This document shows, piece by piece, positions 1 through 64,000 of a stretch of 64,000 nucleotides of DNA. A program made the translations under genes and the position numbers. This DNA is from Acrocarpospora catenulata (GTDB lineage Bacteria; Actinomycetota; Actinomycetes; Streptosporangiales; Streptosporangiaceae): contig NZ_JAHCST010000011.1 of NCBI RefSeq assembly GCF_018476525.1, positions 124,001 to 188,000 of the forward strand, read 5' to 3'. The notes beneath the pieces were generated by a model that did no database searches, was not told the DNA's origin, and was given only the letters and a program-made list of their open reading frames with translations. The stretch's first letter is position 1; every line of letters begins with the position of its first letter.

Positions 1-11
1 CGATTAATCAT

Positions 12-43
12 CCGACCAGGTCGGTCGCCGTGTGGATCCACAC
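12..43. terminator. two small inverted repeats after mcrC, possible terminator
   Basis: CCGAC/GTCGG (12-24, 3-nt loop) is followed by the perfect palindrome GTGTGGATCCACAC (30-43). Both lie just beyond the mcrC stop at 63-65, where transcription of the minus-strand mcrBC operon would end. There is no U-tract, which is common for actinobacterial terminators. The role is inferred from position only. Confidence 0.35.
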
Positions 44-62
44 CCTTTATGGTTCAGGATGT

Positions 63-1381
63 TCAAGTCGAAGTGGCGTCTCCATTTAGCGACTCCTGCG
101 GCGGATAGATACCGCCGAATTGATCGCGTAGTGTCGACAGCATCGGCGATAACCCGATGCCGCCCAGAGCCCCGAGGATATCCGGCAGGTTGAGTCCGAC
201 TGCCGTGATGCGGGCAATGGGAGAACCGTCAAAGCGGCGCAGCACCACATGGTCAGGAGGTACGTCTCGATCGCTGGCGAAGACAATGTAAGCCGTCGGC
301 GTCGCAGCCACATGAGAGGCGCTCAGTGCATTGGCGTACGCAAAACTCTGATAGAGATCCTCCGGCTTGATTTTCCTATCGGTATAGAGCTTGTACTTGG
401 CATCGACCGATCGTCGCCAGGCTCCGGGCCCGTGGCCTCGAACAAGCTGAATGTCGGGCGTAATCGTGGTGTAGCTTCGGCCATCTCCGTGACGGATCGC
501 CCCGCGAAGAGGATGCTGGGCACGTACGGCGACGCCTGTGCCGTGGAAGGCCTCACCTAGCAATCGGGTGACGAACGCCTCGAAAAGCGCGTTCATCTCC
601 AGGAGAAACGTCCGGGCCGTTGGCCCACCCACGGAATACAGATTATCCAGCCCACCCGCCCTGTAGGAGCAGAAGCGCCCATCTATGCGCCTGCCGGTAA
701 TGCTCGTTGTGCCGGTGATAGGTGAGCCGCTGCTCCGCCCACCTGGCGTCGATTCCGCCCACTGTGCACATGTCGGTGAAGTCAGCCGCGGCCCGCCGTG
801 CGCGCCCCCTTATCGCATCATCTCTGCGCAGCCACCTGGAGAGCCGCCGCGCATACTTGGTTGTCGAGGATGTCCGCCTCAAACTCGTCAAAGCGGCATT
901 CCAATCTGTCGAGACGGCCGAAGCGACGAAGCATCTGCCGGTCAGCAAGGAGGCGGCCTCGTACGGCCGGCAGTAGCTCTTCCCGATGGACGTAGTCACG
1001 ACGGAGACCGCCGCGGAGCAGCGCTTCGCACTCGATCGCGAGAAGAAGACAGATGAGATCCCGCAGGTTGTGGCCGACATCGGGTAAGTGCCGCAGCCGG
1101 TCAACGTATCGGAGGGCCGAGAGCCCACTGGCGTAGTCGAGCATGCGCAGCACAGACAGTTCCCGCCCAGCCAGCTTGGGCCGGACATGAATGGTCACGC
1201 AGTCGAGAGCAACCACTCCGACATGCGAGGTCGCGGTGACCTCAAGAGCGCCGTCGGGCAGCCACCGCAACTTGATCCGCTTATTGAGCTCCTCCGACTC
1301 GGACAGCTCGCGGTCGGAACCACTCGGATTCAGTCCGCTGACCTTAACTGTTTGATACTCGTCCACAACGACGGGGGTCAC
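63..1381 (-). pseudogene. mcrC: McrC-like subunit of McrBC restriction system, two frameshifts
   Basis: McrC is the nuclease partner of the GTP-driven McrB motor, cutting DNA that carries modified cytosine. The coding sequence runs through three minus-strand frames: GTG at 1381 to about 820 (N-terminal part), about 830 to about 650 in a second frame, and about 650 to 63 in a third. The last part carries the PD-(D/E)XK core, seen as VDAKYKLY followed by DLYQSFAYA, and the family motif FLLEMNALFEAFV. Joined, the pieces give about 440 residues, a normal McrC length. The GTG start overlaps the mcrB stop by 4 nt, so it belongs to the mcrB operon. Two independent single-base shifts suggest a decayed gene; assembly error is the alternative, because all catalytic residues are still present. 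Confidence 0.8.
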
Positions 1382-3834
1382 TCGACCACGTCCACCTGCA
1401 ACTCGGCATAGAGCGCGTCGACCAACTCCTCGTCATTCAGGTCATGGAGCCGGTGCCCGACGTCGTCGACGATGTCGGGGCCAAGGAAGCGGGCGAGCAT
1501 CGAGTAGTCGTCGTAGGCGTACTCCTGCAGCAGCGGCAGCACCTCGTTGCGGATCACCGCAGCCAGAGCGGATTCGTCGGCGACCGGTCCGCCCGAGGCG
1601 AGGAAGAAAGAATGGCCGATCTGACGCTCACGTCCAAGTTCCCGTAGGACTCGAAGATTGAGCTCGCGAAAAAGGTCGGCGAGGTGGACCTTTCCTACGG
1701 TGAAACCTTCCAGGACAGCCGGGTCAGGGAGGAGTTCCACGAACGCGAAACGCCGACGTAGTGCCGAGTCGAGAAGCCGGATGCTGCGATCGGCGGTGTT
1801 CATGGTCCCGAGCACATAGACGTTCGGCGGCACGCTGAAATCCTGCCCGCTCTGGGGCAGGACCACAGTGACGCCCCTCTTGTCCTGTTCGAGCAGCGTG
1901 ATGAGCTCACCGAAGATCTTCGGCATGTCCCCGCGGTTGATTTCGTCGATCAGCAGCAGGTACGGGTGGTCAGGATCGTTCTCGGCGGCGCGGCAAATCC
2001 GCTTGAAGACCCCGTCCATCAGGGAGAGGTGCAGGCCCGCACCACCGTCCTCCGCTGGGCGAAAGCCTTCGATGAAGTCCTCGTACCCGTAAGCGGGATG
2101 AAAGGTCACTTGGGTGAGATGGCCAGCCGATCGTTGGCCTCTGGCGGCCAGACGTGCGAGTTCCTGCCTGAAGGCCGGACTGCCGTAGTCCAGTTCGGCG
2201 CCGGCCCCCGTGCCCAGCCGCTGAGAGAGCCACCAGACCGCGAATCGGAGGCTGGTGAAGGTCTTGCCCGTTCCCGGAGGACCAAACAGTACAGCCTGGC
2301 CCTTCCGCTGAAGAGCTCTCGCGAGTGCGCTGAGCTGCGGGTCTTCGAGAGTCGTCACAGCTTCAGGTACCACGGTGTCCGCACGGTCGAGGGTGGGGGT
2401 CGTGCCGGACCGGATAGTCCGCCACAGTCGGGCTGGAACGTCCACCACGGTGACCACACCCCAGCGCTTCTCCGGCTCGGACAGCACCTGCGCGTACGAC
2501 AGGTCCCAGTCCACCGAGACAGTATGCCGCTGCTCATCGCGGTCCTCGCGCCATGAGTACCCCCGCTCTGTAACGGTTCCCACCGCGAGGATCTGTCGTG
2601 TCCCCTTGTTCGCCACCACTCGGTCACCAGGCTGGAGCTGAGTGAGCCGCCAAAGCTCACCCGCCTTCACCGTCATCTTGCTCTGGTTGCCGTTGTACTC
2701 ATCGGAGTAGTGAGCGCGGAACGCCTCCCGGAATTCGTCTTCGGACGTGAAGGCGGTCAAGTCTCCCACCTCATCCCAGCCGACGCAGATGTAGCCGCCG
2801 ACGTGACACTCGTCCCAGAACTTCGCCTCCGCACCGGGAGCAATCTTGACAATGGCTGAGCCCTGACGTGGATTGGCCCACCAGTACAGGAACCGTGCGA
2901 TCTCGTCGGTGTGCCAGGCAGCGAAGTGTCCCGTGTCGTCAATCAGGCTTTTCAGCCTTTCGAGCGCTTCGAAGCGCTCCAGCTTCGACGGGTCATTCTC
3001 GGACAGGAGGGAGATGAAGTGATGGACATGATCCCGCCCGTACACAGGCAGCAGGCGATCCGGAAAGTACGCGTGGAGAGCCTTGGCCACCAGTGAGGGT
3101 CCGGACCGCAGAGCGGTGATCTCGTCGACGAATGAGACCATGCCCTCCTCCACGGCTGTGAACGCGTCGAGGAACCCCTGGCGCACGTCGATCCAGGCTT
3201 CCTGCTCGTTGGCGAATCGGGCATCGTGATACCAGCGCTGGTCCTTCTTTTGAAGGAAGATCATGTGCTTGCGGGCGCTGCCCCCGCCGATGCCTCCGAG
3301 TTCAGGCGTGCCGAACTCCATCCGGTAGCAGAACGTGCTTTTGTAGTCGGCCACGCCCAGGGCATACCGCTCCAGGGGCATCGTCGGCCATGCCTCGCGT
3401 GGAAAGTCACGCTGGACTTGTTCGATCTCCGTCCGGGCTTTCGCCACGCCGTCTTCGACTGATGTGCGGTTGAAGACGGCGAGAGCCTCGGCGAGCGGGA
3501 GAAGACCATCCCTGGAGAGCGGCTTGAGTAAACAGCTGTCACAGACGTGGGTGACCGGCGACCCGAGTCCGTTGAGCAGTCCCGCTTTCTGCGCGAATTC
3601 TCGGCGGCCCTGCTTGTCGGTCGAGGGGGCGGAGTCGAGCAGCCGCCGCCAGGCGAGACGGTCGGGGTCGGGATAGGTTCGCCACGTCGACTGGTCGCCG
3701 CCGCGGAGATGCTGGCAGTCTTTCAGATGGTGCAGCGCATAGCCACTTTTGGAGCAGATGACCTCGCCGGTGGAAGGCACCAGCTCGTAGCGCTTGCCTT
3801 CAAAGCTGACGATCTCGGGCGTAGCGCCAGTCAT
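1378..3834 (-). CDS. mcrB: McrB-like GTPase/AAA+ restriction motor
   Basis: The 818-residue protein has a C-terminal AAA+ domain of the McrB type: Walker A GPPGTGKTF, Walker B LLLIDEINRGD, the McrB signature MNTADRS and the arginine-finger stretch LLDSALRRRFAF. These are the features of the GTP-hydrolysing motor that recruits McrC. About 450 residues precede the motor. They include a CxxC pair near the N terminus (CDSCLL) and a segment starting KIAPGAEAKFW with VGWDEVGDL and GDRVVANKG, which resembles an EVE/YTH-like modified-base reader. I chose the ATG at 3834 because GGAG lies 9 nt upstream; longer readings enter unlikely sequence. The partner gene overlaps the stop by 4 nt but is frameshifted, so the system may be inactive. 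Confidence 0.9.
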   Translation of the reverse strand: MTGATPEIVSFEGKRYELVPSTGEVICSKSGYALHHLKDCQHLRGGDQSTWRTYPDPDRLAWRRLLDSAPSTDKQGRREFAQKAGLLNGLGSPVTHVCDSCLLKPLSRDGLLPLAEALAVFNRTSVEDGVAKARTEIEQVQRDFPREAWPTMPLERYALGVADYKSTFCYRMEFGTPELGGIGGGSARKHMIFLQKKDQRWYHDARFANEQEAWIDVRQGFLDAFTAVEEGMVSFVDEITALRSGPSLVAKALHAYFPDRLLPVYGRDHVHHFISLLSENDPSKLERFEALERLKSLIDDTGHFAAWHTDEIARFLYWWANPRQGSAIVKIAPGAEAKFWDECHVGGYICVGWDEVGDLTAFTSEDEFREAFRAHYSDEYNGNQSKMTVKAGELWRLTQLQPGDRVVANKGTRQILAVGTVTERGYSWREDRDEQRHTVSVDWDLSYAQVLSEPEKRWGVVTVVDVPARLWRTIRSGTTPTLDRADTVVPEAVTTLEDPQLSALARALQRKGQAVLFGPPGTGKTFTSLRFAVWWLSQRLGTGAGAELDYGSPAFRQELARLAARGQRSAGHLTQVTFHPAYGYEDFIEGFRPAEDGGAGLHLSLMDGVFKRICRAAENDPDHPYLLLIDEINRGDMPKIFGELITLLEQDKRGVTVVLPQSGQDFSVPPNVYVLGTMNTADRSIRLLDSALRRRFAFVELLPDPAVLEGFTVGKVHLADLFRELNLRVLRELGRERQIGHSFFLASGGPVADESALAAVIRNEVLPLLQEYAYDDYSMLARFLGPDIVDDVGHRLHDLNDEELVDALYAELQVDVVE

Positions 3835-3847
3835 GTCGATGCTCCAA

Positions 3848-4114
3848 TCAGGCGTGAACGCGGTGGTTGGACAGGTGGGCAAGGATGCGTTGTTGGCTCC
3901 CCAGCCGGTCGGGGAACTTGACGAGAACATTGAACTGGACGCACCCCGTGCTCGGTTGGTTGTCGAACAGTTCGGCGATCCCGCGTAGAAGGCCGTCGCG
4001 TTGCGCCTCCAGGCTTAGAGGTCCTAAGGCAATGAGGCGGGACGTTGACAGGGGTGGTCGCGCTTTCCGCGCACCCTTAGGTCGCCCCGGCCCCGGCACT
4101 CCCTTAACAGGCAA
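3848..4114 (-). CDS. possible small protein upstream of mcrB
   Basis: An 88-codon frame with a TTG start ends 13 nt before the mcrB start, so it could be a leading gene of the mcrBC operon. The C-terminal half reads like a real protein (AELFDNQ, NVLVKFPDRLGSQQRI), while the N-terminal 25 residues are Pro/Gly/Arg-rich and may be non-coding. I recognise no family. It could equally be a remnant of a longer gene or chance. Confidence 0.25.
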   Translation of the reverse strand: MPVKGVPGPGRPKGARKARPPLSTSRLIALGPLSLEAQRDGLLRGIAELFDNQPSTGCVQFNVLVKFPDRLGSQQRILAHLSNHRVHA

Positions 4115-4148
4115 TATGACTTGCAGATCATATCACTTTGAAGTCATA
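4115..4148. promoter_or_regulatory. 8-bp inverted repeat, likely TA operator
   Basis: TATGACTT (4115-4122) and AAGTCATA (4141-4148) form a perfect 8-bp inverted repeat with an 18-nt spacer, ending 5 nt before the start codon at 4154. Its AT-richness stands out from the surroundings. Position suggests an operator for the XRE-type antitoxin encoded by the second gene, and it also covers the space where a divergent mcrB-operon promoter could lie. Confidence 0.5.
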
Positions 4149-4153
4149 ATCTG

Positions 4154-4564
4154 ATGGTGGACATCGACTGGCCAACCGACTTCGGCAACTGGCTCGACCG
4201 GCTCGAAGCGGATGCACGCACGGGCAATGAGCACTCACGCCTTACGTTGGTCTTCACGGCCCGTGCATTGGATCAGCTACGAAACCTGTCCGAACCACCG
4301 GATCGCGACGAGGAGACAGCCACGCTGCGATGGGTCCGCCAGTCGCGGCGCTACGCCCTCTGGCGAGTCTCCCACGCTTACCATCCCGAGGTAGCGGTGC
4401 GGCTGATCTGCTGGTTCCCGCCCGACACCGGCAAGGTGGTCGTCGCGCTGTTCGCCGCGGACAAAGCGAGGCTGGGCGACCTGTTCTACAACAGCGTCGC
4501 CGCCAGAGCAGACACTCTGATCGACCAGTGGAAACGAGAGACGTCCTACGAGGAGAAGCCATGA
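4154..4564 (+). CDS. HigB/Gp49-like toxin of a type II TA pair
   Basis: A 136-residue basic protein resembling actinobacterial RelE/HigB (phage Gp49-like) toxins. The core has the pattern of these mRNA interferases: a helical N terminus, then RYALWRVSH, AVRLICWFPP and KVVVALFAADKARLGD. The stop overlaps the ATG of an XRE-family antitoxin (ATGA), giving the toxin-first order typical of HigBA systems. The start at 4154 follows an inverted repeat directly, so translation may be nearly leaderless. Family assignment rests on fold pattern and gene order, not on a search. Confidence 0.7.
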   Translation: MVDIDWPTDFGNWLDRLEADARTGNEHSRLTLVFTARALDQLRNLSEPPDRDEETATLRWVRQSRRYALWRVSHAYHPEVAVRLICWFPPDTGKVVVALFAADKARLGDLFYNSVAARADTLIDQWKRETSYEEKP

Positions 4565-4941
4565 CCGAGCCAGAGAACACAACATTTGTGCGCGGCAACG
4601 AACATCTAGACCGGCTACTGTCTGACCCTCAGCTCGCTGCCGAGGTCGCACAGGCTCACGAGGCAGCCGAAGAGATGGACCGGGCCTACGCGATGAACCT
4701 GGCGATGATCCGCAAGGCCGGGCAGATGACGCAGGCGGAGGTGGCCCGCAAACTCGGGGTCGGACAGGGGGTGGTGTCCCGGCTGGAGAACCGCAACGAC
4801 ATGCTGCTGTCCACCCTGCACGATTACCTGATGGCCACCGGCGCCGACAGCGCAAGCATCGTCGTCACCGTCCACGGATCCCGGATAGAACTCGATCTCG
4901 CTCAACTCAGGCATACCAACCCCAATCAGCGCTCCGCTTGA
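4561..4941 (+). CDS. XRE-family antitoxin / repressor
   Basis: A 126-residue protein with a Cro/C1-type helix-turn-helix at about residues 50-85 (MTQAEVARKLGVGQGVVSRLEN). The C-terminal tail (VTVHGSRIELDL) probably contacts the toxin. The ATG at 4561 overlaps the toxin stop, so the pair is translationally coupled. By analogy with HigA it should neutralise the toxin and repress the pair at the inverted repeat at 4115-4148. Confidence 0.75.
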   Translation: MTEPENTTFVRGNEHLDRLLSDPQLAAEVAQAHEAAEEMDRAYAMNLAMIRKAGQMTQAEVARKLGVGQGVVSRLENRNDMLLSTLHDYLMATGADSASIVVTVHGSRIELDLAQLRHTNPNQRSA

Positions 4942-5246
4942 TCACATCCCGCGTCTTGATGCGATAGGGCAAGGACACGCTGATGCGGACGTACGCCGGC
5001 ATGTGACCTGCGCCTGCCGAAAATCATCCACGCAGTTCAAATCGCCGCCACCCTGGGCACCCAAAAGCCGGTCACCCCGGTGAGAAGGTTCGCAGTCGGC
5101 CCGCCCTCCGACGCCGGAACCCGGAACGTCGCGACGATGCTGGTCGATCTCGGCCTAAACGCGGCGATCTCCGCCGCTTCCCCCATCCCAGCTACGGGAC
5201 GCGAAACAACCCTCGGCGTCGCGGCCATGATTCGGCGAGAAGTGAT
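4942..5246. other. non-coding gap before TetR operon
   Basis: About 300 nt with no convincing gene. An open plus frame extends upstream of the membrane-protein start from 5080 (GTRNVATMLVDLGLNAAISAASP), which may be a worn fragment of an older gene. It has no start signal and no recognisable family. The rest shows no structure I can interpret. Confidence 0.4.
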
Positions 5247-5276
5247 GTGTACCAATCGTGTGTACCATCAGTACAC
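5247..5276. promoter_or_regulatory. GTGTAC operator for TetR
   Basis: GTGTACC occurs at 5247 and 5260. The second copy with the following bases makes GTGTACCATCAGTACAC (5260-5276), a perfect 6-bp inverted repeat with a 5-nt spacer. It lies 8-24 nt upstream of the ATG at 5284, where a core promoter would sit. A TetR gene is second in the operon, so autorepression is the simplest reading. Confidence 0.6.
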
Positions 5277-5283
5277 TGCCGAC

Positions 5284-5814
5284 ATGCGAGTCATCGTCAA
5301 AGCTGTGGGTACCGTCTTAGTCTCGATCGTCCTCAGCTACCCGCTGTGGGCGCCTCAGTGGGGGCTCGGGATCCTGGGTGAGATCGCCGCGCTGGGGATG
5401 CCCGGGGGGCTTATCGCCGTAGTCGTCTTCTTTGGGCTCGTTGCGCTGTACTGTCGTGCGCTTCAGCGCACGATGACTGCCGTACGGCCGGATGCGAGGA
5501 CAGCGGCTCCCGCGTCGGTCTGGTGGATGTTCGCGGTTCCCTACAACTTCACCGAGGACTTCTTCATCGTGCGGACCGTCTCCGCGTCGCTGGCAGCTGA
5601 CGGGCATGTGGCTGAGGGCTTTGTTCGGCGATGGGCGGTGCTTGGATACGGGTGGTGTGCGTTTCAGATCTTGTCGCTCTTTCCGGGGGTGGTTGGATAC
5701 ATCGGCGGTGCGGTCGCTCTTCCGATGTGGGCGGCACACTGGATCATGACGGTTCGCGTCAATCGCGCACTGGACGTCCGGCGGGCGACCGTCTCACCCG
5801 CACCCAGCCTTTAG
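5284..5814 (+). CDS. small integral membrane protein, unknown function
   Basis: A 176-residue hydrophobic protein with roughly four membrane segments (about residues 3-23, 34-56, 120-137 and 140-160). A conserved-looking polar stretch VPYNFTEDFFIV lies between the second and third. I chose the ATG at 5284 because it follows the operator; the longer frame from 5080 has no start signal. It ends 10 nt before a TetR gene on the same strand. TetR operons of this layout often control efflux or membrane-stress proteins, but this protein is not a recognised transporter. Confidence 0.7.
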   Translation: MRVIVKAVGTVLVSIVLSYPLWAPQWGLGILGEIAALGMPGGLIAVVVFFGLVALYCRALQRTMTAVRPDARTAAPASVWWMFAVPYNFTEDFFIVRTVSASLAADGHVAEGFVRRWAVLGYGWCAFQILSLFPGVVGYIGGAVALPMWAAHWIMTVRVNRALDVRRATVSPAPSL

Positions 5815-5824
5815 GGAACAACCG

Positions 5825-6424
5825 ATGCCACTGCCTCGCTTCGAGCGGCTGCCGGCCGACGCACGAGCCGCCATTCTCGCGGTCGCCCGCGCCCATTTCG
5901 CCCGCGATGGCAAGGACGCGGCGTCGTTCAACCAGATCATCGCCGAGGCCGGCATCTCCAAGACCTCCGCCTACCACTACTTCGACGGCAAGGACGACCT
6001 CTTCGGCGCCGTGGTCGCCGACGCGGCCGCCCGCACGCTCACCGCGCTCGGCCCCTGGACCGAAGTGGCGACTGCGGACGACCTGTGGGATCAGGTGGTG
6101 GCCGGTACGATCCGACTGACCACGCACCTGCGCGAGCATCCGGATGACCGGGCGGTGCTCGCCGGGCAGCCCAGTTCCGACAGCGGTTCCTGGATCCACA
6201 GCCTGGTCGCGAACGGCTTGAAGATCGGCCTCATCGCTCCAAGTCCCAGCGCCGAACTGATCACCTTGGCGACCAAGAGCATCTTCGACGCCCTCGACGC
6301 ATGGGCGCTCGACCATCCACACGAACTCGACAGCTCCATCGCGGACACGCTCGTCCTGTTCCTCGCACGGCTCTGGCAAGCCACACCGTACGGTGCGGGA
6401 CTGGGACAGAGCGGCGAGCACTAA
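5825..6424 (+). CDS. TetR-family transcriptional regulator
   Basis: A 199-residue regulator with an N-terminal TetR DNA-binding domain: helix-turn-helix FNQIIAEAGISKTSAYHYF followed by DGKDDLFGAVV, at about residues 35-65. The C-terminal ligand domain is not assignable. It follows the membrane-protein gene by 10 nt, so both are probably cotranscribed and repressed by this protein at the GTGTAC repeats at 5247-5276. A strong hairpin follows its stop. Confidence 0.9.
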   Translation: MPLPRFERLPADARAAILAVARAHFARDGKDAASFNQIIAEAGISKTSAYHYFDGKDDLFGAVVADAAARTLTALGPWTEVATADDLWDQVVAGTIRLTTHLREHPDDRAVLAGQPSSDSGSWIHSLVANGLKIGLIAPSPSAELITLATKSIFDALDAWALDHPHELDSSIADTLVLFLARLWQATPYGAGLGQSGEH

Positions 6425-6448
6425 ATGCACCGTCCTTAGGTGTCCTAT

Positions 6449-6474
6449 GGATCCCTGGGCCACCCCAGGGATCC
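6449..6474. terminator. bidirectional terminator hairpin
   Basis: GGATCCCTGGG and CCCAGGGATCC form a perfect 11-bp stem with a 4-nt loop (CCAC), between the convergent TetR gene (ends 6424) and the secreted-protein gene (ends 6493). The stem is symmetric and can serve both directions; there is no U-run. Confidence 0.8.
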
Positions 6475-6492
6475 CACAGGTTGGCGATCAAG

Positions 6493-7872
6493 TCAGCGGA
6501 CGATGCCCTGGCTGTCCTTGCCGTCGCCATCCCAGTCACCGATGACCGGCAAATCACCGGAATCGCCGTAGGCCACCGAGTGAGTGGTCTCGGTAGCCGA
6601 GGTCACCGCGCTGGTACGCAGGTAGAACCCGCCGCCCATCCGGACACCCACGTTGTCCTTACCGTCGCCGTCCCAGTCACCGACAAAGGGCACGGCATTG
6701 GGGTCGCCGTACCGGAAGACGTACTGAGCCTGACCGGTAGCAGGGTTGTTGCTGAGGAGGAACTTGCCGGAGGCCGGGTCGTAAGCGCTGACAGTGTCCT
6801 TACCATCACCGTCCCAGTCACCCGCCAGCGGGATCATCGGAGCATCGCCGTACGCCACCGACTGAGTGGTCTCAGTAGCCGAGCTGACCGGGCTGGTACG
6901 CATGAAGAACACGTTGCCCATACGGACACCCACGTTGTCCTTACCGTCACCGTCCCAGTCGCCCACAAACGGCACGGCGTAGGAGTCGCCGTACAGGAAG
7001 GTGTACTGAGCCTGACCGGAAGCAGGGTTGTTGCTGATGTAGAAACGGCCCGTGGTGGGGTCGTAGGTGCTGACCGTGTCCTTGCCGTCACCATCCCAGT
7101 CGCCCGTGATGGGCACCATCGGGCTGTTGCCGTACGCGAAAACCGGCCGGGTAGCGACAGTGGAACTCTGGTTGTCAGACAAATAGAACTCCAGCACCCC
7201 CAAATCGGCAGAGGTGTTCCACAGGGCGTTGACGAGTAACTGGGCGTCGTGGACCTCGCGGCCGTAGGCGTCCGGTACCGCCGAAACCTGGACCTTCTGG
7301 CAGATGGCGCCGATGTCCCCGCTCATCCACGAGTTGTTGGGGTACTTGCGCAGCATGGCGTTGATGAACGCGTTGGTGGCGTACACCGGATCGGTCAACT
7401 GGGCCGGGGTACCCCATCCCTGGGAGGGGCGCTGCTGGAACAGCCCCAGGCTGTCGTGGTCGACGGCGACCGTGTAGTTGTGCAGGGTGCTCTCGGTGAT
7501 CGCCGTGGTCACGGCGATCACCGCCGCCCGCTTGTCCAGCCCGCGGCCTTTGACGGTACGGGTGATGACGCGGGCACACGACACGTTGTAGGCGTTCACA
7601 CTCCGTCCCAAGCGCGGGCCGTTCATGGACGGCCTCACCTGGTTGGCGACCGCGGTGTCGGCTGCGGTCTCCCCGCCGGGGACGCAGGCCGCGTAAGCCA
7701 GCGCGGCCGCGAGTTCCGCGGGTACCGGGGAGCCGGCCGGGCCGGGGACGGAGGGGGTGGGTTCGGTGGCCCTGGCCGGGACAGCCCCGGCGGCGGACGC
7801 GAGCAGTCCGCCGACGAGTGCGGTAAGCGCCATCAGTGGCCGGACGACGGAGGAACGGGGGCGCGTGTTCAT
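6493..7872 (-). CDS. secreted lysozyme-like wall hydrolase with five FG-GAP-like repeats
   Basis: A 459-residue exported protein. It has a signal peptide (residues 1-35, hydrophobic LMALTALVGGLLASAAGA) and a lysozyme/transglycosylase-like region at about 90-200. That region contains TAITESTLHNY, whose Glu is the likely catalytic acid, and DHDSLGLFQQRPSQGWG, typical of actinobacterial wall hydrolases. Residues 224-459 are five repeats, each ending in GDWDGDGKD at an exact 47-residue spacing; such Asp-rich loops bind calcium in FG-GAP/VCBS propellers. AGGAG lies 6 nt before the ATG at 7872. The repeat domain matches the neighbour at 7962 at all but three residues. Confidence 0.85.
   Translation of the reverse strand: MNTRPRSSVVRPLMALTALVGGLLASAAGAVPARATEPTPSVPGPAGSPVPAELAAALAYAACVPGGETAADTAVANQVRPSMNGPRLGRSVNAYNVSCARVITRTVKGRGLDKRAAVIAVTTAITESTLHNYTVAVDHDSLGLFQQRPSQGWGTPAQLTDPVYATNAFINAMLRKYPNNSWMSGDIGAICQKVQVSAVPDAYGREVHDAQLLVNALWNTSADLGVLEFYLSDNQSSTVATRPVFAYGNSPMVPITGDWDGDGKDTVSTYDPTTGRFYISNNPASGQAQYTFLYGDSYAVPFVGDWDGDGKDNVGVRMGNVFFMRTSPVSSATETTQSVAYGDAPMIPLAGDWDGDGKDTVSAYDPASGKFLLSNNPATGQAQYVFRYGDPNAVPFVGDWDGDGKDNVGVRMGGGFYLRTSAVTSATETTHSVAYGDSGDLPVIGDWDGDGKDSQGIVR
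6496..7203 (-). repeat. copy 1 of 708-bp duplicated repeat domain
   Basis: This segment encodes the 236-residue C-terminal domain starting LGVLEFYLSDN and ending SQGIVR. The copy at 7965-8672 encodes the same domain with three substitutions (Ser-Tyr versus Pro-Asn after LYGD, and Ala versus Pro after RTS), while many third positions differ. Within each copy the motif GDWDGDGKD recurs five times with a 47-residue period. Confidence 0.9.
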
Positions 7873-7961
7873 GATCTTCTCCTGGGGAGATGTGAGCGCC
7901 CTGTCTCCAGCTGTCGGGAGACAGGGCGAGGGGGAGAATGAAGAGCCTTGGTAGCCCTGAG

Positions 7962-9305
7962 TCAGCGGACGATGCCCTGGCTGTCCTTGCCGTCGCCGTC
8001 CCAGTCACCGATGACAGGCAGATCGCCGGAGTCGCCGTAGGCCACCGAGTGGGTGGTCTCAGTGGCCGAGGTGACCGGGCTGGTACGCAGGTAGAACCCG
8101 CCGCCCATCCGGACGCCGACGTTGTCCTTGCCATCGCCGTCCCAGTCACCGACGAAGGGCACGGCGTTGGGGTCGCCGTATCGGAAGACGTACTGAGCCT
8201 GGCCGGTGGCGGGGTTGTTGCTGAGGAGGAACTTGCCTGAGGCCGGGTCGTAGGCGCTGACGGTGTCCTTGCCGTCACCGTCCCAGTCACCCGCCAGCGG
8301 GATCATGGGAGCATCGCCATAAGCCACCGACTGAGTGGTCTCGGTAGCCGAGCTGACCGGGCTGGTACGCATGAAGAACACGTTGCCCATCCGGACACCC
8401 ACGTTGTCCTTACCGTCACCGTCCCAGTCGCCCACAAAAGGCACGGCGTTGGGGTCGCCGTACAAGAAGGTGTACTGGGCCTGACCGGAGGCGGGGTTGT
8501 TGCTGATGTAGAAACGGCCCGTGGTGGGGTCGTAGGTGCTGACCGTGTCCTTGCCGTCACCGTCCCAGTCGCCCGTGATGGGCACCATCGGGCTGTTGCC
8601 GTACGCGAAGACCGGCCGGGTAGCGACAGTGGAACTCTGGTTGTCAGACAAATAGAACTCCAGCACCCCCAAATTGCCAGATCCGCCGCAGTTGCGGCTG
8701 GTGACGTTTCTGTAGGTCTGGCTGTTGGCGCTGCCGTACGAGACACCGTTGAACGTGGGCTGGACCCGCTCGGCGCCCGCGTACCCCCAGGACGCCTCCC
8801 CGTTGCCGTTCGAGTCGTAACCGAGCTCGAAGTGGAGGTGCGGATGGTTGTTGGACGTGGGCCCCGTCCGGCCGACCCGCCCGATGAGGGTGCCCTGCTG
8901 AACCGTGGCGCCCACGTTGACGGCCCGGGACTGCAGGTGCAGGTACGTGGTGAACCAGCCGCCACCGTGATTGATCTGAATCACGTTGCCGGCGTTCTCG
9001 TGGTAGTACGACTTGTTGACCGTTCCGGCAGCGGGCGCGACGAGGGTGGCCCCCTCGGTGCCCTGCTGGTCCGGTTCCTTGACCATGTCGAGCGCCGGAG
9101 CGTGCCCCCAGGTGTCCAGCCGCCACTGCTGACCGCAGGGGAAGGGCAGCTGGAGGTTGGGGCCGGCCGCGGCGAGCGCGTCGTACGCCGGAATGTTCAA
9201 CAGCCCGCCCACGAGGCCGGTGAGCGCCGCCGCGGTGACTGTTCTCACCCACCCGGGGTGCCCCGGTCGCCGCTGCCGGGAGCGAAGGGAAACAAGCGAA
9301 CGCAT
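7962..9305 (-). CDS. secreted M23 (LytM-type) endopeptidase with five FG-GAP-like repeats
   Basis: A 447-residue exported protein with an N-terminal signal region (VRTVTAAALTGLVGGLLNIP). The M23 metallopeptidase domain spans about residues 45-200, with zinc-ligand stretches GHAPALD and HPHLHFEL plus AAGTVNKSYYHENAGN and TTYLHLQ, the usual M23 pattern; it should cut peptidoglycan cross-links. Residues 212-447 are the same five 47-residue repeats as in the gene at 6493. I chose the ATG at 9305 because AGGAG is 9 nt upstream; another ATG two codons earlier is too close to it. The gene is 89 nt upstream of its sister and in the same orientation. Confidence 0.88.
   Translation of the reverse strand: MRSLVSLRSRQRRPGHPGWVRTVTAAALTGLVGGLLNIPAYDALAAAGPNLQLPFPCGQQWRLDTWGHAPALDMVKEPDQQGTEGATLVAPAAGTVNKSYYHENAGNVIQINHGGGWFTTYLHLQSRAVNVGATVQQGTLIGRVGRTGPTSNNHPHLHFELGYDSNGNGEASWGYAGAERVQPTFNGVSYGSANSQTYRNVTSRNCGGSGNLGVLEFYLSDNQSSTVATRPVFAYGNSPMVPITGDWDGDGKDTVSTYDPTTGRFYISNNPASGQAQYTFLYGDPNAVPFVGDWDGDGKDNVGVRMGNVFFMRTSPVSSATETTQSVAYGDAPMIPLAGDWDGDGKDTVSAYDPASGKFLLSNNPATGQAQYVFRYGDPNAVPFVGDWDGDGKDNVGVRMGGGFYLRTSPVTSATETTHSVAYGDSGDLPVIGDWDGDGKDSQGIVR
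7965..8672 (-). repeat. copy 2 of 708-bp duplicated repeat domain
   Basis: Second copy of the domain described at 6496-7203. Protein identity is 233 of 236 positions despite silent differences. That pattern fits purifying selection on the protein plus gene conversion better than a very recent copy event. Confidence 0.9.
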
Positions 9306-9401
9306 GATCATGATCTCCTGACGGTCGAGGGTCGTTGCGACCGGCGAGGTCGAGCAAATTCGTGATCTTCCTCGTCGGACGGTCCTCACCGTGACCGGCC
9401 C

Positions 9402-9490
9402 TCTGTCCCGCAGCAAGGAGTTGGGACAACCCAGGGACAACGGGACAAGAAGTTGCCATGACCTGAGCAATCCCATCCGAGTTGGGACAG
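9402..9490. promoter_or_regulatory. clustered GGGACA repeats in divergent promoter region
   Basis: GGGACAA occurs at 9423, 9434 and 9442, GGGACAG at 9484, and the complement TGTCCC at about 9403. All lie between the divergent M23 gene (start 9305) and the XRE-membrane gene (start 9573). Spacing is 11, 8 and 42 nt. Such clusters usually mark a regulator binding array; the neighbouring HTH protein is the obvious candidate. Confidence 0.5.
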
Positions 9491-9572
9491 AGTGCGATAT
9501 CCCAGTGGTGCTGTTGGTTCTGCTGTTAACCCCCGGGACGCCGTACTCGGGGTCGGAAATCGAGGAGCCAGG

Positions 9573-10340
9573 TTGTCAGCGCCGACTGCAGTGGAGGATT
9601 TGGCCACCTATCTACGCCAGTTGAAGGACAAGACCGGCCGTAGTTACGACGCCCTCGCCAAAAGGCTCAACGTCGGCAAATCCACCCTCCACCGCTACTG
9701 CTCCGGAGAGGGCGTGCCGCCGCGCTTCACTCTCCTGGAGCAGTTCGCCAAGGAATGCCAAGCGAGCCAGGCAGAGATCATCGAATTGCACCAGCGGTGG
9801 GTACGGGCGCAGACCGTCCCGCTACCCGAAGCGGAGTTCGGCGCGCAGCAACGCGTCGAGACACCGTTGCCGGACTCCCCTCCGCCGGTCCTACGTAAAA
9901 CACGCACGTGGTGGACACTGGCGGGCCTGACCGCCCTGCTCCTGGCCACGGTCCTGATCTGGCGCCTTGGTCAGGACTTCAGCGCGGACGCGGAAACCGC
10001 GCACCACTGCACCGAGCGCAGCGGGGTCAAGCACGTTGACGCCAGACAAGGTGGCCACGTCTGGACCAGGGACTTCGTGTGCGCCAACCGCCCCGACACA
10101 CCGCTCTACCTCGACGTGGACAGCACGGAGAAAGTAGCGGTCCTGGATACCCCGAAGAGCTGGTTCGTCTGCTGGCGACTCGGGCGCGTCCAGGGTGACG
10201 GAGGAAGGGTCTGGTACTACACCAGGGGAGACCGCGCGGAGCCGGGCAAGGAGCGCTGGGAGGGATGGGGCTTCGTCGGCTCCGAACACGTCGACGCCAC
10301 CATCCACCCCCTACCGAACATGCCGCAATGCGACACGTAG
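9573..10340 (+). CDS. XRE-type HTH protein with single transmembrane segment
   Basis: A 255-residue protein. The N-terminal helix-turn-helix (about 20-50: SYDALAKRLNVGKSTLHRYC) is followed by a linker, one membrane helix (about 114-131: LAGLTALLLATVLIW) and an extracytoplasmic domain of about 120 residues with four cysteines. This one-component membrane regulator layout is common in actinomycetes. TTG at 9573 is preferred because GAGGAG ends 5 nt upstream; the longer frame has no ribosome site. It is divergent from the wall-hydrolase genes and may sense the cell surface to control them. Confidence 0.75.
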   Translation: MSAPTAVEDLATYLRQLKDKTGRSYDALAKRLNVGKSTLHRYCSGEGVPPRFTLLEQFAKECQASQAEIIELHQRWVRAQTVPLPEAEFGAQQRVETPLPDSPPPVLRKTRTWWTLAGLTALLLATVLIWRLGQDFSADAETAHHCTERSGVKHVDARQGGHVWTRDFVCANRPDTPLYLDVDSTEKVAVLDTPKSWFVCWRLGRVQGDGGRVWYYTRGDRAEPGKERWEGWGFVGSEHVDATIHPLPNMPQCDT

Positions 10341-10346
10341 CCGGCC

Positions 10347-11522
10347 TCACCCCCTGCTGGAGGTGGTGATCGTCCCGCCGGTGTCGCCGGCGAGTGCGCG
10401 GCTGATGACCAGGCGCTGGATCTGGTTGGTGCCCTCGAAGATCTGCATGACCTTCGCTTCGCGCATGTAGCGCTCGACCGGGAAGTCGCGGGTGTAGCCG
10501 TATCCGCCGAGGACCTGGACGGCGTCGGTGGTGACCTTCATGGCGTTGTCGGTGGCGACCATCTTGGCGATGGAGGCCTCCCGGCTGAACGGGTGGCCCC
10601 GGTCCTTCAGGCGGGCGGCGTGCAGGGTGGTCGCGCGGGCGGTCTGGACGGCCGCCTCCATGTCGGCGAGGAGGAAGGCGAGGCCCTGGTGCTCGATGAT
10701 CGGCTTCCCGAAGGTCTCCCGCTCCTTCGCGTACGCCACGGCCTGATCGAGCGCGCCTTGGGCCAGCCCGGTGGCGACCGCCGCGATGCCCAGGCGGCCG
10801 GAGTCCAGGCCGGCCAGCGCGATCTTGAGGCCATCGCCCTCCGCGCCGATCCTGCGCCGGGCGGGGACCCGGACGCGGTCCAGCCGGATGGTGGCGGTCG
10901 CCGATCCGGTCAGGCCCATCTTCCGCTCGGGCGGGTCGGCGCTCAGGCCCTCCGCGTCGGCGGGGACCAGGAAGCAGGAGATGCCTTTGCGGTCGTCGGA
11001 GGTCCGCGCCATCACCTGGTAGAAGTCGGCGTGCCCGCCGTGGGTGGTCCAGGCCTTCGCGCCGTCGAGAACGTAGTCGTCCCCGTCCCGTACGGCGCGG
11101 GTCCGCATGGCGGCGGGATCGGAGCCCGCGTGCGCCTCGCTCAGGCAGTACGCGCCGAGCAGGTCGCCGCCGAGCATGCCGGGCAGCCACTCCGCCCGCT
11201 GCTCCGCCGTACCGAACTGGGCGATCCCGAAGCTGGACAGGGCATGCACGCTCACCCCGACGCCGATGCTCGACCAGACCGCCGCGATCTCCTCGAGCAC
11301 CTGCAGATACACCTCGTACGGCTGGCCGCCGCCACCGTACTCCTCGGGATAGGGCAGCCCGAGAACGCCGACCGCGCCGAGGGTCCTGAAGACCTCACGC
11401 GGGAACTCCTCGTCGGCCTCCGCGCGAACGGCCCGGGGCGCGAGCTCCTTGGCGGCGAGGTCCCGGACGAGGTTGATCAGGTCGGCGCTCTCGCTGGTGG
11501 GCATGACACGCGACGCGGGCAT
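10347..11522 (-). CDS. acyl-CoA dehydrogenase
   Basis: A 391-residue FAD enzyme introducing the alpha,beta double bond in an acyl-CoA. Visible motifs are YCLSEAHAGSDPAAMRT (flavin/substrate binding), AWTTHGGHADFY, and the C-terminal IFEGTNQIQ with the Glu that usually acts as catalytic base. The start at 11522 has GGAGG 7 nt upstream. It is divergent from a TetR gene across a palindromic region, so probably repressed by it, and converges with the HTH gene with only 6 nt between stops. Confidence 0.9.
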   Translation of the reverse strand: MPASRVMPTSESADLINLVRDLAAKELAPRAVRAEADEEFPREVFRTLGAVGVLGLPYPEEYGGGGQPYEVYLQVLEEIAAVWSSIGVGVSVHALSSFGIAQFGTAEQRAEWLPGMLGGDLLGAYCLSEAHAGSDPAAMRTRAVRDGDDYVLDGAKAWTTHGGHADFYQVMARTSDDRKGISCFLVPADAEGLSADPPERKMGLTGSATATIRLDRVRVPARRRIGAEGDGLKIALAGLDSGRLGIAAVATGLAQGALDQAVAYAKERETFGKPIIEHQGLAFLLADMEAAVQTARATTLHAARLKDRGHPFSREASIAKMVATDNAMKVTTDAVQVLGGYGYTRDFPVERYMREAKVMQIFEGTNQIQRLVISRALAGDTGGTITTSSRG

Positions 11523-11546
11523 GGGGAATCCTCCGAGAACCAATTC

Positions 11547-11586
11547 GAGTACCACAGTATCGTATCTGGTACTCTGCCATAGAGTA
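11547..11586. promoter_or_regulatory. nested palindromes, TetR operator region
   Basis: GAGTACCA (11547-11554) and TGGTACTC (11567-11574) form a perfect 8-bp inverted repeat with a 12-nt spacer. Overlapping it, TACTCT (11570-11575) and AGAGTA (11581-11586) form a second one. The pair fills the 70 nt between the divergent acyl-CoA dehydrogenase and TetR starts. The left arms share GAGTA, suggesting two related sites for one repressor. Confidence 0.65.
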
Positions 11587-11592
11587 GGCGGC

Positions 11593-12189
11593 ATGCCACT
11601 TCCAGGGAAGGCCCGCGCGCGCCGCGAGGACATGCTGGTTCAGCTCCGGGAGCTGTTCCTGACCGAGGGATTCGCTTCGTTCAACATCGGAGACCTGGCA
11701 GAACGCCTGCGGTGCTCGAGAACCACCCTGTACGCCGTGGCGCCCAGCAAGGAGCAGATCGTGGTCGCAGCCGTACGATCGTTCTTCAAGACCGCGGCCG
11801 AACGTATCGAGGCCCGGGTCGCGGCCTCCGACGACCCGGCCAGCCGACTGGCGATCTACCTGGAGGCCGTGGCATCCGAACTCCAGCCAGCCTCGGCCGT
11901 GTTCTTCGCGGACGTGGCCGCCTTCGGCCCGGCCAACGACGTGTACCAGGAGAACACCCAGTACGCGGCCCGGCGGGTCCAGACGCTGGTGACCGAGGGA
12001 GTGCGGGCCGGAGCGCTGCGCCCGGTGCACGCGTCGTTCGTGGGAGCCGCCGCGGCCGAGGTCATGGGCGCGATCCAGCGCGGGACCATCCAGGCGAGCA
12101 CCGGACTCGACGCCGCGGAAGCGTACCGGCAGCTCGCCGACCTGGTCATGACCAGCCTGAGCGATCAGCAGGAAAGGATGACACCGTGA
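11593..12189 (+). CDS. TetR-family regulator of acyl-CoA genes
   Basis: A 198-residue regulator. The HTH at about residues 28-55 ([20 protein letters not shown]) is followed by a C-terminal ligand domain rich in helices. The ATG at 11593 follows the palindromic operator directly. The stop overlaps the GTG of the CaiB-like gene by 4 nt, so regulator and enzyme are co-expressed. An acyl-CoA ligand is likely from its neighbours. Confidence 0.88.
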
Positions 12190-13295
12190 GCGCAGAGAAG
12201 GGCGGGCCGCTGGCGGGCCTGCGGGTCCTGGAGCTCGCCGGGCTGGGGCCCGCGCCACACGCGGCCATGGTGCTCGCGGATCTCGGGGCCGACGTGGTCC
12301 GGGTGGATCGGCCGAGGGGACGGGCGCTGGAACTCGGGCAGCCCGGCGACACCGACGCCGTCCTGCGCGGCCGGCGCTCGATCCCCGTGGACCTGAAGGA
12401 CCCGGAAGGGCGGGATCTCGTCCTGGCTCTCGCCGAACGCGCCGACATCATGATCGAGGGCCTGCGGCCCGGCGTGGTGGAGCGGCTCGGCGTCGGGCCG
12501 GAGGAGTGCCTGGCGCGCAACCCCCGGCTGATCTACGGGCGGATCACGGGATGGGGCCAGGACGGGCCGTTCGCCAAAGACGTCGGCCACGACATCAACT
12601 ACATCGGGCTGACCGGCGCGCTGCACGCCATGGGCCGGGCCGGCCAGGCGCCCGCTCCCCCGCTCAACCTCGTCGGCGACTTCGGCGGCGGATCCATGCT
12701 GCTGCTGGTCGGCGTACTGGCCGCACTCTGGGAGCGCTCGCGGTCGGGCCGCGGGCAGGTGGTTGACGCCGCGATGGTGGACGGGACCGCGCTCCTGAGC
12801 CAGATGACCATGGCACTGCGCGGCATGGGAGTCTGGCACGACCATCGGGAGAGCAACCTGCTCGACGGCGGCGCCCCGTTCTACGACACCTACGCATGCG
12901 CCGACCAGCGGTACGTGGCGGTGGGCGCCCTTGAACCCCAGTTCTTCTCGGCACTTCTGAACGGTCTGGGCATCGACCCGAACGACCTCGGGCCACAGCA
13001 CGACCGCGCGGGCTGGCCCGAGATGAGAAAACGCTTCGCCGCCGCGTTCGCGTCCCGTACGCGCGAGGAGTGGGCTGCCCGGTTCGCGGGCACCGACGCG
13101 TGTGTCACACCCGTGCTGACCTACGCCGAGGCGGCCGACCATCCCCATCTGGCGGCACGGGCCACCTACGTGGAGGTGGACGGGGTGGTCCAGGCGGCAC
13201 CCGCGCCGAGATTCTCCAGAACCCCAAACGCGCCACCTGAACCGGTCGACGGCCGAGCGCTCACCGCGGCGGAGGTTCTCGCGCAGTGGCCGTAG
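12186..13295 (+). CDS. class III CoA-transferase / alpha-methylacyl-CoA racemase
   Basis: A 369-residue CaiB/BaiF-family enzyme. The residues known as catalytic in alpha-methylacyl-CoA racemase are in place: His in GHDINYIG, Asp in [10 protein letters not shown] and Glu in VGALEPQFF. Together they favour racemase over transferase activity. It would convert (R)- to (S)-2-methylacyl-CoA so branched acyl chains can enter beta-oxidation, which fits the acyl-CoA dehydrogenase next door. The GTG start at 12186 overlaps the TetR stop. Confidence 0.88.
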
Positions 13296-13358
13296 CCGGT
13301 GCACTGAACGCCCCCGCCGGGTAGCAGGATGTCACCCGGGCGGCCCCCTGCAGCCCCG

Positions 13359-13385
13359 TCACCCCGCATACGCGCGGAGGGCGGG
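13359..13385 (-). pseudogene. 27-nt 3' end of an LLM-type gene
   Basis: On the minus strand this reads PALRAYAG then stop, matching the end of the LLM gene at 44127 (TTLREYAG then stop) at 23 of 27 bases. The match is cut immediately before the tRNA-derived attachment copy at 13399. It looks like a chromosomal scrap left at the element boundary. Confidence 0.4.
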
Positions 13386-13398
13386 TCCTCGGACCTTC

Positions 13399-13439
13399 AA
13401 TCCGTAGGTTCAGGGTTCGAATCCCTGGCGCCCCACCAC
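13399..13439 (+). repeat. attachment site copy 1: tRNA-Lys 3' half
   Basis: The sequence is the 3' half of a tRNA-Lys: the anticodon-stem 3' strand TCCGT, variable loop AGGTT, T-arm CAGGGTTCGAATCCCTG, acceptor strand GCGCCCC, discriminator A and CCA. The 5' half is missing; the expected GGGGCGC acceptor strand is absent around 13363. It is the same as copy 2 at 27324-27364, and the integrase gene starts 190 nt to the right, which marks it as the left end of an integrated element. Confidence 0.8.
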
Positions 13440-13507
13440 ATCGTCACAGGTAGGCGCCCGAAAGCTGATCCGCCGATCAGGATTCCGGGCGAGTCGGCCT
13501 TGATCAT

Positions 13508-13525
13508 GTTCCCCCCACGTTCCCC
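13508..13525. promoter_or_regulatory. GTTCCCC direct repeats, possible integrase arm sites
   Basis: GTTCCCC at 13508 and 13519, exactly 11 bp apart, lie between attachment copy 1 and the integrase gene. Copies 2 and 3 are flanked by GTTGCTC pairs with the same 11-bp period. One helical turn spacing suits arm-type binding by a tyrosine integrase. Confidence 0.5.
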
Positions 13526-13625
13526 CGCTCAAACCCTCGTCTGGACTTGACCAGGTTGGCGAGTCATGTCGTTCCAGCCTGCGGGTCATCCCGCCATCAT
13601 GCGACACCACGACAAGGGGGCTCGC

Positions 13626-15029
13626 GTGGCACGAATCGTCGAGCGGACCGCGAAGAACGGAGCGAAATCCTGGCTCGTCAAGTGGCGGATCGGCGGTGGA
13701 AGACACGGCCGGGAAGACTTCGAGACCTGCTACACCAAGGAGATCGCCCAGACCTTCGCGGCACTGGTCGGACACAACGGTGAGAACCGGCCGGAAGGCT
13801 ACCCCAAGGGCTGTCACGGCCTTCAACAGACCGGTCCCACCGGTCCCGATGCGGGTATGCCGACGTTCGAGCAGTACGCGCGGACGAACTACGCCATCCG
13901 CACTGCGGCGTCGCCGACTCAGCGATATGACTACCTGGCCGAGGCCGAGCGGCACATCTTCCCGTTCTTCGGTCACCTCCCGCTCAACGAGGTGACCCGG
14001 CGAGTCCTTCGCGAGTGGGCCGAATGGATGCTCGCCAAACCCTCAGCGCGCAACGAGCACCAACCAGGCAAGCCGCTCTCACCCGAGCGGGCCGCCCGCC
14101 GATGGGCCCACGCCAACGGCATCATGGTCAAGAAAACCGGCCGCGTGTCCCCGGAAGTGCTACAACGCTGGCGCGCCGCGGGCTCACCCCTTCAGCAGGA
14201 ACGAGCCGCCGGAACGCTGTCTCCGGGGACGGTCGCCAAGATCTACCGGGGCTCCATCAAGCCCGTCTTCCGCGCCGCCATGCGGGAAGGCGAGGACGGC
14301 GAACCGCCCCTGCTGTTCTCCACCCCGTGTGACGGCTTTCACCTCCCTGCCGCACCGGTAGCGGCGCGAGCCGTACTCTTCGGACCCGAGGTGGAGATCT
14401 ATCTCCGGGCCGTCTACGACACCGACCCGGCCACCGCGCTGTTCATCGTGACCGAGATGGCCACTGGCCTTCGCTGGGGCGAACTCGCCGGGCTGCACGT
14501 GTCCGGCCTCGATCCGACCGCCGGGGTCATCCAGGTCGTTCAGGCGTACGCGCTGCTGCTGAACGAGAAGACCGGCCGTAAGGAATGGCAGCTCAAGCCG
14601 TACCCGAAGGGCAAGAAACGCCGCCAGGTCCCGATCAGCACCCAACTCGCCGCCCTGCTGATCCAGCACGCGCAGGGGAAGAAGCCCGACGAGCCGCTCT
14701 TCCAGGGGATAAGGGGCTGCTACATCGACTATGGCAATCAGCGCAATACCATCTTGCAGCCCGCCCTCACCCTCGCCCGCCAACGCGGCCTGTCCAAACA
14801 CATCACGCCACATGCCCTACGGCACACGATGATCACAATGCTCCGGGACGGCAGCGTCGCGCCCGGCGTCATGCAACTGGTCGCCGGCCACGAGTCCTAC
14901 CAAACGACAGCCGGATACGCCGGATCAGAGACACCAGCCCAGCGGAGCCTCATCCTCAACTCCGTCCAGCCCGTCGTAGACGCAGCCGAAGCCGTGTTCG
15001 ACATCCCTCCAGACAATGGCCACTTGTAA
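13626..15029 (+). CDS. tyrosine site-specific recombinase (integrase)
   Basis: A 467-residue phage-type integrase. The catalytic set is visible: Arg in TGLRWGELAG (about 282), HALRHTMI (about 395), GHESY (about 420) and the nucleophile Tyr in TAGYAG (about 430). The N-terminal part holds an AP2-like arm-binding region and a core-binding domain (TFEQYARTNY, LNEVTRRVLREW). GTG at 13626 is preferred because AAGGGGG lies 5 nt upstream; the frame is open from 13566. It sits beside a tRNA-Lys 3'-half repeat and should catalyse integration and excision of element A. Confidence 0.92.
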   Translation: MARIVERTAKNGAKSWLVKWRIGGGRHGREDFETCYTKEIAQTFAALVGHNGENRPEGYPKGCHGLQQTGPTGPDAGMPTFEQYARTNYAIRTAASPTQRYDYLAEAERHIFPFFGHLPLNEVTRRVLREWAEWMLAKPSARNEHQPGKPLSPERAARRWAHANGIMVKKTGRVSPEVLQRWRAAGSPLQQERAAGTLSPGTVAKIYRGSIKPVFRAAMREGEDGEPPLLFSTPCDGFHLPAAPVAARAVLFGPEVEIYLRAVYDTDPATALFIVTEMATGLRWGELAGLHVSGLDPTAGVIQVVQAYALLLNEKTGRKEWQLKPYPKGKKRRQVPISTQLAALLIQHAQGKKPDEPLFQGIRGCYIDYGNQRNTILQPALTLARQRGLSKHITPHALRHTMITMLRDGSVAPGVMQLVAGHESYQTTAGYAGSETPAQRSLILNSVQPVVDAAEAVFDIPPDNGHL

Positions 15030-15405
15030 GCCTGCTCCCCGTCAGCATCGACCGCAAATTGTCGATAGCCGCAAGCGCCGTCCTCGGGATTGTGTCAGGG
15101 CATTCACCCTCAGCGAAGCGGTAGACGCCCGTATCCGACTAACACCTGCCACAGCCAGAAAGAAATCCAGAAAATCGAACTCTTGGCCGATATGTCGGAG
15201 AGCCCACAACAAAACAGCAGAGTATCGATACCCCACATCCCGCACACCAGAACACGAATATGTTTCACTCGATTTTCGGTGAACCGAATTGGCCATTAAT
15301 TCACATTGGCAAGAACACCGACAGCAATTGACACATGTCAAGCTGTGTCTGTATTTTCGGTGAGTAAATCGGGGCACAAGTAGGCTTTCTACCGGAAAGC
15401 GAAGC
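15030..15405. other. AT-rich intergenic region with promoter for methyltransferase
   Basis: This 376-nt gap is much richer in A+T than its surroundings and holds no gene. TTCGGT/ACCGAA (15275-15288) is an inverted repeat, and TTTTCGGTGA occurs twice (15273 and 15353). A promoter is visible in the last 80 nt. The composition suggests acquired DNA. Confidence 0.5.
15328..15357 (+). promoter_or_regulatory. promoter with palindromic -35 region
   Basis: TTGACA (15328-15333), an 18-nt spacer and TATTTT (15352-15357) make a sigma-70-like promoter about 50 nt before the methyltransferase ATG at 15406. The -35 box is part of the inverted repeat TTGACACATGTCAA (15328-15341), so a dimeric repressor binding there would block transcription. 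Confidence 0.5.
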
Positions 15406-18400
15406 ATGCCCTCAGATTTGGTCGAAAACTTTCTCGAATCGATCGACGCTCCCTCACTTTTATGGAACGCTCCTTCGAATAGGGCTGCCGACCTGGTTCC
15501 CAAGCACGTACTGATCGGCCGCGGGGGCGACGGCCTGGAGGTAGCCGTCGCCTTCTGTCCTTCAGGCCCGCCCCTGGCCGAAGCCGTACGACGGCTGCAG
15601 CGGTACCGGCACGACAGCCGACCCGCCCCGGTGCTCCTGGCGGTCCTGTACCGGGACGGTGAGACCGTCAAAGCTTCGACCTGCGGAGTCTCCGACCCGC
15701 TCACCAACGTTGATACCGATCGGCTGGCGCGGGCGTGCTCAGAGGCGTTCAGGGAACCAAACGGCCATTTCGCCAGGCGCGCTCTGGAGCGCATGCTCCC
15801 CGCTCTGGCCGACCCGGATGACAGCGCCGGCCTGCATAACAGCGGACTTTTCGCCACCCATGAACTCCGAACCGGTGTCCCCAATCGCAGCGACTGGGCC
15901 ACCGCGACCACCACGGCAAAGCCGCTCCTGGAACTACGCGGCCTGGAACTCATTCACGGTCTCGGATACGGAACCTCCACTGAAAGTTCCGCCGCGATGC
16001 TGCTCACGGAACAGGGGAGTTCCCGGGCCATCGCCGTGCTGCTGGACGACGAAGAACTCTTCGACCGTCCGGAACCGAGGTTCGGCGCCGTCTCCCCCGT
16101 CTCCTACGCGATCGCGATGGCGGCGCGGCTCGGCCTCCCTTGGGTGATCGTCGTACGCGGCAGCCGACTCCGGCTGCATCCGGTGGACCCAGCCGTCGGA
16201 GTCGGGCGCCAGAGCCAGGGGGAGACCTACGCCGAACTCGACCTAGCACTGCTACGTGATGACGCCGCCGGGTACCTCCACCTGCTCTTCTCTCCCAGGG
16301 CGCTGGGACCTAACGGAACGGTGCACGACATTCTGCGCGCATCGTCGCAGTTCGCCGCCGATCTGGGGGGCCGACTGCGCGAGCGTGTGTACCACGATGT
16401 CGTCCCAAGTTTGGCCGTGGCCATTGCCCGGCAGACGCGAGCTGTCACCGAGGGCGAGTTGCAGGAGGCTTACCAGCACGCTCTGGTGATACTATTCCGG
16501 CTCCTTTTCACGGCGTACGCGGAGGACCGGGGACTCTTGCCGTACGGCCGGAACGAGCATTACACCCGCCATGCAGCGAAAACCCTTGCCAGAAACTTCA
16601 CCACCGACCCGAACCAGGCGTTCGATCCGTCGGCGACGGCACTCTGGGATGATATGGCCGCCGTGTGGCAGGCCATCGACTGCGGAAACCAGGGATGGAA
16701 CGTTCCCGCCTACAACGGTGGCCTTTTCTCCATAGACCTGCACACCAATCCCTCCGGTGCGGCCCTGGCGTCCCTGCGCCTGAGCGACGCGGAATTTGGG
16801 CCGGCGCTGCGCGCCCTGCTTGTAGACACCGGTCCGGACGGAGCTCGGGGACCAGTTGACTTCCGCTCCCTGAGCGTCCGCGAGTTCGGCACCTGCTACG
16901 AAGGCCTGCTGGAGTCGTCCCTGTCGATCGCGCCGGGACCGCTCAAACTCGACAGGGACGGCTCGTTCGTTCCGGCCCGCGAAGGAGACCAGCCAGCCGT
17001 AGGGACAGGTGAGGTCTACTTTCACAACCGTTCGGGGAAACGGAAGTCGACCGGTTCGTACTTCACCAAGTCGTTTGCGGTCGAACACCTGCTGGACACT
17101 ACGCTGGAACCGGCGCTAACCACGCATCTCGATCGGGTTCTCACGCTCTTGGACTCGGGTGACGACGCCAGGGCCGCGGAGGCGTTCTTCGACTTCCGGA
17201 TGGCCGATCTGGCGATGGGGTCGGGGCATTTCCTCATCGCGGCGATCGACCGGATCGAGTCCCGCTTCACGGCCTTCCTCACAGAGCACCCCATCGCCGC
17301 AGTACACGACGAGCTGAACAGGCTCTCCGACGCCGCCCGCGCGCAACTGTACGACCACGCCGACGAGGTGGAGATCGAGACCTCCGCGCTGCTGCGCCGT
17401 CAGATCGCCCGCCGCTGCGTCTACGGGCTGGATCTGAACCAAATGGCAGTCGAGCTGGCGCGGCTCGCAGTCTGGATCCACACCTTTGTCCCCGGTCTGC
17501 CGATGTCCTCGCTGGACCACGGGCTGGTCGTCGGCAACAGCCTCACCGGTATCGGGACGATCGAGGAGGTGGTGGAGATACTCGACCCGCAAAGCGCAAC
17601 CAGCGGCGCGCTCAGTCTCTTCGAGGAGCCAGTCAGGGAAACGCTAGGGACGGCCCGGGAAAGGCTCGCCCGGGTCGCGCTCACTTCCGAGGCCACCAAG
17701 CAGGAGGTGGCGGAGGCCCGGGACGCCCACGAGCAGGCGCTCGACGACGCGTCGGACGCCCGTGCCCTGTTCGACGCCGCCGTGGCGATCCGGTTAGGGA
17801 TCATCACCCCGCTGGTCACACCCGAGCAGGCCATCGCAGCCGGGCACATGCCCGGGGTCCGCAACCGACTGGACGAACTGCGGGTGACGCACTTCCCGTT
17901 TCGTTTCCCCGAGGTGTTCATGCGGGATCGTCCAGGCTTCGATGTGCTCCTGGGCAACCCCCCATGGGAAAAGGTGAAGGTCGAGGAGCACCAGTGGTGG
18001 GGACTGCGTTTCCCCGGGCTGCGGTCGCTACCGCAGCAGGAGCGGTACGCGGCCCTCACACGGCACCGGGCGGAACGGCCGGATCTGGTCGCCGAGTATG
18101 AAGCCGAGATCGAAGCCGTGCGAGTGGTCAAGACAGCGTTAGGCACGGGGCCATTCCCCGGGCTGCGCGCGGCCACCGACACGGACCTGTCACTCGCGTT
18201 CGCATGGCGTTTCTGGCATCTGCTGCGCGAGGGCGGACGGCTCGGCGTGGTGCTGCCGCGAACGGTCCTCAACGGCACCGCCGGGGCTAGGTTCCGCCAG
18301 ACCGTCCTGGCAGAAGGGGCATTCGCCGACGTCACGATATTGGTCAACAGCCGTAATTGGGTCTTCGATGAAGTCGATTCTAGGTACACGATCGGCCTGA

Positions 18401-19452
18401 CAACGGTGGTCAAGGGTGCAGGGCACGCGGGCTGGGTGGAGTTGCACGGGCCTTTCTTCTCTCGGCAGGAGTTCGACCAAGGAACCCGTGTCTCCGGGTA
18501 TGTCGTCGACGCCGCCGCATTCGCGTCATGGTCGGAGGGAGCTTCCTTTCCTGTCTTGCCCCGGAAAGACAGCATGGAGGTTTTCCTCAAACTTCGCTCG
18601 CACCCGAAACTAGGCGCTCCCGGCGGAGATTGGGAGTTCGTCCCACTACGGGAATTGCATGGTACGCAGGACAAGTCCATGTTCGATTTCGACCTAAGCC
18701 CATCCTCCGATGACATACCTGTCCTCACAGGGGGATCGTTCAACCTGTGGGAACCGGATTTCGGAGATCCGTACGCGTACACTAAACGATCAGAGATAGT
18801 TCCACTGCTTCAAATGCGCCGCAAAAAGCAGGTTAAACTCTCACGAAGCGCCCTTTTCGACATGCCGCAAAGCTGGGTGGAGAGTATAGAGTCGCTTCCC
18901 CTGCTCAACCCGAGGATTACCTTCCGCGAGGTTGCCCGGAGCACTGACCAGAGAACGGTAATATGCGTCCTGGCCCCGGCTGGAAGCGCGCTCATCCATA
19001 AGGCTCCCTATCTGCTCCGCCGACGCGGGGACAGGAAAGACGAAGCCTATTTGCTGGGAGTGATGTCCAGCATTCCACTAGATTGGTTCGCTCGGCGATA
19101 CGTAGAGTTAAGCGTTGCCTATGGACTCCTCAGTTCATTCCCAGTTCCTCGACCAGCTAAGGACGATCGACGCAGGAATCGGGTAGTTCAGATAGCTGGC
19201 CGTCTCTCGGCTGTGGACAATCGGTACGCCTCTTGGGCCGCAGAAGTAGGAGTACCGGTCGCTTCGGTCATCTCCGATGCCGAGCGCAACGATCTCATCG
19301 CCGAACTAGACGCACTCGTCGCCTTGCTCTACGGCTTGGACCGCGGTGAGGTCATACACATCTTTGAGACCTTCCACCGCGGCTGGGATCCCGCTGAGCA
19401 TCTCACGGCTGTACTGCGCCACTTTGACGCATGGAAGGCCGAGACGCCGTGA
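15406..19452 (+). CDS. large Eco57I-type N6-adenine DNA methyltransferase
   Basis: A 1348-residue protein. Methyltransferase motifs are clear: TGSYFTKSFAVEHLL (motif X), ADLAMGSGHFL (motif I, about 600), YGLDLNQMAVELA (about 670) and LLGNPPWEKV (motif IV, NPPW at about 851). NPPW is typical of Eco57I-type and PglX/DrmMI-like adenine methylases. The N-terminal 400 residues have no motif I can name, and the C terminus probably recognises the target. The stop overlaps the GTG of a PLD/SNF2 helicase gene by 4 nt, so both act together, as in DISARM- or BREX-like defence. It may methylate self DNA, but single-chain restriction-modification activity cannot be excluded. Confidence 0.9.
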   Translation: MPSDLVENFLESIDAPSLLWNAPSNRAADLVPKHVLIGRGGDGLEVAVAFCPSGPPLAEAVRRLQRYRHDSRPAPVLLAVLYRDGETVKASTCGVSDPLTNVDTDRLARACSEAFREPNGHFARRALERMLPALADPDDSAGLHNSGLFATHELRTGVPNRSDWATATTTAKPLLELRGLELIHGLGYGTSTESSAAMLLTEQGSSRAIAVLLDDEELFDRPEPRFGAVSPVSYAIAMAARLGLPWVIVVRGSRLRLHPVDPAVGVGRQSQGETYAELDLALLRDDAAGYLHLLFSPRALGPNGTVHDILRASSQFAADLGGRLRERVYHDVVPSLAVAIARQTRAVTEGELQEAYQHALVILFRLLFTAYAEDRGLLPYGRNEHYTRHAAKTLARNFTTDPNQAFDPSATALWDDMAAVWQAIDCGNQGWNVPAYNGGLFSIDLHTNPSGAALASLRLSDAEFGPALRALLVDTGPDGARGPVDFRSLSVREFGTCYEGLLESSLSIAPGPLKLDRDGSFVPAREGDQPAVGTGEVYFHNRSGKRKSTGSYFTKSFAVEHLLDTTLEPALTTHLDRVLTLLDSGDDARAAEAFFDFRMADLAMGSGHFLIAAIDRIESRFTAFLTEHPIAAVHDELNRLSDAARAQLYDHADEVEIETSALLRRQIARRCVYGLDLNQMAVELARLAVWIHTFVPGLPMSSLDHGLVVGNSLTGIGTIEEVVEILDPQSATSGALSLFEEPVRETLGTARERLARVALTSEATKQEVAEARDAHEQALDDASDARALFDAAVAIRLGIITPLVTPEQAIAAGHMPGVRNRLDELRVTHFPFRFPEVFMRDRPGFDVLLGNPPWEKVKVEEHQWWGLRFPGLRSLPQQERYAALTRHRAERPDLVAEYEAEIEAVRVVKTALGTGPFPGLRAATDTDLSLAFAWRFWHLLREGGRLGVVLPRTVLNGTAGARFRQTVLAEGAFADVTILVNSRNWVFDEVDSRYTIGLTTVVKGAGHAGWVELHGPFFSRQEFDQGTRVSGYVVDAAAFASWSEGASFPVLPRKDSMEVFLKLRSHPKLGAPGGDWEFVPLRELHGTQDKSMFDFDLSPSSDDIPVLTGGSFNLWEPDFGDPYAYTKRSEIVPLLQMRRKKQVKLSRSALFDMPQSWVESIESLPLLNPRITFREVARSTDQRTVICVLAPAGSALIHKAPYLLRRRGDRKDEAYLLGVMSSIPLDWFARRYVELSVAYGLLSSFPVPRPAKDDRRRNRVVQIAGRLSAVDNRYASWAAEVGVPVASVISDAERNDLIAELDALVALLYGLDRGEVIHIFETFHRGWDPAEHLTAVLRHFDAWKAETP

Positions 19453-22400
19453 GCGCCCATATGGAGGACTTCCGTCCCACGTTCGCCACCAACAACCCCG
19501 AACGCGCGGGGACGGTCTCGGACGCGATCAACACCCTGCTGACCGGGATGCGCACCAACCTGGCCGTCCCGCCTGCAGTCTCGATCGCGACGGCTTACTT
19601 CAACCCTGCCGGCTTCAGCCTGCTGGCCGCCGAGTTGGAGCAGGCTAGCCGGGTGCGACTGCTGCTGGGGGCTGACCCTGACCAGGCCAGGCCCCAGATC
19701 CGCCCGCTGGCCGTCGGCGTCGGCAGGCGCGGGGAACGCCAGCAGATCAAGCGCGTGCTGGAAGGCCATCTGCGCCGATTGGAGGAGGACCGCGACCTAC
19801 TGGGCTTCACCTTTGAGGCCGACGCCGCAGCCCGGCGCCTGGTGGATTGGCTGCGTTCGGGCCGCGTCGAGGTGCGGCGCTACGAGGCCGGTTTTCTGCA
19901 CGGCAAGGCATTCGTCATCGACGGCTCTCTCCCAGGAGTGATCGCCGGATCGAGTAACTTCACCTACTCCGGTTTGGCTGTGAACAAGGAGCTGAACCTC
20001 GGCCAATACGACCCGAAAACCGTACGAGAAGTGCGGGAATGGTACGAGGAAATGTGGCACGCCGCCGCGCCCTTCGACCTGGCCGCGCTTTACGAGTCGC
20101 GCTGGCTGCCGCACAGCCCGTGGCAGGTGTTCCTGCGGATGCTGTACGAGCTGTACGGAGCGGAAGTCGAACAGGAACAGGGGGCCCGATCCTCCTCGCG
20201 ACTCAAACTGACCGCGTTCCAGTCCGACGGGGTGTGGCGGGCCCAGCGGATCCTCGACCGGCTGAACGGCGTGATCGTCGCCGACGAGGTCGGCTTGGGC
20301 AAGACCTTCATCGCCGGGGAGATCCTGCACGAGACCGTGGTCGCTAACCGGCAGAAGGCACTGGTCATCGCCCCGGCGACCTTGCGGGACTCCACCTGGG
20401 GCCCGTTCCTGCGCGAGCGTAACCTGCGCGCCGACATCATCTCCTTCGAGGAACTGGCGATCGGCCTGCCCAACGCCGGCCAAGTTGGTGCGGCGTTGCA
20501 GAATCCCGACGAGTACGCGCTGGTCGTGGTGGACGAGGCGCACGCACTGCGCAACGCCGCCACCAAGCGGGCCGAGGCGCTGCGCACGCTACTGACCGGC
20601 AGCGTCCCCAAGCGGCTGGTCCTGCTCACCGCAACGCCGGTCAACAACAGCCTGTACGACCTGTACAACCTGATCTCCTATTTCGTCACCAACGACGCGG
20701 CCTTCGCCGGCTCCGGGGTTCCTTCACTCCGGGGATACTTCGACCGGGCCATGGCAATGAACCCTGACGATCTTTCCCCGGAGCATCTGTTCGACGTGCT
20801 GGATAAGGTGGCGGTCCGCCGCACCCGGCGGTTCGTTCGCCACCACTACGTCGGCGACCTGGTGGTGATCAACGGGGTGGAGCGGCACATCGCGTTCCCC
20901 ACGCCGCGAGTCCGCCGCGTCGACTACGACCTGGACAAGGCGCTCCCAGGGCTTTTCGACCGACTTGCCACAGCGCTCGGCGCTCACGTGGACCACTCCG
21001 GCCGCCTCGACGGCGGCGGCTCGGCGGTGCTGCTGGACGCCCCCGGCGAAGTGCTCACCCTGGCCCGGTACGTACCTTCCCGATTCCGACGCGGCGGCAA
21101 CGAGGAGCAGTACGAGCAGCAGAACGCCGGGTTGCTGCGCTCGGCGCTGCTCAAGCGGTTCGAATCCTCGGCGTATGCCTTTCAGCGCACTCTGGACAAG
21201 ATGATCGACGGCCACGAGGCATTTCTGTCCGCGCTCGACCACGGCGTGGTGCTCAGCGGGGACGCGCTACGGGAGTGGACCTCCTCCGACGGCGACGACC
21301 TCGACGATTTCCTCTCCTCCCTGGACGCCGCAGACGACGGCAACGTACGAAATGCCAGCGAGTTCGACGCCGCCGCGCTGGGAGCCGCCATACGAGCGGA
21401 CCTGTCCTTGCTCGCCTCCTTTCGTAATGAGGTCCAGGCTCATCAGGCAGGCCCCGATCCCAAGGTCGACATGCTGGTGGAGGAGCTCGCGGTCATCGCC
21501 GAGGAGGCGGCGGCCGAGGGCGTTACCGCGCAGCAGACCCGGGACAAACGCAAGACGCTGGTCTTCTCCTACTATTCCGACACCGTCGAGCACATCCACG
21601 GGCGGCTGCTGGCGGCAGTCGAGGCCGACCCCCGACTGGCCTGCTACCGCGGCCGGATCGCCACCGCCTCCGGCCCGGACCGCTCCGGGCGCGCCCAGGT
21701 CATCGCCGGTTTCGCGCCCCGAACCGCAGGCGGCGGCACCGAAGAGGACCGGTACGACCTGATCATCGCCACCGACGTACTGGCCGAGGGTGTCAACCTG
21801 CAACAGGCCCGGCACATCGTCAACTACGACCTGCCGTGGAACCCGATGCGCCTCGTCCAACGGCACGGACGCATCGACCGCATCGGCTCCGACCACAGCG
21901 CGGTGTTCCTGCGCTGCTTCTTCCCGGACCAGCAGCTTGAACGCCTCCTCGGCCTGGAAGAGCGCCTGCAGCGCAAACTCAAGCAGGCCTCCGCCGCCAC
22001 CGGTGTCGGCGACGTGCTGCCCGGTTTCACCGGCCGTGACGTCAACCTGACCGAAACCCGCGAGGAGATCGACCGGCTGCGCCGCGAGGATGCCACCCTC
22101 TTTGAGACCGGTGGCGCCTCCGCCCTGTCGGGCGAGGAGTACCGGCGCCGCCTCCAGGCCGAGCTTCGCCACTCCCCGGTGCGCAGAGCAGTGCTGGACC
22201 TGCCGTGGGGCAGCGGGTCCGGTTTCCTCCGGATCGGCGGTACGCAGCCCGGCCTGGTGTTCTGCGCCCGCGTCGGCGACCATCCCCGCCCGTGGTTCCG
22301 GTACGTGCCGCTGGGCGCCGATCTGGAAGCCGTCGTGGATGAGCAGGGCCGTCCCGTCGTGATCGGCGACACCCTGGCCTGCCTGGCAGCCGCCGACCCC

Positions 22401-22835
22401 GACAACCAACAGGTCCCCGCCGTGCTGGCCGAGGACGTCTATCGGGCCGCGTTCGGCGCCTGGACGCACGCCCGACAGGACATCCTCACCTCTTGGATGC
22501 ACAACGCCGATCCGGCTAACCTGCAGCAACCTGTCCCCAGGGTGATGCGCGACGCCGCCGAGCTGGTCCGCCGGCAGGGCGCCCACCTGGGAGAGCTGCA
22601 GGACGATCTGGTCAGCCGACTTCAGGCCCCCTACAGCCCGCGCATCCTGCGCGCCGTCCGCGACGGCCTGGCCCACCCCGGGACCGCCCGGCAACGGGTG
22701 GACCAGCTGGCCGAACTCGCCGACCGGCTCGGCCTGGTCCGGCAGCCTTCTCCCGAGCCCTTACCGCCCATCACCGAAGACGACATCCACCTGATCTGCT
22801 GGATCGCCACCGTCCCTGGGCCACCGACCTGTTGA
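19449..22835 (+). CDS. PLD-nuclease / SNF2 helicase fusion
   Basis: The protein has 1128 residues. The N-terminal 230 form a phospholipase-D-like domain with the HKD signature LHGKAFVID followed by AGSSNFT (about 150-172), a nuclease type seen in restriction enzymes. The rest is a SNF2/RapA-type superfamily 2 motor: ADEVGLGKTF (about 278), VVVDEAHALRN (about 361), LLTATPVNN, LVFSYYSDT and the C-terminal lobe ATDVLAEGVNLQ with QRHGRIDRIG (about 805). The GTG at 19449 overlaps the methyltransferase stop. A single HKD copy implies a dimer. DISARM encodes PLD and SNF2 as separate proteins; here they are fused. Confidence 0.92.
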   Translation: MSAHMEDFRPTFATNNPERAGTVSDAINTLLTGMRTNLAVPPAVSIATAYFNPAGFSLLAAELEQASRVRLLLGADPDQARPQIRPLAVGVGRRGERQQIKRVLEGHLRRLEEDRDLLGFTFEADAAARRLVDWLRSGRVEVRRYEAGFLHGKAFVIDGSLPGVIAGSSNFTYSGLAVNKELNLGQYDPKTVREVREWYEEMWHAAAPFDLAALYESRWLPHSPWQVFLRMLYELYGAEVEQEQGARSSSRLKLTAFQSDGVWRAQRILDRLNGVIVADEVGLGKTFIAGEILHETVVANRQKALVIAPATLRDSTWGPFLRERNLRADIISFEELAIGLPNAGQVGAALQNPDEYALVVVDEAHALRNAATKRAEALRTLLTGSVPKRLVLLTATPVNNSLYDLYNLISYFVTNDAAFAGSGVPSLRGYFDRAMAMNPDDLSPEHLFDVLDKVAVRRTRRFVRHHYVGDLVVINGVERHIAFPTPRVRRVDYDLDKALPGLFDRLATALGAHVDHSGRLDGGGSAVLLDAPGEVLTLARYVPSRFRRGGNEEQYEQQNAGLLRSALLKRFESSAYAFQRTLDKMIDGHEAFLSALDHGVVLSGDALREWTSSDGDDLDDFLSSLDAADDGNVRNASEFDAAALGAAIRADLSLLASFRNEVQAHQAGPDPKVDMLVEELAVIAEEAAAEGVTAQQTRDKRKTLVFSYYSDTVEHIHGRLLAAVEADPRLACYRGRIATASGPDRSGRAQVIAGFAPRTAGGGTEEDRYDLIIATDVLAEGVNLQQARHIVNYDLPWNPMRLVQRHGRIDRIGSDHSAVFLRCFFPDQQLERLLGLEERLQRKLKQASAATGVGDVLPGFTGRDVNLTETREEIDRLRREDATLFETGGASALSGEEYRRRLQAELRHSPVRRAVLDLPWGSGSGFLRIGGTQPGLVFCARVGDHPRPWFRYVPLGADLEAVVDEQGRPVVIGDTLACLAAADPDNQQVPAVLAEDVYRAAFGAWTHARQDILTSWMHNADPANLQQPVPRVMRDAAELVRRQGAHLGELQDDLVSRLQAPYSPRILRAVRDGLAHPGTARQRVDQLAELADRLGLVRQPSPEPLPPITEDDIHLICWIATVPGPPTC

Positions 22836-22890
22836 ATGTGCGTCCTGAAGGCATGTCGGCGGCGAGGATCACGAAACCAGCTGCTCAGGC

Positions 22891-24357
22891 CTACTCCAGC
22901 CCGGCTAGTTCCACTTCCAAGTTCCGCAGTTCCTCCCGCGTGGCGGCGATCTCTTCTCGGAGTTCCTCCGCACGCAGCCGCCTGTGGATGCTGGTGCCTC
23001 GGTCGATACGTGTGGAGACCTGCACATGTTCCCGATGACAAATGACGCGTTCGACCAGAATCGCGCGCCCGAGGTCGGTGAACGATTGGAGGCCCCGGGT
23101 GGAGACCGACCGCCAGGGGTTGCGGGCGAACGCATCCAGGCCCGCGACCACAAACGCCCCGTGCTCCTGGATCTCCCGGACCTGCCCCAATTGGGCGGAC
23201 AACCTCGCACGGAGACCCGAAAGCAACCTGTCCGCCTTGGCTGCGCCGATGTGGGCGTCGTAGATTTCGAGCTTCGCCACGAGATGGACGACGTAGGTGG
23301 CCAATACCTCAGGAGCCGGTGCCAATTCTGGGGCCAGCGCCCAGTGGGAGCGGTCGTCGAGCCGGCGGATGAGCATTCGGTCGACCGCGTCGTCGACGGT
23401 CTCCTTGTCTGTGTGGTGGTAGCGCCCGTCGGCATGCCTGTGCTCACAGGCGTACGCCATTTCCGAACGGCCCTTCCATTCATGGAGCGCCATCAGTTGG
23501 TCGCAGAGACCGCAGCGGACGTTCAGAACAAGTTCCAGCGGTTGGGGATTCGCCTCGTCGAAGGCCGAAAGCTTCGCGGTCACCGTGCGGTGGTCTTGGG
23601 CGCGGGTGCCATAGACCTGAATCCACGATTCATCTCCGTCGGCGATCACCGGGGCGATGAGTGCGAGCGCGTCATACTTGACGTGGTCGGCGAACCGCCA
23701 CGTCTCCATAGGCTCACCTTCTCCGAAGGCGTGCCATCCGTGTGCCGGATCGGCCTCACAGCGGAAACCGACTTCGAGCGTACGCGGCTCGAAGAACAGC
23801 TGCGCCTCGGCTCCGCACCCGGCCCCCTCGGAACAGGACGTCCCGGCGGTCAGTACACCGGCTGGCCGCCCGCCGGCACGCCGTTGCTCATCGGCGAGAG
23901 CCCAGTTCCGGCCGACGAGGATGCGGTGGGCCCGTTCGTCGATCGCATCCGCAGCCCTCACCCGCGTGGCTACCGCACGCTCGGCCTCAGCCCTGCGCCG
24001 CGCTTCCTCTTCACGGCCCGGAAGCAGCCGCTCCAGTCTGTCGGCTTCCGCCCTCTGGTGAGGACTCAGCTCGGGCAGTTCGGCGCCGCCGCACGTCCGG
24101 CAGGCCCGTTGATGGTGCAGGTCGGCTCGGAATGCGGTCAGAGACACCGTCACCGGGTCTCCGGCATGTTTGCCGCGTTGCGGACAGGACGGACTGTGTG
24201 ACCGGCCGTTCAGCTTCGCCAAATAGGTGATGTGGATCTGCGCGAGGGAACCCAACTCTTCGTTAAGGAGCAGAGGGGAGAGCAGGACGTCGGCAGTACG
24301 GCGGGAGACCTCTTCCGCCGACCGGTCACCTGTCACCGACCCTCGTGGCAGCGTCAT
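22891..24357 (-). CDS. Cys-rich protein of unknown function in defence island
   Basis: A 488-residue protein I do not recognise. It has several metal-binding-like Cys groups (CRTCGG, CSEGAGCG, VRCGLCDQL with CEHRHADG), an Arg/Glu-rich helical stretch at about 105-150 and a coiled coil at the extreme C terminus (RAEELREEIAATREELRNL). The middle carries Trp-containing segments such as FADHVKYDALALIAPV. It is convergent with the helicase gene (55 nt apart) and divergent from the Mrr-like gene, so it lies inside the defence block on its own promoter. The start is uncertain: ATG 24357 or TTG 24396. Confidence 0.7.
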   Translation of the reverse strand: MTLPRGSVTGDRSAEEVSRRTADVLLSPLLLNEELGSLAQIHITYLAKLNGRSHSPSCPQRGKHAGDPVTVSLTAFRADLHHQRACRTCGGAELPELSPHQRAEADRLERLLPGREEEARRRAEAERAVATRVRAADAIDERAHRILVGRNWALADEQRRAGGRPAGVLTAGTSCSEGAGCGAEAQLFFEPRTLEVGFRCEADPAHGWHAFGEGEPMETWRFADHVKYDALALIAPVIADGDESWIQVYGTRAQDHRTVTAKLSAFDEANPQPLELVLNVRCGLCDQLMALHEWKGRSEMAYACEHRHADGRYHHTDKETVDDAVDRMLIRRLDDRSHWALAPELAPAPEVLATYVVHLVAKLEIYDAHIGAAKADRLLSGLRARLSAQLGQVREIQEHGAFVVAGLDAFARNPWRSVSTRGLQSFTDLGRAILVERVICHREHVQVSTRIDRGTSIHRRLRAEELREEIAATREELRNLEVELAGLE

Positions 24358-24400
24358 GACGTCCAACCTACGCTTTTCCTGATCACTCGGAACCAAGTTT

Positions 24401-24415
24401 GGAATCTTTCATTCC
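24401..24415. promoter_or_regulatory. inverted repeat in divergent promoter
   Basis: GGAAT and ATTCC flank a 5-nt spacer, in an AT-rich stretch containing CCTATATAAC (24421-24430), which could be a -10 region for the Mrr-like gene starting at 24524. The site lies between two divergent genes. The role is inferred from position. Confidence 0.35.
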
Positions 24416-24523
24416 GGAGGCCTATATAACGTGAATAATGCAGTCCTATTCCCAAACTGTCGTACAGCCCAGCTACCTTTTTCCGGAGGTCTCACGACGC
24501 CGCATAAGGCACCGGAGGGGGAA

Positions 24524-26152
24524 ATGGCCAGAAAGCGTGGCATTTGGTCCGATATGCAACGCGAGTGGGCCCGTCGGCAACGTTCAGAGCAACAGGCCCG
24601 TCGTGCGGCGTTGCAGGCCGTGGCCAGGGCGGAACGAGAGCGGGCGCGGGCGGACCGAGCGGCAGCACAGCGCGCTGCGGCGAACGAGCGTGAGCGCAAA
24701 CGGCTGTACATCGAATCCCGCAAAGCCGAGGCCGTCGAATGTGCCGCCGACGTCCAGGTCATCGTCGACGAGTTGGACTCCCTGCTAACCGCCGGGCTCC
24801 AGAAGCGTGACGTGGTCACCTTTCAGTCTCTGAAGCGCACCTTCCAGCCGCCGCCTTTCGACCCCGCGGGTTTGGACCGGCCGCTTCCTGGCAGGCCCCA
24901 GTGGGTCGCGCCTCCGCCACCGAATGCCGTGGGCCGGCTGTTCGGCGGAGCCGCCCGTCACGAGCGCGAAGAGGCCGCTGCTCGGCAAGCCTACGAGCAG
25001 CAGAGCTCCCGCTACGAGGTTGCCGATGCCGAACGCCGCAGGAGGCTGGCGGAACGGTATCACGCGTACCAAGAGTGGATCTCCGGCTTGGCCCGGGAGA
25101 TCGAAGAGCATAACACCGCGGTCGACGAGTTCGAGAGTGGCGCTCGCGGTGGCGATTCCGATGCGGTGGCGAAGTTCTTCACGCTGGTCCTCGACGCCTC
25201 CTCCTTGCCCGAGGCGTTCCCCCACCGTACGCGGGTCGTCTACCGCCCCGAAGCCCGTGAACTTGTCGTCGAGTACGAACTTCCCGCCCAGGAAGTCATC
25301 CCGACAACGCGGGATTTCCGGTATGTCCAAGCCAGCGATGAGATCAAGACGCTCCCCCGGCCTCCCAAGGAAATCAAGGAGCGCTACGCCCGGCTTGTCG
25401 CTCAGGTCGCCCTGCGTGTCCTCCATGAGGTCTTCAACGCAGAACTCTCCCACCTTGTGGAGACGGCCAGCTTCAACGGACACGTGTCGGCCAAGGACAA
25501 GGCGACCGGGCAACCGATCCACCCTTGTCTCATCAGCGCTGGCGTGTCTCGGGAGCTGTTCTCCACCTTCGTCCTGGCCGATCTGGACCCGGTCGTGTGC
25601 CTCAAGCGGATCAATGCCCTGGTCTCACCGCATCCCTACGAACTGGAGGCGGTGCGCCCCATGGTCGATTTCGAGGCGTTGCTGTCGCAGTACAAGTTCG
25701 TCGAGGGCATCGACGCCGTGGCCGGGCTCGACAGCCGACCCGACCTGCTAGCCATGACACCGACCGAGTTCGAGCACCTGACCCGGCAACTGTTCGAGGC
25801 CATGGGCATGCAGAGCTGGGTGACCCAGCCCTCCAAGGACGACGGCGTGGACGCCGTGGCCGTGAACGAGGACCCGGTGTTCGGTGGCGTGTGCATCATC
25901 CAGGCCAAGCGGTACAGCAAGGCCGTCGGCATCGAGTCGGTGCGCGCGCTCGCCGGCGTGATGGAGGACAAACACGCCACCAAGGGCATCCTCGTCACCA
26001 CCTCATGGGTCGGCGACGAGAGCCGCGCCTTCGCCGCCCGGCATGGCCGCATCCAGCTCATCGAATGTGAGGAGCTCGTCTACCTGTGCAAGGAGCATCT
26101 CGGACTCGACGTGCTCATCAGCCTCCCCAAGCCCCCACCACGCCGCCGCTGA
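24524..26152 (+). CDS. Mrr-like restriction endonuclease with coiled-coil N terminus
   Basis: A 542-residue protein. The first 120 residues are Arg/Ala/Glu-rich coiled coil, residues 130-400 are an unassigned region with further helical and beta segments, and the last 130 form a restriction_endonuc_4/Mrr fold: TPTEFEHLTRQLFEAMG, then KDDGVDAVAV (catalytic Asp, about 440) and CIIQAKRYS (QxK, about 460). Mrr-type enzymes usually cut DNA with foreign methylation. The ATG at 24524 has GGAGGGG 4 nt upstream; the frame is open earlier without a start signal. It lies in the same block as the methyltransferase and helicase, but on a separate transcript. Confidence 0.85.
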   Translation: MARKRGIWSDMQREWARRQRSEQQARRAALQAVARAERERARADRAAAQRAAANERERKRLYIESRKAEAVECAADVQVIVDELDSLLTAGLQKRDVVTFQSLKRTFQPPPFDPAGLDRPLPGRPQWVAPPPPNAVGRLFGGAARHEREEAAARQAYEQQSSRYEVADAERRRRLAERYHAYQEWISGLAREIEEHNTAVDEFESGARGGDSDAVAKFFTLVLDASSLPEAFPHRTRVVYRPEARELVVEYELPAQEVIPTTRDFRYVQASDEIKTLPRPPKEIKERYARLVAQVALRVLHEVFNAELSHLVETASFNGHVSAKDKATGQPIHPCLISAGVSRELFSTFVLADLDPVVCLKRINALVSPHPYELEAVRPMVDFEALLSQYKFVEGIDAVAGLDSRPDLLAMTPTEFEHLTRQLFEAMGMQSWVTQPSKDDGVDAVAVNEDPVFGGVCIIQAKRYSKAVGIESVRALAGVMEDKHATKGILVTTSWVGDESRAFAARHGRIQLIECEELVYLCKEHLGLDVLISLPKPPPRRR

Positions 26153-26423
26153 CATTCCACAGCTCCGACAACACGTCTGGGCCGGACCTCGGCTTCTCAG
26201 ACACCGCTGGTATGCGTACAGGACCCAGCGGAGATGGTTGCTTCCACGAAGGTGGTGTACGAGTTTGGGCTGGTAGCAAGTCGCCGGTGGATTGGACCAA
26301 CCACTCGACGCCCAGGAAGTTCCGGCCCAACGACGAGGGATTCAGGCACCCGAGCTGATTCGTGTTCTCGGAATCTCATCCGAACGTGGACGCGTAAACT
26401 CCAGGTGAGAGGAAGGAGTGACG
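26153..26423. other. intergenic region before TA pair
   Basis: About 270 nt without a supportable gene; a GA-rich ribosome site (AGGAAGGAG) ends it. I see no clear hairpin or operator repeat. Confidence 0.4.
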
Positions 26424-26696
26424 ATGAGCGCAAGGTACGGCATAGCGCCTCCTGCTCGTTCGGATGACGCACACCCCTTGCGGACCATCCGGGAGATCCG
26501 CGCGTCCTTGCCCGGCGACCAGCTTGTCCACTTCGACACCGAGCTCGCCGAGACCGACATTTCCGAGCTGGAATCAATGCTCACCCGCTGGGCAGCGCTC
26601 GCCAACGACGGCTTCGAGGAGTTCCTCCTCTCGACCCCGTTCGAGGACCTGAACTTCGGGGGCCGCTCCTACGACGAGCGACCGGAGAGCGAGTGA
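26424..26696 (+). CDS. antitoxin-like small protein paired with PIN toxin
   Basis: A 90-residue acidic protein with no recognised DNA-binding motif (helix FDTELAETDISELESML, acidic tail). The ATG at 26424 is chosen because AGGAG lies 6 nt upstream; GTG at 26418 is too close to it. Its stop overlaps the GTG of a PIN-domain gene by 4 nt, the usual antitoxin-first layout of VapBC modules. The assignment rests on this coupling and on size. Confidence 0.6.
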   Translation: MSARYGIAPPARSDDAHPLRTIREIRASLPGDQLVHFDTELAETDISELESMLTRWAALANDGFEEFLLSTPFEDLNFGGRSYDERPESE

Positions 26697-27124
26697 TCTA
26701 CCTCCTCGACACCAACGTGGTGGCCGAGCTCACGACCAGGCCGAAACCTGATCCGAACGTCATCGCCTGGTTCCGGGCGATCCCGACGCCGAACCTCTAC
26801 CTGAGCGTGCTCACCATCGCTGAGATCGAAGCAGGTGTCACGGCCGTCACCGATCCTCTGCGCAGAGCACTATACGACCAGGCGCTGGCGCAGATCCGGA
26901 TCGACTACCAGGGTCGGATCGCCTTGATCGGCGAACGGGAGGCAGGGGCGTACCTGGCCATCCACAAGACCCTCAAAAGCGCCGGAACCAGCATCGACCC
27001 GCCCGATGCCCTGATCGGCGCGACGGCCCTGGCCAACAACTGGACGCTGGCCACCCGTAACACCAGACACCTCGCCCGAACAGGTGCCCGCGTGGAGAAT
27101 CCGTGGGAGGAACATTCGGCGTAG
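26693..27124 (+). CDS. PIN-domain toxin (VapC/FitB type)
   Basis: A 143-residue ribonuclease-like toxin. Acidic PIN residues are visible: LLDTNVVAEL (Asp 5), TIAEIEAG (Glu), and PPDALIGATAL with ATRNTRHL near the C terminus; this matches FitB/VapC enzymes that cut tRNA or rRNA. The GTG start overlaps the antitoxin stop. The gene is the last in element A, 194 nt before attachment copy 2, where a toxin-antitoxin pair can stabilise the element. Confidence 0.85.
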   Translation: MIYLLDTNVVAELTTRPKPDPNVIAWFRAIPTPNLYLSVLTIAEIEAGVTAVTDPLRRALYDQALAQIRIDYQGRIALIGEREAGAYLAIHKTLKSAGTSIDPPDALIGATALANNWTLATRNTRHLARTGARVENPWEEHSA

Positions 27125-27182
27125 AATTCGGGGCAAAGGAACCCGATCGCGGTCCGGTAAAGCCAGGTGGCGTGACCGATGA

Positions 27183-27200
27183 TTGCTCGGTGGTTGCTCG
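27183..27200. promoter_or_regulatory. TTGCTCG direct repeats, left arm of copy 2
   Basis: TTGCTCG at 27183 and 27194, 11 bp apart, lie inside element A between the PIN gene and attachment copy 2. The same pair appears left of copy 3 at 34606-34623, at almost the same distance from the tRNA piece. Confidence 0.5.
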
Positions 27201-27317
27201 CGGGTAAGCGATACGACGCGGCACGGGCCGCCATCGACCGGCACTATCTCAGGGATATCGGTGGGCGAAACGGCAGAACTCGACACGCCATGACAGCGGA
27301 TGGCATTGAACCCTGCA

Positions 27318-27364
27318 ACTTTTAATCCGTAGGTTCAGGGTTCGAATCCCTGGCGCCCCACCAC
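27318..27364 (+). repeat. attachment site copy 2: tRNA-Lys 3' half with TTT anticodon loop
   Basis: From the anticodon loop CTTTTAA through TCCGT, the T-arm and CCA, this is a perfect 3' half of tRNA-Lys(UUU). No 5' half precedes it. It forms the right end of element A and, with copy 3, the left end of element B. Confidence 0.85.
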
Positions 27365-27433
27365 CTTTGTCCCAATTTGACCTGCCGATTCCTCCCGTTT
27401 TGGGCCCTCGTTGTCGAGGCGAGATCGCAAGGT

Positions 27434-27451
27434 GTTGCTCGTTGGTTGCTC
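27434..27451. promoter_or_regulatory. GTTGCTC direct repeats, right arm of copy 2
   Basis: GTTGCTC at 27434 and 27445 with 11-bp period, 70 nt right of the tRNA piece. Copy 3 has the same pair at the same distance (34858 and 34869). Confidence 0.5.
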
Positions 27452-27478
27452 ATGGGCACGGACTTGGCACGCGTTGTG

Positions 27479-28692
27479 CCTGTGGGGTGCGAAAACCCGG
27501 GTGCGGCCTCTGGTCTGCGGTTATCCGCCTCGTCTATGCGGCCCGCTGGTACTGGTTGATCAGGCCGTCGAGTACCTGCCGGCGTTGCAAGCGGACCTGA
27601 TCGGGATCTCCGGGTGGAGCAGGGGTATGTGGTGGTTGAGGTGGTCGACGGTCTCGTGAGCGATGGGGACGGTGGCGGTTGTAATGCCGTTCGTATGCCT
27701 GCAGGACTCGGCGGAGATGGCCTTCGTCGTAGATCAGCATCCGGTCGGTGCATTCCCTTCGGACGGTGCCGACCCAGCGCTCGGCTATCGCGTTGGCCTG
27801 CGGTGCGCGAACTGGTGTTTTGATGACGCGGGCGCCGAGTGAGGTGAACACCTCGTCGAAGACTGCGGTGAATTTGGCGTCGCGGTCGCGAATGAGGAAT
27901 CTGATGCCCTCGACCCGCGCTCCCTGGTTCATGACCAGGTTGCGGGCTTGTTGAGCGACCCAGGTTCCGGTCGGATGCGCCGTGATGCCCGCGATGTGGA
28001 CCACGCGGGTGGCGTGCTCGATGAAGAACAGAACATAGAGCCGTTTGAGGAAGACGGTGTCGACGTGGAACAGATCGCACGCCCAGATGCCCTCGGCCTG
28101 CGCTTTGAGGAACTGGCCCCAGCTCGGGCCGGTGCGACGTGGCGCCGGACCGAGACCGGCCTTTTTGAGGATGTCGCGTACGGTGCTGGGCGGTACCCGA
28201 AGGCCGATGCCGGCCAGCTCTCCGCTGATGCGCTGATAGCCCCATGAAGGATTCTCCTGGGCCAGGCGCAACACCGCCTCCCGGACCTCTGCGCGGGTAG
28301 AGGGACGACCCGACCGTTTGGAGGGGTAGGTCCACCGGCGCGTCACCAGCGCGCGGTGCAGCGCAGCAACGTCGCGGGGGTAACGAAGAAGACGTTCCAC
28401 GACGAGCGGGGAAGCAGCTGCGACAAGGCCGCGAGCACGACCCGATCTCCAGGCTGAAGCTCGGGCCGGTTCACCTGACGGCGCAGCACGGCGACTTGAT
28501 GGCGAAGCACCACGATCTCGGCCGTCTTGGCCCGGTCATCGCGGCCCAGCAGGACCAGGAGCTGAAAGATACGCCCGAGGATGAGGTAGAGGGAGGACCA
28601 CGACACCGTCAGCAGGATGCCCGAGACCTCACCATGCTCGAGCCACGAACCCTCAGGTCAACCTCACCGGCTGAGTTTCCGCACCCCACAGG
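27479..28692 (-). mobile_element. 1.2-kb insertion sequence, DDE (rve-type) family
   Basis: The ends are inverted repeats: CCTGTGGGGTGCGAAAAC at 27479-27496, and the complement of GTTTCCGCACCCCACAGG ending at 28692 (one mismatch in 18). They enclose one transposase gene read from the minus strand. I see no clear target duplication. Partial copies of the same IS occur at 30199-30489 and about 33352-33450. Confidence 0.75.
27534..28606 (-). pseudogene. rve/DDE transposase with single-base deletion
   Basis: Two overlapping minus-strand frames together make a transposase of about 357 residues. The N-terminal part (GTG 28606 to 28343) has the helical EIVVLRHQVAVLRRQV and ends at FVTPATLLR. The second frame carries PSTVRDILKKAG and the DDE core: ACDLFHVDTV (Asp), LIRDRDAKF (Asp) and NAIAERWVGTVRRE (Glu). 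At about 28360 the sequence reads CGCTGCACCGC where relatives would need CGCTGGCACCGC (LRWHR), so one G is missing. No slippery heptamer is present, so programmed frameshifting is unlikely. Confidence 0.8.
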
Positions 28693-28917
28693 GTTCGAGA
28701 GGCGAGGCTGCCAGCCTGCTACTGGGCCTCCTGGCATCTACCCAGACCGGACTTCCACCGGCAAGCGACGACGAGCTTACGATCAACAAGATCAGCCGCT
28801 ATGTCACGGCTTCACCTCTTGCTCTGCTGACAATGGCTCACTGTCCTCACCACCCGCTGACCGACTGGAGGACCAGCGGGCCGATGTGATGCGTGGCTGA
28901 GGTCCAGGGGCTTCCCG
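28693..28917. other. gap between IS and nuclease operon
   Basis: About 225 nt without a supportable gene. Confidence 0.3.
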
Positions 28918-29580
28918 TCAGAGACTCGCCTTCCAATTCCGTATCGCCTGATCAAGGCGCGAACGTAGGCGTCCGGCTGCTTCCTTACCTGGCAGAAGTT
29001 CTTCGTATGCCTCGCTCGACCGCCTGGCGATAAGCGCTGCGAGGTTGGTGGAGCTTCGCGAAGGATACACCAATGAACATTTCCTCTCGCCCAGCTCCTG
29101 GGCCAGCCCCAGGAAACCGCGACCGACTCCGAGGGGCGGGGAGGAGGAGTAGTGCTTGGCCTCAATCACGGCCACGAGCCCTCTACTCCGGGGATAGACG
29201 GCAGCCCGTCGGCTCCGTTCGGCTTCCTGGTGTTCGATAATCGCGACATCGCATTCGTGCGCAACCTTCGAGGTGCTGGCGGTCACGTACACGCCCAGGT
29301 GGATCTCGAGCTTTCTCTGGGTGTCGGGGAAGCTGACCAGCACGTAGGTGAATGTGCCCGACCACAAGTTTCCTGGGGCCCTGCGGAAATGGAGGGCGGA
29401 CGCTGGGGTCCTCCCGTCTTTTGTCAGAAGTGTGGTTCCCCCGGCCGCCTTCGCGGCCTCCAGACACAGGGCGAGCAGTGATGCCTCATACAGATCGGAC
29501 TCGTCCGCGTTGTTGCGATAGACCGACTGCAGGACGCCGATCGCCTTTTCGATGGCGAGCACCAGGTCGGCCTTGCTCAT
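28918..29580 (-). CDS. PD-(D/E)XK-like protein, second gene of a two-gene operon
   Basis: A 220-residue protein I cannot place in a named family. The centre suggests a PD-(D/E)XK nuclease fold: Glu 92 in LEIHLGVYV, Asp 111 in HECDVAIIEHQ, then VAVIEAKHYS with Glu 140 and Lys 142, followed by an amphipathic helix (GRGFLGLAQEL). The N-terminal 45 residues are helical. Its ATG overlaps the stop of the upstream gene by 4 nt, so it works with that partner. It lies inside an integrated element beside an IS, a typical setting for anti-phage modules. Nuclease activity is inferred from motif spacing only. Confidence 0.65.
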   Translation of the reverse strand: MSKADLVLAIEKAIGVLQSVYRNNADESDLYEASLLALCLEAAKAAGGTTLLTKDGRTPASALHFRRAPGNLWSGTFTYVLVSFPDTQRKLEIHLGVYVTASTSKVAHECDVAIIEHQEAERSRRAAVYPRSRGLVAVIEAKHYSSSPPLGVGRGFLGLAQELGERKCSLVYPSRSSTNLAALIARRSSEAYEELLPGKEAAGRLRSRLDQAIRNWKASL

Positions 29581-30047
29581 CGGACGCCCTCCGTATCTGT
29601 TTCTGGGCTTTCCGAGAGGAGCTCTTGCACGGTCTGCAAGGCGAGCCGAGCCTGCTCTGTGTCGTCCCGTAGATTGAAGCGAGATACATCCTCCAGCTCG
29701 GCGTCGCCGAACTGGATTTCCGGCTCCATGTCGTACGCCAAGAGCGTGTCCAGCGTGACCTTCCGGGAAAGGTACATGGTCTCGGCGAGTGTGACGAGCG
29801 CCTCGCGGATCAGCTCGATACTTTCATCTGCTGTGTATGGGATGACAGCGATGTCAGTCTTTCCGAGAGGTGGAAGCTCGGTCTCTGCCAGTCGGCTCGC
29901 TCGCTCCTCATACCTGCCCTCCTGCCGAAGCTTTTGCTCGGAAACTGCGCGTCCACGTCGAACCTCCTGGTCCAACTGGTCAGCCAGGTTCGGTAGTGCT
30001 TCAGCGAGTCGCGCCATGATGCGTGTGTACTGATCGTCGACGGCCAC
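29577..30047 (-). CDS. small partner protein of the PD-(D/E)XK-like gene
   Basis: A 156-residue acidic, mostly helical protein with no family I recognise. The N terminus is Arg/Gln/Glu-rich and probably coiled (LDQEVRRGRAVSEQKLRQEG); the middle has KTDIAVIPYTADESIELIRE. The GTG at 30047 is supported by GGAGGAG 5 nt upstream. It overlaps the nuclease-like gene by 4 nt and is probably translated in fixed ratio with it, as a sensor, inhibitor or structural partner. Confidence 0.6.
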   Translation of the reverse strand: MAVDDQYTRIMARLAEALPNLADQLDQEVRRGRAVSEQKLRQEGRYEERASRLAETELPPLGKTDIAVIPYTADESIELIREALVTLAETMYLSRKVTLDTLLAYDMEPEIQFGDAELEDVSRFNLRDDTEQARLALQTVQELLSESPETDTEGVR

Positions 30048-30198
30048 GCTTCTCCTCCCGCTACTAACCGCAGGTACAAACTTGCCTCAATAGGATCCAG
30101 TTGTACCGTTAACTTTCGGCCAGTGTGCTCGAACCGGCAATCTGGTACTCGTGAAGGCCGCCGAGGGCGGTTCTGAAGTTGCCCCGGTTTGGTAGACA

Positions 30199-30489
30199 CG
30201 AGCACGACCCGGTCCCCCGGCTGGAGATTCGGGCCGATTCACCTGACGGCGCAATACGGCGACCTGATGACGAAGCACCACGATCTCGATCGCCTTGACC
30301 CGATCATCGCGACCCGGCAGGACCAGGAACTGAAAGACACGCCCGAGAATGAGGTAGAGGGAGGACCACGACACGTCAGCGGGATGCCCGAGACCTCATC
30401 ATGCTCCAGCCACGAACTCCCAGGTCAACCTCGTCGGCTGAGTTTCCGTACCCCACAGGTTATCCGCCTCGTCTATGCGGCCCGCTGCA
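30199..30489 (-). mobile_element. truncated copy of the 1.2-kb IS with abutted ends
   Basis: This segment matches the transposase 5' end and terminal repeat of the IS at 27479 (compare 28430-28692). The frame runs from 30374 and reads DDRVKAIEIVVLRHQ before it degrades. After the terminal CCCCACAGG it continues directly into TTATCCGCCTCGTC (from about 30463), which in the intact IS lies 38 nt inside the opposite end. Most of the IS is missing between the two. Confidence 0.6.
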
Positions 30490-30549
30490 TGGGGTCACAT
30501 CGGGACGTTGCTGCGGACGTGTGACGCCGTGGGCGTCAATCCTAGCTTT

Positions 30550-30582
30550 TCGCCAATTCTCAATCGAATCGGGAATTGGCGA
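30550..30582 (-). terminator. terminator hairpin after RCC1 gene
   Basis: TCGCCAATTC (30550-30559) pairs perfectly with GAATTGGCGA (30573-30582) over a 13-nt loop, 18 nt beyond the stop of the minus-strand RCC1 gene at 30600. No T-tract follows on the minus strand. Confidence 0.65.
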
Positions 30583-30599
30583 CCATCGTGGCGGGAGTG

Positions 30600-32093
30600 T
30601 CACTCGCTTGGGATGTTAACTGTCAGCTGGAATGGAGCCGTCCTGGTGACTCCCAAAGAGGTGGCCGTCACGGTGAGTGTGTAGACGCCGGGCGGGACCT
30701 CTGCGGCGGGGACAAGGGTGATCGCGGCATCGGGGTCGTCGGGGCGGACCACCGGACGGTCGATGGAGAGCGCGATCCTGGGCGTTCCCGCTGTCTCCTT
30801 CTCCGGGTCGAGCTGTACGTTGAGAGCGACCTCCGCGCCGAAACCGTGGGTCGCCGTGACCTCGGCGTGGAAAACGAAGGGATTGCCGGGGTCAACCGTC
30901 CCCGCCCCCGGGCTGAGGGAAAGAGAGAAATCCGGCTTGGGTACCTGACGGATGCGGAGCATGTGGCCGCCGATGTTCGTGTTCGACAGCGCCGGGGCTC
31001 CGGCCGAAACGTCCGTGGCCCCGGTCAGCCCGCTTACCCGTACGGGTAGGAGCCGCCGCGGCACCTGCGAGCCGTCACCGAGTTGGCCGGTGTCGTTGCG
31101 CCCCCAGGTCCACACCGTTCCGTCCGCGCGGACAACCGCGCTCACCTCGGTGCCCGCGGACACTTTGACGACATTCTCCAGCCATGGCACGTAGCCGCCG
31201 CCGGGAACGCCGTCGGGAAGCAGATCGCCCAGGCCGAGCTGGCCCTCGTCGTTTTCCCCGGTCGCGAACACCCTGCCACCAGACCGCAAGATCAACATAT
31301 GGTCCCAGCCGGCCGAGATCGCCCGCACATCGTTGACGTTCCAGGGGTAGTGCTGGGCACCCAGGCCCCGGCCCCACTCTTCCATGGACCCGTCGGCGTG
31401 AACCGCCGCGCTGAACTGGCCACCTGCGGCGATCGCCACCACAGGCTCGTACGACCACGTCTTGACCGGGAAAGCCTCCCAGACGGCGTGCGAGTTTGGT
31501 ATGCCCAGCTGGTTGTGCGAGTTGTTTCCCCAGGCCCAGATCTCCCCGTTGGCGCGGAGCGCGAGGCCGTGCGCCCACCCGGCCGAGATGGCCGTAACGC
31601 CCGTCAGCCCCGGAATAGGACCGGGCACCGGGTCCTTGTCCGACAAGGTACGGCCGAGGCTGCCGACGATGTTGACGCCCCAGGACCACACGGTGCCATC
31701 GCGCCGTAACGCCAGGGCGAACTGGTCTCCGGCGGCCACATCAATGACGTCCGTCAACCCGAGCGCCCGAACAGGGAGCAGTTTGCCCTTGAAGAGCCCG
31801 GATTCGCCGTTGCCGAGCTGCCCTTCCCGGTTGTCGCCCCACGTCCACACGGTGCCGTCGGCAGCCAGCGCCACACTGCTGTTGGATCCGGCGGACGCTT
31901 TCACGAATCGCAGTTCGGCATCGCCGACTGGTACGGCGGTGTATCGACGGTCTTTGGTTCCGTCGCCCAGCTGGCCGAAAAGGTTGCCTCCCCAGGCGGC
32001 GGCGTGCGTCCAGTTGTCGTCCGCCGCCGCGGGAGCCGCAAGTGGCACCAGCGGGATGAACATGAGACAGAGCACAACCACCAGGGTTCGCAC
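30600..32093 (-). CDS. secreted RCC1-repeat beta-propeller protein
   Basis: A 497-residue exported protein. The signal peptide (residues 1-24, LVVVLCLMFIPLVPLAAPAAA) is followed by about seven RCC1-type blades of the form DGTVWTWGDNREGQLG, WSWGVNIVGSLG and WAWGNNSHNQLG. After about residue 360 comes an Ig-like C-terminal domain (PDFSLSLSPGAGTV to the end). RCC1 propellers bind proteins or surfaces; in secreted bacterial forms the ligand is unknown. GTG at 32093 is preferred because AAAGG is 8 nt upstream and the signal peptide follows at once. It is an unusual cargo for a defence-type element. Confidence 0.8.
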   Translation of the reverse strand: MRTLVVVLCLMFIPLVPLAAPAAADDNWTHAAAWGGNLFGQLGDGTKDRRYTAVPVGDAELRFVKASAGSNSSVALAADGTVWTWGDNREGQLGNGESGLFKGKLLPVRALGLTDVIDVAAGDQFALALRRDGTVWSWGVNIVGSLGRTLSDKDPVPGPIPGLTGVTAISAGWAHGLALRANGEIWAWGNNSHNQLGIPNSHAVWEAFPVKTWSYEPVVAIAAGGQFSAAVHADGSMEEWGRGLGAQHYPWNVNDVRAISAGWDHMLILRSGGRVFATGENDEGQLGLGDLLPDGVPGGGYVPWLENVVKVSAGTEVSAVVRADGTVWTWGRNDTGQLGDGSQVPRRLLPVRVSGLTGATDVSAGAPALSNTNIGGHMLRIRQVPKPDFSLSLSPGAGTVDPGNPFVFHAEVTATHGFGAEVALNVQLDPEKETAGTPRIALSIDRPVVRPDDPDAAITLVPAAEVPPGVYTLTVTATSLGVTRTAPFQLTVNIPSE

Positions 32094-32103
32094 CAGGTTC
32101 GCC

Positions 32104-32131
32104 TTTCGATGGGTCACTTTCGATGGGTCAC
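32104..32131. repeat. tandem 14-bp repeat before RCC1 gene
   Basis: TTTCGATGGGTCAC is repeated head to tail at 32104-32117 and 32118-32131, overlapping the leader of the RCC1 gene. It may change the leader or a regulator site; it is also a slippage hotspot. Confidence 0.5.
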
Positions 32132-32702
32132 TCGAGAGGCAAGTCAACCGATGGGCGAGATTGCGTTACAGGGCCACTCCCGGGCGAATTTCGCCACTCA
32201 CTGGTCCGAATGCCAGGTGCGCTCCTCAGCCCTGTTCATCGGCGACCGTAGACATCCATGATCCCAGGTCAGCGAAGGTCCCGGACTTCAGCGATCACCT
32301 GCGGACACAGACGTATACAACCAGAACTGCGGGCGCAGGTGCTCGATCGTGACGCGGTGCCGTTCGGTCAGCCGCTGGGCGATCAGCGAGCGGTGGCAGG
32401 CCTAGACTAGGGCCCGATCCAGGAGTCCGACCCTAGCCACGCGTGAACAGTTCCTCCAGTGGCAGCAGACCGCGTGGTCCGACTACGCAGTGCTGGAAGG
32501 CGTGATCCATCCTGTGACGCTCCTCGATCGCCACGTTGAGCTGCACGCGCGGCACCGAGCCACCCTGACCTGAGACGAGCGAGGTCAGCTTTGCTCACAC
32601 CGGAGGAATACGTTCAAAGACGGGCGGGCACTGCTATGGATCGGCCTCCGCTGCGGACAGCGGGGCTACCCTGCCCCGCTGCCCGGCAGAGGCCGAGCTT
32701 GA
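32132..32702. other. decayed region between RCC1 and small secreted gene
   Basis: About 570 nt without an intact gene. One recognisable scrap is described separately (DUF488, 32300-32402). A second minus-strand open stretch (about 32446-32575, NVAIEERHRMDHAF and LLPLEELFTRG) may be another gene remnant that I cannot identify. Confidence 0.45.
32300..32402 (-). pseudogene. DUF488 gene fragment
   Basis: The minus strand reads CHRSLIAQRLTERHRVTIEHL, matching the C-terminal CHRxxIA...L..R.GxxVxHL signature of DUF488 proteins. No intact upstream frame joins it, so only a fragment remains. Confidence 0.4.
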
Positions 32703-33008
32703 TCAGTCGACGCACATCGCCTGGTGGGTGGACTGGAAGACCCACGTGCCGCCGCCCGGGGAGACATAGGTCGTTAGGGTGTTATAGGTCCCAGGGGTGC
32801 AGTCGTGGCCGACCGCGAGGACGGCCGCCCGGGCCCGCTGTTCGGCCGCCGCCAACCCGGCCGCGTAGGTGCTGCCCGCCCCCACGGCAGTGGCGCTGCG
32901 GGGAGTGTCATAGCCGTCGGCGTGTGCGGCCACGTGCGTGGTCGCCAGGCCGGCCGCCACTACCGCTGAGACGAGGCCGAGCCGGCGGAGCCAAGTACCT
33001 TTTTGCAT
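32703..33008 (-). CDS. small secreted protein, unknown function
   Basis: A 101-residue protein with a clear signal peptide (residues 1-30, LGLVSAVVAAGLATTHVAAHA). The mature part is about 70 residues with two cysteines (HDCTPG and the C-terminal AMCVD) that could form a disulfide. The ATG at 33008 has AGGAG 4 nt upstream. I recognise no family; it lies in the decayed part of element B but has an intact frame and start signal. Confidence 0.6.
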   Translation of the reverse strand: MQKGTWLRRLGLVSAVVAAGLATTHVAAHADGYDTPRSATAVGAGSTYAAGLAAAEQRARAAVLAVGHDCTPGTYNTLTTYVSPGGGTWVFQSTHQAMCVD

Positions 33009-33351
33009 GCTTCTCCTACATGGACGGAACATTTGATCGGCTGAGGATAATTTTCAAACGGGCCGAGGTAAAGACGGTATTGACCACTCGGTCACCAGAA
33101 TCCGGCCCATCATGCTGTTTCTTCGTGGTGGAGCATGTAATTTACAGCCGGACGAAGCTTCCGCCGAGGCGGCCCGCTATGCGGTCGAAACAGCGGACGC
33201 GGTGGTGGCGGATCTATCAACTCCCGCTCCTCGGCGAGTTCGACCCCCCACTGCCGGGTGTCTATCAGGATGTAGAAGGAGACCTGGGGATTCTTCGTCG
33301 ACATCCCAAGCCGATACCCCCGCCGCTCGACATGACGAGCAAGCTCAGGTC

Positions 33352-33450
33352 GACGGTCTCGTGAGCGATGGGGACGGTGCCGGTTGTAATACCGTTCGTA
33401 TGTCCGCAAAACTCGGCGAAGGTGGCCTTCACCGTAAATCAGCAGCCGCA
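33352..33450 (-). pseudogene. C-terminal fragment of the 1.2-kb IS transposase
   Basis: The reading LLIYGEGHLRRVLRTYERYYN matches the intact copy (LIYDEGHLRRVLQAYERHYN) at 27650-27760. Upstream and downstream sequence does not match. Confidence 0.6.
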
Positions 33451-33484
33451 CTGGCTCCTCTTCAGGAGTCGAATCCCGCCCATG

Positions 33485-33760
33485 AGAGAAGCCCTGCAAG
33501 GCCGTGACCTGGACGGATGGAATTCCGGCAAGGCACACCACCATGCCGGGAACGTCCAAGCCCTGTCCGCCCCGGACGGGCTGCCCCTGTGGGTCTCCGA
33601 TGTCGAACCCGGCTCCGTCCACGACCTGGCCACGGCTCGCGCCCACCTGCTGGGTGCCCTGTACGCCGCAGCCGCCAACGAGCTTCCCGCTCTCGCCGAC
33701 GGCGGCTACGAAGGCGTCGAAATCGGTGTCCTCACTCCAATCAGACAACCCGATCGCAGC
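33485..33760 (+). pseudogene. IS5-family transposase fragment
   Basis: The plus strand reads SGKAHHHAGNVQALSAPDG, LWVSDVEPGSVHDL and LPALADGGYEGVEIGVLTP, the central DDE region of IS5/IS112-like transposases (first Asp in SDVEPG, second in ADGGYEG). N and C termini are missing. Confidence 0.65.
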
Positions 33761-33824
33761 GTCACCTGCACGGATATGCTGCGGTCCACCTACCGGCATA
33801 CGCATACTGCAGTATGATTGATGT

Positions 33825-34073
33825 ATGGCGGATACGACACGCATTACGGTCACACTTCCGAGTGACCAGGTCGCCGAACTCAGGAAGCTCACCGACAACG
33901 TCTCCGGTTATGTCGCCGAAGCGGTGGCACGCCAGCTGCGTCACCAACTCCTGGGTGTCGACCTGCTGCGTCACCAGGAGGAGCACGGGGAGTTCGCCGA
34001 CGAGGAACTCGCCGAGGCTCGCGCCAGGATCTTCGGGGCGGCGGATTCCGGCGGTTCGGCGAGCGCGGCGTGA
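33825..34073 (+). CDS. ribbon-helix-helix antitoxin
   Basis: An 82-residue protein with an N-terminal beta strand and two helices typical of ribbon-helix-helix repressors (TRITVTLPSDQVAELRKLT, then GYVAEAVARQLR). The C-terminal acidic helix (EFADEELAEARARIFG) probably wraps the toxin. The stop overlaps the GTG of a PIN gene by 4 nt. It should repress its own promoter; no obvious operator repeat is visible upstream. Confidence 0.8.
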   Translation: MADTTRITVTLPSDQVAELRKLTDNVSGYVAEAVARQLRHQLLGVDLLRHQEEHGEFADEELAEARARIFGAADSGGSASAA

Positions 34074-34471
34074 TTGAGCACGTCGAAACCGTCGTCCTGG
34101 ACTCTCAGGGACTCTCCGTCTGGATCGAGGAGGACCGCAAGGTCCTCGCGATGTTTCAGGTGTTCCATGCTATGGGTGCCGATTTCGTCGTTGGTGCCAA
34201 CTCCATCGTGGAAGTCAGCCACACAGGACTGAACATGCCCCGACTGCAGTGGGTGCTCTCCCGTGTGAAGATCGAGCCCGTGACCGAAAGAGCGGCGAAG
34301 AGGTCCGCCGAACTGCTCAAGGCCGCAGGCTTGCACGGCCACAAGTACGCGATCGACGCGACGGTCGCCGAGGTGGCGTTGCGGCAGCCGGGGCCGGTGG
34401 CCATGCTGACCTCCGATGTGGACGACATGGCCCGCTTGTGCGGCAACCGTGTCCGGCTCATCGGCGTCTGA
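34070..34471 (+). CDS. PIN-domain toxin (VapC-like)
   Basis: A 133-residue PIN protein: TVVLDSQGLSVW (Asp), ANSIVEVSH (Glu), HKYAIDATVAEVAL (Asp) and LTSDVDDMARL. These acidic groups form the metal site of PIN ribonucleases. The GTG overlaps the antitoxin stop. It is the last gene of element B, 270 nt before attachment copy 3, mirroring the position of the other PIN toxin in element A although the two pairs are not close relatives. Confidence 0.8.
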   Translation: MIEHVETVVLDSQGLSVWIEEDRKVLAMFQVFHAMGADFVVGANSIVEVSHTGLNMPRLQWVLSRVKIEPVTERAAKRSAELLKAAGLHGHKYAIDATVAEVALRQPGPVAMLTSDVDDMARLCGNRVRLIGV

Positions 34472-34605
34472 ACGCGCAACAGCCGCCGCTCTGTGCCTGC
34501 CGAGACCGCGGAGGCGCGGGCCAGGGCGAAGGCGTCTACTCGGCAAATGATCGATGGTCAAGAACGCGTCATCGCGGTCTGGTAGTGCCTATACGATGGC
34601 CATTT

Positions 34606-34623
34606 GTTGCTCGATGGTTGCTC
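34606..34623. promoter_or_regulatory. GTTGCTC direct repeats, left arm of copy 3
   Basis: GTTGCTC at 34606 and 34617, 11 bp apart, lie 119 nt before the tRNA piece and match the pair at 27183. Confidence 0.5.
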
Positions 34624-34741
34624 ATGGGTACGCGATATGACACAACACCGAGCATCATCATGGGGAATTTTCATGGCAGCAAAGCTGGACAGAATAGTTG
34701 AAATAGATAGCATGCAACATTAGATGACACTAAGAAAGCCG

Positions 34742-34788
34742 ACTTTTAATCCGTAGGTTCAGGGTTCGAATCCCTGGCGCCCTACCAC
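34742..34788 (+). repeat. attachment site copy 3: tRNA-Lys 3' half
   Basis: Same sequence as copy 2 from the anticodon loop to CCA, with one change (GCGCCCT instead of GCGCCCC in the acceptor strand). It ends element B. No tRNA 5' half precedes it. Confidence 0.85.
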
Positions 34789-34857
34789 CTTTGATCCGAT
34801 TTAACCTGCCGATTCCTCCCGTTTTGGGGACTCACCGCCGTGGCGAGATCACAAGAT

Positions 34858-34875
34858 GTTGCTCGCTGGTTGCTC
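34858..34875. promoter_or_regulatory. GTTGCTC direct repeats, right arm of copy 3
   Basis: GTTGCTC at 34858 and 34869 repeats the pair at 27434 at the same distance from the tRNA piece, which implies that a third element once began here. Confidence 0.5.
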
Positions 34876-35395
34876 ATGGCGGGATGTGGACACGCGACCG
34901 GTCGATTGTGACCGGCAAAATGCCCGGATGTCGGCTCACGATCGGGCTCGTGAGATCCCGGAATGGGTTCAGGTCGCGTCCACACCATGCAAGGATCACC
35001 CAACCCAGTGCGGTGAGGCGATGGTGTCAAGCCACCCATAGAGAACAGAGATCCTTGCCGGAAGGGTGTCGGCAAAGATCAGGTATTCGGGTCATCGTCA
35101 GGCAGCTTGGTTGTTCCAAGGGATTCTGGCCCCACCCGTCCAACGTGGGTGGCCCCAGCCGGCCAGCGATCCGGAACGGGGACCAACGAGTTTGGCCCTA
35201 CCCGGCTGCACTTCCAAGGCCCGTGGGCCGCAGGGCTTCGGCGTGGTCGGGTGGCGTCCGATTTACGGTCAAGCAAGGCCGACTTCGACAAGATCAAGAC
35301 GGTTCGCGCGAACGCCATGCCATGGGAGGGGGCGACGGCGTCCCGCCACGGTGCGAAACCGCCGCCAACCCTCCGTCTCAAACATTTGCTTCACC

Positions 35396-35432
35396 TATCG
35401 AGATTCGATAGATTCTCATCGCAACTCGATAG
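35396..35432. promoter_or_regulatory. TATCGA palindrome upstream of DUF2975 operon
   Basis: TATCGAGATTCGATA (35396-35410) is a perfect 6-bp inverted repeat with a 3-nt spacer; a third half site TCGATA follows at 35426. It sits 34-48 nt before the ATG at 35444 and is a likely operator for the HTH protein encoded second in the operon. Confidence 0.6.
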
Positions 35433-35443
35433 AAGGAGGGATC

Positions 35444-35929
35444 ATGGGAAAGCTGACAGTGCGTGCGCTTCGCGCCGTACTCGCGGTGGTGCTCGCCGGC
35501 ACCGTGTTCGTACAGGCATCGACGGTGTGGGCGTTGGCCACCGACCCGGAGGGCGGATCGCTCCCGCTGACCCCGCTGCGCGTGATCACGATCCTGGGCA
35601 TGGTGTCGGTCCAGGTCGCCCTGGTCAGCGTATGGCGGCTGGCGACGATGGTGCGACGCGGAACCGTGTTCTCCCGCGCCGCCTTCCGGTACGTGGACGC
35701 CGTGATCGGCGCGATCGTGGCGGCCGCCCTCCTGTGGTTCGCGGTTACGGCCATCAATGCGCCGGGCCAGCGGGACGACCCGGGCGTCACCGTCATCATG
35801 GGCGGGGTCGGCCTGGCCATCCTGGGGGTCGCGCTCATCGTGCTCGTGCTGCGGATGCTGCTCGCCCTGGCCGTCGCGCGCGACGGCGAAGCGGCGCAGA
35901 TGCAGGCCGAGCTGGACGAGGTGATCTGA
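35444..35929 (+). CDS. DUF2975 membrane protein
   Basis: A 161-residue protein with four membrane helices (about 8-28, 45-65, 85-103 and 118-138) and the layout of DUF2975. That family is almost always paired with a small YozG-like HTH regulator, as here. AGAAGGAGGG lies just before the ATG. The function of the family is not established; a membrane sensor for the HTH partner is a reasonable guess. Confidence 0.8.
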   Translation: MGKLTVRALRAVLAVVLAGTVFVQASTVWALATDPEGGSLPLTPLRVITILGMVSVQVALVSVWRLATMVRRGTVFSRAAFRYVDAVIGAIVAAALLWFAVTAINAPGQRDDPGVTVIMGGVGLAILGVALIVLVLRMLLALAVARDGEAAQMQAELDEVI

Positions 35930-36150
35930 TGCCGATCATCGTCGACATCGACGTGATGCTGGCCAAGCGGAAGATGTCCGTGGGCGACCTCGCCGACCGC
36001 GTCGGGATCACGCCCGCCAACCTGGCGGTACTCAAGAACGGCCGCGCCAAGGCGGTGCGCTTCACGACGCTCGCCGCGCTCTGCGAGGTACTCCAGTGCC
36101 AGCCGGGCGACCTGCTGCGCTGGCAGGCCGAGGACGCCGCGGACGGATGA
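35929..36150 (+). CDS. YozG-like XRE-family regulator
   Basis: A 73-residue HTH_26 protein that is almost only DNA-binding domain: KRKMSVGDLADRVGITPANLAVLKNGRAKAVRF, ending in LCEVLQCQPGDLL. The ATG shares one base with the DUF2975 stop. It probably represses its own operon at the TATCGA palindrome (35396-35410). Confidence 0.85.
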   Translation: MPIIVDIDVMLAKRKMSVGDLADRVGITPANLAVLKNGRAKAVRFTTLAALCEVLQCQPGDLLRWQAEDAADG

Positions 36151-36266
36151 TGTTGCGGCTTTGATCTCAAGTGCCGCAACACCCAGCAGCGTGGCCGGCG
36201 GGACCGGCGTGACCCCCGGCTTCGCGGCCGCCCGGGAGATCCCCTCCAGGAGTGTGGGCATCATCC

Positions 36267-37493
36267 TCAAGAATGCGCGCTGAACGTGATGTGGATCTTG
36301 CGGCCCACCCGCTCCGCCTCGGCCAGTAGGTCCTCGCTCCAGCGATCCCAGAGTCCGGCCACGCGGGAGGTGATGATGACCGTGTCCACGGACTGGTCGT
36401 CAAGACCGGTGAGCAGGCCGACACGGTGGTGCCCGGTGTGGTCGCCAGCTGCGGTTGCCTGCTGGAGCAGGTCGTGGTCGAAGTCGAACAGGGTGGCCGG
36501 GGGGAGCGACGGCGGTACCCGGCCGCCCGCGCCGATGACGACGATCCGGCCGGTTGGCGCGATCTCTTCCATGGCCGCCTCGATCTCGGCGGATACGTCC
36601 AGGTCGCGGACGCTCGCCGCCCAGTTGAGCACGGCACGGCACTCGTCGTCGATGGTGCCGAAGAGCAGTCGCGGGATGAGCAGGGCGAGCAGTTCGACCT
36701 GGGGCTCCTCCCAGCCTTGCAGGAAGTAGCGGAGGTTGATCGCGACGTCCTGCATGTCGTTGGCCCGGTCCCGCTCGTGCGGGTACTCCAGCGCCCAGGC
36801 CGTCCTGGACAGGACCAGCGGCACGCCGTTTCTGAACAGCCTGAAGCCGAGATGCATGTCCTCGCAGCCCCAGCGGTCGAAGCCCTCGTCGAAGCCGCCG
36901 TCCTCGTGGAACTCCTTGGCGGGGACGGAGACGTTGATGGTGAAGAAGAGCAGCCACGGGATGACCATGCGGCTCAGGTCGAAGCCGTATTTCTCGTACA
37001 GTCCGTGCCTGAGGTCCAGGAACCACGACTTGCCGGTGAAATGCTCGACCACCTGCTCGGGCAGCATCCGGGACATCGCCTCGGCGATGGCGTTCTGCTG
37101 GTCGCCGGCGTAGTCGGGGTTGTAGCCGTAGGCGTACCCGACAATGGCTCGCGGGCCGCCGGGACGAGCGTGCTCGGCCAGGTGGGCGCGGAGGAAGCCG
37201 GGGCCGACCATGCCGCCGGTGTCGAGGAAGACCAGCAGTGGCGCGGACGCCATCCTGGCCCCCGCGTTGCGGGCGTGCCCAGCTCGGAACCCCAGATACT
37301 CCATCCAGTGGTATTTCATGTGTAACTGCCCGGCGAAGGAGTCGACCACAGCCTTGGTGTGATCGGTGGAGCCGTCGTCGGAGACGATGACCTCGAAATC
37401 GTCGACGGGAATGTCCTGCCGGGTGAGGTGATGAAGGGTATCGCGCAGCATTTCGGCGCGGTTGTAGGTGGGAATAATGACTGAAATCCGCAT
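36267..37493 (-). CDS. family 2 glycosyltransferase
   Basis: A 408-residue GT-A enzyme. The N terminus has VIIPTYNRAEML and VIVSDDGSTD (nucleotide-sugar binding), then RNAGARMASAPLLVFLDTGG in the metal-site region. The galactosyltransferase-like part GGFDEGFDRWGCEDMHLGFRL carries the ED acceptor-site pair. About 130 extra residues at the C terminus (RIVVIGAGG, VDTVIITSRVAGLW) look like a separate small domain. GGGAG lies 6 nt before the ATG. The gene lies 228 nt downstream of a similar glycosyltransferase. Confidence 0.85.
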   Translation of the reverse strand: MRISVIIPTYNRAEMLRDTLHHLTRQDIPVDDFEVIVSDDGSTDHTKAVVDSFAGQLHMKYHWMEYLGFRAGHARNAGARMASAPLLVFLDTGGMVGPGFLRAHLAEHARPGGPRAIVGYAYGYNPDYAGDQQNAIAEAMSRMLPEQVVEHFTGKSWFLDLRHGLYEKYGFDLSRMVIPWLLFFTINVSVPAKEFHEDGGFDEGFDRWGCEDMHLGFRLFRNGVPLVLSRTAWALEYPHERDRANDMQDVAINLRYFLQGWEEPQVELLALLIPRLLFGTIDDECRAVLNWAASVRDLDVSAEIEAAMEEIAPTGRIVVIGAGGRVPPSLPPATLFDFDHDLLQQATAAGDHTGHHRVGLLTGLDDQSVDTVIITSRVAGLWDRWSEDLLAEAERVGRKIHITFSAHS

Positions 37494-37542
37494 GAGTTCT
37501 CCCTAGTACGTCTTAGCTGGTGTCAGCTGTGGCGGCCGCCGC

Positions 37543-37692
37543 TCAGCTGTACGTTTTCGCTTGAAGCGCGGAGAGTTCCGGCGAGGAACTCGTACCGGAC
37601 GAAGTCCTGGAAACGCCACCGTGGCCACCACGAACACCGCGACCAGCGAGTCCCACGCGGACGCGGGAAGCCACCGGCTCGCCGGCCGACAT
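37543..37692 (-). CDS. possible 49-residue Ser/Thr-rich peptide
   Basis: An open frame between the two glycosyltransferase genes, starting ATG 37692 (or GTG 37695). It is Gly/Arg-rich in the middle and Ser/Thr-rich at the end (SRTSSGTSSSPELSALQAK). No clear ribosome site and no family. It is listed because of its position between two glycosyltransferases; it may be chance. Confidence 0.2.
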   Translation of the reverse strand: MSAGEPVASRVRVGLAGRGVRGGHGGVSRTSSGTSSSPELSALQAKTYS

Positions 37693-37720
37693 CACATACG
37701 GATTCACGTATTGGCGGACA

Positions 37721-38638
37721 TCAGGCCTCCCGACCACTCGCGGCGAGGTAGTCCGAGCACATGGGCAGATTCCACTCGCGGATGATGTTGTTGAGTTCCC
37801 AGTAGTTGAGCTCACCGATCCGTGGCAGCAGGTCGACGATGGGTGTCCGGTACTTGGCCGCCATGTAGGCGTAGTTGCTCGCGGCCTGCTCGTTGTTGCC
37901 GTCGAAGCTCTTCTCGTGCGGGCAGTGGATCGCGGCGGCCTTCCGGTTCAGTACGAAGTGGGCGCCGTCGCGGTGCAGCCGGTAGCCGAGGTCGATGTCC
38001 TCCCCGCCCCAGCGCTTGAACTCCTCGTCGAACATGCCGATCCTGCGCAGCTGGTCGGTCTTGGCCGACACGTTGCAGGTCCAGTAGTTCAGCCACGGCG
38101 CGGGAAGGCCGCCGAAGTCGTCACCGTACATCCCGTAGAAGATCTCCCGGACGTCCAGCCAGCTGCCCTTCTCATCGAGGGTGGCGATGGTCCCGTCCGG
38201 GTCCTGGAAGTCGATGATCTGGTTGATTTGGGCCGCGTCCTCGTTGTCGAGGTTGAAGCAGTACACGTATCCGACGACCGCGACCGGGCCCTCGGCCTTC
38301 TCGTGGCTGTCCAGATGCGCCCGCAGGCACTCCGAATGGGCGAGCACCCCCGAGTCGATCAGCACGGTGACCTCGCCGTCGGCCACGGCGATCGCCACAT
38401 TGCGGGCTTTCGCCGCCCGGTAGCCCTCGTCCTCCTGGTAGAAGTACCGGAGGTTCAGCCGGCTCCGGAAGGTCTCCACCATCTCGCCGGTCGAGTCCGT
38501 GGACCCGTCATCCACCACCAGCACCTCGAACTGGTCCTTCGGCAGGCTCTGCCCGACCATCGACTCCAGCGTGTGCCGAAGCAGTTCCACCCGGTTGTAG
38601 GTAGGGATGACCACACTGCACTTCAACGACCCCGCCAT
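37721..38638 (-). CDS. family 2 glycosyltransferase (galactosyltransferase-like)
   Basis: A 305-residue GT-A enzyme: VVIPTYNRVELLRHTLESM, VLVVDDGSTDST, then RNVAIAVADGEVTVLIDSG, and GMFDEEFKRWGGEDIDLGYRL, the C-terminal acceptor region of chondroitin-synthase-type enzymes. It lacks the C-terminal extension of its neighbour. Upstream of the ATG lies an intergenic space with no other gene in the same direction, so it probably heads a two-gene transcript with the second glycosyltransferase. Confidence 0.88.
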   Translation of the reverse strand: MAGSLKCSVVIPTYNRVELLRHTLESMVGQSLPKDQFEVLVVDDGSTDSTGEMVETFRSRLNLRYFYQEDEGYRAAKARNVAIAVADGEVTVLIDSGVLAHSECLRAHLDSHEKAEGPVAVVGYVYCFNLDNEDAAQINQIIDFQDPDGTIATLDEKGSWLDVREIFYGMYGDDFGGLPAPWLNYWTCNVSAKTDQLRRIGMFDEEFKRWGGEDIDLGYRLHRDGAHFVLNRKAAAIHCPHEKSFDGNNEQAASNYAYMAAKYRTPIVDLLPRIGELNYWELNNIIREWNLPMCSDYLAASGREA

Positions 38639-38823
38639 TGCCGCTCCAGTCCGTCGAGAAATGCGCCTGAACCGCCCGGACAGTCAGTCTTCAGGGGTCT
38701 CGGCGGGGTCGCATCTTTCTAAATGCTGTGGTCATTCGCGCAGGTCAGCCCGCATTCGTCAGGCGGCGTGCCGAGCCTGTACGACCGCCCGTACGGCGAT
38801 CAACCCGCCCAGACCAGTTCGTC

Positions 38824-39801
38824 TCAGGCGTGGGGGCGGCGGACGCGGGGGATGGGCTGACCGCGGCGGGCGGCCTCGGCCGCCAGGCGTTTCCTGAGCA
38901 TCCTGCCCTGGCCGAGGAACGAGCGGTTCCGCTCGCGGCGGTTCTCGGAGAGGCTCCAGTCGTTCAGGGCCCGCTCGACCCGCACGCTCAGCCGGTCGCC
39001 CTCCCCGGTCGTGGTCCCGACGAGCACCACGTTCTCCTGCCACTCCATGGCCGGGCCGTGCCGGTGGAAGGTCAGGCACACCGGCCCCTCGGCCGCCTGG
39101 ACACCCGCGGGCAGCCGCAGGTCGAAGCCGCTCTCGGTACGTACGGCCGAGCGGGTGCGCACCGCCAGCGGCATGCCGTCGGAGACCATGGTGACGACGG
39201 GCTCGCCCAAGCGGGCCGCGCGGTCGGCGAAGGGCCGCCAGTCCACCGGCGGGGCCGACCGGCTCGGCAGCCGGGGGCTCGTGGGGGCGGGATCGGAGGC
39301 GGGGACCGCGACGTCCCCGGGGGCCGTCCAGACCTCGGGCGTCCTGGACAGGTCGCCCTCGGGCCACCAGACGATCCTCTCGGGGGTGACCTCCACCCAG
39401 ATGCGAGCGAAATACCACCCCAGCCGCTTCACCAGGAACCACGGCATCCCGGCGAACCCGGCGCCGGTCTTGGCGAGCGACTCCCGGACGTACCGGTCGG
39501 TGTTGGCCTGCAGATCCGCGTCGCGTACGGTCGCCCGGCCCTGCACGAGGACGACGGGTGCCGGGGGATTTTCGGTGCCCTCGGCGCTGGAGTAGAGCAG
39601 CGCGACGCGCGGGTCGCGCCGGGCGCGCTCGGCCTTGTCGGGGTAGGTGAGCCCGGTGCTCACGTCGAGCGTGCCACCGGCGCCGACGTACGGCGTGACG
39701 GGCCAGGTGACGGGTCGGCCGCCGCGGGTGAGCGAGGCGTACTCGCAGACCATGGCGCGGTCGAAGATCTCGGCCGCCTCCCTGAATGCGGATGTGGTCA
39801 T
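38824..39801 (-). CDS. pyridoxamine 5'-phosphate oxidase-like flavin/F420 protein
   Basis: A 325-residue protein. The N-terminal 160 residues have the split beta-barrel pattern of the PNPOx-like superfamily (RAMVCEYASLTRGGRPVTWPV, VALLYSSAEGT, VLVQGRATVRD). The C-terminal part repeats a weaker version (EPVVTMVSDGMPLAVRT, LTFHRHGPAMEW, VLVGTTTGE), suggesting a fused second domain. The ATG shares one base with the hemerythrin stop, so both are one operon. Such proteins bind FMN, F420 or heme; the substrate is unknown. Confidence 0.75.
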   Translation of the reverse strand: MTTSAFREAAEIFDRAMVCEYASLTRGGRPVTWPVTPYVGAGGTLDVSTGLTYPDKAERARRDPRVALLYSSAEGTENPPAPVVLVQGRATVRDADLQANTDRYVRESLAKTGAGFAGMPWFLVKRLGWYFARIWVEVTPERIVWWPEGDLSRTPEVWTAPGDVAVPASDPAPTSPRLPSRSAPPVDWRPFADRAARLGEPVVTMVSDGMPLAVRTRSAVRTESGFDLRLPAGVQAAEGPVCLTFHRHGPAMEWQENVVLVGTTTGEGDRLSVRVERALNDWSLSENRRERNRSFLGQGRMLRKRLAAEAARRGQPIPRVRRPHA

Positions 39802-40445
39802 CACGACTCCAAGAGAGTGTTCGCGGGGGCGGTGGCGCCGTACAGGCGGGTGAAGCGCCGCCGGTAGGCCGGCCACCAGAACAGGCGGAACATGAGCCGG
39901 GCCACGACGGGCAGGTCGGCGTACGACGCCGCGAGCAGGTCGGCGTCCGCACTGGAGGCGAGCCAGCCGAAGATGACGGGGACCCGGCGGCGGCCGAAGT
40001 CGTCCATCGCCTGGCGCTTGTCGGCCTCGACGTCGTCGAGGGTGAGGTGGCGGAGCATGAGCGGCACGGCGATCCGCTCCTCGTGGTCGAGGTGCTCGTT
40101 GACGACCTCGTGCAGCCGCCGCAAGATGGGCGCGCGCTCGGCCAGGGGCACCCCGTGATCGGAGGCGGCCGCGATGAGCGGGTCGAGCACGGAGTGCTCG
40201 GACTCCAGCTCGGCCAGCACGTCCGCCGCCTCCGGGGCGCGGGCGACGAGCGTGGGCCACAGGCTGTCGTCCTCGTGCGTATGGTGGGCGTGCAGCATGT
40301 CCAGCACGAGCGCGAGCTGCTCCGCCAGCAGTTCCTCGTGCGCGTCGTCACGCGGGTTCGCGCACGCCTCGGCCAGGCGGCCGAACTCGGCGCGGAAACC
40401 GGCGTGCATCATCAGGAAGCCGGTCAGGTGTTCTGGTGTGATCAT
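39801..40445 (-). CDS. hemerythrin-domain protein
   Basis: A 214-residue four-helix protein with di-iron ligands: LLMMHAGFR region, HAHHTHEDDSLWPTL, ELESEHSVLD and EHLDHEERIAVPLM. In actinomycetes such HHE proteins sense or store oxygen or NO. It is operonic with the PNPOx-like gene. About 60 residues after the last ligand (LPVVARLMFRLFWW, RLYGA) are unassigned. Confidence 0.85.
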   Translation of the reverse strand: MITPEHLTGFLMMHAGFRAEFGRLAEACANPRDDAHEELLAEQLALVLDMLHAHHTHEDDSLWPTLVARAPEAADVLAELESEHSVLDPLIAAASDHGVPLAERAPILRRLHEVVNEHLDHEERIAVPLMLRHLTLDDVEADKRQAMDDFGRRRVPVIFGWLASSADADLLAASYADLPVVARLMFRLFWWPAYRRRFTRLYGATAPANTLLES

Positions 40446-40491
40446 CAGTCTGTTTCCTCACGTGTCGGGAAACAGCGTGCGCGACCCGCCT

Positions 40492-43400
40492 CTACGTGCT
40501 CTTGTCGAGGGCTTGTCGGGCCCTTGTCAGCCAGTAGCCCGCGCCCGCCCGCTCCAGCAGGCGCACCGCCTCCCGCAGGTGGGCTCGCGCTCCCTCACGG
40601 TCGCCGAGCGCCAGCAGCGCCTCCCCCAGGTGGCCGTCGTACGCCCCGTCGACGGTGGTGCACGTGCCGTTCACGTGCAGCAGCCCGGCGAAGGGACGGA
40701 ACGCGTCGTAGGCCTCCCGCACGACGTCCGGTTCGCCGAGCCGGATCGCCGCGTGCAGCCGGCACATGGTGGCCATCGCCCAGTTGTAGTCGCGCGGCGG
40801 CAGGGGGGTCTCACGCAGGAGCCGCCGGGCGCGCTCGTGCTCGCCCAGGTCCGTCAGCGCGTACGCCAGGACGTAGGCGAGCCCCGACAGGCCGGTACGC
40901 CGGAGCATCTCCTCGATCCATGCCACCTCCTCGCCGAGGCGGTCCTCGTGGATGAGCGTCTCGGCCCGTACGGCGAGCATGCTCACCTCGAAGTACGCGA
41001 GATCGGCGAACGACAGCGTCGCCCTGACGGGCTCGAAGTGGCGGGCCGGGTCCGGCACGCCCTGGAGCAGGTCGAGCCCCACGTGCGCCACCGCCGCCTG
41101 CAGCGCCAGCGTGGGATTGTGCAGGTCGCGCAGCAGCGCGTCGACCTCCGCCAGCAGCGCACGGGCCTGCGGCACCCTGCCGTGCTCCACGAGATGAACG
41201 ACGAGGTGGAGCTGTGCGATCACGCTGAGCTGGGACGACAGGTCCGGCTCGGCCAGCAGGCGCCGCGCGGTCTCGGCGCGCTGCTCGATGAAGTCCTGTC
41301 CCTGCATGGCGAGCAGCCGCAGATGGAGCACGCGCCGCAGCAGGGCGGGGTCGCCCAGGCGCTCGGCCGCCGCCACGGCCTGCGACGAGACAGGGTTGAC
41401 CTCGTCCTCGCGACCGGTCTGGGCGAGCACGACGGCCCGGACGGCCTGTGCCGTCGCCCAGGCCGGCGTGGACGGCGGCAGCTCTCGCACGACCCGGTCC
41501 ATCGAGTCCCGCACAGCGGCCACGTCAAGGCCGTACCGGAAGGGCACCCAGACGCCGTGCCCCATCGCGATGTCGGCGGCCCTGACGGCCTTGTCCAGGT
41601 CGGCGCCGGCCATGGCGAGCGCCTGCTCGACCGCCTCGTAGCCCTCGTCGAACCGCCCGGCGGCGTAGCGGCTCTCCGCCAGCCCGACGGCGAGCTCGAA
41701 CCGCTCGGCCGGGCCGGCCCCGGCCGGTTCTGCCGCCGCCAGCGCCTCCTGCCACGACACGGCCGCGTCGTCGGGCGCGTGCCGCCGCAGGGCCGCCCGC
41801 GCGGCGCGGGCGGCGTAGTCCATCGCCATGCGGGCGGGCTCCGCGCCCAGCTCCGCCGCCGCCAGCCAGTGCCGCGCGATCACCGCCGCGCGGTCGTCCT
41901 GGTCCCCGTGGACGTGGGTGAGGACGCCCGCGACCTGCTCGTGCACGCGCGCCCGCCACAGCCGCGACCGGCGCGACAGCAACGCGTCGGTCACCAGGGC
42001 GTGCGCGAACTCGTACCCGCCCAGCCGGCACGACGACTCCCGGATCAGCCCCGCGTCGAGGGCCGCGTCGAGCGGCGGCAGCAGGCCGCCGACCGTGCCG
42101 CCGGCGACCTGGGCCAGGACGCCCGCCTCGAACTCGTCGCCCATCACGGCGGCGAGCTCCAGCACGCGGGCCGCCTCCTCCCCCAGGCCCGCCACCCGGT
42201 GCAGCACGACGTCCAGCACGCCCTGCGGCAGTTCCTCGCCCGCCCGGGCCAGCTCCGCGAGGAAGAACGGGTTCCCGGCGGTGCGCCCGCGCAGCTCCTC
42301 GGCCTTGCGGCTGCCCGGGTCGCGGCCGGACAACTCCCGGACGAGCGCGCGGACCTCCTCGGTGGCGAGCCCGTCGAGCCCGAGCCTGCGCGCGCCGAGC
42401 CGCGACAGCGCCGACAGCGTGCCGGTGAGCGCCGACGCCTCGTGCCGCCGGAAAGTCGCCACCAGCAGCAGGCCCGGCCGGGCGGTGGACGCCACGTGGA
42501 CCAGCAGCCGCAGCGTCGCGTCGTCGGCCGCGTGGATGTCCTCCAGCACGACGATCATCGGGCCGACGCCGGCCAGGAAGGTGCCGACCGCCTCGAAGAA
42601 CCGCAGCCGGGCCCCCTGCGCGTCGGACGCCGGGATCGCCGCCAGCCCGCCCGACAGGAACGTGCCCACCTCGTCGGGCAGGGCGGTCTCCGGGACCGCG
42701 GCGGCGAGGTCGCGCAGGACCCGTTCCCAGGGCCACAGGGCGGGCGCGGTCTCGTGGTCGGGACTCGCCCCCCAGCCGACCGGCACGCTGGCGTTCGCGC
42801 GGAACCGCTTCAGCAGGCTCGTCTTGCCGACGCCCGGCTCGCCGTCCACCAGCACGACCTGCCCGGCGGCGGACGACGCCTTCGCCGCCTCGTTCAGGAA
42901 CTCCAGCGCGCTCTCGCGGCCGACGAAGACCGGCAGGTCCGCCGCGGGCTCGGGAGCCCTGCGTGCCGCCGTCTGTGCCGCCGTCTGTGTCGCCGTCTGT
43001 GCCGGAGGCCGCTGCTGGGGTGACGGCGTGGCGGGCCGCCGCGGGAGCAGCGTGGCGTCCTGGCGCAGCACCGCGCCTTCGAGTTCCCGCAGCCGCGGCC
43101 CGGGGTCGATGCCCAGCTCCTCGGCGAGCGCCTCCCGCACCCTGCGCAGGCATTCGAGGGCCGCCGCCTGCCGGCCTGCCCGGTAGTGGGCCAGCACCAG
43201 CAGTTCCCAGGCACGCTCTCGCAGGCGGTGTTCGCGGACGAACGGGTCCAGCCGCGCGACCACGTCCGTGTGACGGCCCAGCTCCAGCAGGACCGCGGCC
43301 AGCCCTTCCACCGCGTCCAGCCGCACCTGTTCCAGACGGCCGATCTCCGGCTGTGCCCACTCCTCGGAGCGCACGTCCGCGTACGGGTCGCCCCGCCACA

Positions 43401-43800
43401 GGTCGAGCGCCTCGGCGAGGGCGGCCGCCGCCTCCTCGTGCCGTCCCTCGGCCAAATGGCCTGACCCGGCCGACACGAGCGTCTCGAAGTCCCTCGTGTC
43501 GAGGCCGAGCCCGCCGGTCATCAGGCCGTACCCGCCGGCGGCGCGGACCAGGACGGTCGGGCTCGCGCCCTGCCGCCGGTCGGGCTCCAGCCGGCGGCGC
43601 AGGTTGGAGACGTACACGTGCAGGCTCCCCCGGGCCGGCGGGTCGCCGGACCACAGCCGGTCGGCCAGGAGGTCCGCGGGGAGCACGCGGTCGGCGTGCA
43701 TCGCGAGGAGGGCCAGGAGGGCTCGCTGCTTCGGCGGTCCGACCGGTACGACCTGCCCGGCCACGACGAGTTCCAAAGGCCCGAGGACGTTCAGCCGCAC
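40492..43800 (-). CDS. SARP/BTAD-type regulator with AAA ATPase and helical repeats
   Basis: A 1102-residue AfsR-like activator. The OmpR-type winged-helix domain (VLGPLELVVAG to SNLRRRLEPD, about 1-95) is followed by a bacterial transcriptional activator domain (to about 250), then an AAA ATPase with Walker A GEPGVGKTSLLKRF and Walker B VVLEDIHAADDA (about 335-430). The last half is alpha-helical TPR-like. GTG at 43800 starts directly at the conserved domain; TACCAT 7 nt before it may be a -10 box of a leaderless transcript. TTG at 43827 is an alternative. SARPs usually switch on clusters, but no biosynthetic cluster adjoins it. Confidence 0.88.
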   Translation of the reverse strand: MRLNVLGPLELVVAGQVVPVGPPKQRALLALLAMHADRVLPADLLADRLWSGDPPARGSLHVYVSNLRRRLEPDRRQGASPTVLVRAAGGYGLMTGGLGLDTRDFETLVSAGSGHLAEGRHEEAAAALAEALDLWRGDPYADVRSEEWAQPEIGRLEQVRLDAVEGLAAVLLELGRHTDVVARLDPFVREHRLRERAWELLVLAHYRAGRQAAALECLRRVREALAEELGIDPGPRLRELEGAVLRQDATLLPRRPATPSPQQRPPAQTATQTAAQTAARRAPEPAADLPVFVGRESALEFLNEAAKASSAAGQVVLVDGEPGVGKTSLLKRFRANASVPVGWGASPDHETAPALWPWERVLRDLAAAVPETALPDEVGTFLSGGLAAIPASDAQGARLRFFEAVGTFLAGVGPMIVVLEDIHAADDATLRLLVHVASTARPGLLLVATFRRHEASALTGTLSALSRLGARRLGLDGLATEEVRALVRELSGRDPGSRKAEELRGRTAGNPFFLAELARAGEELPQGVLDVVLHRVAGLGEEAARVLELAAVMGDEFEAGVLAQVAGGTVGGLLPPLDAALDAGLIRESSCRLGGYEFAHALVTDALLSRRSRLWRARVHEQVAGVLTHVHGDQDDRAAVIARHWLAAAELGAEPARMAMDYAARAARAALRRHAPDDAAVSWQEALAAAEPAGAGPAERFELAVGLAESRYAAGRFDEGYEAVEQALAMAGADLDKAVRAADIAMGHGVWVPFRYGLDVAAVRDSMDRVVRELPPSTPAWATAQAVRAVVLAQTGREDEVNPVSSQAVAAAERLGDPALLRRVLHLRLLAMQGQDFIEQRAETARRLLAEPDLSSQLSVIAQLHLVVHLVEHGRVPQARALLAEVDALLRDLHNPTLALQAAVAHVGLDLLQGVPDPARHFEPVRATLSFADLAYFEVSMLAVRAETLIHEDRLGEEVAWIEEMLRRTGLSGLAYVLAYALTDLGEHERARRLLRETPLPPRDYNWAMATMCRLHAAIRLGEPDVVREAYDAFRPFAGLLHVNGTCTTVDGAYDGHLGEALLALGDREGARAHLREAVRLLERAGAGYWLTRARQALDKST

Positions 43801-43911
43801 GGGCCAATGGTAGGGAGACGCCTTCAACCGGTCCAGTTGTTACATTTCCCGGCGAGCAGGAAGGCGGCGGCTCCCAGGACGGTGTTCCGCAACTCGGACC
43901 GGATCGGCAGG

Positions 43912-44110
43912 TCAGGCCTCACGGAGGAACTTCAGCAGGATGCGGGTCATCTCTTCCGAGTGCTCTTCGAAGATCCAGTGGCCGGAGTCGGCGATGACCT
44001 TCCCCTGGACGTTCTCGGCGTACTCGCGCACCTGGTCGGGGACGAACTTGCCGAGGCTGTGGTCGGCGCCCAGCGCCAGGACGGGCATGCGCAGCTTGCG
44101 CTGCGCGAAA
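43912..44110 (-). pseudogene. C-terminal fragment of alpha/beta-hydrolase (epoxide hydrolase-like)
   Basis: The minus strand reads GFAQRKLRMPVLALGADHSLG, then VIADSGHWIFEEHSEEMTRILLKFLREA and stop. This is the end of an epoxide-hydrolase-like protein with the catalytic His in GHW. The frame runs into a stop at 44116-44118, where the sequence becomes CCGTAGGTTCAGGG, identical to part of the tRNA-Lys attachment repeat. The N-terminal two thirds are gone. Confidence 0.75.
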
Positions 44111-44124
44111 CCGTAGGTTCAGGG
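44111..44124 (+). repeat. 14-bp match to tRNA-Lys attachment core
   Basis: CCGTAGGTTCAGGG equals positions 13402-13415 of attachment copy 1 (anticodon stem to T-stem). It lies exactly at the break between a truncated hydrolase and the LLM gene stop, 3 nt before it. A 14-nt identity at a gene break is unlikely by chance, but part of it may be native hydrolase sequence. Confidence 0.4.
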
Positions 44125-44126
44125 TG

Positions 44127-45179
44127 TCACCCCGCGTACTCGCGGAGGGTGGTGATGTCGGCGACGCGGCGGTGGTGGGTGGGGGCGAGTGGGGTGACGT
44201 TGAGGGTGGTCGTGCCGGAGGCGGTGAAGGTGGATAGGCGTTCGGCTACGTGGGTGGGCGGGCCGATCAGGGAGACGCCGTCCACGAGTTCCTGGGGGAT
44301 CGCGGTCGCTGCTGCTTTCTTCTGGCCGGAGAGGAAGAGGTTCTGCACTTTGGTGGCGGCGTCTGCGAAGCCGAAACGGCAGGCGAGGTCGTTGTAGAAG
44401 TTTTTTCCGCGGGCGCCCATGCCGCCGAGGTACAGGGCCAGGTGGTCGCGTACCTTTTGCTGGGCTGCTGCCAGTTCGTCGTCGTCCTCGCTGATGAGGA
44501 GTTTGGCGTCGACGATGATGTCCAGGGGCGGGGCTTGGGGCGGTCGCTTGGCCAGGCCGGCGCGCAGTGCGTCGCCGAAGGCGTCGGCCGCGCGTTCGGG
44601 GAAGTAGAAGAGCGGTTCCCAGCCGTCGAAGAGTTCGGCGGCCAGTTCGACGTTCTTGGGGCCGAGGGCGGCCAGGACGAGCGGGATTCGGTCGCGTACC
44701 GGGCGGTTGACGAGTTTCAGCGGCTTTCCGAGTCCTAAGCCGCCCTTTTCTGTGGACAGTGGGATGTCGTAGTGCGTGCCGTGGAATTCCACTGGGCGGC
44801 GCTGCCAGACCTGGTGGCAGATCTCCACCACCTCACGGGTTCTGGCCAGCGGTGCGTCGTGTCGTACGCCGTGGAAGCCCTCGATCACCTGTGGCCCGGA
44901 GGCGCCGAGGCCCAGCATGAAGCGCCCGCCGGACACGTAGTCGAGTCCGGCCGCTGTCATGGCAAGCAGGGTCGGTGTCCGGGAGTAGATGTTGAGGATC
45001 GAGGAGCAGAGGCGGAGGGTCGAGGTCTTCGCGGCGAGGTAGCCCAGTTGGCTCACGCCGTCGAAGGTGTACGCCTCGGGCACGAAGACGATGTCCAGGC
45101 CGCCCGCCTCGTATTCGCGCAACCGTTCCGCCGTCTCGTGGAAGTCGCCGGCGGAGGTGATGGGCATGCCGATTCTCAC
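44127..45179 (-). CDS. LLM-class (F420/flavin) oxidoreductase
   Basis: A 350-residue TIM-barrel enzyme of the luciferase-like monooxygenase family: GLDIVFVPEAYTFD, LCSSILNIYSRTP, GRFMLGLGASGPQVIEGFHG and IPLVLAALGPKNVELAAELFDGW. The closest layout is F420-dependent LLM enzymes. It is last in the long catabolic operon; GTG at 45179 overlaps the upstream stop by 4 nt. It could oxidise a CoA-bound intermediate or ketone. Confidence 0.85.
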   Translation of the reverse strand: MRIGMPITSAGDFHETAERLREYEAGGLDIVFVPEAYTFDGVSQLGYLAAKTSTLRLCSSILNIYSRTPTLLAMTAAGLDYVSGGRFMLGLGASGPQVIEGFHGVRHDAPLARTREVVEICHQVWQRRPVEFHGTHYDIPLSTEKGGLGLGKPLKLVNRPVRDRIPLVLAALGPKNVELAAELFDGWEPLFYFPERAADAFGDALRAGLAKRPPQAPPLDIIVDAKLLISEDDDELAAAQQKVRDHLALYLGGMGARGKNFYNDLACRFGFADAATKVQNLFLSGQKKAAATAIPQELVDGVSLIGPPTHVAERLSTFTASGTTTLNVTPLAPTHHRRVADITTLREYAG

Positions 45180-46114
45180 CGGACTCCCCCGGCGTGGAAG
45201 GGGCCGTCGAAGCCGTACTCGTCGATGGCGGTGCGGAGCAGTGCGAGCGTGGCGCCCCGGTCGGTGGGGAGGCGGAGTCCCGGCTGGGCGTGGCGGACCA
45301 GGACCGAGATGTCGTACTCGTCGGCGAAACCGGATGCGCCGTGGAACTGCTGGGCCATTCTGAGGGTGTGCTTGACGACCCGCTGGGCCTCCAGGCGTAC
45401 GCTCAGCGCGTCCGCCAGCGAGGGTGAGCCGTCGGTGAACGCGCTCCACAGGCTGAAGCGGCAGAGCAGGTCCAAGCCCTCAAGTCCGACGGACAGGTCG
45501 GCCAGGGTGTGCCGGATCACCTGGAAGTTGCTGAGCGGATGCCCGAACTGCTCCCTGACCCTGGTGTGCTCGATGGCGAGCTGAAGGGCGCGCTGCCCGA
45601 ACCCGAGCAGGTGCCAGGCCCCGAAGAGCAGACCGAGCCGCCGGTCCAGCACGGACGCCGTGCCACCCGCCACGGGCCGCAGCCGGACCGTCATCGCGAA
45701 CGGCGCCACCTTCGAGTCCACGGGCGCGTCGGGCTCCGCCTCGAACAGTTCACCCGTGAGGGTGGCGGCCGTCCAGGTCCCGGCGGTCAGGGCGTGGTCG
45801 ATGATGGGCTGCCGGGCGTCCACGAGCGCGAACGGCGTCGCGTCGGAGGTCCGCAGCAACATGGCGGCCACCGGGTACGGCACGGCGTGGCCGCCCGCGA
45901 CCCGGCACAGCTCGGCGGCGGCGACGGCGTCCTCCAGGCAGCCGCGCGGGTCGATGTCGTACATCCCGATGCCCGCCAGGCACTCCTGCGCCCGCGCCGC
46001 GGCGCGTGGATCCGACTCCGCGGCCCGCGCCAGGTCCACGCCTCCGGCCGCGCGCAGCACGTCGTCGGCGACGCGGCCGAAGTCCAGTGCCGCCTCCGGC
46101 AGTGCGATCCGCAT
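45176..46114 (-). CDS. acyl-CoA dehydrogenase, small (beta-type) subunit
   Basis: A 312-residue acyl-CoA dehydrogenase-like protein lacking the usual flavin loop (no S.P.AGSD motif) but with the C-terminal helical domain (GFGQRALQLAIEHTRVREQFG, MAQQFHGASGFADEYDI). Actinobacterial steroid-type FadE enzymes are alpha2beta2 with one such reduced subunit. The ATG shares one base with the stop of the larger acyl-CoA dehydrogenase before it, the expected partner. Confidence 0.8.
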   Translation of the reverse strand: MRIALPEAALDFGRVADDVLRAAGGVDLARAAESDPRAAARAQECLAGIGMYDIDPRGCLEDAVAAAELCRVAGGHAVPYPVAAMLLRTSDATPFALVDARQPIIDHALTAGTWTAATLTGELFEAEPDAPVDSKVAPFAMTVRLRPVAGGTASVLDRRLGLLFGAWHLLGFGQRALQLAIEHTRVREQFGHPLSNFQVIRHTLADLSVGLEGLDLLCRFSLWSAFTDGSPSLADALSVRLEAQRVVKHTLRMAQQFHGASGFADEYDISVLVRHAQPGLRLPTDRGATLALLRTAIDEYGFDGPFHAGGVR

Positions 46115-47286
46115 CAGCGCACCGCCTGGCGGCCGAGCAGCTCACGGCTGACGATCTCGCGTTGGATCTCGATCGTGCCCGAGGCGACGGTCGCGGCCTG
46201 CGCGTACCGCCAGTGGTCCTCGAACGCGCCGTGCGCCGGGGCCCCGGCCGCCGCGCCGAGCAGGGAGCGTGGGCCGAGCAGCTGGGACACCACCTCGGCC
46301 ACCTGCTGGTCGCAGGTGGTGGACGCGATCCGCGCCTGACTGGCTTCCAGATCGACCATCTCGTTCCCTTCCTGGCGTTCGACCGCCCGATAGGCCAGCA
46401 GCCGCGCCACCCGCACCTGGACCAGCGCGCCCGACCACTCGTTCCTGACGCCTTCGTCGAGGTCGTCCCACTCGTGGCGGAGGACGTCCCGGAGCAGCCA
46501 CAGCAGGCGTTCGCAGCGCGCGTACCTGGCGATGCCGACCCGCTCGTGGGCGAGGGCGGTCTTCATCACCGACCAGCCGGTGCCGACCTCGCCGAGCACT
46601 TCGGCGTCGGTCGCCACGACCGAGTCGAAGAAGCACTCGTTGAGGTGGTGCGGCCCGAGCATGGCGCGCAGCGGCCGGACCGTGATGCCGGGGCGGTCCA
46701 TCGGGATCAGGAAGAGCGAGATGCCCCGCCGGCCGCTGTCCTTGTCGCCCGTCCGGGCGGCCAGGACGCACCAGTCGGCCATGCCGGCGTAGGAGGTCCA
46801 GATCTTCTGGCCGGTGATCTCCCAGTGGTCGCCGGTCCGCACCGCGCGGGTCTGCAGCGAGGCGAGGTCGGAGCCGCTGCCGGGCTCGCTGAAGCCCTGG
46901 CACCAGATCGTCTCACCGGTCGCGATGCGCGGCAGGTGCTCGGCCTTCTGCTCCGCCGTCCCGTACGCCATGATCGCGGGACCGACCCAGTTCAGGCCCA
47001 TGTACTGAGGTCCCCGGGGTTCGTGGTAGGCCCACATCTCCTCGCGGACGACCGTCTGCTCCCACACGGATCCGTCCGAGCCGCCGAACTCGCGGGGCCA
47101 GGCCACGGTGAGCAGCCCCTCGTCGGCGAGGAGCCGGGAGAAGCGCTGGGTGAGCGCCAGGTCGGCGGGGTCGTCGGTGAAGGCCCCCAGGAAGTCGTCG
47201 GGGAAGAACTCGGCCACCATCCGCCGGAGCCGGCCACGCAACGCGGCGGCGGACTCTCCCATGGTGAAGTCGAGCACGGCTGTCAT
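46114..47286 (-). CDS. acyl-CoA dehydrogenase, large (alpha-type) subunit
   Basis: A 390-residue FAD enzyme: CQGFSEPGSGSDLASLQT (flavin loop), QKIWTSYAGMADWCVL, RVGIARYARCERLL, and a C terminus ending ASGTIEIQREIVSREL. In the last motif the usual catalytic Glu is Ser, as in heteromeric FadE enzymes whose base sits elsewhere. The start overlaps the previous stop by 4 nt. It should pair with the 312-residue subunit. Confidence 0.85.
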   Translation of the reverse strand: MTAVLDFTMGESAAALRGRLRRMVAEFFPDDFLGAFTDDPADLALTQRFSRLLADEGLLTVAWPREFGGSDGSVWEQTVVREEMWAYHEPRGPQYMGLNWVGPAIMAYGTAEQKAEHLPRIATGETIWCQGFSEPGSGSDLASLQTRAVRTGDHWEITGQKIWTSYAGMADWCVLAARTGDKDSGRRGISLFLIPMDRPGITVRPLRAMLGPHHLNECFFDSVVATDAEVLGEVGTGWSVMKTALAHERVGIARYARCERLLWLLRDVLRHEWDDLDEGVRNEWSGALVQVRVARLLAYRAVERQEGNEMVDLEASQARIASTTCDQQVAEVVSQLLGPRSLLGAAAGAPAHGAFEDHWRYAQAATVASGTIEIQREIVSRELLGRQAVR

Positions 47287-48338
47287 TTCCTCTCACCACG
47301 CAGGGGGGTTGTTTCCTGGCCGCCGGTCAGCGCGTCGGCCACCAGTCGTCCGGCGACGGCACGGCGCAGGGAACGGGGGTTCCTGCCCAGGGCCTGGTTC
47401 AGCTTGGCCCGGCGAAGGAGCAGGTGGCAGGGGTGCTCCCAGGTGTAACCGATGCCGCCGTGGGTCTGCAGCGCCAGCCGCGTGACCTCGGCCGCCGCGT
47501 CACAGCTCGCCGCCTTGGCCATCGCGATCGACGCCACGCCGGACGGGCCGAGCGGCGCGCCGGAGGCCAGCGCCGTCACCGCCGCCTCCACCAGGACGTC
47601 GGCCGTCTCGACCAGGACGAACATGTCCACGCAGCGGTGCTTGACCGCCTGGAAGGAACCGATGGGCGCCCCGAACTGCTCCCTGATCTTCGCGTACGCC
47701 ACGGTGAGGGCGAGCGCGCTCCTGGCGATCCCGAGGCTGTCGAGCGCGAGGCCCACCGAGACGCGCTGCTCGACCTCGCTCATCAGCAGGGCAGCCTCGT
47801 CACCTCGGGCGAGGATCTCCGGCTCGCCGGGCGGGACGCCGTCCATGACCAGACGCCAGAACCTGCGCGTCGGGTCGGAGCCGGTCATCGGCTCCAGCCT
47901 GGCGCCTGCTCCCTGCGACCTGACCAGGGCGGCCACGGGCTCACCCGTCTGCTCAGCGAAGACGAGCACCCGCTCCACGTCGTCCCCCGGGGCCAGGCAC
48001 CAGGAGACCTCTCCCGAGAAGCCACCCGGTCCTGAGTCACCCCACGAGCACGCCACCCGCCGGGGGTCCGCCGACCCCGCGATCACCGGGTTGACGCACA
48101 GGCCCTGCAGCAGCTCGCCGGGGCCGAGGGCGCCGCCCAGTTCCTGGATGGCGATCGAGGCGAACGCGAACCCGCCGTCCTCGTCCTCCAGCTCCCACCA
48201 GCCGAGCTCGTCCGACACCTTGCGCAGCCGCTCCGCGTTCGGGGGAAGCACGCCGGAGGCGTACTCGGCCAACGGGGGCCACGAGTCGGCCAGCACCTGC
48301 CGCACGACCTGGCGGAAACTCGAACGCTCGCCGGTCAT
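47283..48338 (-). CDS. acyl-CoA dehydrogenase, beta-type subunit (pair 2)
   Basis: A 351-residue partner of the 388-residue acyl-CoA dehydrogenase upstream. It has no complete flavin loop but ends with LQTHGGIGYTWEHPCHLLLRR, characteristic of FadE27/FadE29-like subunits. AGGAGG lies 7 nt before ATG 48338, and the ATG overlaps the upstream stop by 4 nt. Confidence 0.8.
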   Translation of the reverse strand: MTGERSSFRQVVRQVLADSWPPLAEYASGVLPPNAERLRKVSDELGWWELEDEDGGFAFASIAIQELGGALGPGELLQGLCVNPVIAGSADPRRVACSWGDSGPGGFSGEVSWCLAPGDDVERVLVFAEQTGEPVAALVRSQGAGARLEPMTGSDPTRRFWRLVMDGVPPGEPEILARGDEAALLMSEVEQRVSVGLALDSLGIARSALALTVAYAKIREQFGAPIGSFQAVKHRCVDMFVLVETADVLVEAAVTALASGAPLGPSGVASIAMAKAASCDAAAEVTRLALQTHGGIGYTWEHPCHLLLRRAKLNQALGRNPRSLRRAVAGRLVADALTGGQETTPLRGERK

Positions 48339-49501
48339 CGGGAGCCTCCTCGCGGCAGGCCCAGGATGCGCTCGCCGACGACGTTGCGGAGGATGTCGTT
48401 GGTGCCGCCGCCGATGGTCCACTCCCAGGAGCGCAGGTAGTCGTCGAACCAGTGCCCGGTCTGCCAGGTGCCCGACCAGCCGTGCCGTCCTTCGTGCCCG
48501 GACAGTCCCGCCATGGCCAGCCCCTCCCTGCTGATGTCCTGCAGCAACTCGCTGTAGACGAGCTTGAGGATGGAGGCCGCGGCGGTGTCCGTGCCGTCGA
48601 CCGAGGCGTCCAGAACGCGGGAGACCAGCAGCCGGAAGGACTCCACCCGCTCGGCGAAGGCCCCCAGCGTCTCAAGGGCGGCGCCCCGCTCCTCGGGCGG
48701 CAGCGCGGCCGCCGCCAGCGTCAGGTACCGCAGCCCGGCGACCATCTCCTCGGATCGCTCCAGCATGGTGAGGCCGCGCTCCTCGCCGAGGGTGGCGTTG
48801 GCGATCCGCCAGCCCTCGTTCTCCGCGCCGACCCTGGCCGTCACGGGGATCTCGACGTCGGTGAGGAAGACGTCGCAGAACTCGTCGTGCCCGCTCGCGT
48901 TCCTGATCGGCCGGACGGACACGCCGGGCGAGGACAGGTCGAGCAGGAAGTAGGAGATGCCGGCCCGCCCCTGACCGCCCGTGCGGGCCAGCAGCAGGCA
49001 CATCTCCGCGAACTCCGCGCTGCTGGACCACGTCTTGTGCCCGTTGACGACGTAGTGGTCGCCGCGCCGCTCGGCGCGGGTGCGCAGGCTGGCCAGGTCG
49101 GAGCCCGCGCCGGGTTCGGAGAACCCCTGGCACCACCGCTGCCCGTCGCGGATCGCCGGCAGGTACGTCGCCCGCTGTTCGTCCGAGCCGGCGGTGACGA
49201 GCGTGGCCGCGGCGTGGTAGAGCGCGACGAAGTGCATGTCCAGCCGAGGGGCGCCGGCCCGGATGAGCTCGCGGGCGATGGTGAGCTGATCGGCTCGCGA
49301 GCGGCCGCCGCCCCAGGCCGCGGGCCAGTGCGGGACGGCGTAGCCCTGTTCGGCCAGCTGGAGCAGCCACGCCTGCTGCAACCCGGCCCGCTCCGCCGGG
49401 GCCGCCGCGCTCATGCGGTCGCGCCAGCCGGCCGCGTCCTTGGACCGGCACCAGGACCGCACCTCGTGGGCGAGATCGGTTCCCGGTTCAGGGAGTGACA
49501 C
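48335..49501 (-). CDS. acyl-CoA dehydrogenase, alpha-type subunit (pair 2)
   Basis: A 388-residue FAD enzyme with QGFSEPGAGSDLASLRT, HKTWSSSAEFAEMCLL and EWTIGGGTNDILRNVVGERILGL. The Glu of the usual EGTxEIQ motif is Gly, as in FadE26/FadE28-like subunits of steroid side-chain dehydrogenases. GTG at 49501 overlaps the SDR stop by 14 nt. Confidence 0.85.
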   Translation of the reverse strand: MSLPEPGTDLAHEVRSWCRSKDAAGWRDRMSAAAPAERAGLQQAWLLQLAEQGYAVPHWPAAWGGGRSRADQLTIARELIRAGAPRLDMHFVALYHAAATLVTAGSDEQRATYLPAIRDGQRWCQGFSEPGAGSDLASLRTRAERRGDHYVVNGHKTWSSSAEFAEMCLLLARTGGQGRAGISYFLLDLSSPGVSVRPIRNASGHDEFCDVFLTDVEIPVTARVGAENEGWRIANATLGEERGLTMLERSEEMVAGLRYLTLAAAALPPEERGAALETLGAFAERVESFRLLVSRVLDASVDGTDTAAASILKLVYSELLQDISREGLAMAGLSGHEGRHGWSGTWQTGHWFDDYLRSWEWTIGGGTNDILRNVVGERILGLPRGGSR

Positions 49502-50279
49502 GGATCGTCCCCCCGTCCACCTGGAGGGACGCGCCCGCGATCCACGACGCCCGTTCCGAGCAGAGGAAGGCGATGGCGTCCGCGATCTCGCGGGACTCGC
49601 CGACCCGTCCCGCCGCGATGGGCTGGAGTTCGAGCATACGGCGCTCGACCTGCTCGGGGGTCGAGCCGAGGCGTTCCGCCTGCGCCTCGTAGCCCGCCAC
49701 GATTCCCTCGGTCCTGGTCAGTCCCGGATGCACGCAGTTGGTGAGGACCCCGTCCTTGGCGTAGGCGAGGGCCAGCGACTTGGCCGCGTGCAGGAGTGCG
49801 GCCTTCGCCGCGCCGTACGCCGCCCAGCGCGGGTCGGCCTCCCGCGCGGCGGTCGAGCCCACGAAGACGACGCGGCCCCATTTCCGTTCCCGCATCGCGG
49901 GTACGCACTTCATCGCCAGGGCCACCGCGCTGAGCACGTTGAGCTCGTACAGCCGGATCCATTCGTCCCAGCTGAAGGTGCGGAGCGGGCCGTGCCCGCC
50001 GCCGGCCACGCACACCGCGATGTCCACCTGGCCGTAGGCGGCCACCGCTGCCTCGTACGCGCTGTCGGCGGCGGCCGGCGCGGCGGCGTCCGATACGTGC
50101 CCGACGGCGTCGATCCCGTCGGCCCGCAACCGGTCCACCGCGGTCGTCAGTTCCGCTTCCCCCCGGGCCGTCAGAAGCAGTCTCACGCCGGCTCGGCCGA
50201 GCTCCGCGGCCGAGGCCAGGCCGATGCCCTTGCTCGCGCCGGTGACGATCGCCACCCGGCCCTTGATGTCCAAGTCCAT
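49488..50279 (-). CDS. short-chain dehydrogenase/reductase
   Basis: A 263-residue NAD(P) enzyme: TGASKGIG (dinucleotide site), NVLSA, the catalytic set Ser in VGSTAAREA and YGAAK (Tyr and Lys), and the C-terminal WIAGASLQVDGG of classical SDRs. GTGAGGG precedes ATG 50279. Likely a 3-hydroxyacyl-CoA or alcohol dehydrogenase step. Confidence 0.9.
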   Translation of the reverse strand: MDLDIKGRVAIVTGASKGIGLASAAELGRAGVRLLLTARGEAELTTAVDRLRADGIDAVGHVSDAAAPAAADSAYEAAVAAYGQVDIAVCVAGGGHGPLRTFSWDEWIRLYELNVLSAVALAMKCVPAMRERKWGRVVFVGSTAAREADPRWAAYGAAKAALLHAAKSLALAYAKDGVLTNCVHPGLTRTEGIVAGYEAQAERLGSTPEQVERRMLELQPIAAGRVGESREIADAIAFLCSERASWIAGASLQVDGGTIRVTP

Positions 50280-50284
50280 TGCCC

Positions 50285-51844
50285 TCACCTGTCTGTTGAA
50301 TCGACGGGACCGGTCAGGCGGTCCACCACACCGTCGGTCAGTCCCTCCGCCCGCAGGCGGGCCTTCTCCACCTTGTGGGTCGGGGTCCTGGGCAGCGTCG
50401 GCAGCACCCGCCAGTACCGGGGGGACGCGTACCGGGGCAGGTCCTCGGCGGCCCGCGCGATCACCCCGTCCAGGTCGGCGCCGGCGGCCAGCACCACGGC
50501 CACCATCACCTCGTCCTCGCCTTCGGCGTCCGGGCGTACGGCGTAGACGGCGCAGTCCATGACGCCCGGCTGGGCGAGCAGCACGGACTCCACCTCCCAG
50601 GCCGAGATGTTCTCCCCCTTGCGCCGGATGGCGTCCTTGATGCGGTCGCTGAAGAACAGGTCGCCCTCCGCGCTGAGCCAGCCCGAGTCGCCGCTCCAGA
50701 ACCACAGGTCCCTGGTGGCCGCCACGGTGTCCCGCTCCCGGCCCAGGTAGCCCCGCATGAAGATGTCCGGCCGCTTGGGCCGCAGGCAGATCTCACCGAC
50801 CTCGCCGGGGTCCGCCTGGCCCCCGTCGGGGCGCATCACGCGCACCTCGAACAGATCTCCTTCGCGGCCGACGGAGCCGACCGGGGAGGGGTCCGTGGAC
50901 CGGTTGATCGTCGCCATCGGGGCCTCGCTCAGGCCGTACACCTCGGTGATGGCCACCCCGAAGCGGTCCTCGAACCGGGCCCAGATCTCGCGCTGCGCTC
51001 CGGCGCCCCAGGCGAGCCGGACCGAGTGGTCCCGCGCCTGCGCCGCGCCGAGGTCCTGCGAGGCCTTGAGGATCATCCCCAGTACGGAGCCGAGATAGTT
51101 GAAGGCGGTGATCCCGCCCGCCCGGCAGATCTCCCAGAAGCGCGAACTGCTGAAGCTGCTGTCCAGCTGGAAGCCGCACCCGGCGACCAGGGCGGCGGCG
51201 ACCCCCGTGTACCGGGCGTTCTGGTGGTACAGCGGGAAGAAGTTGAGCAGCGCGTCGCCCCGGCCGTACCCGTTGAGGCGGGCGACCGCGCGGGCAAGCT
51301 CGGTACACGACTCCTGGGAGTGGTGCACGCCTTTGGACGGCCCCGTGGTGCCCGAGGTGTAGAGGACCACGCCCTGGGATGTGGCGGAGCACAGCCTCCG
51401 ATGGTCCAGGTCCGTGGCGGCGGGGGCCAGTGGATGGACCGTCACGGTCCCCTCCGCCGCCGCCCCGCCGGACACCACGACGTGGCGGACCTCGGTGCCC
51501 GCGACGGCGGCCAGCACGGTGGCCAGGTGCCCGGCGTCGCAGCAGACCACCTGCGCGCCCGAGTCGCGGAGCAGGTAGGTGAGGAGCTCGCCCCGGTAGT
51601 TGGTGTTGAGCGGGACCTCCAGGCACCCGAGCAGCGCCGAGGCGAACCAGACGGCGATCGCCTCCTGGCTGTTGTCCATGTACGTCGCGACCCGGGATGA
51701 ACTGTCCACGCCGAGCGAGCGCAACTGCTCGCCGGCCGCGCACACCCGCGCCATCAGGGACGTCTTCGAGACATCGGCCCCGTCCACCCGGAGGCCGGCG
51801 TCGCCGTCCAGCCAGGTGTCCAGAAGCCGGGCAAGGGGATTCAC
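50285..51844 (-). CDS. acyl-CoA ligase (AMP-forming)
   Basis: A 519-residue ANL-family enzyme: VVLYTSGTTGPSKGV (P-loop), EVYGLSEAPMAT, WFWSGDSGWLSAEG, DRIKDAIRRKGENISAWEVE and the C-terminal PTHKVEKARL with the catalytic Lys. It activates a carboxylic acid to its CoA thioester. GTG at 51844 overlaps the importer ATPase stop by 4 nt, tying uptake to activation. Confidence 0.9.
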   Translation of the reverse strand: MNPLARLLDTWLDGDAGLRVDGADVSKTSLMARVCAAGEQLRSLGVDSSSRVATYMDNSQEAIAVWFASALLGCLEVPLNTNYRGELLTYLLRDSGAQVVCCDAGHLATVLAAVAGTEVRHVVVSGGAAAEGTVTVHPLAPAATDLDHRRLCSATSQGVVLYTSGTTGPSKGVHHSQESCTELARAVARLNGYGRGDALLNFFPLYHQNARYTGVAAALVAGCGFQLDSSFSSSRFWEICRAGGITAFNYLGSVLGMILKASQDLGAAQARDHSVRLAWGAGAQREIWARFEDRFGVAITEVYGLSEAPMATINRSTDPSPVGSVGREGDLFEVRVMRPDGGQADPGEVGEICLRPKRPDIFMRGYLGRERDTVAATRDLWFWSGDSGWLSAEGDLFFSDRIKDAIRRKGENISAWEVESVLLAQPGVMDCAVYAVRPDAEGEDEVMVAVVLAAGADLDGVIARAAEDLPRYASPRYWRVLPTLPRTPTHKVEKARLRAEGLTDGVVDRLTGPVDSTDR

Positions 51845-52662
51845 TCGCTACCCACCTGTTCCTCCGAGTGGCTGTCGCCACGTCCGATGTAGGCCGCTAC
51901 GACCTCCGGCGAGTTCAGCACGGTCTCCGGCGGCCCGGCGGCCAGCACGGCCCCCGCGGCCAGTACGACCACGTATGAACAGAGCTGGTTGATCACACGC
52001 ATGTCGTGCTCCACGACGACCAGGGTCGGCCCGCCGGCCACCCGCAGTCCGGCGAGGACCTCCACCACCTCCTCCTTCTCTGCGCGCGACAGCCCGGCCA
52101 TCGGCTCGTCGAGGAGGATGCACCGCGGGTCGCTGACCAGCGCCCTGGCCAGGTCCACCCGCTTCTGGATGCCGTAGGGCAGCTCCTTCACCGGCCGGTG
52201 GGCGTAGCGGGCCAGGCCGACCCGGTCGAGCGCGTGCGCCGCGCGCTCCCGCGCGGCCCGCTCGGCGCGGCGGGCCTTCGGCAGGCTGAGCGCGGCTGCC
52301 ACCAGGCCGGTACGGAGACCCACGTGGTCGCCCACCATGACGTTGTCCACCGCGGACAGCTCGCCGACGAGCTGGGCACCCTGGTAGGACCGGCCGATCC
52401 GCAGGCGGGCCAGCTGGTGGGGTCTGATCCCGGTCGCCTTGTCGCCGTACAGGTAGACCTCGCCAGAACCGGCCGGGACCAGACCGCTGATGCAGTTGAG
52501 CAGGGTGCTCTTGCCCGCGCCGTTGGGGCCGACCAGGCCGGAGGTGGCGCCTTCGACGAACGCCACGGTGACGTCGCACACGGCGTGGGTGCCGCCCAGC
52601 CAGACGTTCAGGGCCTCGGTCCGCACGGCTGGAGAGCCGGACATGTTCTTCATCGTTCTCAC
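51841..52662 (-). CDS. livG: branched-chain-type ABC importer ATPase (LivG-like)
   Basis: A 273-residue ABC ATPase: GPNGAGKSTLLNC (Walker A), SYQGAQL (Q-loop region), LPYGIQKRVDLARAL (signature, degenerate), CILLDEPMAGLS (Walker B) and VEHDMRV (switch His). The degenerate signature is common in LivG. GTG at 52662 overlaps the LivF-like stop by 4 nt; ATG 52653 is an alternative start. Confidence 0.9.
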   Translation of the reverse strand: MRTMKNMSGSPAVRTEALNVWLGGTHAVCDVTVAFVEGATSGLVGPNGAGKSTLLNCISGLVPAGSGEVYLYGDKATGIRPHQLARLRIGRSYQGAQLVGELSAVDNVMVGDHVGLRTGLVAAALSLPKARRAERAARERAAHALDRVGLARYAHRPVKELPYGIQKRVDLARALVSDPRCILLDEPMAGLSRAEKEEVVEVLAGLRVAGGPTLVVVEHDMRVINQLCSYVVVLAAGAVLAAGPPETVLNSPEVVAAYIGRGDSHSEEQVGSE

Positions 52663-53399
52663 GTCTCCAGGCCGAGGTAGGTCTGCCGTACCCGCTCGCT
52701 GCCGAGCACCTCGCGGGCGGGGCCGCTGAGCACCACCGACCCGGTCTCCAGCACGTACGCGTGGTCCGAGACGCTCTGCGCGGCGCGGACGTTCTGCTCG
52801 ACCACCAGCAGGGTCGTCCCCCAGGACGCCACCACCGAGCGCAGCATGTCGAAGACCGTCTCGACGGCGATCGGCGACAGGCCGAGCGAGGCCTCGTCCA
52901 CCATCAGCAGCCGCGGCTTCAGCAGCAGCGACCGCGCGATGCCCAGGAGCTGCCGCTCACCGCCGCTGAGCTGGCCGGCGAGCAGGCCCATGCGCTGGGC
53001 GAGGGTCGGGAACATCGAGGTGACCTCGTGCACCAGCGCTCTGCGCGCCGCCCTGCCGCCGGCCATGGGGACGGCCCGGAGGTTCTCCTCCACGGTGAGG
53101 CTCGCGAAGACCTTGGCCTCCTCCGGGACCAGCACCAGCCCGCGCTTGGCCATGGCGCGCGGCGACAGGCCGGTGACGTCGGCGCCGTCGAACCGTACCC
53201 GTCCGCCGCGCACCCGTCCCGTCTCGCTGGCGGCGAATCCGCCGATGCCCCGGAGCAGCGAGGTCTTGCCCGCTCCGTTGGCGCCCAGCACGAGACAGAC
53301 CTCGCCCTCGCCTACGACCAGGTCAACCCCGTCCACCGCGACGCTGTCGCCGCCGTAGGAGACGGTGAGGGACCGGACCTCCAGCAACGGGCCGCTCAT
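52659..53399 (-). CDS. livF: branched-chain-type ABC importer ATPase (LivF-like)
   Basis: A 246-residue ATPase: LGANGAGKTSLLR (Walker A), LVPEEAKVFASLTVEENL, LSGGERQLLGIARSL (signature), LLMVDEASLGLS (Walker B) and VVEQNVRAA. The ATG overlaps the permease stop by 4 nt. It acts with the LivG-like ATPase. Confidence 0.92.
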   Translation of the reverse strand: MSGPLLEVRSLTVSYGGDSVAVDGVDLVVGEGEVCLVLGANGAGKTSLLRGIGGFAASETGRVRGGRVRFDGADVTGLSPRAMAKRGLVLVPEEAKVFASLTVEENLRAVPMAGGRAARRALVHEVTSMFPTLAQRMGLLAGQLSGGERQLLGIARSLLLKPRLLMVDEASLGLSPIAVETVFDMLRSVVASWGTTLLVVEQNVRAAQSVSDHAYVLETGSVVLSGPAREVLGSERVRQTYLGLET

Positions 53400-54421
53400 C
53401 GCGCCCCCTTCACCCGCAGGGCGGCCAGCCGCCGGCCGAGACCGGCCAGACCGTCCGGGCGCCAGATCAGGAAGACGACGACCAGGGTGCCGTAGATGAT
53501 CAGCTGGAAGTCGCCCAGATTCTGCTGGAGGAACCCCGCCACCACGGCGTCGGAGGGCAGCAGCGCGATGGCCCGGGACAGCATGGGCGGCAGCAGGACG
53601 ACGAAACACGCGCCCGCGATGGCCCCGCCGCTCGATCCCATCCCGCCGATGATGATCATGGCGATGTACTGGATCGCCAGCTCCAGCGTGAAGCTCTCGA
53701 TGTAGACCGCCTGCTGGAAGTAGGCCAGGAAGGTGCCCGACATCGAGATGATCGCGGAGGAGAGCACGAAGGCCGCCAGTTTGTAGGCCGGCAGCGAGAT
53801 CCCCTGGCTGGCCGCCGCCAGCGGCGTGTCCCTGATCAGCATCCAGGCCCGGCCGAACTTGCTCTTCTTCAGGTTCTCGACCAGCCGCCAGGTGGCGAGC
53901 ACCACCAGGACGAGCACGACGTACCACTTGATGGCCGTGTCGATGGTCAGCCCGCCGATCGAGGCCGTCGGGAGGAAGAACCCCGCCGACCCCACCGCCC
54001 GGGTCTGGTACTCGTTGAACACGAAGATGAGGATGAAGTGCATGGCGAGGGTGGCGATGGCCAGGTAGATCCCCGACACCCGGAGCGCGGGCAGGCCCGC
54101 GAGCAGCCCGACCACGGCGCCGACCAGCACCGAGCCGGCGAGCACGACCAGGAAGGGCAGCTCCAGCTGAACCGCGCCGATCGCCGCCCCGTACGCGCCG
54201 AGCGCGAGCAGCGCGCTGTTTCCCGCGGTCACCAGGCCGACGAACCCGGTGACCAGGGTCAGGGCCAGCGCGCCGAGTGCCGCGATCAGGGCGGTGGTCA
54301 CCAGGGAGAGCTGGTAGTCGCGCAGGACGACCGGCAGCAGGCAGATCAGGGCCAGCAGGGCGCCACGTCCCAGGAGCCGGCGCCGTACGTCCGCGGCGAC
54401 GTCGATGGAGCCGGTGGTCAT
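53396..54421 (-). CDS. livM: branched-chain-type permease (LivM-like)
   Basis: A 341-residue polytopic membrane protein of the HAAT permease family: the N-terminal half TLVTGFVGLVTAGNSALLALGAYGAA, the cytoplasmic loop KSKFGRAWMLIRD and the coupling region IIIGGMGSSGGAIAGA. It overlaps both neighbours by 4 nt. Confidence 0.9.
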   Translation of the reverse strand: MTTGSIDVAADVRRRLLGRGALLALICLLPVVLRDYQLSLVTTALIAALGALALTLVTGFVGLVTAGNSALLALGAYGAAIGAVQLELPFLVVLAGSVLVGAVVGLLAGLPALRVSGIYLAIATLAMHFILIFVFNEYQTRAVGSAGFFLPTASIGGLTIDTAIKWYVVLVLVVLATWRLVENLKKSKFGRAWMLIRDTPLAAASQGISLPAYKLAAFVLSSAIISMSGTFLAYFQQAVYIESFTLELAIQYIAMIIIGGMGSSGGAIAGACFVVLLPPMLSRAIALLPSDAVVAGFLQQNLGDFQLIIYGTLVVVFLIWRPDGLAGLGRRLAALRVKGAR

Positions 54422-55287
54422 ACCCGTTGCACCTGCTTGTCTCCGAACAGCCCCTGGGGCCGGATCAGCAGCACCACGAGGATGACGATCCAGGCGGCCA
54501 CGTCCTGCACCGGCCCGCCGAAGAACTTGGTGCCGAACGTCTCGGCCAGGCCCACGAGCAGGGCGCCGGGAATCACTCCCCGGATGCTGGTGAGGCCGCC
54601 GACCAGCGCCGGGGCGAGACCTCGCATGCCGAGCGCCTCCACGCCGTGGAAGCTCAGCGCGGTCTGGTAGGCGTACATGATCCCGGCGACGGCCGCCGCG
54701 GTCAGCGCCATCGCCCAGCCCAGGACGTAGACCCAGTCGACGGCGACGCCGCCCTGCGAGGCCAGCACGGGGTTCTCGGCCGCCGCCCGCATCCGGATGC
54801 CGACGGAGGAGAACCTGAAGAAGGTGTGCGCCGCGGCGAACACCAGCACGGCGGCCCCGAGCCCGCACAGGCCGTAGAACGTGGTCGACACGCCGTCGCC
54901 GAAGGTGATGACCTGGCTGGGCACCGGCTCCCGCATGACCCGCGCCTCGGTGCCCCAGGTGAGCGAGCTGACGCCCTTGAGCGCGCTGGCCAGGCCCAGG
55001 GTGGCCACCACCAGCGCGAACTCGGGCTGCCCGGCCAGCTTCCTGAACACGATCCAGTGGGTCGCGGCGCCGATGGCGGCGATCGTGGCCAGGCTGCCGA
55101 GCACCACCACCGGCCAGGGCAGCCCCCAGCTGGTCGCGAACTGGTTGAAGATGAACGCCCCCAGCGCCAGCTGGGCGCCGGTGGCCAGGTTGAGGATGCC
55201 GTTGGTCCGCCGGAGCAGCACCCAGGCGAATCCCACCAGCGCGTAGATGGCGGAGAGTGTCAGCGCGCCGAGCAACAGGGTCAGCAC
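54418..55287 (-). CDS. livH: branched-chain-type permease (LivH-like)
   Basis: A 289-residue permease with about eight helices: GILNLATGAQLALGAF, SSVGIRMRAAAENPVLA (coupling loop) and LVGGLTSIRGVIPGALLVG. GTG at 55287 lies 31 nt after the binding-protein stop. Confidence 0.9.
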   Translation of the reverse strand: MLTLLLGALTLSAIYALVGFAWVLLRRTNGILNLATGAQLALGAFIFNQFATSWGLPWPVVVLGSLATIAAIGAATHWIVFRKLAGQPEFALVVATLGLASALKGVSSLTWGTEARVMREPVPSQVITFGDGVSTTFYGLCGLGAAVLVFAAAHTFFRFSSVGIRMRAAAENPVLASQGGVAVDWVYVLGWAMALTAAAVAGIMYAYQTALSFHGVEALGMRGLAPALVGGLTSIRGVIPGALLVGLAETFGTKFFGGPVQDVAAWIVILVVLLIRPQGLFGDKQVQRV

Positions 55288-55318
55288 CGGCGGACCCTCC
55301 GCCGCGAGGAAGCACCGA

Positions 55319-56521
55319 TCATGAGACGGCCTTGACCCAGTCGGTCAGCGGCTTGGCCTGGTCGGTGCTGGCGTCCCAGGTGAAGAAGCGCACGGTCTTC
55401 ACCAGCTCGTGGCTCTCGGCGCTCACCTGGAGGGGCCCGGACAGCCCGTCGGTGTCGATCTCCCCGAGCTTCTCCAGGGCGTCCCGGAACTGCTGCCCGG
55501 TCGAACAGTCGACGCCGCACGCCTTGAGGGTCTGCTCCAGCAGGGAGCCGGCGACCCAGCCCTGGGTGAAGTAGGGGTTGGTCATGTTCTTGGCCTCGCC
55601 GGCCTTGGTGGCCGCCGCCTTCATCGCGTCCACGGCCGGGATCCCGGTCTCGGTCGGGCTCGCGAAGGTGCGGAAGGCCGCGTACTTGTCGCCGAGCTGC
55701 TTGAGGGTGGCGTCGGCCGAGCCGGCCCACTGGTTGACCACGGGCACGTCCACACCCTGGGCACGCAGACCGCGCACCGCGACCAGCGATCCGGCGTCGT
55801 TGTGGCTCAGCAGCACGTAGTCGGGGCGGCTGGCCTTGATCTCGGACGCCTGCGCGGTCACGTCGGTGGGCGCCACCGGCATGTACTGGACGGTGGCGAG
55901 TTCCCAGCCGCGGCCGGCGATGTCCTGGGTGGCCAGTTGCACCATGTCCCGGTTGGAGGGGGTGTCCACGGAGAACACGGCGACCCGCGGCTTGGCGATC
56001 CCGTCCGCCTTGGCGCGGGTGGCGAGGTAGTTGAGGATGGCCGACTCCAGGCGCTCGGCCCTGAGCTCGTAGGAGAAGTAGTACGCCTGGACCGGGTCGA
56101 AGAGGCTGCCAGGCCCGCCGAGGCCGACGATCGGCAGGCGGTTCTGGGTGGCCACCGGCAGGTTGGCCAGGCTGAGGTTGGAGAGGATGAAGCCGAAGGT
56201 GGCCAGCCGGCCCTCGGAGGCGAACTGCTGGACGTTGGCCCGGCCCTTGGCGACGTCGGAGGCGTCGTCCAGGACCTTGAGGTCGATCTTCTTGCCGTTC
56301 ACCCCGCCCCGGGCGTTGAGGTCGGCGACGTACGCCTGGAATCCGGAGGCGGCGGGTTTGCCGTTGAAGGCGATGGCGCCGGACAGGTCCATGGACATCC
56401 CGACTCGGTACTCGCCGGACGAGGACCCGGCGGACTCGCCGTCGCCGCCGCAGCCGGCCAGCGTCAGCGCCGCCGCGAGGCCGCCGGCCACCACGGCGAC
56501 GGTCCTCGTGTTCTTGTGCAT
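55319..56521 (-). CDS. livK: ABC substrate-binding lipoprotein (LivK-like)
   Basis: A 400-residue periplasmic-binding-type lipoprotein. The signal ends in the lipobox LTLAGC. The two-lobed type 1 fold follows: YRVGMSMDLSGAIAFNGKPAASGF, FILSNLSLANLP, VDTPSNRDM and VLLSHNDAGS. It should capture the substrate for the importer. Residues in the cleft do not show the classical Leu/Ile/Val set that I can verify, so the ligand is open. ATG 56521 overlaps the enoyl-CoA hydratase stop; GTG 56524 is possible. Confidence 0.88.
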   Translation of the reverse strand: MHKNTRTVAVVAGGLAAALTLAGCGGDGESAGSSSGEYRVGMSMDLSGAIAFNGKPAASGFQAYVADLNARGGVNGKKIDLKVLDDASDVAKGRANVQQFASEGRLATFGFILSNLSLANLPVATQNRLPIVGLGGPGSLFDPVQAYYFSYELRAERLESAILNYLATRAKADGIAKPRVAVFSVDTPSNRDMVQLATQDIAGRGWELATVQYMPVAPTDVTAQASEIKASRPDYVLLSHNDAGSLVAVRGLRAQGVDVPVVNQWAGSADATLKQLGDKYAAFRTFASPTETGIPAVDAMKAAATKAGEAKNMTNPYFTQGWVAGSLLEQTLKACGVDCSTGQQFRDALEKLGEIDTDGLSGPLQVSAESHELVKTVRFFTWDASTDQAKPLTDWVKAVS

Positions 56522-57321
56522 CACTGCTCGATCCCTTCATCACCTTGGGGAACCTGTGGGACATCCGGCTTCACTCTCGCCCCGAATTTCTGGAGATGAA
56601 GTCGTGCTTCCTCGCTCAGGAGCGAGTCGTAGGCGTCGCTCATGGACGGCAGCGGCATCGCCTCGTTGAAGATCGACTTCAGCTTGGCGACGGCCGTCGG
56701 CGAGGACTCCTTGAGCTGGCCGAGGAGGGTCTGGACCCGGTTCTCCAGGTCGCCGGCGTCGTCGGCGAGTTCGGAGAGCAGGCCGGCGCGCAGGGCCTCC
56801 TCGGCGGGGAACGGCGCGCCCGTGTACATCCAGCGGCGCAGCACGGCGTCCGGGACCCTGCCCCGGAGCAGCCGCGGCAGGTGACCGTCCACGATCCCCA
56901 CCCGGGCCTCCGGGATGGCGAAGGTGGAGGTCCGGGTGGCCAGGCGCAGGTCGCACATCATGGCCAGGGTGAGACCGCCGCCCATGCAGAGGCCGTCGAT
57001 CACCGCGACGGTCGGCTTGGGCACCTGCCGCAGCGCCTCGAACGGCAGATCGTCCTCGTAGGAGAGGATCGCCGCCGGGTTGTCGGAGGAGAGCAGCGCC
57101 AGCATCTCCTTGAGGTCGCCCCCCACCGCGAAGGACCCCGCCGAACCCCGGACCACCAGGACGTCGACCGAGGAGTCGGTGCGTACGGCCCTGGCCACGT
57201 CGCGCACCGCCGCGTACATCTCACGGTTGAGGGCGTTCTTGGCCCGCGGGCGGTCGAGCGTCAGCGTCGCGACACGGTCCGCCACCTCAACGTGGACGAA
57301 GGTCGATGACGGCGATATCAC
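56521..57321 (-). CDS. enoyl-CoA hydratase/isomerase
   Basis: A 266-residue crotonase: GSFAVGGDLKEM (oxyanion hole), DGLCMGGGLTLAMMCDLRLA (second oxyanion element) and FAIPEARVGIVDGHLP. It could be a hydratase or a 3-hydroxyisobutyryl-CoA-hydrolase-like enzyme. GTG at 57321 has GGGGAG 8 nt upstream. It heads the 13-gene minus-strand operon, downstream of a promoter at 57359-57387. Confidence 0.85.
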   Translation of the reverse strand: MISPSSTFVHVEVADRVATLTLDRPRAKNALNREMYAAVRDVARAVRTDSSVDVLVVRGSAGSFAVGGDLKEMLALLSSDNPAAILSYEDDLPFEALRQVPKPTVAVIDGLCMGGGLTLAMMCDLRLATRTSTFAIPEARVGIVDGHLPRLLRGRVPDAVLRRWMYTGAPFPAEEALRAGLLSELADDAGDLENRVQTLLGQLKESSPTAVAKLKSIFNEAMPLPSMSDAYDSLLSEEARLHLQKFGARVKPDVPQVPQGDEGIEQ

Positions 57322-57358
57322 GATGCGGCTCCCCTGGTCGGTGAGGTTGATGACGGCT

Positions 57359-57387
57359 ATCTAAGCTATCTTTTAAAAGATAGTCAA
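57359..57387 (-). promoter_or_regulatory. promoter of catabolic operon with palindrome in spacer
   Basis: On the minus strand TTGACT (57387-57382), 17 nt, then TTAGAT (57364-57359). The palindrome CTATCTTTTAAAAGATAG (57366-57383) fills the spacer. It lies 38 nt before the hydratase start and directly after the ligase stop, so it could instead be part of a terminator, but the promoter spacing is exact. Confidence 0.6.
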
Positions 57388-58910
57388 CTGTTAACGGAGA
57401 AGCAGTCCGGCCCGCAGACCTGGTGCGCCACCGGCAGCTGCCCGCGCTCCACCTTGCCGGTGACCCCGCGCGGGAACTCCTCGGCCGCCAGGACGTGCAC
57501 CGCGTGCGGGCGCTCGAAGCGGGCCAGCGCCGCCGTCGCGGCGTTCACCACCGCGCGCACGTCGGCCGGGCAGGTCAGCGCCACATAGGCCACCGGGGCC
57601 TGCCCGAACCGCGGATGCGCCGCCGGGACGACGGTCGCCTCGGCGATCGCGGGGTCCCGCAGCAGCGCCCGCTCGACGGTGGCCGGGTAGACGTTCTCGC
57701 CGCCGCACTTGAACATGCGGCCGCGGCGCTCCACGAAGGCGAGAGTACCCCCGGTCCCGCTCCGGACCAGGTCACCCGTACGGAACCACCCGTCGGTGAA
57801 CGCCTCCCGCGACACCCGGCCGTCCGACCAGTAACCGGAGAACAGCGTCGGACCGCGCAGCCACAGCTCGCCGGCGGCGCCGGGGCCGACGTCCCCGCCG
57901 TCGGGGTCCACCACCCGGTACTGGCACAGCGGTGTGGGACGCTTGTCGAGAACCGGCAGGTCGCCGGCCCAGGTGACCGGCGAGGCGCCGGGGACCAGAC
58001 CCGCCTCGGTGCTCCCGAACGTGTTCAGATAGGGGGCGCCCAACCGGCGCTCCACCTCGCGGAGCTGTTCCACCGGGACCAGGTCGGCCATCGCGCCCGC
58101 GCACCTGACCGAGCGCGGCCGCCGGTCCCCCAGCGCGCCGAGCACCTCCTCGATCACGCCGGGGATCAGGAACAGCCAGCCCACCTCGCGGGCGACCAGC
58201 TCGTCCGCGATCCGCCGGGCGTCGAAGCGTTCGCAGAGCACGAAGACGCCGCCCAGGCTGAGGGTGGCGTACAGGTAGTCGGCGGAGGAGATGTGGAAGA
58301 GCGGCGCCCAGCCGATGAAGGCGTCGGACGAGGTGACGCCCAGGTCGGCGTGGAGGACCATGGCCCTGGCCGCCATCGCCTGCTGGGAGATCGCCACGCC
58401 CTTGGGCCGGCCGGTGGAGCCGCTGGTGGACATGATCGTGATCAGGTCGGCGCCGTGCACCGCGTGCGGGTCGATCCCGTCGGAGCCGTCCGCGCCGAGC
58501 CCCAGCCAGCGGTGGTCCCCGTCGTCGAGGTCCACCACCGGCACGTCCGTGGCGGCCCGCGCGAGCTCGGCGAACGCGCCGGTCGCGAAAACCGCCCGCG
58601 GCGCGAGGTCGTGCACCACCGCGGTGGCCGCCTCGGCCGACAGCCGCCAGTTCACCGGCGCGACGGCGACGCCGGTCGCCCCCGCGGCCACCATGAGCAG
58701 CGCCACCTCCAGCCGGTTCGGGGCGTGCACCGCGACCCGGTCGCCCCGCTCGACCCCGAGTTCGCGCAGCGCCCGGCTCACCGCGGCCGCCCGGCGGCCG
58801 AGTTCGCGGTAGGTGAGGCAGTCCCCCGCCGCGACGAGCGCCGGGCGGTCGGGACGCTCGCGGCAGCGCTGCCAGAACGCGTGCGCGAAGGTCAAACCTT
58901 CGGTCGTCAT
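57384..58910 (-). CDS. acyl-CoA ligase (AMP-forming)
   Basis: A 508-residue ANL enzyme: IMSTSGSTGRPKGVA, FGSTEAGLVPG, WFRTGDLVR, RGRMFKCGGENVYPATVE and FPRGVTGKVERGQL with the catalytic Lys. ATG 58910 is preferred because GGAGG ends 5 nt upstream; 58913 is too close. It is transcribed apart from the operon, divergent from the GntR gene, and may act on a later intermediate. Confidence 0.9.
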   Translation of the reverse strand: MTTEGLTFAHAFWQRCRERPDRPALVAAGDCLTYRELGRRAAAVSRALRELGVERGDRVAVHAPNRLEVALLMVAAGATGVAVAPVNWRLSAEAATAVVHDLAPRAVFATGAFAELARAATDVPVVDLDDGDHRWLGLGADGSDGIDPHAVHGADLITIMSTSGSTGRPKGVAISQQAMAARAMVLHADLGVTSSDAFIGWAPLFHISSADYLYATLSLGGVFVLCERFDARRIADELVAREVGWLFLIPGVIEEVLGALGDRRPRSVRCAGAMADLVPVEQLREVERRLGAPYLNTFGSTEAGLVPGASPVTWAGDLPVLDKRPTPLCQYRVVDPDGGDVGPGAAGELWLRGPTLFSGYWSDGRVSREAFTDGWFRTGDLVRSGTGGTLAFVERRGRMFKCGGENVYPATVERALLRDPAIAEATVVPAAHPRFGQAPVAYVALTCPADVRAVVNAATAALARFERPHAVHVLAAEEFPRGVTGKVERGQLPVAHQVCGPDCFSVNS

Positions 58911-58933
58911 CATCGCCTCCCGGTCATTGAACC

Positions 58934-58962
58934 CACTAAATCGTGTTATCTTTGCACAGTAA
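58934..58962. promoter_or_regulatory. ligase/GntR divergent promoter region
   Basis: On the minus strand TTACTG (58962-58957), a 17-nt spacer and TTAGTG (58939-58934) have the same geometry as the promoter at 57359-57387. The spacer contains AAAGATA, which also occurs in the palindrome there. AGGAGG before GTG 58988 belongs to the GntR gene. Confidence 0.4.
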
Positions 58963-58987
58963 GCTAGGGAGACGTTAAGGAGGCTGC

Positions 58988-59812
58988 GTGGGCAGCGACC
59001 CCGATCCTGGTCGGCAGGCCGTCGGCACCCTTCCGCAGATGACGCAACCCGCCATCGCGGAGATGGTGGCGGACGAGATCCGGAACCGGATCATCAGCGG
59101 GGAACTGCCGGAGGGCTCACTCCTGCCGCGGCAGGAGGAGATGATGCGCGAGCTGAACGTGAGCCGGCCGTCCTACCGGGAGGCGCTGCGCATCCTGGAG
59201 GCGGAGCGGCTCGTCTCGGTGCGGCGCGGGAACCAGGGCGGGGCGGTGGTCCACGCGCCCTCCCAGGTCGGCACCACCTACAGCCTGGGCCTCCTGCTCC
59301 GCTACCAGCAGGTCAGTCTGGGCGACCTGGCCGACGCCATCAGCGAGATCGAGCCGCTCTGCGCCGGGGTCGCGGCGTCCCGCCCCGACCGGCAGACCGA
59401 GGTCGTCCCGCAGCTGGGCGAACTGGTGGACCGGCAGGAGCGGGCACTCGGCCTGGCCCACCAGTTCACCCTGATCGGCCGGGAGTTCCACGAGAGCATC
59501 GTCCGGCTGTGCGGCAACGCGACGCTCACGCTGACCGCCGGCGCCCTGGCCGGCCTGTGGTCCACCCAGGAACTCGAATGGGCCGACGTGGTCGCCGTCA
59601 CGGCCGGCTATCCCGCGCCGGAGCAGCAGCGCCGCGTGCTCCAGACACACCGCCTGCTCGTGGCCGCCATCGCGGCCGGCGACCGCCACCAGGCGACCAC
59701 GCTGATGCGCGCCCACTCCCTGGCCTCCCACCACCACGTGCTGGCGGAGCGGCGCCACCTCCCGGTGACGCATCTGACCCAGGCCAAGGCCGCCGGTCGA
59801 CCGGCGGGGTGA
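58988..59812 (+). CDS. GntR/FadR-type transcriptional regulator
   Basis: A 274-residue regulator: winged helix-turn-helix at about 20-95 (IIPGxLPEG-like IISGELPEGSLLP, then LNVSRPSYREALRILEAE) and a C-terminal FCD domain (about 110-240, EIEPLCAGVAA, FHESIVRLCGN). FCD proteins bind acyl-CoA or organic acids through a metal site. AGGAGG lies 4 nt before GTG 58988. It is the best candidate to control the catabolic promoters around it. Confidence 0.88.
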   Translation: MGSDPDPGRQAVGTLPQMTQPAIAEMVADEIRNRIISGELPEGSLLPRQEEMMRELNVSRPSYREALRILEAERLVSVRRGNQGGAVVHAPSQVGTTYSLGLLLRYQQVSLGDLADAISEIEPLCAGVAASRPDRQTEVVPQLGELVDRQERALGLAHQFTLIGREFHESIVRLCGNATLTLTAGALAGLWSTQELEWADVVAVTAGYPAPEQQRRVLQTHRLLVAAIAAGDRHQATTLMRAHSLASHHHVLAERRHLPVTHLTQAKAAGRPAG

Positions 59813-59844
59813 GCCCAGCACGACCCAACCACCAAGGAGTTCCC

Positions 59845-60663
59845 ATGCCTGTGCCGTACGGCGCCCTGCCCGACGCGGTCAACGGCGATCTGCTGTTCGA
59901 CGTCGCCGACGGCATCGCGCGGATCACCCTGAACCGCCCCAGCCGCGGCAACTCGTTCACCGTGGCGATGTTCCCGCAGTTCCGCACCGTCTGGGAGGAG
60001 GTGCGGACCAACGACGACATCCGTTGCGTGATCATCACGGGCGCCGGCGACCGGCACTTCTGCACCGGCGTGGACGTGGACTCCGTCGCGGCGGCCGGCA
60101 AGGTCGCCATGGGCAGCGGCAACATCACCGACGAGCTCCACTTCACCTCCCGCCAGACCCGGGTGTGGAAGCCGGTCATCTGCGCGGTCAACGGGCTGGC
60201 GGCCGGCGGCGGCCTGCACTTCGTCGTGGACAGCGACATCGTGGTCGCGGTCGAGCACGCGGCCTTCCTGGACAGCCACGTCAACGTGGGCCAGGTAGGC
60301 GGCATCGAGAACACGGGCCTGGCCAGGCGGCTCCCGCTCGGCACGGCGCTCCGGATGACCCTGCAGGGGCGCAACTACCGCCTGTCGGCGGCACGGGCGT
60401 ACCAGCTCGGGCTGGTCGACGAGCTGACCGCGCCGGAGCGGCTCATGGAGACGGCGCTGCAGATCGCCAGGGACATCGCCGCCAACTCGCCGCAGGCCGT
60501 GTCCCTCTCCCAGCAGGCCGTCTGGGCCTCGACCGAGATGCCCTACTCGCAGGCCGCCGAGTACGGCTGGTCGCTCGTCCGGTCCCACTGGTCGCACCCG
60601 GACTTCGTCGAGGGCCCCCAGGCGTTCGCCGAACGCCGTCCGCCCCGGTGGACGGTCGGATGA
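59845..60663 (+). CDS. enoyl-CoA hydratase/isomerase family protein
   Basis: A 272-residue crotonase: RHFCTGVDVDSV (oxyanion hole), NGLAAGGGLHFVVDSDIVVA, then DSHVNVGQVGGIENTGLAR, where the Glu in GGIEN is in the catalytic position. AAGGAG precedes ATG 59845. It starts a forward operon with the CoA-transferase (ATGA overlap). Confidence 0.85.
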   Translation: MPVPYGALPDAVNGDLLFDVADGIARITLNRPSRGNSFTVAMFPQFRTVWEEVRTNDDIRCVIITGAGDRHFCTGVDVDSVAAAGKVAMGSGNITDELHFTSRQTRVWKPVICAVNGLAAGGGLHFVVDSDIVVAVEHAAFLDSHVNVGQVGGIENTGLARRLPLGTALRMTLQGRNYRLSAARAYQLGLVDELTAPERLMETALQIARDIAANSPQAVSLSQQAVWASTEMPYSQAAEYGWSLVRSHWSHPDFVEGPQAFAERRPPRWTVG

Positions 60664-61724
60664 GCGCCGGTCCGCTGGCGGGGATCGTCGTCATCAGCCT
60701 GGCCGAGCAGTACCCGGGTCCGTTCGCCACCATGGTGCTGGCCGACCTCGGCGCTCAGGTGACCATGGTCGAACGGCCGACCGGCGACCCCTCCCGGCGG
60801 CATCCGGCGCTGTTCCGGGCGTTGAACAGGAACAAGCGGTCCGTCGCGCTCGATCTCAAGACAGCGAGCGGCCGTGCCGCCCTGCGCGGCCTGCTGGCGG
60901 ACGCCGACGTGCTGATCGAGGGCTTCCGGCCCGGCGTCCTGGCCCGGCTGGGGTTCCCCGTGGCCGAGCTCCGCAGGGACTTCCCTGACCTGGTGGTCGT
61001 CTCGGTGTCGAGCTACGGCCAGACCGGGCCGGACCGCGAACTCGGCAGCCACGACCTCACCGTGCAGGGCCGGGCCGGGCTGCTGGACGGGGCAGGCGAC
61101 GGCGTCGGGGTCGTCCCCACCGCCGACCTGGTGACCGGGGCGTTCGCCGCCATCGGGGTCCTGAGCGGCCTGCTCGCCCGGCGCGGATCGCACGTCGACC
61201 TCGCGATGCTCGACGCCCTGGTGACCTGGCAGGCGGTACGGCTGGCTGGGCACCTGACCGGCGACCACACCACCGGCTATCCCCCTCGGGAACCCGCCTA
61301 CGGTGTGTTCCGGTGCGGGGACGGCGGCGAGGTGACGCTCGCGATCGCCGGGGAGGACCGGCAGTGGGCCGCGCTCTGCCAGGTGCTGGGACTCGGCGAC
61401 CTCGGCGCGCTCTCCACCGGGGAACGGGAAGGCCGCACCGGCGAGTTGCGCCTGCACCTGCGCCGAGCGCTCGCCGGGGAGCAGGCCGCCGACGTCATCG
61501 ACCGGCTCCAGCGGCGCGGTGTCAGCTGCGGCCACGTGCGCCGGGTCCAGGACGTGTTCGACGACCCGCAGGTCAGGGCGCGCGGGCTGCTGATCGACGT
61601 GGACTCCGGCCACCGGGCCGTCCGGCAGCCGCTGCTCTTCGACGGCCAGGCCGTCGCGGCGTGTCCCGACGCCCCGGCCCTGGGCGAGCACAACGAACTC
61701 CTCGACCCCGTACACCAGCCGTGA
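60660..61724 (+). CDS. class III CoA-transferase (CaiB/BaiF)
   Basis: A 354-residue enzyme: [34 protein letters not shown] and SHVDLAMLDALVTWQ with the Asp that forms the acyl anhydride in formyl-CoA transferase. It moves CoA between acids. Unlike the racemase at 12186, it lacks the GHD/NLVGD pair, so transfer is more likely. Confidence 0.85.
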   Translation: MSAGPLAGIVVISLAEQYPGPFATMVLADLGAQVTMVERPTGDPSRRHPALFRALNRNKRSVALDLKTASGRAALRGLLADADVLIEGFRPGVLARLGFPVAELRRDFPDLVVVSVSSYGQTGPDRELGSHDLTVQGRAGLLDGAGDGVGVVPTADLVTGAFAAIGVLSGLLARRGSHVDLAMLDALVTWQAVRLAGHLTGDHTTGYPPREPAYGVFRCGDGGEVTLAIAGEDRQWAALCQVLGLGDLGALSTGEREGRTGELRLHLRRALAGEQAADVIDRLQRRGVSCGHVRRVQDVFDDPQVRARGLLIDVDSGHRAVRQPLLFDGQAVAACPDAPALGEHNELLDPVHQP

Positions 61725-62641
61725 CCTGCGCCGTCGGCATTGCGATCCAGCAGGACCTGCTCACCGGCACCGACCTCGCCGCGTTCGCGACGGCTGTCCG
61801 CGACGCCGGGCTCGACCACGTGTCGGTGGGCGACCACGTCAGCCACCGGGGCGGCCAGGGCATCGACGGACTAGTCGCGGCGGCGGCACTGCTGGCCGTC
61901 AGGCCCGAGCTTCAGGTGGTCGTCGGCGCCTTCCAGCTGGCGCTGCGGCACCCTCTCGTCGCTGCCAGGCAACTGGCCACCGCGACCTCGTTCGGGCCAG
62001 GCCGCCTCGTCCTGGCCGTCGGCGCGGGCGGCGACGACCGCCGCGAGGTCGCCAACTGCGGCGTCGACCCCCGGCAGCGCGGACGGCGCCTCAACGAGAG
62101 TCTGGACGTGCTGACCCGGCTCATCCGCGGCGAGGTGATCGACCACCACGGCGCGCACTTCGACCTGGAACAGGCGTCGATCGCGCCCGCGGCGCCGGTA
62201 CCGCCGCTGGTGATCGCCGGTTCCGGCGAGGCGGCCATCGACCGCGCGGCCGCCTACGGGTCCGGCTGGCTCGGCCTGTTGTGCACCGCTCGCCGGTACC
62301 GGGAGACCCGTCAGGAGATCATCCGGCGGACGGCGCCCCTGGGCCGTCCCGCCCCTGACTGGTTCGGCCTCAACGTCTGGTGCGGGCCGGAAGGCGGGCT
62401 CGAATCGAGCCTGCGCCGCTGGTTCGGCCCCGCGGCCCCGCGCCTGCGCCACCTGTGCGGCGTGGGCGAGGGACCCCAGATCGCGGCCTGGCTGGCCGAC
62501 TACGTCAGCGCCGGCGCGACCAGGCTGAGCATCTCGGTCCCGGCCGCCGACGCGCTGGAGGCCGTCGAGCAGGTGGCCGAACTCGCCGGACTGCTCCACG
62601 AGCGGCTCCAGGCGGACGGCATCGGCACGCCCCATCCTTGA
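61721..62641 (+). CDS. LLM-class oxidoreductase
   Basis: A 306-residue luciferase-like TIM-barrel protein: DHVSVGDHVSH, VVVGAFQLALRHP, GPGRLVLAVGAGGDDRREVANCGVDPRQRG and PPLVIAGSGEAAIDRAA. The GTG overlaps the CoA-transferase stop by 4 nt. It is F420- or FMN-dependent by family. Confidence 0.85.
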   Translation: MTCAVGIAIQQDLLTGTDLAAFATAVRDAGLDHVSVGDHVSHRGGQGIDGLVAAAALLAVRPELQVVVGAFQLALRHPLVAARQLATATSFGPGRLVLAVGAGGDDRREVANCGVDPRQRGRRLNESLDVLTRLIRGEVIDHHGAHFDLEQASIAPAAPVPPLVIAGSGEAAIDRAAAYGSGWLGLLCTARRYRETRQEIIRRTAPLGRPAPDWFGLNVWCGPEGGLESSLRRWFGPAAPRLRHLCGVGEGPQIAAWLADYVSAGATRLSISVPAADALEAVEQVAELAGLLHERLQADGIGTPHP

Positions 62642-62667
62642 CGCTATTTTCTTAAAGTATGTATAGT
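62638..62667 (+). promoter_or_regulatory. promoter for LLM monooxygenase operon
   Basis: TTGACG (62638-62643), 18 nt, TATAGT (62662-62667). The spacer (CTATTTTCTTAAAGTATG) resembles, without being fully palindromic, the operator in the spacer at 57366-57383. It lies directly after the previous gene and about 75 nt before the TTG start at 62742. Confidence 0.55.
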
Positions 62668-62741
62668 TTGTACTGCCTCGCTAAGAGAGCGGTATGCCCC
62701 GCAGTGCGCGGGCAGCGTCGCCGGACAGGAGGGAACCCCCG

Positions 62742-63809
62742 TTGAAGTTCGGACTTTTCCAGACTCCCTATACGCGCCCCGAGCGCAGTCCACGCCAGGC
62801 GTTCGACTGGGCCGTCGAACAGGCCGTCGCCGCCGAGAACGCGGGAATCTCGGAGTTCTGGGCCGGCCAGCACTTCACCCTCGCCTGGGAGGCGATCCCC
62901 AACCCCGAACTGGTGCTGGCGGCGGCGGCCCGGGAGACCAGCCGCATCATCCTCGCCCCCGGCGCCCATCTTCTGCCCTACTTCCACCCCGCCGGTCTGG
63001 CGGCCCAGACCTCGTGGCTCAGCCACATCGCCGAAGGCCGCTACATCCTCGGTGTCGCCACCGGCGTCAACCCCATCGACGCGCGGTTCCACGGCTTCAA
63101 GAACCGGGACGACAACCTCACGATGTCGATCGAGGCGCTCGACATCATGGAGAAGGTCTGGTCCGGCGAGCCGTTCGAGCACGAAGGCCGGTACTGGAGC
63201 GCGGCGTTCCCGGAGTCCGGGGGCGACCACCAGCTCCGCGACATGCGGCCGTACGGCGGCAAGATGACGATCGCCATGGCGGGCGCGAGCCCGAACTCGA
63301 CCTCGGTCGAGGTGGCCGGCGCGCGCGGGCTGATCCCGATGTCGTTCGGCGGCAGCCCCGAACTCATCGCGAACCACTGGGAGACCTACCTCAAGGGCGC
63401 GCGTGCGGCCGGCCGCGAGGGCGAGCTGGACCGGAGCATCCACCACGCGGCCATGGAGGTCTTCGTGGCCGACACCGACGCCGAGGCCGAGCGGCTCGTG
63501 AAGGAGGGGCCGATCGGTCACGCCTGGCGCGAGCACCTCGTCCCCAACGAACAGGGACGCGCGCGCCGGGCCGGCATCGCCCCGATCTGGGACGCCAACG
63601 CCGGCATGGACGAGCTCATCCGCCACAAGATGGTCGTCGGCAGCCCTGACACGGTGGCCGAGAAGCTGAACGCGCTCGTCGAGAAGAGCGGCGGCTGGGG
63701 CACCACCCTGGTCTTCGGCCACGACTTCATCGACGACCCGGCGCCGTGGAACCACAGCCTGCAGCTGCTCGCCAACGAGGTCGCGCCCAAGGTCGCGACC
63801 TGCGCATGA
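62742..63809 (+). CDS. LLM-class flavin-dependent monooxygenase
   Basis: A 355-residue enzyme of the alkanal/bacterial-luciferase type: FWAGQHFTLAWEAIPNPEL, LAPGAHLLPYFHP, EGRYILGVATGVNPIDARFHG and VGSPDTVAEKL. TTG at 62742 is preferred because GGAGGG lies 8 nt upstream and the barrel starts at once. It should need reduced FMN from the flavin reductase encoded next to it (ATGA overlap). Confidence 0.9.
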   Translation: MKFGLFQTPYTRPERSPRQAFDWAVEQAVAAENAGISEFWAGQHFTLAWEAIPNPELVLAAAARETSRIILAPGAHLLPYFHPAGLAAQTSWLSHIAEGRYILGVATGVNPIDARFHGFKNRDDNLTMSIEALDIMEKVWSGEPFEHEGRYWSAAFPESGGDHQLRDMRPYGGKMTIAMAGASPNSTSVEVAGARGLIPMSFGGSPELIANHWETYLKGARAAGREGELDRSIHHAAMEVFVADTDAEAERLVKEGPIGHAWREHLVPNEQGRARRAGIAPIWDANAGMDELIRHKMVVGSPDTVAEKLNALVEKSGGWGTTLVFGHDFIDDPAPWNHSLQLLANEVAPKVATCA

Positions 63810-64000
63810 CCACACCGGCGCACAAAGGCGGCGGGCTTTCGGCGGCGAGCACCCTGGAGTTGGACGCCATCGAATCGGTGGACGAACGCGGACTGCGGAC
63901 GGCCTTCAGCTGCTTCCCGAGCGGGGTGACGGCGCTGTGCGCGCTGGGTGAGGACGGACCCGACGGGATGGCGGCAAGCGCGTTCACCCCGGTCTCGCTG
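63806..64000 (+). CDS. flavin reductase, partial
   Basis: The window ends after 65 codons. The sequence LRTAFSCFPSGVTALCALGEDGP and GMAASAFTPVSL matches the N terminus of HpaC-like flavin reductases, the usual partner of a two-component monooxygenase. The ATG overlaps the monooxygenase stop by 4 nt. Confidence 0.85.
   Translation, partial: MTTPAHKGGGLSAASTLELDAIESVDERGLRTAFSCFPSGVTALCALGEDGPDGMAASAFTPVSL

Follow-up and report, generated by a model that had tools for sequence, protein, structure and literature searches.

A giant Eco57I-type DNA methyltransferase (MTase) and a PLD (HKD)-SNF2 helicase fusion form the conserved system at this locus of Acrocarpospora catenulata. The two genes probably constitute an ATP-dependent restriction-modification (RM) system that forms part of the cargo of a tRNA-Lys integrative island. 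The window analysed covers 64,000 nucleotides of contig NZ_JAHCST010000011.1 (positions 124,001 to 188,000), and all coordinates are given within it. The original prediction had gathered a giant methyltransferase, a PLD-SNF2 fusion, a Cys-rich protein and an Mrr nuclease into a single candidate defence system. The four open reading frames were found at the positions it gave and are real genes rather than chance ORFs, since each has homologues in other genomes, but the four-gene set does not stand as one system: the Cys-rich and Mrr genes are absent from the flanks of relatives and distributed independently.

The methyltransferase-helicase pair

The MTase gene (1348 aa, Pfam family Eco57I) occupies positions 15406 to 19452 of the forward strand and would provide modification and probably specificity. 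The helicase gene (1134 aa), encoding the putative restriction subunit, lies on the same strand from 19431 to 22835, or from 19449 if a GTG start is used. The predicted 4-nt overlap between both genes holds for this GTG start (GTGA at 19449-19452), whereas the in-frame ATG upstream at 19431 makes it 22 nt. In 18 of 22 loci, the longest ORFs of MTase and helicase likewise overlap, the four exceptions being L116 (gap of 48 nt), L117 (gap of 87 nt), L017 (split MTase) and L036 (intervening genes).

That the two genes never co-occur, which the original prediction had named as a finding that would refute it, is contradicted by both gene neighbourhoods and a survey of 250 same-family genomes. Thus, an MTase homologue is located upstream on the same strand in 28/28 near-full-length helicase relatives, defined by at least 41% identity across 1100 helicase residues and at least 2 kb of upstream DNA, with a spacing within 130 nt for 18 of them and of 0.4 to 5.0 kb for the other 10. 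Left out of this set are L008, L019 and L029 (short upstream DNA in which the MTase end is seen), L016, L028, L030, L037 and L044 (whose DNA is cut within some 500 nt and shows no MTase), L048 (a 111-residue fragment that has no MTase in its 1.5 kb of upstream DNA) and purely local matches, among them L067 and L072, which reach 42% over some 120 residues and have no MTase. The survey found the helicase in nine genomes, the MTase in nine and both in eight, the unpaired matches being partial (helicase residues 678-1130 in G028, MTase residues 367-639 in G068). Query coverage reaches 80% or more in six plasmid records; directly upstream there is a gene of roughly 4 kb in the two inspected, which label the pair "hypothetical protein" and "helicase-related protein" or "helicase, SNF2 family", and in the one scanned this upstream gene is of the Eco57I family.

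Among 36 clustered loci, no third family recurred in more than four, save ORFs located inside the two genes. DUF222-HNH was seen by Pfam in L011 and by clustering in L014 and L013, DUF4062 by Pfam in L036 and by sequence in L031; these and further candidate families, each in at most 4/36 loci, were rejected as a third core gene. A search of phage records gave no tblastn match at E 1e-30. Viral relatives do exist, since PHROGs families, built from viral proteins and here of unknown function, score 269 bits with the helicase and 152 bits with the MTase.

Domain architecture of the methyltransferase

Motif I (D601..GSGHF) and GNPPW (residues 850-854) are each kept in at least 92% of MTase homologues. 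In PADLOC, the MTase scores best with REase_MTase_IIG (PDLC03620; 862 bits over residues 138-1340, PADLOC scores being given throughout without curated cut-off), and its structure matches include the IIG/IIB enzymes DrdV, BpuSI and BsaXI. Both features would fit a self-sufficient type IIG restriction enzyme-methyltransferase to which the helicase is an accessory. This reading is unlikely, as the linkage to the helicase is near-complete and residues 1-540 display no conserved E-x-K or D..ExK pattern in 24 homologues; judged by sequence, the MTase chain would lack the active nuclease domain of type IIG enzymes. Residues ~140-260 (15823 to 16185, forward strand) show a restriction-endonuclease-like order of helices and strands devoid of ExK, and no conserved E-x-K appears in alignment columns 205-220 of the 24 homologues, which suggests a dead N-terminal nuclease domain. 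Whole-model fold comparison left this domain without a clear match. The solved structures closest to the MTase model are PglX/BrxX (8c45, 9ewz), at 12-14% identity and a TM score of about 0.3; by query length, the Foldseek TM scores are only about 0.3 for the models in general. Assembly error or decay has broken the MTase into several frames in 10 metagenome loci.

Exchange of the C-terminal segment

The part of the MTase past NPPW (residues ~860-1348; 17983 to 19449, forward strand) appears to be an exchangeable segment and a putative target-recognition domain, its start being set by analogy with the junction between two Microbacterium loci, L022 and L023. The DNA of these loci is 91% identical over 96-2648 and 90% identical over 4094-7519, with no alignment between; the divergent part, of 1445 nt, extends from just past NPPW to the MTase stop codon. 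Similarly, the helicase of L116 is nearest that of L114 (0.90), yet its C-terminal MTase segment is nearest L117, and the helicase of L035 is nearest that of L026 (0.90), yet its C-terminal MTase segment is nearest L033.

Across 231 pairs, helicase identity follows that of the MTase core (r=0.97) and not that of MTase residues 880-1348 (r=0.22). These pairs come from 22 loci in which both proteins were kept, including L017 with an MTase split near its end; 12/36 MTases (L113, too long; L009, cut by the contig; 10 split over frames) and 6/43 helicases were dropped for length. Shared descent of linked genes could by itself account for the co-variation of r=0.97.

The exchanged segment is read here, by analogy, as a target-recognition domain serving both modification and restriction. 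Restriction specificity would then most likely come from the MTase protein, as that of Res comes from Mod in type III systems, given that relatives exchange the recognition segment and keep an almost identical helicase. This suggests that the HKD-SNF2 cutter depends on its MTase partner for target finding. Nevertheless, the segment may determine methylation alone, and the helicase may recognise unmethylated DNA by some other means. A related alternative is that unmethylated or replicating DNA is the target of the pair regardless of sequence, the swapped segment altering only the sites that protect the host. The DISARM DrmAB complex is described as acting without a fixed target sequence in the portion of PMC9142583 available, and the helicase C-terminus has no assigned function, both of which would agree with such non-specific action; alone, this alternative does not explain the tight co-variation of the helicase with the MTase core (r=0.97), and it is improbable.

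Domain architecture of the helicase

PLDc_2, SNF2-rel_dom and Helicase_C are found in one chain, so that the helicase does carry its own HKD nuclease domain, as predicted. The HKD-type motif (H157, K159, G173, S174 and N176) is encoded at 19899 to 19958 on the forward strand. HxK, GSxN, the Walker lysine, DEAH, TAT and QRxGR are each kept in at least 92% of relatives. Nuclease activity is likely but not certain because conservation does not extend to the aspartate of HKD: only 23 of 37 helicases have an acidic residue close to its position.

The best PADLOC profile is C3a139 HKD+Snf2 (PDLC01075, 172 bits), as for 5/5 other helicases tested. The helicase falls in an HKD-SNF2 clade (support 1.0) in a tree that leaves out L157, the best NF042964 match, which has no helicase-core match. 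A stripped class 1 DISARM, made of DrmMI and a DrmD to which the DrmC PLD is fused and working by the DISARM mechanism, might be seen in the DrmMI score of the MTase (204 bits) and the NCBIfam DrmD score of the helicase (163 bits), but the latter is far below the cut-off of 610, the helicase lies outside the DrmD clade, and DUF1998 (PF09369, DrmB), matched somewhere in 12 of 23 genomes, is in the fetched locus range of none. This interpretation is thus very unlikely. The absence of DUF1998 from the locus had been predicted rightly: A. catenulata has two PF09369 matches, none on the contig of the window.

The wider HKD-SNF2 relatives adjoin differing MTase types, including type III Mod/Res, and L205, from this wider group, has no match to the MTase profile. 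The same HKD-SNF2 motor-nuclease may therefore be coupled to several modification enzymes.

The tRNA-Lys island and its other cargo

MTase, helicase, Cys-rich, Mrr and tyrosine integrase genes lie within one 13.9-kb island bounded by two tRNA-Lys 3'-end copies. On the left, attL (13396 to 13438, forward strand) duplicates 43 nt from the tRNA-Lys(TTT) 3' end and was found by a pattern search of the own genome allowing up to three mismatches, for which a reversed-pattern control gave 0 matches. On the right, attR (27321 to 27363, forward strand), identified by pattern search and alignment, has one mismatch to attL. The intact tRNA-Lys is at G000:C116:1394-1468, and the sequence after attR resembles its downstream flank. 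The integrase (487 aa; 13566 to 15029, forward strand) matches Phage_integrase and, weakly, an Lsr2-like DNA-binding domain; a same-genus genome (L221) shows an 89% DNA match to it at an att copy that carries different cargo. Two same-genus genomes keep the left flank (window 10.4 to 13.3 kb), which stops about 85 to 105 nt before attL. A clean empty site was not obtained from these two genomes; an inversion confuses it in one of them, where the left flank is joined in reverse to the 62.6-kb region of the window.

The Cys-rich zinc-ribbon-like protein (501 aa; 22891 to 24396, reverse strand), with no PDB relative at E 0.1, and the Mrr-type nuclease (573 aa; 24431 to 26152, forward strand, start at 24431 or 24524; Mrr_cat; mREase_IV PDLC03663, 469 bits) reside in the island outside the pair. 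Although both genes are indeed co-located with it, the Cys-rich gene runs towards that of the helicase (convergent) and away from Mrr (divergent), and the four genes therefore do not form one operon. Neither was matched in the flanks of 80 relatives (up to 10 kb a side) or beside eight same-family loci (three with less than 2 kb downstream). Genome-wide, the other helicase-bearing same-family genomes contain Cys-rich in 0/8 and Mrr in 1/8 (G034, on another contig). Both are island cargo distributed independently of the pair. Further right, a VapC-type PIN protein (26693 to 27124, forward strand; 56 bits with the VapC model against a cut-off of 140) is preceded by a small ORF (26418 to 26696, forward strand) with no PHROGs family, a possible antitoxin by its position overlapping the VapC start.

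Proposed mechanism and significance

In the favoured restriction-modification model, the giant MTase would read the DNA sequence through its C-terminal third and, judging from motif I, NPPW and its family, methylate adenine. At unmethylated sites, it would recruit the PLD-SNF2 protein as restriction subunit, whose SNF2 motor would then travel along DNA and whose N-terminal HKD nuclease, from its motifs, would cut. Pairing, conserved motifs and exchange of one segment are observed here; complex formation, the methylated base, cleavage and phage defence are the predicted parts of the model. The balance tips slightly towards an unnamed ATP-dependent RM class, present across many bacterial phyla and in haloarchaea, whose dead-nuclease Eco57I-type MTase, with one swappable recognition cassette, directs an SNF2-HKD protein. 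With similarly modest confidence, this class would reproduce a type III-like logic with BREX/IIG-like and SNF2/PLD components.

If true, a widespread unnamed RM group currently passes for solitary type IIG enzymes accompanied by an unexplained helicase. Annotation by a single profile would classify the MTase as a type IIG enzyme on its own and overlook its partner. The natural Microbacterium pair, differing in one segment, makes target choice by the SNF2-nuclease directly testable.

Relation to known systems

Neither a system name for the pair nor the same gene order under one name was found in the literature searched, whose coverage was partial. By the features tested, the pair is not DISARM, BREX or type III, in agreement with the original view of an RM-type module close to DISARM/BREX parts and outside both.

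Class 1 DISARM comprises an adenine MTase, an SNF2 helicase and a PLD nuclease. The pair resembles it in all three, the adenine MTase being putative here, but has PLD fused to the helicase where DISARM has a separate DrmC (components as given in the part of PMC9142583 available); without DUF1998 and with a helicase outside the DrmD clade, membership was rejected. The likeness to BREX resides in PglX/BrxX as the nearest solved structures, whereas PglZ and BrxC/PglY are not among the PADLOC matches listed for eight proteins of the block (for the helicase, the best 25 of 43).

Type-2 BR (PMC12839542) and the COG1743-DUF499-SNF2/nuclease operon (PMC7641849) are described, in the sections available, as combining an N6-MTase with HKD/PLDc fused to a Swi2/Snf2 helicase, together with a DUF499 ATPase and, for type-2 BR, a DUF3780 protein (PMC12839542). 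The HKD-Swi2/Snf2 fusion is present here too, but DUF499 (PF04465), matched in 8 of 23 genomes, was placed at none of the 23 loci, and type-2 BR was rejected; two matches overlap the locus range numerically and would fall in the helicase gene (L011) and in a Pfam-less ORF (L010). C3a139 resembles the helicase in domain order, clade and best profile; the profile models a single protein, and a sister branch located in a type III Mod/Res locus reaches 388 bits with it.

In type III systems, the recognition part of Mod is exchanged between relatives, and Res carries a C-terminal PD-(D/E)xK nuclease. The pair differs from such a Res by an N-terminal HKD (PLDc_2) domain on an SNF2 motor. According to the available part of PMC4490356, type III EcoP15I consists of two genes, in which Mod, a beta-class DPPY enzyme, recognises and methylates whereas Res is the ATP motor and cleaves. 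Compared with this Mod, the MTase is an NPPW Eco57I-type enzyme with a C-terminal segment. The likeness to type III thus lies in its two genes, with recognition and methylation in one and, as proposed for the pair, motor and cleavage in the other.

Conserved pairing of the methyltransferase and the helicase

The four open reading frames (ORFs) originally proposed as one defence system are present as described: a methyltransferase (MTase; 15406-19452, plus strand), a helicase (19431-22835, plus), a Cys-rich protein (22891-24396, minus) and an Mrr nuclease (24431-26152, plus). Their domain make-up agrees with Pfam, which places Eco57I in the MTase, PLDc_2, SNF2-rel_dom and Helicase_C on the single chain of the helicase, and Mrr_cat in the nuclease. 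The 4-nt overlap of the first two genes is found as GTGA at 19449-19452 and reaches 22 nt if the helicase starts at the upstream ATG. As the Cys-rich ORF lies on the minus strand, the four genes do not form one operon.

The best 80 of at least 585 relatives were fetched with the helicase as query. Their hosts include Actinomycetota, Acidimicrobiia, Thermoleophilaceae, Gaiellaceae, Thermoanaerobaculia, Rhodothermales, Longimicrobiales, Planctomycetota, Chloroflexi and one haloarchaeon. Twenty-eight relatives match the helicase over 1100 residues at 41% identity or better and have at least 2 kb of upstream DNA; an MTase homologue is located upstream on the same strand in all 28, which upholds the conserved neighbourhood of these two genes. 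The distance is at most 130 nt in 18 of the 28 and 0.4 to 5.0 kb in the other ten. Cys-rich or Mrr matches at E 1e-5 occur in none of the 80 in the flanking DNA as fetched, and in ORF clustering of 36 loci any third family was confined to at most 4, apart from ORFs located by coordinates inside the two genes. Among 250 same-family genomes, the helicase is found in nine, the MTase in nine and both in eight, the matches being partial in the two genomes with one gene only. The Cys-rich gene (7/250) coincides with the helicase only in the studied genome, and the Mrr gene (35/250) only there and in one other, where it lies on a different contig from the helicase. The four-gene set is thus not borne out, given these independent distributions and the lack of matches in the 80 relatives; the conserved system is two genes, not four.

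Several Cys pairs are conserved in the Cys-rich protein, which matches the zinc ribbon of serine recombinases below the cut-off. Six other same-family genomes carry homologues, some of them only fragments.

Exchange of the MTase C-terminal segment

Over 231 locus pairs, helicase identity follows that of the MTase core (residues 140-820) with r=0.97 and that of the putative target-recognition segment (880-1348) with r=0.22, both values being descriptive only as the sequences are related. Identities of helicase, core and segment are 0.96, 0.96 and 0.29 between the Microbacterium loci L022 and L023, 0.90, 0.83 and 0.20 between L114 and L116, and 0.80, 0.70 and 0.20 between the window and L116. 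Some close pairs do not differ in the segment, since L118 and L119 give 0.92, 0.94 and 0.90. Compared as DNA, L022 and L023 are 91% identical as far as codon 848, which lies six codons beyond NPPW (839-842); the next 1445 nt do not align, and from the MTase stop codon onward the alignment resumes at 90%. For L116 and L035, the nearest neighbour by helicase differs from the nearest by segment. This pattern is what target-recognition domain exchange would leave. Because the helicase stays constant while the segment changes, the simplest reading of these sequences is that the MTase protein would guide restriction.

Motifs and predicted folds

HxK, GSxN, the Walker lysine, DEAH, TAT and QRxGR are kept in at least 92% of 37 helicases, as are motif I and GNPPW in at least 92% of 24 MTases; an acidic residue close to the HKD aspartate position is found in only 23 of the 37 helicases. 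AlphaFold models were obtained for MTase residues 1-1200 (22 sequences, mean pLDDT 83.6) and for the helicase (28 sequences, mean pLDDT 80.0). Foldseek ranked BrxX/PglX first and DrdV next for the former, and RapA first for the latter, the TM scores normalised to query length being about 0.3 for both models. In our reading of the model, the helix-strand order of MTase residues 140-260 resembles a restriction-endonuclease fold; no conserved E-x-K occurs in the corresponding alignment columns, and we infer a dead nuclease domain. Cleavage would be supplied by the HKD domain of the partner helicase.

The tRNA-Lys island and neighbouring genes

A pattern search allowing up to 3 mismatches found seven copies of the 43-nt tRNA-Lys 3' end in the genome, and none with the reversed pattern as control. 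Three lie in the window, at 13396-13438 (attL), 27321-27363 (attR) and 34745-34787, all lacking the 5' half of the tRNA, and the others on contigs C93, C113 (two) and C116. One of these four is an intact tRNA-Lys, which with its downstream flank matches attR and its flank at 94% over 143 nt. The tyrosine integrase (13566-15029, plus) stands directly inside the left copy; its residues about 158-208 give a weak Lsr2-like DNA-binding match. A rve_3 transposase-like ORF (27534-28400, minus) lies immediately right of attR.

The same-genus genome G127 carries the att site and integrase (89%), then a gene pair that matches window 4111-5008 at 91% identity (locus L221, 14595-17205, contig C92). The first gene of this pair has no Pfam family and the second carries HTH_3, the only confirmed element of what we read as a putative toxin-antitoxin pair. 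The integrase therefore moves with varying cargo, and the MTase-helicase pair, Cys-rich, Mrr and VapC (26693-27124, plus) genes look like co-passengers on the island. In another genome, G004, a homologue of the 4111-5008 gene pair is found at a distance of about 1.2 kb from the MTase-helicase pair. Several tRNA-Lys 3'-end copies occur in every same-genus genome; such copies suggest integrative elements of one family whose cargo changes. Comparison of the window junctions at about 13.3 kb and 62.6 kb with locus L219 suggests that this genome and G127 differ by an inversion, one breakpoint of which adjoins attL.

Outside the island, the left end of the window (63-3930, minus) includes McrBC-like genes, namely an AAA_5 protein and two ORFs that each match a separate part of PF10117, the McrC-type family; the McrC-type gene therefore looks broken. 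Two adjacent FG-GAP-repeat proteins (6493-9476, minus), one with a peptidase M23 domain, have near-identical C-terminal halves and are apparently a recent duplication.

Place among known systems

Twenty loci of the wider HKD-SNF2 group were compared, among them L202 and L203, members of the helicase family proper. An MTase-profile match is found in 16 of them, directly upstream of the helicase in L196, L197, L199, L202, L203 and L034, downstream in L200, L201, L206 and L041, and beside it on a different strand in L042, L043, L045, L046 and L204, L043 having a second match on the helicase strand. L198 has the match and no helicase ORF was found there. The match is absent from L194, L195, L205 and L207, the last of which also yielded no helicase ORF; L194 and L195, on a sister branch of the helicase, adjoin type III Mod and Res genes.

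No name for the MTase-helicase pair was found in the literature, a weak absence as most subscription journals lie outside the coverage. PMC7641849 and PMC12839542 describe operons in which an MTase and DUF499 accompany a SNF2 helicase fused to HKD or PD; DUF499 is lacking from the loci of the pair, with no hit placed in any of the 23 searched. When 82 helicase cores were placed in one tree (FastTree, midpoint root), the family fell in a clade with every placed PADLOC C3a139 hit (support 1.0), and stood apart from DrmD and from sub-cut-off NF042964 hits.
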